From the NCBI GenBank assembly GCA_011052985.1, contig DRHY01000020.1:1-33713 (forward strand): a DNA stretch of 33,713 bases, in the 5' to 3' direction. Positions within the stretch are counted from its first letter, which is position 1; each line of letters starts with the position of its first letter. Made by a program: the position numbers and the translations under genes. The DNA is from Methylophaga thalassica. Lineage in GTDB: Bacteria > Pseudomonadota > Gammaproteobacteria > Nitrosococcales > Methylophagaceae. A model generated the notes under the pieces. That model was not told the origin of the DNA, searched no databases, and saw nothing but the letters and a program-made list of their open reading frames with translations. Of this stretch, positions 1-33,713 are shown one piece after another.

Positions 1-1188
1 TCCCGTTACATCATGAGGATTAACATTGATATGTTGAACTGCACACCGTCCAACTAAAGACTTCGTTAGTGGATAACGGTCATCTTCAATACCTTTTTCC
101 TGATCAAGCAGAATCAAAACGCGATCCGAACGGTCAAGCTTTATCCGTTCAAAGTCATTTACCGCAATTCCATCTAGTAAATCCCACGAAACATCGACGC
201 CTTTCTGTGCAATGAGCGATTTAAATAAGTCTAAGATTTCTTCACAAGCAACAACGGTATTAACTCTTAGGTCTATAACCTTGATTTCACCGGATATCTC
301 GATGCTTGGGAAAGATGACTTAGCCTTATTGGCCTTATGCTTTGTTTTCAACGACAGTGGTTGGAGATTTAATGTTTTAGCTGAAAGTTCAAAACCATAG
401 TCACGCGCAAAACAGATAAACGCATCTTGCACTGGTTTTAACACCATAGGCCAACTTTGCTCAAACCTAGTTGGTGTAGAAAGATCCAGAAACGGACGCT
501 GTTTCCGTGAATTTTTACTCTTTCCAATTTCTTTAAACAGCGTACCTCTCGGTTTTCTTTCATGGCCAGGATACCACCTGACGAGTACCTTATTTTTGTC
601 ATAGACCCATAGAGGCTTCTTAATGCGATCTATATCATCATCATTAGATAACGGTCTTAATGGAACATTGGTATAGAACAGAGCAATTTCAGTGGTATTA
701 CCATCATTTAACTGCTGAGTTCTACAATCTAGGCTGATCGCATTAACACCGCCAGCCCAGCTATCTACTTTCAATAACGGACAACCTAAACTGTAAGCGC
801 CTTTACAATGACCGCCAAAAGCCCGTAATGATCGCATCATTAGTCGAATCCACACAGGATTTAACACTGGTGAATATTCAACTCGAACGGGAGTAATAGG
901 TTGCAACTCAGCGTCTACAATAGATGGAGGAATATCACTTGAACTTTGTAAAGCCACATAGAGACCAAACTGATTAGCATTTTTTTTCATTAAATAGGCA
1001 AACTGCCGACTGTCTAGTTCAGCATCGATACGTTCTTCCCAGGCTTTCTTCTCTTTCCACTGATAGTTGTTATTGATGAGTGGATAGTGATAAACCACAA
1101 ATTTGTTGGCTTTATCTGCATCAACCTCGCTATTCAAATAAACCAAATGAGACAGCGGCAACTTCCTCAAATCTTTATTTTTATCCAT
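1..1188 (-). CDS. ddmE: DdmE-like Argonaute/PIWI-family protein (partial, C-terminus cut by window edge)
   Basis: The frame is open for 396 codons from the ATG at 1188-1186 to base 1 with no stop. That ATG shares one base with the helicase stop (TAATG), so the two are translationally coupled. Most of the visible protein has no motif I recognise. Its last part, about residues 357-392, has a hydrophobic strand (RVLILLDQ), then DRYPLTKSL and QHINV, matching the Y..xK...Q pattern of the MID domain that binds the guide 5' end in YK-type Argonautes. The PIWI half lies outside the window, so catalytic residues cannot be judged; known DdmE proteins are catalytically inactive. Together with the helicase-nuclease just upstream, this matches DdmDE, which uses a DNA-guided Argonaute-like protein to recruit a helicase-nuclease to plasmids. 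A pPIWI-RE protein is the main alternative. The MID call is moderate and the DdmE name is inferred largely from the pair. Confidence 0.6.
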   Translation of the reverse strand, partial: MDKNKDLRKLPLSHLVYLNSEVDADKANKFVVYHYPLINNNYQWKEKKAWEERIDAELDSRQFAYLMKKNANQFGLYVALQSSSDIPPSIVDAELQPITPVRVEYSPVLNPVWIRLMMRSLRAFGGHCKGAYSLGCPLLKVDSWAGGVNAISLDCRTQQLNDGNTTEIALFYTNVPLRPLSNDDDIDRIKKPLWVYDKNKVLVRWYPGHERKPRGTLFKEIGKSKNSRKQRPFLDLSTPTRFEQSWPMVLKPVQDAFICFARDYGFELSAKTLNLQPLSLKTKHKANKAKSSFPSIEISGEIKVIDLRVNTVVACEEILDLFKSLIAQKGVDVSWDLLDGIAVNDFERIKLDRSDRVLILLDQEKGIEDDRYPLTKSLVGRCAVQHINVNPHDVTG

Positions 1189-4100
1189 TAACCTTGCTCC
1201 CCCATACGCTGCCAAACTATTTTCGAAAACCACTTAAAGCCAGACGTCATTTGATATCCATCGCTCACCAAACAACCTGGTAGAAACAGGATTGAAGCAT
1301 TTTCAATTTTTACCGGCTCCAACATTTCAGAAAAGCCCGATAAGGAACAATCTTCACCAGTCAATAGGTTCGCGATAACCAAAATGGCATTTTCACCACG
1401 GATTTGTCGGATCTTTTCCAGCTTCTTAATTAATCCCAAAGGCGCAAATTCAGGACGTTTACCAGAAGCAAGCCATTGCTCAAAGCCTTCATCCGACTGC
1501 TCCAGAGCAGCTATAGACCAAAATTTAGCATCAACAAAAACATCCGCGTTTGCTATCTCAAAATCATATAATTCAAACAACTCATGGTTGTAGACGTCTT
1601 GTTTAGTGGCTAGCTGCTTGTCACTCAGCAGTGCGCGAATACCTTCCTCACCAATACGCCCTTGTAAAATTCGCTGAATCACAACGGGATGAAATGCAAA
1701 TTGCTCTTCAATGTCGTTGGCAAACGGCTGAAACGACGTTCGAAAACCTTTACGATTAAACCAATCCGAAATAGCAGGTTGCCGATTAACAACCTCATAA
1801 AGCGTCTGTGGGTTATATTTGATCAATCCCGCTGCACGCTTTTCAAAGAACTGCCAACTTTTTGGGTCGTACCATATTTCACCAGTAACCTTTGTTTCCT
1901 TGGGCCGTTCAAAGCACGCCCAACGACACAAAGGCTCAGTAATGCCAAACGTATTGTTATGCGGCATCCATTGGAGATCATGCTGCAATACAGCGCGGCC
2001 TAGTTCATGCCAAAGTCCTGAAATATCTTCGATACAACCCTTACCTTGTCGTGCATCTCGGATAGCGGAAACTAACTTGTTATCAATAATATCTACCGCA
2101 GCAGAGCCATCTTGGGATCGCGTTTTCAACAGGGTAAGAAAGTTGGAAACCGATGCATCTTCGGAATGAGTAAGATCATCAATCAGCTGATTATTAAGGT
2201 TTGAAACCCAATTTCGGTTGTTAGTACAAACGGTTAATTGGCCGTAGTTGCGAAGATGGCCTGCTAAATCATCGCTTAAATGAATGGCGACATGGGGCAC
2301 ATACGTCCAAGCACGTTCAATACGACCAACTTGCTGCTGCACGTCAGCGGCAAGATTCTTAACGTAGTCATTTGTCGCTTTATAGAGCTTGTTTAGCTCC
2401 TGGATTTTAGCGACTGAGTTATTCATTAACGGCATAATAAATTGCCGCTGCTGCTTACGTGAAAACTCTGAACGCCTGACTAATTTTTCTAAGTTTCTGA
2501 GCTGAAAGCCAGCATGAGACATTTCGTCATCATCGTCATTGCTATCCCATGGTGAAAAGTAAAAGTGCTTACTTTCAATAATAAACAGCGACGTCAGATC
2601 CATCTGCCCTTGAGAGTTAGGCAAGGAGTAATCCAAATTAATGCCATTGGTAGCGGATGCAGTTTGTGTCATTACCACCACGGTACGGCCAGAGTCGAAC
2701 GCCGCTTGATATGCGTGCTCAAATCCTTCTCGCTTTTGTGCTTCAGCATTGAGCAAGCAAATCATCATGGGCTTACCATTGACAGCCAAAGGAATAAACA
2801 CATCATCAAAAGAAGACAATACGCCAGTGGTTAAACGCTCCATTTCAAGCCAATCCGCGCTCATCCTACTGTTTTCAGCGGTATCACTTATCAACCATTT
2901 CCGAAGGTATTTGACTGAGTTAACAAAAGCCAGGTGACCTTTATGTTGTGACTCATTCGCTGCCAAATGTAGAACGTGCAGTAATTTAAATAACACAGAC
3001 TGCCGGTATTCATACTTGTAATCTGAGTGCTCAGCCTCAAAAAATGCAGCGTTCAAATGCAGTTTTGCTTCCTGAAAAACTGGCGCATTGATAGCATCAT
3101 CAAAGTCGTGGATCGTGGTTTTCAGTGTCGAGCGACGCTTTTCAGATTTTTCTTTAACCAACGATCGGATCACTGCCATTTGCAGCTGCTTATCCTCGTC
3201 AGTTTGTAAATACGGAATTGGCTTCTTAAACCAATCTTCGGGGCGCTGCTCAAAGCTATCGCCCAAAAAACTCTCGGTACAGTATGGGTTGCGAGCCTGA
3301 GCCACGTAACGCAAAGCACTTTCAATCCAACGTATATCGAAATGACCAATCCCTCTTTCGATATAAGAGGTTGCGGATAGTGCAAAAACGAGGTTTCGAC
3401 TCGATAACGAAACCATTAACCCTTCAGGCGTTGTCGGCAATAGTGCGCGTTTAATCTTGATCCTCAGCGGGTCAATATCCGCTTCGGCTTCATCCGTGGT
3501 TAACAGCCAAGTTGTTAGGCCAAACATATTCGTCTGAGTATTGGGTAATCGATTTGATTTACTCAGCGCTTCTAACTCAGGCAAGCTAGTGCGAGGCAAG
3601 GAGAACAGCGATAAGCTGGGTAACGCTGTGCTGTAGTAGGATGGTCGATAGTCATTCGCAGGATCAAACAGCAATCGGTTTAGCCGAACGAGATACTCAT
3701 AGGCTTCGGACTCATCGGTTGCGAACTGCGACAATAGCAAACTGAAGCGTCTGATATATTTCTCCATCACACGCAAAAAATCACCGACATCAACTGATGC
3801 TTCATCGCTTTGCCCATAACTTTTCACTTCAAAGCCGTGAGGTTTTTGCTGTAATTGCAAAGGCTCACTGGTAACTAAATGATCTGAGCGAAACAGATAT
3901 TTCTTTTCGAACGGCACACCGGATTCATACTGCTTTAAAGGGATTACCAGCGCCCTAGACTGATTGAGATCGACACCTTTGCTGGTCAAATCCTCCTCTA
4001 GCTCCGCAATAAGCTGTTTCAGCTCACTGTAAAGCTCAGGTATAGGCTGTGCAGTAACAAACTGCATTCGCGCTAAAAGACGCTTGCCCCCTTCAAGTAA

Positions 4101-5069
4101 TTGACCAATACACTCAGGCGGCTCTTGCACCATTTGAGACTGGGCAAGTAACGTCTGTAGAATGTCCGCTTGGTAATCAAACTCGTCAACAAATACTACT
4201 TTTCCGGCCAGTTGGCCGCTCGACATTCTGACTTTCTGTTTACCGTCGTAAAAGGAAGCGAACAGCTTCTGCGTCGTTAACACCAGCAAATGTTGCTTAT
4301 CATCGTGCCAGGCAATCGCCGGGAAAATTCGACGCACCCATTTATTTTCTCTATATAAACGAAGCTTTTCTTTTGCTTGCGCTGTGAGTTCATGCGTCTT
4401 GCCATGGTGCTTACTGGCATACTTCACGGCCTTCTCTAAGGACGACATGCACCCAAGTAGTGTGCGCTCGACAAAGCCACACAGTTTTCTTAGTTCCTGC
4501 TCTTCTCGTTCGAGTAAGACGCCCATCGAATCAGGATTTTTCTTTTTGTACTCAACATTACGGGCAATGGCAGCAACGTTGTGGCAAGCACGAACGAGAG
4601 CCTCTTTATCAGCATTAGAACGAAACACTCCTAAACCATGGATGTCCTCAATGGCCTTATAAGGATCGGGCAAGTCAGACTTTTGAACGCCTTGTTCGTG
4701 TGGCAGTGCCCTTTGAGAAACCGCACTAACAACAGTTTCATCCTGAGCATAAAGGATACTAACGAGCAGTGGATTACCTGAGCTGTCTTTTGCACTTGTG
4801 GCACTTTCATAAATGTCATGCAGGATGTTCCAGCGATGGGTGACCAATATGGCCTGCAACCCTTTGGATTTTATAAACTCAAGGCTTGCTGGAATTTTCC
4901 CGTCTGGACTACGATAAAGCGAACTACTTTTGCCCCCGCCTGTTGGGCCTTGTAACTGACAAAAGCCAGCAATAGCATTTTCGCTCTTTGCATTCACCGA
5001 TAGGGCAAGCGCCTGTTCAATCGTATGCGCAATGATTTGATTATAAGAAGTCGGTATTGGCTGACTCAT
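1188..5069 (-). CDS. ddmD: DdmD-like SF2 helicase fused to PD-(D/E)xK nuclease
   Basis: This 1293-residue protein has a Walker A loop (GPTGGGKS, residues 41-48), an unusual Walker B box DEFD (295-298), and a motif VI QQVGRIER (912-919) with the arginine finger, so it has an SF2-type helicase core. Near the C-terminus, VFVDAKFW places D1180 and K1182 as a DxK nuclease motif, with D1169 a likely upstream acidic ligand; this is the PD-(D/E)xK signature. Helicase at the N-terminus, nuclease at the C-terminus, a length near 1200-1300 residues, and an Argonaute-like protein directly downstream all fit DdmD, the plasmid-degrading partner of DdmE. I see no four-cysteine iron-sulfur cluster between motifs Ia and II, which argues against a DinG/XPD helicase of the pPIWI-RE type. 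It lies 96 bp after the type III restriction subunit, on the same strand. The motifs are seen; the DdmD identity is family-level inference. Confidence 0.68.
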   Translation of the reverse strand: MSQPIPTSYNQIIAHTIEQALALSVNAKSENAIAGFCQLQGPTGGGKSSSLYRSPDGKIPASLEFIKSKGLQAILVTHRWNILHDIYESATSAKDSSGNPLLVSILYAQDETVVSAVSQRALPHEQGVQKSDLPDPYKAIEDIHGLGVFRSNADKEALVRACHNVAAIARNVEYKKKNPDSMGVLLEREEQELRKLCGFVERTLLGCMSSLEKAVKYASKHHGKTHELTAQAKEKLRLYRENKWVRRIFPAIAWHDDKQHLLVLTTQKLFASFYDGKQKVRMSSGQLAGKVVFVDEFDYQADILQTLLAQSQMVQEPPECIGQLLEGGKRLLARMQFVTAQPIPELYSELKQLIAELEEDLTSKGVDLNQSRALVIPLKQYESGVPFEKKYLFRSDHLVTSEPLQLQQKPHGFEVKSYGQSDEASVDVGDFLRVMEKYIRRFSLLLSQFATDESEAYEYLVRLNRLLFDPANDYRPSYYSTALPSLSLFSLPRTSLPELEALSKSNRLPNTQTNMFGLTTWLLTTDEAEADIDPLRIKIKRALLPTTPEGLMVSLSSRNLVFALSATSYIERGIGHFDIRWIESALRYVAQARNPYCTESFLGDSFEQRPEDWFKKPIPYLQTDEDKQLQMAVIRSLVKEKSEKRRSTLKTTIHDFDDAINAPVFQEAKLHLNAAFFEAEHSDYKYEYRQSVLFKLLHVLHLAANESQHKGHLAFVNSVKYLRKWLISDTAENSRMSADWLEMERLTTGVLSSFDDVFIPLAVNGKPMMICLLNAEAQKREGFEHAYQAAFDSGRTVVVMTQTASATNGINLDYSLPNSQGQMDLTSLFIIESKHFYFSPWDSNDDDDEMSHAGFQLRNLEKLVRRSEFSRKQQRQFIMPLMNNSVAKIQELNKLYKATNDYVKNLAADVQQQVGRIERAWTYVPHVAIHLSDDLAGHLRNYGQLTVCTNNRNWVSNLNNQLIDDLTHSEDASVSNFLTLLKTRSQDGSAAVDIIDNKLVSAIRDARQGKGCIEDISGLWHELGRAVLQHDLQWMPHNNTFGITEPLCRWACFERPKETKVTGEIWYDPKSWQFFEKRAAGLIKYNPQTLYEVVNRQPAISDWFNRKGFRTSFQPFANDIEEQFAFHPVVIQRILQGRIGEEGIRALLSDKQLATKQDVYNHELFELYDFEIANADVFVDAKFWSIAALEQSDEGFEQWLASGKRPEFAPLGLIKKLEKIRQIRGENAILVIANLLTGEDCSLSGFSEMLEPVKIENASILFLPGCLVSDGYQMTSGFKWFSKIVWQRMGEQG

Positions 5070-5104
5070 CTAAATCCTCGTTAACTTGATATTCCTTTTG
5101 AGTT

Positions 5105-5128
5105 TCGCCCCTCTTTTAGAAGGGGCGA
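5105..5128 (-). other. Intergenic hairpin between res and ddmD
   Basis: TCGCCCCT (5105-5112) and AGGGGCGA (5121-5128) form a perfect 8-bp GC-rich stem with an 8-nt loop in the 96-bp gap between the type III restriction gene and the ddmD-like gene. Neither strand has a run of T after the stem, so it is not a convincing intrinsic terminator. It could attenuate read-through, mark an RNA processing site, or be a scar of joining two cassettes. Confidence 0.45.
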
Positions 5129-5165
5129 CAAGGTTGGAGACAACACAACACCAACAAATGACTCA

Positions 5166-7817
5166 TTAATTCAATTCAGGCACAATCTCTTGTGACCAAC
5201 TGTCTTCCATAAGCATTTTGAACGACATACCACCCGACGCTGCTTCCAACGTAAGTTCGCCAGCATCTACCGCCGTCTTGACGTGCTCAGTTAATAGCTC
5301 AAACAATCGGCGTTTGTACTCAGTATCATCGTTTCCTTTTAAATGCTCACCCTTGGTTTCCAGTACAGAGAAGCGGTAACTGCCAGAGTTTGGCTGTTCG
5401 ACGCACACCAACAAGTCAGGGTAAACCTTTTGTTTTTGCCAGCCTTGCAGGCTGTATTCACGTTGATTTACTGCAATACGATGCCACCAATACACAGACT
5501 CTTGCTTATCCAAATACCAAGCTGTGTCGCGCTCTAAATTGTTCAGCCCATTTTGATAGACCTTTTCGAACAAGCTTTTTTCGAGTTCAGATCCATCCTT
5601 GCGGCGAAGCACCTGCTCATGCTCACTGACATTAACCTCTAGGGTTTGCGCCAGTTCCCAATTTAGCTTCTTGTTATCTGAAGCGAGTAGACGTAGGGAA
5701 ATATCACCCTTGTCCAACTTAGATCTGAAGATTTGCTCCGATAATTGCGCGACCTGTTGTTTAACGTCGCGCTTCATCTCTTTGAGTAGTTCAAGGCGGT
5801 TAGTAAACAAAGCCTCCTCAGAAACGCCATTACCACGCAAGATGTCTAACGTGTGCGTTAATACCCGCATGGCTTGCCATGGATTTGGAATAACATCGGT
5901 GAGCTGCCTTACCATAAACGAGATATCCAGGCCTGCATTCGGGTCAAACTCGATGTTCTCGTGAACCGGATCGGCCAAGTCCAATTCGCCTTGGTTATCC
6001 TTTGACATTTTGTAGTCGATACGGGCAATCGTGCGCTGTAACTTGTCGTCCACTAGCTGGAAGTTATCAGCATTCAAATAAGACAGCGATTCCCAATCTA
6101 GGTCACCCAGCACATCCCGTTCATAGTCAAACAAACGGTAGCCATCTTTGTACCCTGCATCACGGTGTAAAACCCGAGGCAAGAATATTTTCGGTAGGTT
6201 ACGAAAACGCTCTCTACGCAATAAGGTTTCTTTGCTCACTACCGCGGCGGGTTTATTGGCTTCTGAGGCTTTAACCTGATTCGCCACATCCCCCATACCT
6301 TCTTCTTCTAAACCTTGCTTAACACCGGCGACGGCTTCCATCACATCCTGATCAAAGGTGTAGACATAACACTCATCTAAACTTGGTTTTTGCGTCAATC
6401 GCGCATGTGGTTGACGGAGTACCCGGCCAATCATTTGGGTGATTGCCGTTTTTGCGGTCATTTTAGACAACACGGTTAACACATAAGCAAAGGGGCAATC
6501 CCAACCTTCACGTAGCGCATCCTTTGTGATGATGTATTTAACAGGGCACATTTCGCTGAGCAAATCATCATCACCCAACTCGTCTTTGTCAGACGTTTTC
6601 AGGCGAATTTCATTTTCATTTACGCCCAGTTTTTCTATCAAATACTCACGGGCGTCTTCCGCATGCACAAAGGCTGAATCTCGTTGGTCTTTACCTGTGC
6701 GCTCAACTCGGATCAGCATGATGGGCCGAATATAGCGACCGGTTTCGTTTTGAAGCTGCCCGGCATCCTGTTCAAGCTCTGCCAGTTTAGCGTGCGCAAG
6801 CGACAAGGTATGCTTCCACTCACTTTTGTCTTCGTTGATTAAGTTGATGGGTAACTTAATCATTTGCTCATCTTTCAACGCTTGCCCAGACACGTTCACC
6901 AGTACATTTGAGTGATGCTTGCCGTTTGCGTTAGGTGTGGCCGAGAGCTCAAGAATAAACTTAGGGTTAAAGCCACACAGGGTTTCTCTTGCGGTTTCGC
7001 TATAGGCTTTATGCCCCTCATCCACAATAATCACTGGGCGAACCATGCGTAACACATTGCCTAAGCTTTGTTTAACTGACACTGAGCCTGGGGCTATGCC
7101 TTCTTGCCAACCGTAATCGGATAGATCGTTACAATCTAGATTGCGAATACTGCTCAATAGCGCCTCATTGGCTGTGGTGTCATCTTCAATCGGGAAGAAA
7201 GTGGTAAATCGCCCGCTATCGCGGAACATGCGCAAGGTTTCTTTGGATTGACGCGCACTGGATTGCAGCATCAACAGCATAACGCAGAGGTTTTCGTCGG
7301 TATCCCGCTTGGTAAATGCATCGTTCTTTTCGAGCATTTTTACCCGCCCACCCGAAGCACGTTCAAGCATTTGCCGATACGGATGTTCACGATTAGCTAA
7401 CTGTTTCCATGTTTGCTTGTAAATGGCATCCGAAGGCACCACCCAGAGCACCATACCTGTCTGTTGCGTAAACAAATCCGTTTGCAGACGCTCGACCGCA
7501 GCAACGCCAAGTAAGGTTTTACCACCACCCGTCGGTACTTTCAGGCACACGTTAGGGATTGGCCGCTCTAAGCCGTCAAATCTTGTGACATAAGGCGCTG
7601 GCACCAAGTGGCCGCTTTTGTCTTTAAGTAGGTCAATACGGCGCTCCTGTACCAGAGCTTCCCACGTGTCTTTGGCGTAATCGGTTAAGCGGGCCTCTTT
7701 GCCTTTCATTTTCTGAAAAGCAACAAAGTCTTCCGCTTCTTCCTTGGTGTCAGCCAGCTTTTTCAGGTAATAGTCCAGCTTATCCAGCACACCATTTTGG
7801 TAGTCTTTTAACTCCAT
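5166..7817 (-). CDS. res: Type III restriction enzyme Res subunit
   Basis: This is the 883-residue ATP-dependent endonuclease subunit of a type III restriction-modification system; it translocates or signals along DNA and cuts unmodified DNA together with Mod. Visible motifs are the Walker A loop VPTGGGKT (about 94-101), DEGH (266-269), LSATPN (motif III), QMIGRVLRQP (motif VI), and a C-terminal nuclease with D801 of YPDLL and E820/K822 of LETKG, a complete PD-ExK site. The frame is open further upstream, but ATG 7817-7815 is chosen: it follows a GGGGGCG ribosome site, gives the usual N-terminus MELKDYQNGV, and sits 1 nt after the mod stop. The spacing implies coupled translation with mod. 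Nothing appears broken, so it is predicted active. Confidence 0.93.
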   Translation of the reverse strand: MELKDYQNGVLDKLDYYLKKLADTKEEAEDFVAFQKMKGKEARLTDYAKDTWEALVQERRIDLLKDKSGHLVPAPYVTRFDGLERPIPNVCLKVPTGGGKTLLGVAAVERLQTDLFTQQTGMVLWVVPSDAIYKQTWKQLANREHPYRQMLERASGGRVKMLEKNDAFTKRDTDENLCVMLLMLQSSARQSKETLRMFRDSGRFTTFFPIEDDTTANEALLSSIRNLDCNDLSDYGWQEGIAPGSVSVKQSLGNVLRMVRPVIIVDEGHKAYSETARETLCGFNPKFILELSATPNANGKHHSNVLVNVSGQALKDEQMIKLPINLINEDKSEWKHTLSLAHAKLAELEQDAGQLQNETGRYIRPIMLIRVERTGKDQRDSAFVHAEDAREYLIEKLGVNENEIRLKTSDKDELGDDDLLSEMCPVKYIITKDALREGWDCPFAYVLTVLSKMTAKTAITQMIGRVLRQPHARLTQKPSLDECYVYTFDQDVMEAVAGVKQGLEEEGMGDVANQVKASEANKPAAVVSKETLLRRERFRNLPKIFLPRVLHRDAGYKDGYRLFDYERDVLGDLDWESLSYLNADNFQLVDDKLQRTIARIDYKMSKDNQGELDLADPVHENIEFDPNAGLDISFMVRQLTDVIPNPWQAMRVLTHTLDILRGNGVSEEALFTNRLELLKEMKRDVKQQVAQLSEQIFRSKLDKGDISLRLLASDNKKLNWELAQTLEVNVSEHEQVLRRKDGSELEKSLFEKVYQNGLNNLERDTAWYLDKQESVYWWHRIAVNQREYSLQGWQKQKVYPDLLVCVEQPNSGSYRFSVLETKGEHLKGNDDTEYKRRLFELLTEHVKTAVDAGELTLEAASGGMSFKMLMEDSWSQEIVPELN

Positions 7818-7818
7818 G

Positions 7819-9645
7819 TTACGCCCCCATAATGCGATGGATGGCGTAAGGTAACTGGCAAAACTCAATGCGTTTTTCAGTTAAGTCTTTCTGGCTCATA
7901 AACTTCGCCACAGCAAAGACAATGGTACGCTTTTTCGTAGCATTGTTTTTCGCTATAACCTCGACTTTGTCAGCGTTTAATGCCGCTTCATTCGAGCGCA
8001 GCCACTCGCTATCTGGGCGATAGAACAAATGAATACGGAATAAGTCTGTTTCGCCGATAAAACCATCGGCAGAGGCTTTAGCGACTGTTTCTAACGACTG
8101 ACCAGTGGCGGTATAAAACACATAACGTGCGAGCGCGTCGAACGACGGCATGGCATCGCCAGTAAGTAAGCTTTCAATTTGAATCGGTTCACCTAAGGTG
8201 CAATAGGTAAAACTGCCACTAATGCCTGGGGCAAACTCATCCACTTTGCGCTCACCGGTGACAGTCAGCACTCCATCTTTGAGCTCTTTTTTGATTTTGT
8301 CGAAATCGTTGCTGTGTTTTGCTTCAACTTTGGCTATTTTTTCAAGCAACTCAGCGTGTTTTTTCTCGAAAACCGACCAAGTGATTTTTTCAGAAAGCAG
8401 TTCTTGCTTTTGATTGCCTGTAAAGGGGTAGCCATTGATAACACGGCGAACACGCTCTGCTGTCACCTCATCAGCATAATCTTCACATTCGATCAGAATA
8501 AATTTACGATTTCCTTCATCACTCTTATTAGCCTCCAAAACTGCGTGGGCAGTCGTACCTGAACCAGCGAATGAGTCGAGGATGATTGATTCTGGATCAG
8601 TGGCTATTTCGAGGATTCTCTTCAACAATGTTACAGGTTTAGGTGTGAAAAACTCGACACTGTCATTGCCCATGATATTTCGAAGCGTTTTCTTAGCTTC
8701 ATCCGTATGGCTTGCAAAATCATGTGGCCACCACGTACTTGGTACAGTGCCACCACCACCTTTTAGAGCATGTTTATATCTTTTAAAGGCGGGAGCACCT
8801 TTGCCGTCTTTTCCCCAGTAAACTAGATCATTTTGAATATTTTCTTGATGACGTTCTTTAGAATATCGCCAAACTGCATTCTTCTTAGGCCAAATTTCCT
8901 GTCCAGTATTTGGATTAACTACTGGATAGTAAAGATTTGGTCGCTCTTCCGCAGTTTTGTTGCACGTGTAATCACTAACACGAAAAATACCTTGCTCATC
9001 TTCATTGCGATAATTTTTATCATTACCCTCTGTTCGCTCAAGAAGATTACGTTCGAAGCTCTCAGATTTTCGATACACCAAAACATGATCATGCATTGCT
9101 GAAAATCCCTTAGCATCATTCGACGTTGCATACTTCTTTTGCCAAGCGATGTGACCATAGAATGATTCTTCTTTTTGAAAGATTTCATCGAGTATCATTC
9201 GTAGACGATGTTGCTCATTGTCATCAATAGTTACGAATAGCACACCATCGTCTGCTAGCAATTCGTATAACAAAATCAGCCTCGGCCACATCATGCAAAG
9301 CCATTTGTCATGACGTTCCAAATCTTCTTTATCAACAGGATTGGCTGACTTTTTCAGCCACTCCTGCATCAGTGGCGAGCGAACGTTGTCGTTATAACAC
9401 CAACCTTCATTACCTGTGTTATACGGCGGGTCGATAAAAATGCAGTCTACTTTACCGGCATGAGTCGGCAGTAACGCCTTGAGGGCCTCAAGGTTGTCGC
9501 CATGGATGATGAGGTTATCATCCAATGATGCCGTATTGCCTTCCTGCGGTAACGATTTATCCGCAACCACTTTTAATTCGCGAAACGGCACACTCAGATG
9601 GTGTGAATATACAAACTGCTTACCTTTAAAATCCAACGTTGGCAT
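7819..9645 (-). CDS. mod: Type III DNA methyltransferase Mod subunit
   Basis: This 608-residue beta-class amino-methyltransferase has the catalytic motif IDPPYNTGN (DPPY at 72-75) before the AdoMet-binding motif SFAGSGTT (359-364), the circular order typical of type III Mod proteins and their M.EcoP-like relatives. Mod recognises an asymmetric site and methylates adenine on one strand, and also gives Res its specificity. The region between the two motifs (about 110-340) should hold target recognition. The start at 9645 gives MPTLDFKGKQFVYSHH, a normal beginning for these proteins. The res start codon follows the stop after one base. I see no simple-sequence repeat tract in the gene that would suggest phase variation, unlike many pathogen mod genes. 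Confidence 0.94.
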   Translation of the reverse strand: MPTLDFKGKQFVYSHHLSVPFRELKVVADKSLPQEGNTASLDDNLIIHGDNLEALKALLPTHAGKVDCIFIDPPYNTGNEGWCYNDNVRSPLMQEWLKKSANPVDKEDLERHDKWLCMMWPRLILLYELLADDGVLFVTIDDNEQHRLRMILDEIFQKEESFYGHIAWQKKYATSNDAKGFSAMHDHVLVYRKSESFERNLLERTEGNDKNYRNEDEQGIFRVSDYTCNKTAEERPNLYYPVVNPNTGQEIWPKKNAVWRYSKERHQENIQNDLVYWGKDGKGAPAFKRYKHALKGGGGTVPSTWWPHDFASHTDEAKKTLRNIMGNDSVEFFTPKPVTLLKRILEIATDPESIILDSFAGSGTTAHAVLEANKSDEGNRKFILIECEDYADEVTAERVRRVINGYPFTGNQKQELLSEKITWSVFEKKHAELLEKIAKVEAKHSNDFDKIKKELKDGVLTVTGERKVDEFAPGISGSFTYCTLGEPIQIESLLTGDAMPSFDALARYVFYTATGQSLETVAKASADGFIGETDLFRIHLFYRPDSEWLRSNEAALNADKVEVIAKNNATKKRTIVFAVAKFMSQKDLTEKRIEFCQLPYAIHRIMGA

Positions 9646-9725
9646 CGGTGTTCCTTAAATTCTTATTTAATTCTGATGATTAATCTTTAGTCATAAAAAG
9701 CGGTTGTCTGGGTTGTGCTCATCAT

Positions 9726-10679
9726 CTAAGTGACATAACCAGGCGCAATTGCGAGGTTTTGAACCCCATATAGCGCGGCACGATTGTTTAACGCAAGCTG
9801 ACATTGGCTGGTTGATAAACACGCGGTCTCGGAACAATCGACGTTCCAAAGCCTGAGCAAATACCCCGCAGTTGCAGCTCTAATCTCAACCTTCATCACG
9901 TGCTCCGTCATGCCATAGTCCAGCTCTATCGCTTCGCTGTGCTCTATGCGTGGGTGTGGCACTAACTCCAGTTCTACAAATCGGTTCCACTGCCGGTCTT
10001 GGGTTTCGAGCTCCGTTTCAGACAAAGTGGAATCTTCAAGCACAACCGCTGCTTTAATTCGGGTCAGCACAAAGTCACGGAACTCATTATGCTTGCGGTC
10101 AAAACCACGAACGTGCCAACGTAGGCCATTGTCCACCAGTGTATGCGGTACAATTTCACGTGTGGTTTCACCACTCGATAACGACACATAGGTGATACGC
10201 AAGGCTTTGCCTTTGTGTATTGCCTCGGTGACTTTCGCCACTATCGATAGATTCGGTTTGTTAAGGTGATAAGGCGCTTCACAAGCAAGGGGTGGTTTTA
10301 CCTTTCCAGTAAAGCCATCGCCGTACCCTTGGCTAATGGTTGCCAGTGTTCGAACAACGTCATAGTCGAACAAGGGTTCAAATGCTTCACCACGTTTATG
10401 CAACTTGAGCTTTTGGTCATACTCAATGTTGCTTGGTGCAAGCTCTCGGTACATTGTGAAGTCTTTCGTTGCTTGTGCAGCGGCTATGCTGAAGCGATCA
10501 ACTAAATCCGCCCGCACCGCTTCGCCCTTAAACAATAAGGTGAAATCGATGTGGGCAATGCGATCCCTGGTTGCTTGTGGCAACTGCGCTATCTGCGAAA
10601 GCCTATCTGGCTTTCCTTTCGCGCCTTCTTGAGCGAGTGAACTCGCTGCTACCGTTTGTTTCAGACCATCATTTGTCAT
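9726..10679 (-). CDS. WYL-domain transcriptional regulator, BrxR/CapW type
   Basis: This is a 317-residue DNA-binding regulator. Residues about 25-100 look like the winged helix of BrxR-like proteins (DRIAHIDFTLLF, then DLVDRFSIAAAQATKDF and YRELAPSNIEYD). The centre has a WYL fold (RITYVSLSSGETTREIVPHTLV, RWHVRGFDRKHNEFRDFVL), followed by a C-terminal dimerisation-like domain. BrxR/CapW proteins repress defence operons and are thought to respond to a nucleic-acid or nucleotide ligand through the WYL domain. It is the first gene of the defence block, 80 bp upstream of mod on the same strand, so it probably controls the block. Several inverted repeats upstream (10811-10884) are operator candidates. 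The family call is strong; the regulated targets are inferred. Confidence 0.88.
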   Translation of the reverse strand: MTNDGLKQTVAASSLAQEGAKGKPDRLSQIAQLPQATRDRIAHIDFTLLFKGEAVRADLVDRFSIAAAQATKDFTMYRELAPSNIEYDQKLKLHKRGEAFEPLFDYDVVRTLATISQGYGDGFTGKVKPPLACEAPYHLNKPNLSIVAKVTEAIHKGKALRITYVSLSSGETTREIVPHTLVDNGLRWHVRGFDRKHNEFRDFVLTRIKAAVVLEDSTLSETELETQDRQWNRFVELELVPHPRIEHSEAIELDYGMTEHVMKVEIRAATAGYLLRLWNVDCSETACLSTSQCQLALNNRAALYGVQNLAIAPGYVT

Positions 10680-10810
10680 GCGTCTTGTTTATCCAATTCA
10701 ACCAGATTCTTAAAACTCTGTTTATAAAGTACGGACCGACATCGCGTCATCACATTGAAAAGCGTCACTCAATGCTGCTCTTTATCCGCAATGACTAATC
10801 AATCTCTATT

Positions 10811-10884
10811 GGTTGAAGCTAGACAGATGGCCATAAAACACTGAATAGGCTTCAACCTAATTAATTTTATTAGGTGTCATCCTA
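10811..10884. promoter_or_regulatory. Cluster of inverted repeats upstream of the WYL regulator (candidate operators)
   Basis: GGTTGAAGC (10811-10819) and GCTTCAACC (10849-10857) are perfect inverted repeats 29 nt apart. ACCTAAT (10855-10861) and ATTAGGT (10869-10875) form a second perfect pair with a 7-nt AT-rich spacer, and TAGG/CCTA (10871-10884) a third, short one. They overlap each other and lie 130-205 bp upstream of the regulator start. BrxR proteins bind inverted repeats in their own promoters, so autoregulation is a reasonable inference. Confidence 0.5.
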
Positions 10885-10996
10885 TCACAAATTATTTTGT
10901 AGGGAAGACTAAGCGGCAACTTTTTGATCTGGATTGCAATTGCCGCTCAGGTATGGGCGCAAAGACATTGTTTTGTGCCATTGTTGATAGCCGCTA
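10885..10996. other. Hairpin-rich boundary between ICE backbone gene and cargo
   Basis: This stretch has no gene but three inverted repeats: AGCGGCAA (10912-10919) with TTGCCGCT (10940-10947); a GGCGCAAA...TTTGTGCC pair at about 10956-10979 with one mismatch; and TTGATAGCCGCTATCAA (10984-11000), a perfect 7-bp stem overlapping the stop codon of the small gene that ends at 10997. They could terminate transcripts coming from the backbone gene before the WYL promoter. It is also where I place the inner edge of the cargo. Confidence 0.4.
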
Positions 10997-11296
10997 TCAA
11001 TGCGCTACCCGAACCAATGGCACCACGATGTTACCGTGATGCGATGCCCCTTTGTCCGACTCTATAGACATCAGAACGCGTTGCTCACTCTCCCGAACAC
11101 GCCTAGCAACTTCTGCCTGGGCGGGTAGCAATGGCAGAATCCCTTCAGCAATCGCTTCTGGTGCAGACTCTTGGCCACAGGACATCAAGTGCTTCCATGG
11201 ATCTTTAAGAAAGCGCTCGAACGTGATGCCAAATTCAATGATGCGGGCAAAGACGAAGATGTCGCCCCAGTATTCAATGTAGGTGTCTTGGTACAT
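10997..11296 (-). CDS. Conserved hypothetical small ICE protein
   Basis: This 99-residue acidic protein begins MYQDTYIEYWGDIF and follows a GAGG ribosome site about 10 nt before its ATG. It has no signal peptide or membrane span. The centre is helical and proline-containing (EAIAEGILPLLPAQAEVARRVRESEQRVL). It lies 87 bp downstream of the exonuclease on the same strand, so the two may be co-transcribed. I do not recognise the family. The setting, between umuD/exonuclease and the variable cargo, is that of the conserved small genes bordering hotspot 5 in SXT-type elements. That it is a real gene is likely from its ribosome site and spacing. Confidence 0.65.
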   Translation of the reverse strand: MYQDTYIEYWGDIFVFARIIEFGITFERFLKDPWKHLMSCGQESAPEAIAEGILPLLPAQAEVARRVRESEQRVLMSIESDKGASHHGNIVVPLVRVAH

Positions 11297-11383
11297 GGAA
11301 AGATTCCTCTTGTTAGTTAAACCATGAGTTCACTTTCCATTTTCCAGAGGTTTTCAAATATGCAAGGCTTACCTTATAGAGAG

Positions 11384-12289
11384 CTACAAAGCTTTAAATC
11401 GATTGCGGGCATCTTTGTAGTCATAGTGGGCATGTTCTGAGCCACGATGATACAAATCATCCAGGTAAGTTTGTTCCTGCGGCAACTCGTCTTCGCTGAT
11501 TTCGCGCCACCAATGTTTGTTGGCACCTTTCACACCGTCATGCCAGCGGTAACCACGCTCTTTTAAATAGTCCTTTACGTCAAACGGCGCACCAAACGCA
11601 CGAACTAATACAGTTCGCCTGTCTGCTTCAGACAACAAGTTTGCAACGGACTCGGGCAACAAATAGAACAACCAGGCCATCGCCAAACAATCGGTTGCAG
11701 CTCGGTGTCCTTCATAGAACCAACCTAAGCGAAGCAGCAGGTACTCAAGCTTTCTACTTTCAAAGCCCAGTGCTTTCCAATCTATGCCACTGGCTGAACA
11801 GGCCCAAGATAGATGGCCTAATGCAGCAAACCGCTTTTCAAAGAAAGGACGATCAAACTGTGCATTGTGTGCAACCACCAGCGGATCATCGGATAACCAA
11901 CTCGCTACAATTGCATCATCAATGCGCTGGCCTTGCACCATATCATCGGTGATACCGGTTAACTCGGTGATCAGCTCGGGGATTGGCTTGCCGGGATCTT
12001 CATACAGGCTGATCACATCAACAATCGACACAATCCGCATAGCTGATGGGCTGTAAAGCACCTTAACCATACCAAGCTCAATAATGGACTCGTCATCGGC
12101 AGACAGTCCGGTTGTCTCTGTATCGAGCAGCACCATTGGCTGTTCATCACCGACCACAGGAGAAAGTTCAAGTGGCCAGGACTGCGGTTCACGCGTTAAT
12201 GGAATGCGCTCCAGCAATCTAAAATCTTCTGGTCTTTCTGGGATCTCCGCGAGGCGCTCTAGCGGAAATGGCGCAGGGGCTCTTGTCAT
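11384..12289 (-). CDS. DEDDh 3'-5' exonuclease (DnaQ/RNase T superfamily)
   Basis: This 301-residue protein has the exonuclease motifs VLLDTETTGL (D56 and E58, Exo I), VAHNAQFDRPFF (Exo II) and HRAATDCLA (Exo III with the catalytic His and Asp), so it belongs to the DEDDh class with the Pol III epsilon subunit. It should remove nucleotides from 3' ends of single-stranded DNA or RNA. The last 80 residues (GYRWHDGVKGANKHWWREI) form an extra tryptophan-rich domain seen in exonucleases of mobile elements. The start is supported by GAGGAACC four bases before the ATG at 12289. It reads away from the SOS-controlled umuDC pair. A role in processing ICE DNA or in mutagenic repair is possible but inferred. 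Confidence 0.88.
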   Translation of the reverse strand: MTRAPAPFPLERLAEIPERPEDFRLLERIPLTREPQSWPLELSPVVGDEQPMVLLDTETTGLSADDESIIELGMVKVLYSPSAMRIVSIVDVISLYEDPGKPIPELITELTGITDDMVQGQRIDDAIVASWLSDDPLVVAHNAQFDRPFFEKRFAALGHLSWACSASGIDWKALGFESRKLEYLLLRLGWFYEGHRAATDCLAMAWLFYLLPESVANLLSEADRRTVLVRAFGAPFDVKDYLKERGYRWHDGVKGANKHWWREISEDELPQEQTYLDDLYHRGSEHAHYDYKDARNRFKAL

Positions 12290-12928
12290 TGATGGTTCCT
12301 CTTCAATTCTATTGTTCGCTTTGGGTTATTTCACTGTGCCACAGGTTTTTCAAAATGCACCTTGGATACCTCAGCGTTTTTTTAATCTTTCTACTGGGTG
12401 AACCCATGTATGAAGGCTTTGGCTAAGCCTTTCAGAAAGCCTTAGCTAAACCCTTTAGGTAACCCTTACCAATACCCTTTACGTATGGCTTAGCCAACCC
12501 CTTTTCAAACGGTTGAAAAAGGCTTTAACTGAGTTCGACTGAGCATTTTAATGATGCTCCTGACTTCCCTTTAAGCCAGTAAATTCAATACGAAACAGAA
12601 TTTTACTAACTGTTTTGAAACCCTTTGCGAAGGGTTCAACAAGCCTTGTCTGACGGTTACTTGACCCATGCGTTAACCAGTAGCAGTAACAGGATCAGTA
12701 ACAGAAACAAGAGCAGTAGGCAGAAGCAGTATTGTCCAAGCCTTGCAGGCTTTGACGAGGGCGAGCAATCCCCACATCAAGCTTTTCAACACAAGAAATA
12801 AATCACCCACGACACAACGTCTTACTCGAACAACTACAGTTTTACCTACAATTTTACTTGTAGAAATCAGCATAGCATTAGATACTGTATAAACAAACAG
12901 TATTAGTTATGATTTTTCGAGGTTCGTC
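12290..12928. repeat. Gene-free, repeat-rich 640-bp interval between exonuclease and umuD
   Basis: I see no credible gene here. Between 12413 and 12530 the sequence is built from variants of GGCTTAGCC and AACCCTTT, many in inverted orientation (for example GGCTTTGGCTAAGCC and ATGGCTTAGCCA). AACCCTT/AAGGGTT (about 12618-12635) forms a compact palindrome. At 12668-12730 there is a run of CAGTA and CAG-like direct repeats, and AAGCCTTGCAGGCTT (12738-12752) is another near-palindrome. The two flanking genes diverge from it, so both promoters lie inside. The umuD promoter end carries the LexA box. Confidence 0.55.
12883..12902 (+). promoter_or_regulatory. LexA (SOS) box of umuDC
   Basis: TACTGTATAAACAAACAGTA matches the gammaproteobacterial LexA consensus CTG-N10-CAG with both half-sites perfect and the flanking TA/TA present. 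It ends 26 bp before the umuD ATG, where a repressor would cover the promoter. Damage-induced LexA cleavage should therefore turn on umuDC, as known for rumAB of R391. Confidence 0.92.
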
Positions 12929-13378
12929 ATGAGTGTCTCGCTGATAGGCCGTAGCGGCGCACTTGCCTTCATCAAAGCCAAGCGCCTTCGTATCCCATTG
13001 TTCATGGAACGTGTTTCTGCTGGTTTTCCCTCACCAGCGCAGGATTATGTTGAGCAAACGCTCGACCTTAACGAGCTGTGCATCAAGCGACCGGCTGCAA
13101 CGTTCTTTGTACGTGTTGAAGGTGATTCAATGATTGATGCCGGGATTCACCCAGATGATATTTTGGTGGTTGATCGCTCTGTCCAAGCCGAACACGGTGA
13201 CATTGTCATCGCGGGTATCCATGGAGAACTCACGGTAAAGGAGCTTCAACTAAGGCCGTGCGTCATGCTGATCCCAAGAAACCGGGCGTATGAACCCATT
13301 CATATTCCCGAAGGGACAGAGCTAGAGATATTTGGTGTGGTCATCAGTGTGGTGCGAAACATGCGCCGTAAGTCGTGA
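12929..13378 (+). CDS. umuD: UmuD-like polymerase V accessory protein (RumA homologue)
   Basis: This 149-residue S24-family self-cleaving protein has a cleavage site at Ala31-Gly32 ([10 protein letters not shown]), the catalytic serine S67 in [10 protein letters not shown] and the lysine K104 in ELTVKEL. RecA filaments trigger removal of the N-terminal arm, giving UmuD', which joins UmuC to form translesion polymerase V. The start is preceded by CGAGG and lies just behind the LexA box. The umuC ATG is 8 bp after the stop, so the pair is an operon. In R391/SXT elements these genes are called rumA and rumB; both look intact here, whereas in SXT itself rumB is interrupted. Confidence 0.95.
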
Positions 13379-13385
13379 CTATCCC

Positions 13386-14654
13386 ATGCCTGTATTTGCC
13401 TTGGTGGACTGCAACAACTTTTACGCCAGTTGTGAGAAGCTGTTTCGTCCTGATTTAAAAGATACGCCGGTTGTGGTGCTGTCCAACAATGACGGCTGCG
13501 TGGTTGCACGGTCGCGTGAAGCTAAGTTACTCGGTATTAAAATGGGCGTACCCGTCTTTCAAATCAAATCTGAAATGCAGCGCCATGGCATTTTGGCATT
13601 CTCGTCTAACTATGCGCTGTATGCAGATTTAAGCAGTCGAGTGATGCGCACTTTGGAGGAGATGGCACCACGAGTAGAGGTTTACTCCATTGACGAAGCG
13701 TTTTTGGACTTAACCGGTATTGAGTCTGCCCTATCCCTTGTCGAGTTCGGACAACAAGTGCGAGAGCGCATAGGCCACTGGATTGGGATCACCGTCTGTG
13801 TAGGCATTGCACCGACTAAAACACTCGCCAAGCTGGCTAACCATGCCGCCAAGAAATATCCTGCCACTCAGGGGGTTGTAGACCTGACCAATCTAGATCG
13901 GCAACGTCGATTGCTCGCATTAGTTCCGGTTGATGATGTTTGGGGCGTTGGTAGACGACTTTCTAAGCGTTTAAATGCGTTAGGTATCACCACAGCCTTA
14001 GATCTAGCCAATGCCTCACCTAGAGCCATCAGAGACCAGTTTTCGGTGGTTTTAGAGAGAACCGTCAGAGAGCTCAATGGTGAGTCGTGCATTGAACTTG
14101 AAGAGATCCCGCCAATTAAGAAACAAATCGTCTGTAGCCGTTCATTTGGCGTAAAAGTGACGCACTTTGAATTGTTACGTGAAGCCGTATGCGAATACGC
14201 AACCCGTGCCACTGAGAAGCTTCGCAAAGAACAGCAGCAAGCCAAAGTGCTGACCGTGTTTATACGAACCAGCCCCTTTAAGGACAACGAGCCGCAGTAC
14301 AGCAACTCTGCATCGGGTGAGTTGCTGATCCCCAGTTGCGATACGCGGGATTTTATCGAGCTGGCCAATCACTTACTCAAGCGGATTTGGAAGGATGGTT
14401 TTCGTTATGCCAAAGCGGGCGTCATGCTGTCTGACTTTTACGATCCTGGCATGTTTCAACCAGGACTATTCGATGACGTATCGACCCGCTCTAATAGCCA
14501 GCAGCTGATGTCTGTATTGGACACTATTAATCAAAGCGGTGCCGGAAAGGTTTTCTTTGCTGGACAAGGTACGAAGAAAGATTGGTCAATGAAGCGAGAG
14601 CATTTGTCTCCCGCTTACACAACACGCTGGGACCAGTTACCGCGAGTGAAGTAG
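13386..14654 (+). CDS. umuC: UmuC-like translesion DNA polymerase V catalytic subunit (RumB homologue)
   Basis: This 422-residue Y-family polymerase is the same length as E. coli UmuC. The N-terminus MPVFALVDCNNFYASCE carries catalytic D8, and YSIDEAFLD carries D103 and E104. The helix-hairpin-helix VDDVWGVGRRLSKRL follows at about 175-190, then the little-finger region. The frame is open upstream to 13332, but ATG 13386 gives the conserved N-terminus. It copies past lesions at the price of mutation when UmuD' is available. The gene is uninterrupted, so this element keeps its rumB insertion site empty. Confidence 0.96.
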   Translation: MPVFALVDCNNFYASCEKLFRPDLKDTPVVVLSNNDGCVVARSREAKLLGIKMGVPVFQIKSEMQRHGILAFSSNYALYADLSSRVMRTLEEMAPRVEVYSIDEAFLDLTGIESALSLVEFGQQVRERIGHWIGITVCVGIAPTKTLAKLANHAAKKYPATQGVVDLTNLDRQRRLLALVPVDDVWGVGRRLSKRLNALGITTALDLANASPRAIRDQFSVVLERTVRELNGESCIELEEIPPIKKQIVCSRSFGVKVTHFELLREAVCEYATRATEKLRKEQQQAKVLTVFIRTSPFKDNEPQYSNSASGELLIPSCDTRDFIELANHLLKRIWKDGFRYAKAGVMLSDFYDPGMFQPGLFDDVSTRSNSQQLMSVLDTINQSGAGKVFFAGQGTKKDWSMKREHLSPAYTTRWDQLPRVK

Positions 14655-14664
14655 CGCCGATAAT

Positions 14665-15108
14665 TCAGTAGGCATTCACTCTGCGACGCAGCATGTTGAG
14701 CTTATCAACCTGGCGTCGAACATCACTGAAGAATTCTTCTTTCTCCATGGCCAGCGCTAACTCCCATTCTTTGGCTAGACCTTGGCAGTCCAAAAATGAG
14801 TATCTCAGCTTCGTCTTTGAAATACGCAGACCCTTGCTAAAGACAACGCGCTTGCCTCGTTGACCGTGAAAACTGTTGATGTACCACTCTATGCCAAAGC
14901 CATACTTAAAGTCTCTGATACGGACACCAAGCAGCCCCCAATCTTTAAATGGCTCATTTTCACGAACCTTGTAATGGGTAACCCAAAAGTCATCAACTTC
15001 AGCTCGTGCCAGTGCTTTTAGCCTGTCCGTTTCTTGCTGAAGTAAATCTGATACATCTGCTTTCCATTGTTCATTGACGATTTCTACCAAACCAATTTCC
15101 CCATCCAA
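14665..15108 (-). CDS. mobI: MobI-like conjugative mobilisation protein
   Basis: This is a 147-residue charged protein with helical ends (DVSDLLQQETDRLKALARAE and DVRRQVDKLNMLRRRV) and an aromatic-rich centre (GFGIEWYINSFHGQRGKR). It has no recognisable catalytic motif. Identification rests on position: in SXT/R391 and IncC elements MobI is a small protein encoded beside oriT, between rumB and the srpM gene, and is essential for starting transfer by the TraI relaxase. This gene sits exactly there, reading away from the repeat-rich region and convergent with umuC, 10 bp from its stop. The start is a TTG at 15108 directly after an in-frame stop, with GGGG upstream. The synteny is strong; a sequence-level match was not tested. 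Confidence 0.7.
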   Translation of the reverse strand: MDGEIGLVEIVNEQWKADVSDLLQQETDRLKALARAEVDDFWVTHYKVRENEPFKDWGLLGVRIRDFKYGFGIEWYINSFHGQRGKRVVFSKGLRISKTKLRYSFLDCQGLAKEWELALAMEKEEFFSDVRRQVDKLNMLRRRVNAY

Positions 15109-15572
15109 TTAACCCCAAAAGCCAAAACCACTATCCGTTTGGCTTTTGGATCGAAACGCCAAACGTAAAACTGCCGTAACAATCACTGTTTGGCGTCTCG
15201 ATATAAATCAACTCGCGCAATCCCATACCTGACAAGGGATACAGGCCGATTTCACTTGAAAACACCTAAAAAGACGTATCGCCATGAAGATACAAACCGT
15301 TTGGCAAGTTCAGGCCAGAATGCAAACGACGTTTGGCGTCTCGATTTTTTTGGCTAGGTCACCAGCCGCCAAACAGAGCCTATTCTCATACTTTTGCGAA
15401 AATGCAATAGGCAGATAGATGAAAGGATTTGTCACCTTTCTGCCCACCGCCAGTGCACCGAATCCTGATAATGACATTTGAGTGAACCGCCAGAGCACTT
15501 GGAAAAGCCCAAGCGTGACCAGTGCGGTTGATTGAAAACCGTTAGAGCACTTTGAGTGCACAGGAGATAAGT
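15109..15572. other. Probable oriT and srpC partition site: iterated TTTGGC inverted repeats
   Basis: This 464-bp gene-free interval lies between mobI and the ParM-like gene. CCAAAAGCCAAA (15115-15126) and TTTGGCTTTTGG (15138-15149) are perfect 12-bp inverted repeats. GTTTGGCGTCTCGAT occurs twice as a direct repeat (15188-15202, 15331-15345), and the first copy also pairs, with one mismatch, with TCGAAACGCCAAAC (15151-15164). In all, TTTGGC or its complement occurs at 15138, 15158, 15189, 15300, 15332 and 15368. Close to srpM there are further short GCACTT and CTTGG...CCAAG repeats. oriT and the srpC centromere of SXT/R391 elements are known from this interval; which repeat serves which role cannot be told by eye. 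Confidence 0.72.
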
Positions 15573-16547
15573 ATGTTTGTACTAGGCGTAGATATCGGTT
15601 ACTCAAACCTGAAGCTGGCAATTGGCCAATCAGGTAGTGAACCGAAAACCATTATTCTACCTGCGGGTGCCGGTCCTGCGGATCGTATGCCAGAGCGTAT
15701 CGGTGGAGGCGATGATGACACTTGTTTGTATGTATCTGTCGATAATGAGCGCTGGGCCGCAGGTGTTCCTGCTGGACGCCTTCAAGGCTGGGAACGAGAG
15801 CTCCACCCGGAATATCCCACCACAAAAACCTATAGGGCGCTTTTTCATGCCGCCTTGTTAATGGCTGAAACAGAGTCCATCGATTTGGTTGTCACTGGAT
15901 TACCGGTTTCCCAGTTTCATGAACCACAACGTAAGTCTGACCTTGTGAAGCGTTTAAAAGGTGTTCATCAAGTGACGCCTAAGCGCAGCATCACCGTTCA
16001 TGACGTCAAAGTGCTGCCGCAGCCTGCCGGTGCCTATATGGATCTGGTTCAAACAGGTGGTGATTTGGGCTTAATTGAAGAAGGTCGCGTCGTCGTCATA
16101 GACCCCGGCTTCTTTTCTGTTGATTGGGTTGCTCTTGAGGCCGGAGAAATTCGTTACAGCTCTTCAGGAACCAGCCTTCAGGCAATGTCCGTGCTACTGG
16201 AAACCATTGATAAGCTGATTTCAGAAGATCACGGTGCCAAAGTAGGAATGGATCGACTTGAAAAAGCCATGAGAACAGGCGACTTGCAGGTCCTGCTATT
16301 TGGAGAAAAAGTCGATATTTCACCTTATCTGAATGCTGCCATGAAAAAGGTAGCGCCTGTCGCTCTTACAGCCATGCGCCAATCTATGCGCGACGAAAGC
16401 ATTAATGCGGACTTGGTATTGATCGCCGGAGGTGGAGCCTTGGCTTATAAGGAAGCGGCCAAGGAGATTTTTTCACGAAGCAAGATCATCGTGCCGGAAC
16501 AGTCTGTTTTGGCGAACGTCCGAGGCTTCTGGTTTTATGGGGCCTGA
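15573..16547 (+). CDS. srpM: ParM-like actin-family partition ATPase (SrpM type)
   Basis: This 324-residue actin/Hsp70-fold protein has the phosphate-1 loop VDIGYSNLK at its N-terminus, phosphate-2 VIDPGFFSVDW near residue 180, and the adenosine loop IAGGGALAYKEA near the C-terminus. Such proteins polymerise and push plasmid copies apart. In R391, SrpM with SrpR and the srpC site stabilises the excised, replicating form of the ICE. The frame extends 7 codons upstream to a TTG, but ATG 15573 is chosen because AGGAG ends 6 nt before it and the protein then begins right at the first motif. The adaptor gene follows after 2 bp and the integrase after that, suggesting one transcript. Confidence 0.85.
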   Translation: MFVLGVDIGYSNLKLAIGQSGSEPKTIILPAGAGPADRMPERIGGGDDDTCLYVSVDNERWAAGVPAGRLQGWERELHPEYPTTKTYRALFHAALLMAETESIDLVVTGLPVSQFHEPQRKSDLVKRLKGVHQVTPKRSITVHDVKVLPQPAGAYMDLVQTGGDLGLIEEGRVVVIDPGFFSVDWVALEAGEIRYSSSGTSLQAMSVLLETIDKLISEDHGAKVGMDRLEKAMRTGDLQVLLFGEKVDISPYLNAAMKKVAPVALTAMRQSMRDESINADLVLIAGGGALAYKEAAKEIFSRSKIIVPEQSVLANVRGFWFYGA

Positions 16548-16549
16548 TT

Positions 16550-16819
16550 ATGAGAGTTGTCGTCAACATTCCCCCAGGGAGCCACCCTGAACTGCTCAAA
16601 GAATTGGAAAAGACGCCGCCACGAGAACGCGCTGAGCGTCTGCGGATGCTGGCCACCTTTGGGTTAATTCACATGAGCCAACCCAATCTATCCACGGCAT
16701 CTGTACCGGTGGATGGCCATGCTCCAGAAGTTGAAATTACTTCTGTGAGTACAGCGCCAGAACCCAAAGCAGAATCACGTAAACAATCATTAAAATCAAA
16801 ACTAGGGCTGGGCTTATAA
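16550..16819 (+). CDS. srpR: Small partition adaptor protein (SrpR type)
   Basis: This 89-residue protein begins MRVVVNIPPGSHPELLKELE, a beta strand followed by a helix as in ribbon-helix-helix ParR/StbB-like adaptors, then has the helix PRERAERLRMLATFGL. The C-terminal third is low in structure and ends in a basic stretch (SRKQSLKSKLGLGL). It starts 2 bp after the srpM stop, so translation is probably coupled. By position it would bind the srpC repeats and link them to SrpM filaments. The ribbon-helix-helix reading and the name are inferred from short length, N-terminal pattern and synteny. Confidence 0.68.
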   Translation: MRVVVNIPPGSHPELLKELEKTPPRERAERLRMLATFGLIHMSQPNLSTASVPVDGHAPEVEITSVSTAPEPKAESRKQSLKSKLGLGL

Positions 16820-16820
16820 C

Positions 16821-18062
16821 ATGGCGTTATCAGTTAGCTGGCTCGATGCCAGGTTAAATAAAGAAGCAAAAGAAACCGTAGTAAAAGCCGACCGAGATGG
16901 GCTAAGTGCTCGGGTATCGCCCAAGGGCAAAATTGTTTTTCAGTTTCGTTATCGCTTCGATGGCAAGCAACAGCGGGTAGACATAGGTACTTACCCACTA
17001 ATGAAGCTTGCTGAAGCCAGGAATGAGCTGGATAGGTTAAGGGCAGTACTTGATCAGGGCAGAAATCCCAAGCTCTACCTTCAGCAGGAACGGGCCAAGT
17101 ATTCTGCCAACCAAAGCTTCGAATCGATTTTTCGAGACTGGATAGACTCTGCCGGTAAGCAAGGGCTAAAGGAGAAAACGTGGCACTACCAAAAACGAAG
17201 CAGTGAAATATATTTGCTGCCCCGACTTGGCAAGTACCCATTAACTGACATCAATGAATTGTCCTTAAGAAACTGTCTTCGTGAGGTTTCGGAGTCGTCC
17301 CCTTCAAACACAGAACGCCTAGTTTCTGTGCTGCATAAGTTTTATGACTGGCTGATAGATGAACAGATTTTGGAAATTAACGCTGCTGCTGGGATCACAG
17401 CAAAGAAGGTTGGTGGTAAGAAAGGTAAACGAACTCGGGTGCTAAACGATAACGAGATCAGGATACTTTGGCGCTATTTGCACGAGTCAAAAATTACTGA
17501 GAAGAACCGCATCTACATTAAATTGCTTCTGCTATTGGGCGGTCGCAAGGGAGAACTCATTCAAGCTGAAAAGCATCACTTTGACTTGCAATCTGCAATG
17601 TGGACAGTGCCTATAGAGATCCGCAAACAAGGTGAGAAAATTGGAGCGCCAATCATGCGGCCATTGATTAAACCTGCTATAGAGCTGATTGAACTGGCGA
17701 TGCAGATGAGTAAATCAACTTACCTGTTTCCCGCGAACGGACAAGATGAGCTTGCCACAAATGGCTTTGATACCACTATTCCTAACAATGTGAAAATCTG
17801 GGCTCGCAGGTCGCTTGGTATTGAGATGGAACATTGGTCTATGCATGATCTTCGCAGAACGATGCGAACGCGTATGTCGGCCATCACGACGCAAGAAGTT
17901 GCCGAGTTGATGATTGGCCACAGCAAAAAAGGGTTGGATGCTATCTACAACCAATATCAGTACCTGGATGAAATGCGTCATGCTTACGACGTTTGGTATC
18001 AACAACTAGAAACCATCATCGAGCCGACAGGCTTTCCATTCAACTGGCGTTTCGGACAGTAA
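16821..18062 (+). CDS. int: Tyrosine recombinase, SXT-type integrase
   Basis: This 413-residue site-specific recombinase has an N-terminal arm-binding domain (VSPKGKIVFQFRYRFDGKQQ, then IGTYPLMKLAEAR), a core-binding domain (about 100-190), and a catalytic domain with Arg in LGGRKGELI, HDLRR, MIGHSKKG and the nucleophile Tyr in DAIYNQYQY, so the R-H-R-H-Y set is complete. Integrases of this ICE family recombine attP with a site in the 5' end of prfC, which matches the junction found at 18877. The ATG follows the srpR stop after one base, so expression may depend on the upstream genes. It converges on the excisionase. Nothing indicates loss of function. Confidence 0.94.
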   Translation: MALSVSWLDARLNKEAKETVVKADRDGLSARVSPKGKIVFQFRYRFDGKQQRVDIGTYPLMKLAEARNELDRLRAVLDQGRNPKLYLQQERAKYSANQSFESIFRDWIDSAGKQGLKEKTWHYQKRSSEIYLLPRLGKYPLTDINELSLRNCLREVSESSPSNTERLVSVLHKFYDWLIDEQILEINAAAGITAKKVGGKKGKRTRVLNDNEIRILWRYLHESKITEKNRIYIKLLLLLGGRKGELIQAEKHHFDLQSAMWTVPIEIRKQGEKIGAPIMRPLIKPAIELIELAMQMSKSTYLFPANGQDELATNGFDTTIPNNVKIWARRSLGIEMEHWSMHDLRRTMRTRMSAITTQEVAELMIGHSKKGLDAIYNQYQYLDEMRHAYDVWYQQLETIIEPTGFPFNWRFGQ

Positions 18063-18067
18063 AATAA

Positions 18068-18093
18068 AAGAAAGAGGCTCAGTCCTCTTTCTT
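18068..18093. terminator. Shared hairpin at the int/xis convergence
   Basis: AAGAAAGAGG (18068-18077) and CCTCTTTCTT (18084-18093) form a perfect 10-bp stem with a 6-nt loop just after the int stop, overlapping the last codons of xis. The stem itself ends in T-rich sequence on both strands. It probably acts as a bidirectional terminator that keeps opposing transcripts apart. Confidence 0.6.
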
Positions 18094-18273
18094 CTCATAC
18101 TCCTCCAAGTCTTCAATGTGCCACAGCTTGTTTCGTGTATTTCGGTTGATACGAGGTTGCGGCAAGCTGCCATCTTTTATTCTTCGCCAGAGCGTCGTAT
18201 AGCTAATGTGGTAACGAGCCATCACTTCGTAAGATGTTAGAAAAGGGGTTATCTGGTGCGCTACTGCTGTCAT
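18079..18273 (-). CDS. xis: AlpA/MerR-like excisionase
   Basis: This 64-residue winged-helix protein begins MTAVAHQITPFLTSYEV. FLTSYEVMARYHISYTTLWRRIKDGSLPQPRI is the AlpA-type helix-turn-helix with its wing, followed by KLWHIEDLEEY. Small proteins of this fold bend att DNA and direct the integrase to excision. The frame is open to a TTG at 18294, but ATG 18273 is preferred because AGGAG lies 7 nt upstream. It is convergent with int, 16 bp apart, so unlike phage lambda the two are separately transcribed. It should bind the repeats between here and attL. Confidence 0.85.
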   Translation of the reverse strand: MTAVAHQITPFLTSYEVMARYHISYTTLWRRIKDGSLPQPRINRNTRNKLWHIEDLEEYEKKED

Positions 18274-18359
18274 CTGCATTCTCCTGAAAATCAATGAAAA
18301 GCTATCATCGCCTGATTCATCACTTGTTGATGGTCAGAAAGATGCATGATTTGTTCAGA

Positions 18360-18813
18360 AGATCAGCCTTATCAAAACACAAATGTTGCTATTAGGTACT
18401 TTTCAGCTCAAACCTATGAATAACAAGGGCTACAAGGCGGCTTGTGTCATGAATAGCAATCAACACGCCTAACGAGAAAAATTTGTACACACTGTTTGTA
18501 CACTCGCAACGATGACACACCAAAAACCACAATGACGAACCCTTTAAATTCATAAGCTTATAAACAAAAAACTAGAGATGATCGCATTTTTTCCGCTTTT
18601 GTAATATCGAAACCAAAGTACCAAAAGCAAGAGGTACTTTCTTCATCAAACCCAGTAACCACAAGGCCTACAGCCAGATTTGTGTCATGAAATTTTCGCC
18701 AAAGGCCTCTAAAACGGAATTTGTACTCAAGTTTGTACACACTTTCCGAGGTTACGCTTGAACATCATTGAAAAGCAAAGAAACGAGAAAAAGACAAAAA
18801 GCCTTTAAATTCA
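18360..18813. repeat. Imperfect tandem duplication next to attL (candidate Int/Xis arm sites)
   Basis: Two related blocks are offset by about 238 bp. Block one includes CAAGGGCTAC plus TTGTGTCATGAA (18424-18453) and AATTTGTAC (18480-18488). Block two has CAAGGCCTAC plus TTGTGTCATGAA (18662-18691) and AATTTGTAC (18718-18726). Each block has two close copies of TTTGTAC, one or both extended to TTTGTACAC. CCTTTAAATTCA follows each block (18541-18552 and 18802-18813). No gene is convincing here. Paired short repeats between xis and the crossover site are what tyrosine recombinase arm-type sites look like. Confidence 0.65.
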
Positions 18814-18854
18814 GTACGTAGAGATGTGATTGTGGTGTGCAATGAAAGGTGGTT

Positions 18855-18941
18855 TTAAGCGTTGAAAGGCTGGGTGGCATCAGGGTGCGAGATGATAGCG
18901 AACGTGCGTCGCGTATTGATTTCGTTTAATAAATTAGACAT
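18855..18941 (-). pseudogene. prfC: prfC 5' remnant (release factor 3), truncated by ICE insertion
   Basis: From ATG 18941-18939 the frame reads MSNLLNEINTRRTFAIISHP then DA. The RRTFAIISHPDA part is the highly conserved start of RF3, the GTPase that recycles RF1/RF2. The next residues should be GKTTITEK, the P-loop, but instead read TQPFNA and a stop, so homology ends at 18876-18878. Only 22 native codons remain. In SXT-type insertions the ICE supplies a substitute 5' end and promoter to the rest of prfC at the other junction, so RF3 is usually still made. rimI and holD nearby on the same strand agree with the E. coli order holD-rimI-yjjG-prfC. Confidence 0.93.
18876..18897. other. attL: ICE-chromosome junction in prfC
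   Basis: The codons for I-I-S-H-P-D-A of prfC lie at 18896-18876 and the coding match ends there. The crossover core must lie in this stretch, because core sequence is shared by host and element and only beyond it does ICE sequence begin. I place the edge at 18877 within a few bases; the exact core needs comparison with attR or an empty prfC. Confidence 0.82.
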
Positions 18942-19196
18942 GTAAGCCGCTTTAAGTCATAACAAGGCGCCACTAAAACAACCCTAAGCAAAGGTCTTTG
19001 CTGCGCACTGTAATTTGAAAATAGAATTGCCGCCATTATACCTTGTTTGTCTTAGCCAAAAAAGCAACGATTGTAAGTAATTAGCCGATAATTTAGTTTC
19101 AATTCAGGCTAACCCTATCGCAGCAGCCAGCGCGCTAAACTTGTGTAATTTTACGCTAACGCATACTATTGAAAGATTGCATGGAGGATATTTTGT
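18942..19196. promoter_or_regulatory. Divergent intergenic region between prfC remnant and kinase gene
   Basis: This 255-bp AT-rich stretch separates the minus-strand prfC start from the plus-strand kinase. It should hold the original prfC promoter, now driving only the remnant and the attL side of the ICE, and the kinase promoter. GGAGG at 19183-19187 is the kinase ribosome site. I see no gene and no clear operator. Confidence 0.4.
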
Positions 19197-21882
19197 TTGG
19201 GTATGAAAACCAGTAAGCTAAGTATAAGATTATTATGGTATATCACGCCGTTGGTGATTTTGCCGTTACTGTTTTTAGGTGGTTTTACTCTCACCAACGT
19301 AACCAGCTCTACGCAAAAGCAAGCTGAGCTTATTGTGAGTCGCTTTGTTGAGCAGCAACAGCAAAAAATGTTCAACTACATTGATTCGTTCCACTCAACC
19401 ACAAAATTGCTTTCAACCTCTCCGGTACTCAGTGACTTTTTAGCCGATGACTTGCGCGACAACGGTAATTACACTCGCAGGTTAGGCGCGCTAATGGATG
19501 TATTTGCCAGCTATTCAGAAAGCTTACCCAGATCAGCGAGTTTATGGATCTGTTCAAGTTCATATTCACTAATATATTGACCGCGTTTATCGTAGTCTGA
19601 ACTAAATAATATTTTGCCGTTATTGGTTAGTAATAAATTCAGTGTGTTGTTATAGGGGGCTTCTAAAATACTGGAATTTAAAATCGATGGTTCAACATGC
19701 ACCACAATAAAGCCAAGTTGTTGCGGGCGCTTGAGGTAGTAATCAGCACTGTAAATACGTTGAATAAAATACAAGCTGGTGGTGCCATCTTGCTTTTGCA
19801 CCATAAATTGCTGCTGGCGTAAGTTACTTTGCAATACTTGCGAAAAAAACGGGTAACTGGTTGGGGCAGTATTTAAATTACTGGAGTAATAGGCATCACT
19901 TTGACCGTCAGGTGAAATCAAATTCACGCTAATAATATCTGGGTAAGCTTTCAACCATAGAATTATCAAGTATCGACAAAGTCGAGCGGATGATTTACGC
20001 CATCCAAATGAGCGGTGGTTATTATTATGTTTCTACCATCCCCAAAGCTTTGCTGTATCAATCGGGCAAAGCGATCAGCTTAATTACCGCGTTAATCGTG
20101 ATCATTTCAGTGATCACTCTGCCGATGCTGATTTTTATTGTGGTACGTAATTTACTGCTTAACCCAATCGAGTTACTTGGCGCCGCCAGTCATCGGGTTG
20201 GTGATGGTGATTTATCAGTGTATTTACCCGCTCACAATAACGATGAGGTGGGTGTGTTATTTAACGACTTTAATCACATGGTGAATCAAATTCGCCATTA
20301 TCAAGACGAACTTGAAGAATACAAGCATCACCTTGAAGATAAAGTTGAAAGCCGTACTAAAGCGCTTGAAACCATGAACAGTCAGCTAGAGGTTGCCATT
20401 GCCCAAGCAGAGCAAGCCAACCAATTAAAAAGCCGCTTTTTAGCCAATATGAGTCATGAAATTCGTACGCCATTGACCGCTATTATGGGTTTTACCGAGC
20501 AACTGTTGCACAGTAATAAAACCAGCGGTGATGCTTTGCACCTAAGCACTATATTACGCAATTCAAAGCACCTGCTTGAGCTAATTAATAATATTTTAGA
20601 CTTATCTAAAATCGAAGCCGAAAAGCTCGCTGTTGAAAAAGAACCGCTTGATATTGTGCAATTAGTTCATGATATAGATTCAATTATTCGGCCTTTATCG
20701 CAAGAGAAAAAGCTCAATTGTAATATCAACTTTCACTTACCATTGCCGCGAATAATTAATAGCGATAGCACTCGTTTAAAACAAATTCTCATCAATATTG
20801 CCAGTAATGCGGTGAAGTTTACCGAGCAAGGCTTGATCACCTTAGATATTACTTATGATAGTGATTCACAACTCATTGAATTTGCAATTCAAGATAGCGG
20901 TATTGGCATGTCGGAACGTGAAGTTGAGCGAGTATTTAAACCATTTGAACAAGCTGATGCAACCACCACACGACGCTTTGGCGGTACGGGATTAGGGTTA
21001 TGTATTTCTAAAAACTTAGCGCAATTGCTCGGTGGTGATGTTTATGTACAAAGTACACCCGGTAAAGGTAGCTGTTTTAGCGTACAAATTGCCTGTAACT
21101 TAGCGACAGACAGCGAACATTTAACCCCGATGCTAACTGAGTTGAGCCAACTCAGTGCAGAGAAAGATTTACAGCTTTCATTTGCACAAAACAGCTTTGA
21201 TGCCAATATTTTAGTCGCTGAAGATAACCCAGATAATCAAGTGTTGATCACGTTACTCTTACAAACATGGGGGCTTGAACCTGATATAGCTAACAATGGT
21301 GCTGAGGCCGTTGAAATGGCACTGGTAAACGACTATCAACTGATCATTATGGATATGCAAATGCCGGTGATGGGAGGCTTAGAAGCCACTCAGATGCTAC
21401 GTCACGCAGCCTACGCTGGCCCAATCATCGCCCTGACTGCTAACGTGATGAAACATGATGTAAATACCTATTTACAAGCCGGTTGTGATGAGGCACTTGC
21501 TAAACCTATCGACAAAGATGCCTTAGAAAGTGTACTGGTTAGCTATTTAAATATTGAAAAAGACACCCAAAATAAATGGGAAAACTTGCTCAATAGTGAA
21601 AAATTTCAACAAATCAACAACGACTACCGTTCAAAATTACCTGATTATTTAACTCAAGTAACGCAATTACACAGTGCCAATGAATGGCAACAACTAAGGG
21701 CACTTGCACATAGCTTAAAAGGCAGTGCGGGATGTTTTGGCTTTAGTAATATTCACCATGCTGCTGCGGCACTTGAGGATAACTTACGTGGTCGCGATCA
21801 GAGCCGACGTGATTATTTAGCACTGAGTTTAATTGAGTCGATTAAATACACCTTACAGCAAGAACCGCTAACCGAATTATAA
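19197..21882 (+). pseudogene. Hybrid sensor histidine kinase gene interrupted by an internal inversion
   Basis: The N-terminal part (19197-19580, TTG start 9 nt after GGAGG; ATG 19203 is an alternative) has a membrane span (LLWYITPLVILPLLFLGG) and a helical periplasmic start, then runs into antisense sequence. The matching extracellular sensor domain is at 19511-19969 on the minus strand (DIISVNLISPDGQSDAYYSS). The C-terminal part (counted from 19990) has a second membrane span (29-53), HAMP, coiled coil, HisKA (NMSHEIRTP, H156), HATPase, receiver (phospho-Asp D455 in IIMDMQMP) and Hpt (H574 in ALAHSLKGSAG). Flipping the middle joins sensor to C-terminal part exactly in frame, but the left joint is one base out. 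In the present arrangement no full sensor kinase can be made; a cytoplasmic fragment might be. Confidence 0.88.
19518..19952. other. Inverted DNA segment with 16-bp terminal inverted repeats
   Basis: GAAAGCTTACCCAGAT (19518-19533) and its exact reverse complement (19937-19952) bound a 403-bp segment. That segment codes for the sensor domain of the kinase on the wrong strand. After inversion the right joint reads DLGKLS then TIELSSIDKVERMIY without a break, showing that this end was once continuous. The left joint reads YSESLPRYY and stop, off by one base; one A fewer in the GAAAGC run would give YSEAYPDII. No invertase gene is nearby. Confidence 0.85.
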
Positions 21883-21902
21883 AGTACGTAGTTAACCTGA
21901 GC

Positions 21903-22373
21903 TTAGGTTAACTGACCAAATAGCAGTGTCATGCCCATTAAAATGGCATCTTCATGACCATTTTTTGCCGGATCATCACTGGGGTAATAATCTTTACGAA
22001 CCGACATTTCACTAAACCCAGCCTGTTCGTACAAGGCAATGGCACGGGTGTTGGTTTCACGCACTTCTAAAAATAAGTTTTCTGCATTGTGTTGTTCACC
22101 ATAGCCGATAAACGCCGCAAGCAATTGTTTAGCAATGCCCTGCCCCTGAAAATCAGGTGCGACACAAATATCCATTAAGGTAAAATCAGGCCCTGCTTTT
22201 TCACCGATATAAAACCCGACCATTTGTTCAGCCTGAAATGCCGCTAAATTAAAATAGCGCCCAGCTAAACACGATTGCATGGTGTTTACTGTCCACGGAT
22301 GAGTGTGACAGGCGTTTTCAACACGCATCAGCGCAGCAATGGATGATTCAGTAACAGGTTTAAAGGTTATCAA
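21903..22373 (-). CDS. rimI: Ribosomal protein bS18 N-terminal alanine acetyltransferase
   Basis: This is a 156-residue GNAT-fold enzyme. The acetyl-CoA loop is QGQGIAKQL (Q-x-x-G-x-A type), and VRETNTRAIALYEQAGF is the conserved C-terminal signature. The start is FKPVTESSIAALMRVE. RimI acetylates the N-terminal alanine of ribosomal protein S18 in the cytosol. It overlaps the end of holD by 14 bp, the same pairing as holD-rimI in E. coli, which supports both names. About 20 bp separate it from the convergent kinase gene. The length is slightly above the E. coli enzyme (148). Confidence 0.88.
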   Translation of the reverse strand: MITFKPVTESSIAALMRVENACHTHPWTVNTMQSCLAGRYFNLAAFQAEQMVGFYIGEKAGPDFTLMDICVAPDFQGQGIAKQLLAAFIGYGEQHNAENLFLEVRETNTRAIALYEQAGFSEMSVRKDYYPSDDPAKNGHEDAILMGMTLLFGQLT

Positions 22374-22668
22374 GGTGTTTACTCATCAGCGCCCAGAGCG
22401 CGCGTTTATTATCGGCAGTAAGCTGTGAGCTTGGTACGCTAAGCAGACCATTATGCCAAGCAAAGCTATCGCTTTGCACTACTTGTTCTATTGGTAATGG
22501 CGCAACGGCGCGCTTTAAGTCTGCGAATAGTTGTGTGTTGAGCGCAACGGTTAGCGGCTGTGCTGTACTTGATTGCTCACACACTTGCTCGACAATAGAG
22601 TCAGAGCGAAAATGCTGATTGAGTTCGAGGTTTTCTATACCAAAAATAGCTGCGTATCGTGGATGCAT
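22360..22668 (-). CDS. holD: DNA polymerase III psi subunit
   Basis: This 102-residue protein has HPRYAAIFGIENLEL at the N-terminus and FAWHNGLLSVP and KRALWALMSKHL near the C-terminus. The pattern of a short N-terminal peptide, which in E. coli psi binds the clamp loader, followed by a compact domain that binds chi, is plausible for HolD, and the 14-bp overlap with rimI reproduces the E. coli operon. HolD is poorly conserved, so sequence alone is weak and context carries the call. It is shorter than E. coli psi (137). Confidence 0.7.
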   Translation of the reverse strand: MHPRYAAIFGIENLELNQHFRSDSIVEQVCEQSSTAQPLTVALNTQLFADLKRAVAPLPIEQVVQSDSFAWHNGLLSVPSSQLTADNKRALWALMSKHLDNL

Positions 22669-22733
22669 AACAACTCAGTAGATTTAAACACAAGAACAAT
22701 ATAAGAAGTAATAAAAACGATGTAAAGAAGAAA

Positions 22734-22810
22734 TGGCAGGGGCGGAGAGACTCGAACTCCCAACCATCGGTTTTGGAGACCGCTGTTCTACCAATTGGAA
22801 CTACGCCCCT
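22734..22810 (-). tRNA. tRNA-Trp (anticodon CCA)
   Basis: Read on the minus strand, the 7-bp acceptor stem AGGGGCG/CGCCCCT, the D arm, the anticodon loop CTCCAAA (CCA at 22776-22774), the T arm GGTTCGAG-like (GAGTTCGAGTCTC) and an encoded CCA end (22736-22734) form a normal 77-nt tRNA with discriminator G. It decodes UGG. No repeat of its 3' end was noticed, so it does not appear to be an integration site here. Confidence 0.95.
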
Positions 22811-22893
22811 GCAATGACGACGAATTATAGAGACCTTTCGCTAAAGGTAAAGAAAAAAATCACTTTTTTAGTTTAACTGCTTTTTAAATAAAC

Positions 22894-22927
22894 AAAACGG
22901 CGAATTAGTCAACTAATTCGCCGTTTT
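22894..22927 (-). terminator. Long hairpin terminator after guaA
   Basis: AAAACGGCGAATTAGT (22894-22909) and its exact complement (22912-22927) form a 16-bp stem with a 2-nt minimal loop, 30 bp after the guaA stop. On the minus strand the stem ends in TTTT followed by GTTTATTT, a fair intrinsic terminator. The A/T-rich stem ends would also let it work for the other strand. It separates guaA from tRNA-Trp. Confidence 0.85.
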
Positions 22928-22956
22928 ATAATCAGTTAGAAAAACCTTTTAAAGGT

Positions 22957-24534
22957 TTATTCCCATTCAATCGTGGCCGGTGGTTTACCTGAAATATCGT
23001 AAACAACGCGTGAGATACCGTCGATTTCGTTAATGATGCGGTTTGAAACCAGACCTAAGAACTCATACGGTAAATGTGACCAACGTGCAGTCATAAAGTC
23101 GATAGTTTCTACACAACGAAGACTTACAACCCAATCATACTTACGGGCATCGCCCATAACGCCAACAGACTTCACCGGTAAGAATACCGTGAACGCTTGG
23201 CTTACTTTATGGTAAAGCTCAGCTTTGTGTAGCTCTTCAATGAAGATAGCATCGGCACGGCGTAATAAATCACAGTACTCTTTTTTGATTTCGCCAAGTA
23301 CACGCACACCTAGACCAGGTCCTGGGAATGGGTGACGGTAAAGCATGTCGTACGGTAAACCGAGTTCTAAACCAATTTTACGTACTTCATCTTTAAATAA
23401 TTCACGTAGTGGCTCAACTAAGCCCATTTCCATGTCATCTGGTAAGCCGCCCACATTATGGTGAGACTTGATCACATGCGCTTTGCCCGTCGCAGAGGCT
23501 GCTGACTCGATTACATCTGGGTAGATAGTACCTTGACCTAACCATTTTGCATTTTTAAGTTTTTTAGATTCGCTATCAAATACTTTGATAAATGTATGAC
23601 CAATAGCTTTACGCTTGTCTTCTGGATCTGATTTACCAGCAAGATCCGCTAAGAATAATTCTTCGGCATCCACTTTGATGATGTTTAGACCAAACTTATT
23701 GCCAAACATATCCATTACTTGCTGACCTTCGTTTAAACGCAGTAAGCCGTTATCAACAAATACACAGGTTAAGCGGTCGCCAATCGCGCGGTGAATAAGC
23801 ATAGCTACCACTGATGAATCAACACCACCAGATAGGCCTAAAATCACTTCGTCATCGCCTACAGTCGCTTTAATGCGCTCTATGGCGTCATCAATGATCT
23901 TTGCAGCAGTCCACAATTTTTCACAACCACAAATATCAATCGCAAAGCGTTCTAGTAAACGTTGGCCTTGATGGGTGTGAGTTACTTCAGGGTGAAATTG
24001 TACGCCGTAAAAACGTTTTTCTTCGTTAGACATTGCCGCATGTGGGCAGGTAGATGTTTTAGCTGTGGTTTTAAACGTATCTGGAATTTCCATTACTTTA
24101 TCGCCGTGGCTCATCCACACGTCTAAAATGCCATTGCCACCATCAGTAATATGATCTTCAATCGCGTCAAATAATGCACAGTTGCCTACTTTTTCAACCT
24201 GCGCATACCCAAACTCTTTTTTATCAGAGCTATGCACGCTGCCGCCAAGCTGAGTAGCCATTGTTTGCATACCGTAACAAATGCCAAGTACTGGTACGCC
24301 GGCATTAAATACATACTCAGGGGCACGCGGGCTGTTTTCTAAGGTTGTTGACTCAGGGCCACCCGATAGAATGATACCTTGTGGATTGAACTCACGGATC
24401 TGCTCTTCCGTTACGTCCCATGCCCACAGTTCACAGTAAACACCAATTTCTCGCACACGGCGGGCGATCAATTGCGTGTATTGCGAACCAAAGTCTAAAA
24501 TAAGAATTCGTGAATCGTGAATGTCTTTGCTCAT
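22957..24534 (-). CDS. guaA: GMP synthase (glutamine-hydrolysing)
   Basis: The 525-residue length equals that of E. coli GuaA. Class I amidotransferase domain: [10 protein letters not shown] with the nucleophile Cys, and QFHPEVTHT with the catalytic His-Glu. ATP-pyrophosphatase P-loop: [13 protein letters not shown]. The C-terminal dimer domain ends [10 protein letters not shown], the typical end. It converts XMP to GMP with glutamine and ATP in the cytosol. It follows guaB by 104 bp on the same strand, the usual guaBA order, but with a hairpin in the gap. The start [21 protein letters not shown] is normal. Confidence 0.98.
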
Positions 24535-24563
24535 TGAGGGTCTCGTTAGTCAAGAACTAGCAC

Positions 24564-24614
24564 TCAGGTAACCTGAATGACTAAAAATAAATAAGGGCCA
24601 GCAAAAGCTAGCCC
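24564..24614 (-). terminator. Terminator-like hairpin and palindrome between guaB and guaA
   Basis: GGGCCAGC (24595-24602) and GCTAGCCC (24607-24614) form an 8-bp stem with one mismatch. On the minus strand it is followed by TTATTTATTTTTAG, so it looks like an intrinsic terminator 25 bp after the guaB stop. Beyond it is CAGGTAACCTG (24565-24575), a perfect palindrome upstream of guaA. Together they suggest partial termination after guaB and possibly a separate guaA signal. Confidence 0.55.
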
Positions 24615-24638
24615 AGTAATTTCAATAAAGTATATTGA

Positions 24639-26108
24639 TTAACCTAAGCGGTAGTTAGGTGCTTCTTTAGTGATTTGCACATCATGAACATGTGACTCAC
24701 CCATACCAGCTGACGTAACACGTACAAACTGAGGTTTAGTGTTTAATTCTTCAATCGTGGCACAACCAGTTAAACCCATTGCGCTGCGCAAGCCGCCAAC
24801 TTGTTGGTGAATGATTGTCGCGATTGGGCCTTTATAAGCCACACGACCTTCAATACCTTCTGGCACAAGCTTGTCTGCTTGATTTGACTTTTGGAAATAG
24901 CGATCTGATGAACCTTCTTTTTGGTTCATCGCACCAAGCGAGCCCATACCACGGTATGACTTGTAATAACGGCCTTGGTAAAGCTCTACTTCACCAGGCG
25001 CTTCTTCAGTACCCGCTAGCATTGAGCCCACCATCACACATGATGCACCAGCTACAAGTGCTTTTACGATATCACCAGAGAAACGAATACCACCGTCAGC
25101 AATTACTGGAATGTCACGACCTTTTAGGCCATCAACAGCATCAGAGATAGCGGTGATTTGTGGTACACCACAACCAGTAACAATACGCGTAGTACAGATT
25201 GAACCTGGGCCAATTCCTACTTTAACGGCATCAACACCGGCGTCTGCAAGCGCAATCGCACCTTCCGCAGTAGCAACGTTACCCGCTACAATTTGTAGTT
25301 CAGGGTATGCTTGGCGAGTTTCTGCAACACGGTCGATAACACCTTGTGAATGACCATGTGAGGTATCAATTAGTAATACATCAACGCCCGCTTCAACTAA
25401 TGCAGCAATACGCTCATCAGTACCTGGGCCTACACCAACAGCAGCACCGACACGAAGACGACCTTGCTCGTCTTTACATGCATGAGGCTTATCTTGGGCT
25501 TTTTGATAATCTTTTACAGTGATCATGCCTTTTAATTTAAATGCATCATCAACAACAAGAATTTTTTCAATGCGGTGTTCGTGCATTAGGCCTAAAATTT
25601 CTTCCCGTGCTGCACCTTCTTTAACAGTCACTAACTTTTCTTTTTTAGTCATCACTGTTGAAACCGGTTGCTCAAGCTTAGTTTCGAAACGCATATCGCG
25701 GCTGGTCACAATACCAACAAGGCCGTTTTCAGCATCCGTTACCGGAAAACCTGAAAAGCCTTTTTCTTCAGCAAGTGCAATCGCATCTGCAATCGTTAAA
25801 TCCGCTGTCACAGTCACAGGAAAAGAAACAATGCCTGCTTCGTACGTTTTAACTTTACGTACGTTTTTAGCTTGTTCTTCAATAGTCATGTTTTTGTGGA
25901 TAAAACCTAAACCGCCCTCTTGCGCCAGCGCAATTGCTAAGCGTGCTTCGGTAACAGTATCCATAGATGCTGAAACTAGCGGCAAGTTAAGTTTGATACC
26001 ACGCGTTAAGCGAGTTGAAATGTTTGCCGTGTGTGGCAAAACAGTAGAATGACCTGGTACTAAAAGTACGTCATCAAAGGTAAGAGCTTCTTTAGCAATT
26101 CTAAGCAT
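24639..26108 (-). CDS. guaB: Inosine-5'-monophosphate dehydrogenase
   Basis: This is a 489-residue TIM-barrel enzyme. [18 protein letters not shown] opens the barrel, and two CBS domains occupy about 95-205 ([39 protein letters not shown]). The catalytic cysteine is in [13 protein letters not shown], and the flap has [13 protein letters not shown]. It oxidises IMP to XMP with NAD+, the committed step to GMP. It is divergent from xseA across a 135-bp gap, as in E. coli where xseA is also next to guaBA. No truncation is seen. Confidence 0.98.
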
Positions 26109-26243
26109 TTTGGCAACTTCTCACATGTGGATCTTGTTTAAGGAATTGCGGCCAAATTTTATCAGCGTTATGGGCATGAGTAAATAAGATTTCACAATTA
26201 TTTATGATAAAATACCGCCATCATCGCTTTTTAGAGTCGCTTT
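26109..26243. promoter_or_regulatory. Divergent guaB/xseA promoter region
   Basis: This 135-bp gap holds both promoters. TATGATAAAAT (about 26203-26213) is a good -10 candidate for xseA on the plus strand, and GATAAAAT on the minus strand (about 26156-26163) is one for guaB. No PurR-type operator was clear to me. Confidence 0.4.
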
Positions 26244-27578
26244 ATGGCTATAACACCCCAGCAGCAAACGATTTATACCGTTTCTAGGTTAAATAGAGAA
26301 ATAAGAACCGTGCTTGAACAAGGCTTCGCATCGTTAATTTTAACCGGTGAGATTTCAAACTTCATTACCCCGGCGTCTGGGCATTGGTATTTTACGCTTA
26401 AGGATGATCGCGCCCAAGTTAAAGCAGCCATGTGGCGCGGTAACAATCGTGGCCAACGCTATCGCCCAGAAAACGGCGCACAAGTGACAGTTCGAGCCCG
26501 AGTATCGCTGTATGAACCGCGTGGAGACTATCAGCTGATTGTTGAACACATGGAAGCGGCTGGTGAAGGACTATTAAAGCAACAGTTTGATGAATTAAAA
26601 ATGCGTCTCGCGGCTGAGGGTCTATTTAGCTCTGCATACAAGCAGCCACTACCAAGTGTTGTACATCGCGTGGGGGTAATTACATCAGCAACCGGCGCCG
26701 CAATTAAAGATATTTTAACCGTACTTAAGCGCCGCGCCCCGCAACTAGAAGTAGTGATCTACCCTGCGATGGTGCAAGGTAAAGACGCCCATTTACAACT
26801 GATAGATAAAATTAATCTCGCCAACGCCCGCAATGAAGTTGATGTGCTTATTTTAGGCCGCGGTGGTGGCTCTTTGGAAGACTTATGGTGCTTTAACCAT
26901 GAATTGCTGGCACGGGCTATTTATGCCAGTAAACTACCTATCATCAGCGCCGTCGGGCATGAAATTGATACTACGATTAGTGACTACGTAGCCGATATCC
27001 GCGCTGCTACCCCCTCCGCTGCTGCTGAGCTAGTCAGCCCTAATAGCAGCGAACTGTATAATCAAATTCAACAACAATTAAATCGCTTAGCCAATGCGTT
27101 TAAACATCAGTTATCTGCAAAGCAAAGCATTGCAACAGCACTTGAGCACCGTTTAACATTGTGCCATCCGCGTAATCAATTAAATCAACAAGCACAACGT
27201 TTAGATGAATTAACGGTGGCATTACAACAAGCAATGCAACAGCGTATTTATCAATATGAACGTCGCTTAAACAATTTAATGCCACGTTTGATGCAGCGTT
27301 CACCAGATCGAAAACTCACTCAAGCAGCTCATCAATTACAGCAACTGCAAGCGCGCTTACAACAAAGTATGCAACAGCAATTACGCAGCAGTCAAAATAC
27401 GCTGGCGCTACAAGCTAGTCGGTTAGGATCTGTCAGTCCGCTTAATGTACTCGCCCGTGGCTATAGTATTACTAAAAACGAGCAAGGAAAGGTTATAAAA
27501 TCAACGTCACAAGTGAATCAAGGCGATGCGCTTGTGACTGAATTAGCGGATGGAATCATTCAATCTATTGTTAGTTAG
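26244..27578 (+). CDS. xseA: Exodeoxyribonuclease VII large subunit
   Basis: This 444-residue protein has an N-terminal OB fold (SLILTGEISNFITPASGHWYF, then KDDRAQVKAAMWRGN), the catalytic domain with GVITSATGAAIKDIL, LILGRGGGSLEDLWCFN and ISAVGHEIDTTISDYVADIRAATPSAAAE, a long glutamine-rich coiled coil (about 270-390), and the C-terminal tail VLARGYSITKNEQGKVI. With small subunits (XseB, not in the window) it degrades single-stranded DNA from both ends to oligonucleotides. It is transcribed divergently from guaB. All family blocks are present. Confidence 0.97.
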   Translation: MAITPQQQTIYTVSRLNREIRTVLEQGFASLILTGEISNFITPASGHWYFTLKDDRAQVKAAMWRGNNRGQRYRPENGAQVTVRARVSLYEPRGDYQLIVEHMEAAGEGLLKQQFDELKMRLAAEGLFSSAYKQPLPSVVHRVGVITSATGAAIKDILTVLKRRAPQLEVVIYPAMVQGKDAHLQLIDKINLANARNEVDVLILGRGGGSLEDLWCFNHELLARAIYASKLPIISAVGHEIDTTISDYVADIRAATPSAAAELVSPNSSELYNQIQQQLNRLANAFKHQLSAKQSIATALEHRLTLCHPRNQLNQQAQRLDELTVALQQAMQQRIYQYERRLNNLMPRLMQRSPDRKLTQAAHQLQQLQARLQQSMQQQLRSSQNTLALQASRLGSVSPLNVLARGYSITKNEQGKVIKSTSQVNQGDALVTELADGIIQSIVS

Positions 27579-27604
27579 TTTATTTTGCTTGTTCCCGAAG
27601 CTGG

Positions 27605-28276
27605 TTATTCCGATTCGGTAGCAAGCAATAAAGAAAAGTCGCGATCGCTGGATTTAGAGGTGCTAACGGTAAATTGTTGCCAAAAATCCTGTTTGACCAA
27701 CTGATCATTAAGCTCGCGCCATTGGGTGTGAGTAAAGTCATCATTATCTTTTGGTGCTGCAAGTTCAAATTTACACACCGAGCTTTTACACTGCGCACTG
27801 ACCAGCTCAGGGCTGATGCTTAGATCTGCGGTTTGCAAAAAATCTTTCATGGCTGTTTCTGTGCGATATGCCCATTCTTCATTACGGCTTTGCTGCTCAA
27901 ACTTATCTAATAAAGCTTGCTCAAAATCAGCAGGTGCTTGAGCTTGTGTTTGGTAACGTTTAACCAGCGCTCGTTGCTGCGCTAATTCATGCTTAAGTTG
28001 CTGCAGTTGCTCCTCAAGGGGTTGTTCATCAGCTGTTTGCGCTGACCTATCTTCAGTAGTCGGGGTACTATCTGCAACTTGCTGCGGTTTCGACACTGTT
28101 TCAAGCTCTGATGCTACGGTATTGGTAGGTAACATTTTGACTTCTTGTTCAAGTACTTGTGTTTGTGTAGTAGCCGCAGGTGCTGCTTCGTCAGAGCTCC
28201 ACGTAAAGTAGCCCCACGTTAAAACAACACCTGTAATAAATGCCAGAGCTAGCGAAAATGGACTATGTTTACTCAT
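27605..28276 (-). CDS. Membrane-anchored coiled-coil protein of unknown function
   Basis: This 223-residue protein has an N-terminal span (FSLALAFITGVVLTWGYF, residues 7-24), so it is a signal anchor with the rest outside the cytoplasm. A Gln/Glu/Thr-rich linker follows, then a coiled coil (LEEQLQQLKHELAQQRALVKRYQTQAQ, about 88-115). The C-terminal domain has CKSSVCKFEL, a closely spaced cysteine pair that could form a disulfide, and WRELNDQLVKQDFWQQF. I do not recognise the family. It lies 26 bp downstream of cysE on the same strand and converges on xseA. Co-transcription with cysE is likely; a functional link is not shown. Confidence 0.75.
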   Translation of the reverse strand: MSKHSPFSLALAFITGVVLTWGYFTWSSDEAAPAATTQTQVLEQEVKMLPTNTVASELETVSKPQQVADSTPTTEDRSAQTADEQPLEEQLQQLKHELAQQRALVKRYQTQAQAPADFEQALLDKFEQQSRNEEWAYRTETAMKDFLQTADLSISPELVSAQCKSSVCKFELAAPKDNDDFTHTQWRELNDQLVKQDFWQQFTVSTSKSSDRDFSLLLATESE

Positions 28277-28302
28277 GCTTAATTCCTTTTAAGTTTTTTT
28301 AC

Positions 28303-29121
28303 TTAGAGCATGGCACTGGTGTGTGATTCGTTTTGTGGCTCATCAACTTCTAAAAAGTTCTGATTCATACTTTGCGCTGGACAGGGACAATTTGGCTTGC
28401 CAACAATTTTAGCTGGTACACCTACAACCGTGGTGTGTGGCGGTACAGCACTTAGCACCACAGAGCCTGCACCAATTCGTGCACCCTCGCCGACCTCAAT
28501 ATTACCGAGTACTTTTGCACCGGCGCCAATTAAAACACCAGCGCGAATTTTCGGATGACGATCGCCTTTTTCATTCCCAGTACCACCTAAAGTGACTGAT
28601 TGTAAAATTGATACGTTATCTTCAATAACCGCTGTTTCACCAATGACTATACCAGTTGCATGGTCAAACATAATACCATGGCCGACTTTACAAGCAGGAT
28701 GGATATCAACGCCAAATACTTCTGAGGTACGGCTTTGAATAAAGCGAGCGAGTTCTTTACGGTTTTGTAACCATAAGCAATGGGCGAGTCGGTGTGCTTG
28801 AATTGCATGGAAACCTTTTAAATTTAATATCACAGTTAAATAAGTATCGGCAGCAGGGTCACGATCTTTAACCGCTTTTATATCATGAGCCACATGAGTC
28901 AACATGCGATCACACTCAACAAAAGCCTGATCAAACAATTCACGTATAGTAAATGCAGATACCACAGCATCAGATAACTTATTGGCAACGATAAAACTCA
29001 ACGCAGACCCTAAACACTCATGATTTAGAATGCATGAATACACATGACTCGCTAATAAAGGTTCACGGGTAACGACTTCTTTTGCTTCGGTGCGAAGCTG
29101 TTGCCAAATTTCATGACGCAT
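28303..29121 (-). CDS. cysE: Serine O-acetyltransferase
   Basis: The 272-residue length equals the E. coli type. A helical N-terminal domain (MRHEIWQQLRTEAKEV, ECDRMLTHVAHDIKAVKDRDPA) is followed by a left-handed beta-helix of hexapeptide repeats (VDIHPACKVGHGIMFDHATGIVIGETAVI, then TLGGTGNEKGDRHPKI and IGAGAKVLGNIEVGEGARIG). The catalytic His-Asp pair is in DIHPA and MFDHATG. It makes O-acetylserine for cysteine synthesis. The tail is unusual: it has a cysteine pair (NCPCPAQ) and an acidic extension. The flexible C-terminus of CysE normally binds cysteine synthase and ends in Ile; this one ends TSAML. Confidence 0.96.
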   Translation of the reverse strand: MRHEIWQQLRTEAKEVVTREPLLASHVYSCILNHECLGSALSFIVANKLSDAVVSAFTIRELFDQAFVECDRMLTHVAHDIKAVKDRDPAADTYLTVILNLKGFHAIQAHRLAHCLWLQNRKELARFIQSRTSEVFGVDIHPACKVGHGIMFDHATGIVIGETAVIEDNVSILQSVTLGGTGNEKGDRHPKIRAGVLIGAGAKVLGNIEVGEGARIGAGSVVLSAVPPHTTVVGVPAKIVGKPNCPCPAQSMNQNFLEVDEPQNESHTSAML

Positions 29122-29252
29122 AGAACGGCCTTAAATTAATACTGGATATGCTTTGTTTTAGTTTAACGGATTTCAAGTCAGATGTGTTAACGCTGTGGTT
29201 ATTTGTTCTAGTTATTAGATATAACTAACTTATAAACTTAAGTTTGTAGAGT

Positions 29253-29290
29253 AAAAAAATAAAGTGCCCCAATAATTGGGGCACTTTATT
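29253..29290 (-). terminator. Intrinsic terminator after the M16 peptidase gene
   Basis: AATAAAGTGCCCC and its complement GGGGCACTTTATT (within 29258-29290) form a near-perfect hairpin with a short AATAATT-type loop, 18 bp after the peptidase stop. On the minus strand it is followed by a TTTTTTT run (29259-29253), the textbook pattern. It isolates the peptidase from the downstream cysE. Confidence 0.93.
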
Positions 29291-29308
29291 CAAGTATTAA
29301 AAACTTAG

Positions 29309-32194
29309 TTACTCAAATACGCTTTCTACCGCAACTACTTCGATGTTTTTCGCTGGAATTGCCAGCTTGTAATCAGCAATTACTTTATCTTCAGCAACCA
29401 GTTCAGCTGGTTTTTCTGCGTTATACACCATAGGCGATGTTTGCTCTGACGCTAGGCGTTTTTGCATGTCTTTGCCATCACCGGTAATAAACACATACTG
29501 GATATCATCAGTTTGTAAATTAGCTTTAATCACGCGATTGACATCAGCCAAGGTCAGCTTTTCAAGCTCAGTGGTGACATACTTCACAAACGACTCAGTA
29601 TTATAAAACTCGCTATCGAGCGCGTAACCTAACTGGCGGTTTTGGCTTGCGACCATTTGCGGCACAAAGTTGATCAAGAAGTTACGCGTTGCCTCAAAAT
29701 CTTTTTCAGTCATGCCATTTTTGATTAGCTTATCAAGTTCAAACAGCGCTGTGCGAGTTGCAAAATGCGCATCGTTGTTTGAGCGCAGCGGGCGAAGCCA
29801 CACTTGGAAGATTTGCTCTGAACGACCCAAGTTTGCATCAGGTTTAGTTTGGAACATACCACGTGGGAAGTACTCAATATAAGCGTAATCGCCGTAGTTC
29901 ATACCGCGCGTTTGACGAATACGCTCATAAAGGTATGCATTTGAACTGCGGTGTTCACCAAAGTATGAACGCACTAACCACAGTGCCGTCCAGTCTGCGC
30001 TGCTACGAATAGTATCAATCGGGAAACCAAACGATACCGCTGTTGATTGCGCTGATTTCTCGACAATCGTTGCATGGTGACCTTTCAGCACTGGCGCATC
30101 AGGGATTGATAAACGGCTTTGCTGGCCTTTTGGCAGCTCGCTTAAATCAGCAAACATGGTTGCTTTAAGTGACTCAGGCACTGCACCAATTAAACCGACT
30201 GTTAGCTTAGCTTGCGTAAACTCTTTCGCGTAAAACGCTTTCACATCATCTAGTGTTAATGCTGCTAAGTCTGACAAGTCACCATAATTGTAGCTTTCAT
30301 ACGGGTGACCTTGATAGAGCTTATGATAAAGCACTTCTTTACCTAGTTCTTCATCGTTAGATGCTTTAAGGCCTGATTTAATACCGTCGATCAGCTCTTT
30401 TTTCAAACGTTTAAAGTCATCTTCTCTAAAGCCTGGATTTAGTAACTGCTCACTAACTAATGCGTACCATTGTGCTGCATTGTCTTTATGGACTCGCCCT
30501 TGTAAAGAAATCATTTCTTTATCAATTTGATAGCCAAAGCTACCTGCCAGTGGATACAATGCTTTTTTGATATCGTTATAGCTCTTCGACTGCGAGCCAC
30601 CTTGCGCAAGCATTGCAGCGGTTAACGCAGCCACGCCTTTTTGACCTTTAGGATCCGCCGCCGCACCTGTATGGAATAACCAATTAATATCAATCAATGG
30701 CGAGCTATTAGTTTTATCAAGCACCTTAAAGTGACGCTGTTGCACTGTGTGTTTGCTAGCAACGAGGCTATTTAAATCAACTTCTTGCTCAAAACCAGCG
30801 ATTTTATCAAGCGCCGACATAGTCACGGTAGTTCGGCTGCTATCGACAAAGTACTTATTAGCAATATCTTGAATATCTTGCGCGCTGATACTATCTGCCG
30901 TTGCATATAATTGATTGACCACTTCTGGATCGCGCTCAAAATGCATATAACTGGCAAGGGTTGACGCAATTGCTTGTGATGAGTCTAGGCCATTGATAAA
31001 GCTGTATTTTAGATTTGATTTTAAATCGGCTAATTTTTGGCTATCAACCAGCTCAGTGCGTGCTTTTGCATAGGTGTTATTGATGGCATCACGCGCTACC
31101 GCTAAATCAGCTTCATTTTCAACTTTGACAAAAACATGCAATAAGCCCGGATCTTTCGTATCTGGGTTATAGCTAAACATTTGGCTGGCGATTTGCTTAT
31201 CAACCACTAGCTCTTGGTATAAGTCAGAGTTGTTTGAGAAATAAAGCTGTGATAGTAAATCAAGCGCTGCGCGGTCTTTTTGTTTCGGCTGCCAAGCAGT
31301 ACCTTTGTATGAAACCAATAACCAATGCCCTGGTAGTCCTTCGTTTTGCTCATGCACGTATTTGGCTGCTTGTTGTTTAGGCTCGGTTGGAATATCAGCA
31401 ACGTAATCGCCTTTTTGCCAATTACCCCAATGCTTTTTCACCATTGCCATAGTTGCTTGCGGATCGACATCACCGACAATTACTAACGATACATATTCAG
31501 GCTTATAGAACTTTTCAAAAAACTCTTTACCGTACGCCATTTGCTCAGGCATGGCTTCAATATCTTCAAAAAAGCCCATGGTGGTGTGTTTATAGGTATG
31601 TTTTTCAAATGCTTCATTACGCACGGCTGAAAGCAACTTACGAATTGGGCTGGCATTGTTTTTAAGGTATTCGCCTTTTACAGTAAGCGCTTCGGTACGG
31701 AATTGCTCTTCTGAGTAAGTGAGGTTTTGAAAAATATCCGCTTCAATTTCAAGTACCTTATCAAGGTGCTGCTTGGAAAAGTTTAAGTGATAATTAGTGT
31801 AATCATTGGTAGTGTAAGCGCGGTTATCAACCCCTGAATTTTTCAGGATGTCTGAGTACACATCTTGCGGGAATTTTTCTGAGCCTTTAAACATCATGTG
31901 TTCAAAAAAGTGTGCAAAGCCAGTTTTACCCGCTTCTACTTCATTACGAGAACCGACTGACACCGGAATTTGTAGTGATACCACATCAGGGTAATCAGTT
32001 TTAACCACCATAACGCGTAAACCGTTATCAAGCTCTTCTAATAAATAATTCTGTGAGAACACCCGATCATTGCTGCTGGCAACCGTTGACTGTTCAATCT
32101 CAACTTCTTTGACCATGTTAGAGCCGCTGTTACTCGCACAGCCGCCCAGCGCAAGCGTTACCGCAAGGCTGGTTGCTAATAATTTAAATTTCAT
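29309..32194 (-). CDS. M16-family zinc metalloprotease, lipoprotein
   Basis: This 961-residue protein has a lipoprotein signal peptide with lipobox LGGC (C19), followed by SNSGSN, which suggests outer-membrane sorting. The inverted zinc motif HFFEH (H95, E98, H99) lies in GFAHFFEHMMFKGSEKF, with the downstream Glu expected near residue 175 (RTEALTVKGEY). Four M16 half-domains fit the length: an active N-terminal half and an inactive C-terminal half (DINWLFHTGAAADPKGQKGVAALTAAML lacks the zinc motif), as in pitrilysin-type double proteins. It probably degrades peptides in the periplasm or at the envelope. It is a single-gene unit with its own terminator. The substrate is unknown. Confidence 0.93.
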   Translation of the reverse strand: MKFKLLATSLAVTLALGGCASNSGSNMVKEVEIEQSTVASSNDRVFSQNYLLEELDNGLRVMVVKTDYPDVVSLQIPVSVGSRNEVEAGKTGFAHFFEHMMFKGSEKFPQDVYSDILKNSGVDNRAYTTNDYTNYHLNFSKQHLDKVLEIEADIFQNLTYSEEQFRTEALTVKGEYLKNNASPIRKLLSAVRNEAFEKHTYKHTTMGFFEDIEAMPEQMAYGKEFFEKFYKPEYVSLVIVGDVDPQATMAMVKKHWGNWQKGDYVADIPTEPKQQAAKYVHEQNEGLPGHWLLVSYKGTAWQPKQKDRAALDLLSQLYFSNNSDLYQELVVDKQIASQMFSYNPDTKDPGLLHVFVKVENEADLAVARDAINNTYAKARTELVDSQKLADLKSNLKYSFINGLDSSQAIASTLASYMHFERDPEVVNQLYATADSISAQDIQDIANKYFVDSSRTTVTMSALDKIAGFEQEVDLNSLVASKHTVQQRHFKVLDKTNSSPLIDINWLFHTGAAADPKGQKGVAALTAAMLAQGGSQSKSYNDIKKALYPLAGSFGYQIDKEMISLQGRVHKDNAAQWYALVSEQLLNPGFREDDFKRLKKELIDGIKSGLKASNDEELGKEVLYHKLYQGHPYESYNYGDLSDLAALTLDDVKAFYAKEFTQAKLTVGLIGAVPESLKATMFADLSELPKGQQSRLSIPDAPVLKGHHATIVEKSAQSTAVSFGFPIDTIRSSADWTALWLVRSYFGEHRSSNAYLYERIRQTRGMNYGDYAYIEYFPRGMFQTKPDANLGRSEQIFQVWLRPLRSNNDAHFATRTALFELDKLIKNGMTEKDFEATRNFLINFVPQMVASQNRQLGYALDSEFYNTESFVKYVTTELEKLTLADVNRVIKANLQTDDIQYVFITGDGKDMQKRLASEQTSPMVYNAEKPAELVAEDKVIADYKLAIPAKNIEVVAVESVFE

Positions 32195-32442
32195 TGTTAT
32201 CCCTTGTTAGTTGAATATATTTCTTATTTTTAGACACACGATTATGCAACAAAGCAAGTCAATATAAGACCCCTGAGGCAATAAATTATGTAAACAGTTG
32301 TGTATAAGCGCAATAGCAACGCTATTTCAATATGAATAAAACTCATGTTTATTGAAAAAAACTCACCAAAAAGATCTATCTAGACGTCTAAATGGCTGCT
32401 ATATTGTACGCCATAGATATTAAAACGGCTGGAATGAGGATT
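32195..32442. promoter_or_regulatory. Divergent gap between M16 peptidase and MetF-like gene
   Basis: The gap is AT-rich and about 250 bp. ATCTAGACGTCTAAATGG (about 32376-32393) contains TAGACGTCTA, a 10-bp perfect palindrome just upstream of the MetF-like gene. It resembles a regulator half-site pair such as the MetJ met box (consensus AGACGTCT). If it is one, it supports a methionine/folate link for the gene downstream. Confidence 0.6.
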
Positions 32443-33399
32443 ATGGCTTTATCACTACAACAGAAAATTGAAGATACCAATCAAGGTGTGTACTTAATTG
32501 GTACTACCCCGCCACGTATTGGTACTGATAAAGCGCAGCTTGAAACAATCGCTCAAAAGCTGTTGGACCGTTTACATGAAATTGAATACGATGGCGTAAT
32601 TATTTACGACATTCAAGATGAAAGCAGCCGTACTGACAAGCCGCGTCCTTTTCCATTTAAGCAAACTGTTGATCCACGTGAATATAGCCAGTTATTACGT
32701 AGCTTATCGCATCAAGACGTGATCACGTATAAAAGTGTCGCGCAGCGCGAAGTAGCGGAATTTAAACAGTGGTTAAGCGAAACTAAAAATCTGTTTGATT
32801 TAAAAAACGTGGTGTTAGTCGGTAGTCCATCATCTGAAGGCGATATAAAACTTAACTTACCCGATGCCTATAAAACATTGGCAGAGCAAGCGGATGACTT
32901 CTTTTTAGGTGGTGTAACCATTGCTGAGCGCCATGCGAGTAAACGTAACGAGCATGAGCGTCTACTTGAAAAAACCACACAAGGGTGTCAATTTTTTATC
33001 TCACAGGCAGTTTACAACGCACAAGCGACCATTGATTTGATCACCAGTTATGCACGTAGCTGTAAAGCGCAAGGCATAGAGCCACAACGTATAATCCTAA
33101 CCTTTACGCCCTGTGGCAGTGAAAAAACCTTAGATTTTATGCAGTGGCTTGGTATTTCAGTACCAGAGGCAACTAAGTGGCGGATGTTAGATTCACAAAA
33201 CCCATTGAGTGAATCGGTACGTATTTGCCGCGAAAATTTAGACTCAATTCTAAAAAGTTGCGCTCATTTAGACGTGCCTCTGGGATTAAATATTGAAAGC
33301 TTAACTAACCGTAAAGAAGAGATTGATGCGTCAATAAACCTTTATCGTTTATTAAAAGCGACAATGGAGCTGAACCTAGCTGAAAAGCAGATTGCTTAG
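32443..33399 (+). CDS. MetF-like methylenetetrahydrofolate reductase family protein
   Basis: This 318-residue TIM-barrel-type protein has early DGVIIYDIQDESSRT, where MTHFR has its folate/substrate loop, LGGVTIAERHASKRNEHERLLEKTTQGCQFFISQAVYN, which parallels the AGYPE..H and AGADFiiTQ.FYD blocks of MetF, and later ILTFTPCGSEKTLDFMQWLG. MetF reduces methylenetetrahydrofolate to methyltetrahydrofolate for methionine synthesis. It is divergent enough that a related reductase role is possible. The frame is open from 32392, but ATG 32443 (or 32434) is chosen because both follow purine-rich sequence (GGAATGAGGA) and earlier codons have no ribosome site. A MetJ-like palindrome lies about 60 bp upstream. 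Confidence 0.68.
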   Translation: MALSLQQKIEDTNQGVYLIGTTPPRIGTDKAQLETIAQKLLDRLHEIEYDGVIIYDIQDESSRTDKPRPFPFKQTVDPREYSQLLRSLSHQDVITYKSVAQREVAEFKQWLSETKNLFDLKNVVLVGSPSSEGDIKLNLPDAYKTLAEQADDFFLGGVTIAERHASKRNEHERLLEKTTQGCQFFISQAVYNAQATIDLITSYARSCKAQGIEPQRIILTFTPCGSEKTLDFMQWLGISVPEATKWRMLDSQNPLSESVRICRENLDSILKSCAHLDVPLGLNIESLTNRKEEIDASINLYRLLKATMELNLAEKQIA

Positions 33400-33426
33400 C
33401 TTCGAGCTTCGAGCTTCGAGCTTCGA
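33399..33426. repeat. Four tandem copies of GCTTCGA
   Basis: The 7-bp unit GCTTCGA is repeated four times without change, starting at the last base of the MetF-like stop codon and ending 2 bp before the insertion-sequence end. The unit contains the palindrome TCGA. Seven is not a multiple of a codon and the array is outside the gene. Confidence 0.9.
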
Positions 33427-33428
33427 GC

Positions 33429-33713
33429 CTGTCTCTTGATCACAAGTCGAGTTCCTTCATAAAAGCATAGGACTCGACTAAAAATACCAACTTCACCCAG
33501 CCGTCCCACATGGCTTTTGTGCCAACACGCCCTGTTCGTTTACTATCGTGCCAACCTCCCAATTTGGATATCGCATAATATGCCCACTTTAACGATGGGG
33601 CTTCTTTTGGCATTGGAGCCTTTTGATTTGTCGCTTTAAATAGTAACTTCCAACTCAATGTGTCTAAATAGACTTCGCAGCTGACTTTTTCTGCTTCTTC
33701 TCTATTTTGAGCA
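33429..33713. mobile_element. IS4-family (IS50-like) insertion sequence, one end (partial)
   Basis: CTGTCTCTTGATCACAAGT (33429-33447) closely resembles the 19-bp ends of IS50/Tn5 (CTGTCTCTTGATCAGATCT inside end), and the transposase-like frame ends within it, as in that group. The element continues past the right edge, so the other end and target duplication are not seen. Confidence 0.82.
33440..33713 (-). CDS. IS4-family transposase, C-terminal part (runs off the window)
   Basis: The frame is open from the right edge to a TGA at 33442-33440, about 90 residues. WAYYAISKLGGWHDSKRTG followed by GTKAMWDGWVKLV is the conserved C-terminal block of Tn5/IS50-type DDE transposases, where this region mediates dimerisation. 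The catalytic DDE residues lie outside the window except possibly the Glu region, which is not seen. A TTG at 33658 is not the true start, because coding continues upstream (EVYLDT). Confidence 0.85.
   Translation of the reverse strand, partial: AQNREEAEKVSCEVYLDTLSWKLLFKATNQKAPMPKEAPSLKWAYYAISKLGGWHDSKRTGRVGTKAMWDGWVKLVFLVESYAFMKELDL

Follow-up and report, generated by a model that had tools for sequence, protein, structure and literature searches.

The locus analyzed here raises the question of how a stretch of 435 bp (19518-19952) came to lie reversed inside a hybrid histidine kinase gene, with perfect 16-bp inverted repeats at both of its edges. A recombinase-operated switch, a mutation that happened once and an artefact of amplification or assembly would each have a different meaning for the gene. 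The window, i.e. the whole stretch of 33,713 nucleotides that was analyzed, is contig C20 of assembly G000 (positions 1-33713), and the features of interest are listed in Table 1. Programmed invertons and their mutational look-alikes can be separated starting from one assembly, by setting its arms, orientation and number of bases against those of relatives, and this is the approach followed here.

Table 1. Features of the split kinase gene and of the adjoining integrative element (positions in the window)
Feature	Position	Strand	Remarks
Tyrosine integrase of the ICE	16821-18062	+	No evidence of action on the inverted repeat
prfC 5' remnant at the ICE end	18877-18941	-	Matches L026 from 5360; prfC of L026 is 3841-5424, - strand
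5' kinase fragment	19203-19580	+	ATG, first transmembrane helix, N-terminal part of dCache; 125 aa
Left arm of the inverted repeat	19518-19533	+	GAAAGCTTACCCAGAT; 16 bp, perfect; one base longer than in 38 distinct relatives
Inverted core	19534-19936	-	About residues 110-245 of the kinase, mid-dCache; open on the - strand
Right arm of the inverted repeat	19937-19952	- (arm sequence reads on the - strand)	ATCTGGGTAAGCTTTC; 16 bp, perfect
3' kinase fragment	19990-21882	+	End of dCache, second transmembrane helix, HAMP, HisKA, HATPase_c, receiver and Hpt (Pfam); 630 aa

A segment of the kinase gene is reversed between perfect repeats

Comparison of the window with 27 Pseudoalteromonas loci (Blast) showed that the strand of homology changes from + to - and back to +, the switches being located at the repeats, whose arms are complementary in 16 of 16 positions and enclose a spacer of 403 nt. 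The inversion as an event is judged to stand well above chance, since homology defines it. The first-pass annotation, which had pointed to a reversed piece with 16-bp perfect inverted repeats, was therefore borne out in this respect, as was its description of what flipping would do: in the computed flip the reading frame is continuous across the right joint and shifted by one base at the left joint, so that a crossover between the arms, identical as they now are, would give a frame-shifted gene and not restore the full kinase frame. The offset at the left joint amounts to one additional base, which is absent from every one of the 38 distinct relatives that were aligned. What had been termed an inverted sensor domain is indeed inverted, yet it is not the whole sensor, since the flipped segment covers about residues 106-250 of ~890, the middle of a dCache domain (dCache_1 spans 37-276 in L026).

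The window matches Pseudoalteromonas, with ~88-91% DNA identity over 6 kb, and the nearest relative in the collections searched is ~91% identical at the DNA level. The contig comes from a metagenome-type bin of another genus (2.86 Mb, 353 contigs). No homologue of the sensor piece was found among the genus-mates of the bin, and a DNA search in that genus returned generic histidine-kinase motifs only. In addition, contig C54 of the bin carries a second guaB, 67% identical to guaB of the window and similar to that of the bin's genus-mates. Because of the match to Pseudoalteromonas, the second guaB and the lack of a sensor-piece homologue among the genus-mates, the contig is regarded as Pseudoalteromonas DNA misbinned into a MAG of another genus. 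Such misbinning shows that the sample was mixed, and the bin genome thereby offers no evidence on invertases.

Orientation of the segment and state of the arms in relatives

A search of 108 Pseudoalteromonas genomes gave paired hits in native orientation only. When orientation was assigned by piece-wise comparison, 56 loci (a count that includes duplicates) were native and none was inverted; L050 was too divergent to be scored. The open frame in relatives has ~885-915 codons including the leader, where the fetched stretch was long enough. In L050, from the divergent Pseudoalteromonas sp. T1lg75, the open frame (5650-7551) has 634 codons vs ~900 in its sisters, and this homologue is possibly another broken copy or the result of a sequence error.

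The loci collapse to 38 distinct sequences, which were used for the alignment of the arms. Over 14 positions the arms of the window match in all 14, those of the five nearest relatives in 9, 9, 10, 10 and 11, and those of the 38 relatives in 2 to 11. An imperfect repeat in the nearest relatives (9-11/14) is thus perfect in the derived sequence. The arms in relatives encode E-A-Y-P-D (left) and D-L-G-K-L-S (right), and their complementarity is a by-product of the coding sequence. Pairs of arms taken from the same genome match no better than pairs taken from different genomes (mean 7.66 vs 7.52, permutation p 0.07), so that the alignment does not point to the arms being selected as a recombination site. 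In the left arm, the extra A and the A of CCCAGAT are states that none of the five nearest relatives has, and both are right-arm states; CCA in the left arm is also present in more distant relatives, which weakens the second of them as evidence.

These data bear directly on the possibility of a reversible intragenic inverton, in which a recombinase would flip the segment and turn the kinase on and off, or give alternative products. Known invertons of the intragenic (Chanin et al., 2024, cited in PMC11868660) and gene-intersecting (PMC11892184) kinds are like the window in having the segment inside a gene and short inverted repeats; perfect 16-bp arms fit the general form of 10-40-nt repeats (PMC11892184). 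A tyrosine recombinase is encoded on the adjoining ICE, and an open frame has been kept in the inverted core, as an inverton would lead one to expect. In contrast to these invertons, only one orientation is found among the Pseudoalteromonas loci scored here, the arms are poor in relatives and show no covariation, so that the repeat is not conserved as a recombination site, a base has been gained where a conservative reversible exchange would gain none, and flipping back is not frame-restoring. Nor is there an invertase gene beside the segment, the integrase of the ICE being the only recombinase near. Further copies of the 16-mer were found neither in the window, the ICE end included (up to 3 mismatches), nor in the rest of the bin or in 4 related genomes (up to 1 mismatch). 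Altogether, we consider a reversible inverton very improbable, and the recombination switch suggested in the first-pass annotation is not supported. A conserved inverton in the genus was rejected, given the native orientation and the poorly matched arms in relatives, and so was a multi-site invertase system using the same 16-mer, of which no further copies were found in the bin or the 4 relatives (up to 1 mismatch). It is more improbable still that the locus is a newly arisen reversible switch, in which the homogenised chance repeat would keep flipping and some cells of the population would have a kinase uncoupled from its sensor.

A one-off template-switching event as the probable origin

The reading we favor, and hold to be probable, is that a conserved dCache hybrid histidine kinase gene underwent a recent, one-off, non-programmed inversion when replication switched templates at an inverted repeat that was imperfect and present by chance. 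According to this model, two coding stretches (...S-E-A-Y-P-D-I... and ...D-L-G-K-L-S...) would have been near-complementary by chance. In the course of replication or repair, the nascent strand would have detached from its template at the left arm and annealed to the right arm of the other strand, with synthesis then running back through the 403-nt spacer until the strand returned at the other arm. The outcome would be an inverted spacer and arms identical over 16 bp, with one base added at the left joint if the arms had paired one base out of register; alternatively, this extra base could come from an independent indel, before or after the inversion, or be an erroneous base. The event presumably took place in a living cell.

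When the ancestor is modelled as lacking the extra base, a path of two switches reproduces all 500 observed bases (with 60 or with 16 equivalent paths, depending on the left arm assumed), which demonstrates sufficiency only, the ancestor model being the window with the base removed. Two strand switches hence explain the inverted spacer in full, and no conservative inversion yields the observed sequence, the lengths differing by one; since a base has been gained, conservative inversion by a recombinase cannot explain it. Together with the native orientation in relatives, the gained base and the two-switch path support the other option contemplated in the first-pass annotation, a recent one-off inversion.

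Template-switch mutations between short inverted repeats (PMC8604942) share with this locus arms that are imperfect in relatives and longer and perfect in the derived sequence, an inverted spacer, a non-conservative change in an arm and a location in coding DNA. They prefer short spacers, those of the published spacer inversions being 2-5 bp long, and the proteins concerned are retained with substitutions (PMC8604942); here the spacer has 403 nt and the gene is broken. Spacer length is the main weakness of the template-switch reading.

The same inverted arrangement would result from a reciprocal crossover between the arms, by RecA-independent or homologous recombination, followed by conversion of one mismatch or indel, and the right arm could then have supplied the extra base through heteroduplex repair. 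However, this route needs an additional conversion step for the gained base, and the ~9-14 bp of homology fall below the length that RecA usually needs, so that we find it quite improbable.

If the inversion is real, template switching would have given a clear bacterial case of spacer inversion with homogenisation of the arms at 403 nt, far beyond the published yeast cases considered here, in a lineage with relatives close enough for the event to be reconstructed. The loss of the kinase gene would in itself be of local interest only.

The split kinase and the age of the break

The intact homologues, and the pieces in the window taken separately, carry dCache, HAMP, HisKA, HATPase_c, receiver and Hpt, which is the content of dCache hybrid histidine kinases (dCache-HAMP-HisKA-HATPase-REC-Hpt), with the difference that the copy in the window is split. 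The dCache_1 domain was found in 19 of 19 members; in L026 its score, 36.1, is under the Pfam gathering score of 45, and a fold search agrees with the assignment, the solved folds nearest to the intact sensor being the dCache sensors PDB 6mni and 3lie (on a model of modest mean pLDDT, 62). BarA and TorS gave the best NCBIfam matches, yet with scores far under the cut-offs, and neither identity was assigned. Downstream of the kinase lie rimI-like, guaA, guaB and xseA genes.

The 5' fragment, homologous to residues 1-105 of intact relatives, is native to ~19517 and then reads into the inverted segment as far as a TGA at 19578-19580. The 3' fragment starts at an internal ATG, upstream of which no ribosome-binding site is clearly recognisable, and a scan for promoters and terminators at the kinase gene gave none, fewer than in shuffled sequences. 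The present allele is most likely a null allele, made up of a membrane stub and a 3' frame devoid of the first transmembrane helix and most of the sensor; from these frames we infer loss of kinase function, while constitutive activity of the 3' fragment is conceivable at most. The earlier proposal that a full transmembrane kinase is replaced by separate fragments holds for the present reading frames; nothing indicates that the fragments are produced or used.

Substitutions in the gene are as constrained as in its neighbours, and an old, decayed pseudogene was rejected on these grounds. The 5' fragment has 0-4 amino-acid differences with respect to the five nearest relatives over 105 codons. 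Private changes, in small counts, were distributed as synonymous/nonsynonymous 1/0 in the 5' part, 4/1 in the inverted core, 17/5 in the kinase part and 13/1 in guaA. Pairwise dN/dS in the inverted core was 0.016-0.043, like that of intact relatives among themselves, and that of the 3' fragment vs relatives was ~0.02-0.04. Since selection does not seem to be relaxed, these substitutions suggest that the break is recent, is limited to a few cells and not fixed, or is artefactual; few nonsynonymous changes would be expected equally if the inverted form were rare in the population or nonexistent.

The lack of signs of relaxed selection would fit with a joint made in vitro, as an amplification chimera, or by assembly of a mixed metagenome, in which case living cells would carry the intact gene. 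That the contig lies in a 353-contig bin with a guaB of its own, hence from a mixed sample, points in the same direction. Chimeras formed in phi29 amplification are mostly inverted, with priming at complementary stretches of 2-21 nt (PMC1855051), and these MDA products are like the window in that the inverted sequence is joined through a short complementarity. They differ from it in being single inverted joints with deletion of the intervening sequence (PMC1855051), while both joints are present here and nothing is missing. Besides, the neighbouring chromosome is collinear with relatives, for ~6 kb to the right of the inversion in the case of L025 and L027. A pure graph error is unlikely, the 16-bp repeat being shorter than the k-mers usual in assemblers. 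Overall we consider an artefact, which the first-pass annotation had also named, unlikely, if still the main alternative to template switching.

The neighbouring integrative element

The element adjoining the kinase ends at ~18877-18896, ~620 bp from the left arm (~640 bp in the first-pass annotation). In the empty site of L026 the junction is placed in the 5' end of prfC, divergent from the kinase. An int gene lies beside the junction, and the int end gives a 96.5% match to ICE records of Proteus mirabilis. By its junction and its int, the element can be assigned to the SXT/R391-type ICEs inserted in prfC, the conjugation core being outside the window. Plasmid records were matched by the ICE only.

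The same ICE end is found ~0.6-0.7 kb from the same kinase in five Pseudoalteromonas genomes (G082, G083, G114, G125 and G145; by its coordinates G082 is L042, P. lipolytica), and in all of them the segment is native. Because these five genomes keep the native orientation, the ICE is best seen as a neighbour that does not explain the flip, and the link between both that had been envisaged fails. An inversion driven by the ICE was rejected for this reason and for the lack of resemblance between the 16-mer and the ICE end (up to 3 mismatches).

As for the content of the ICE, full-length matches identify the subunits of a type III restriction and modification system (5166-7868 and 7819-9645), and a WYL-domain protein is encoded at 9726-10679. 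A further product of 1293 aa (1188-5069) resembles DdmD only weakly and in part, and NCBIfam gave no match for it; the stretch 1188-10679 is likely to represent defence cargo. A umuDC-like (rumAB-like) translesion polymerase pair is encoded at 12929-14654, the second frame overlapping the first, and a ParM/StbA-like actin homologue (15552-16547) adjoins a small gene (16550-16819) and the integrase. The stretch from the integrase to the ICE end contains imperfect 60-nt direct repeats (18394-18453 and 18632-18691), 238 nt apart and with repeated TTTGTACACACT motifs nearby, which are possibly binding sites for the integrase or an excisionase.
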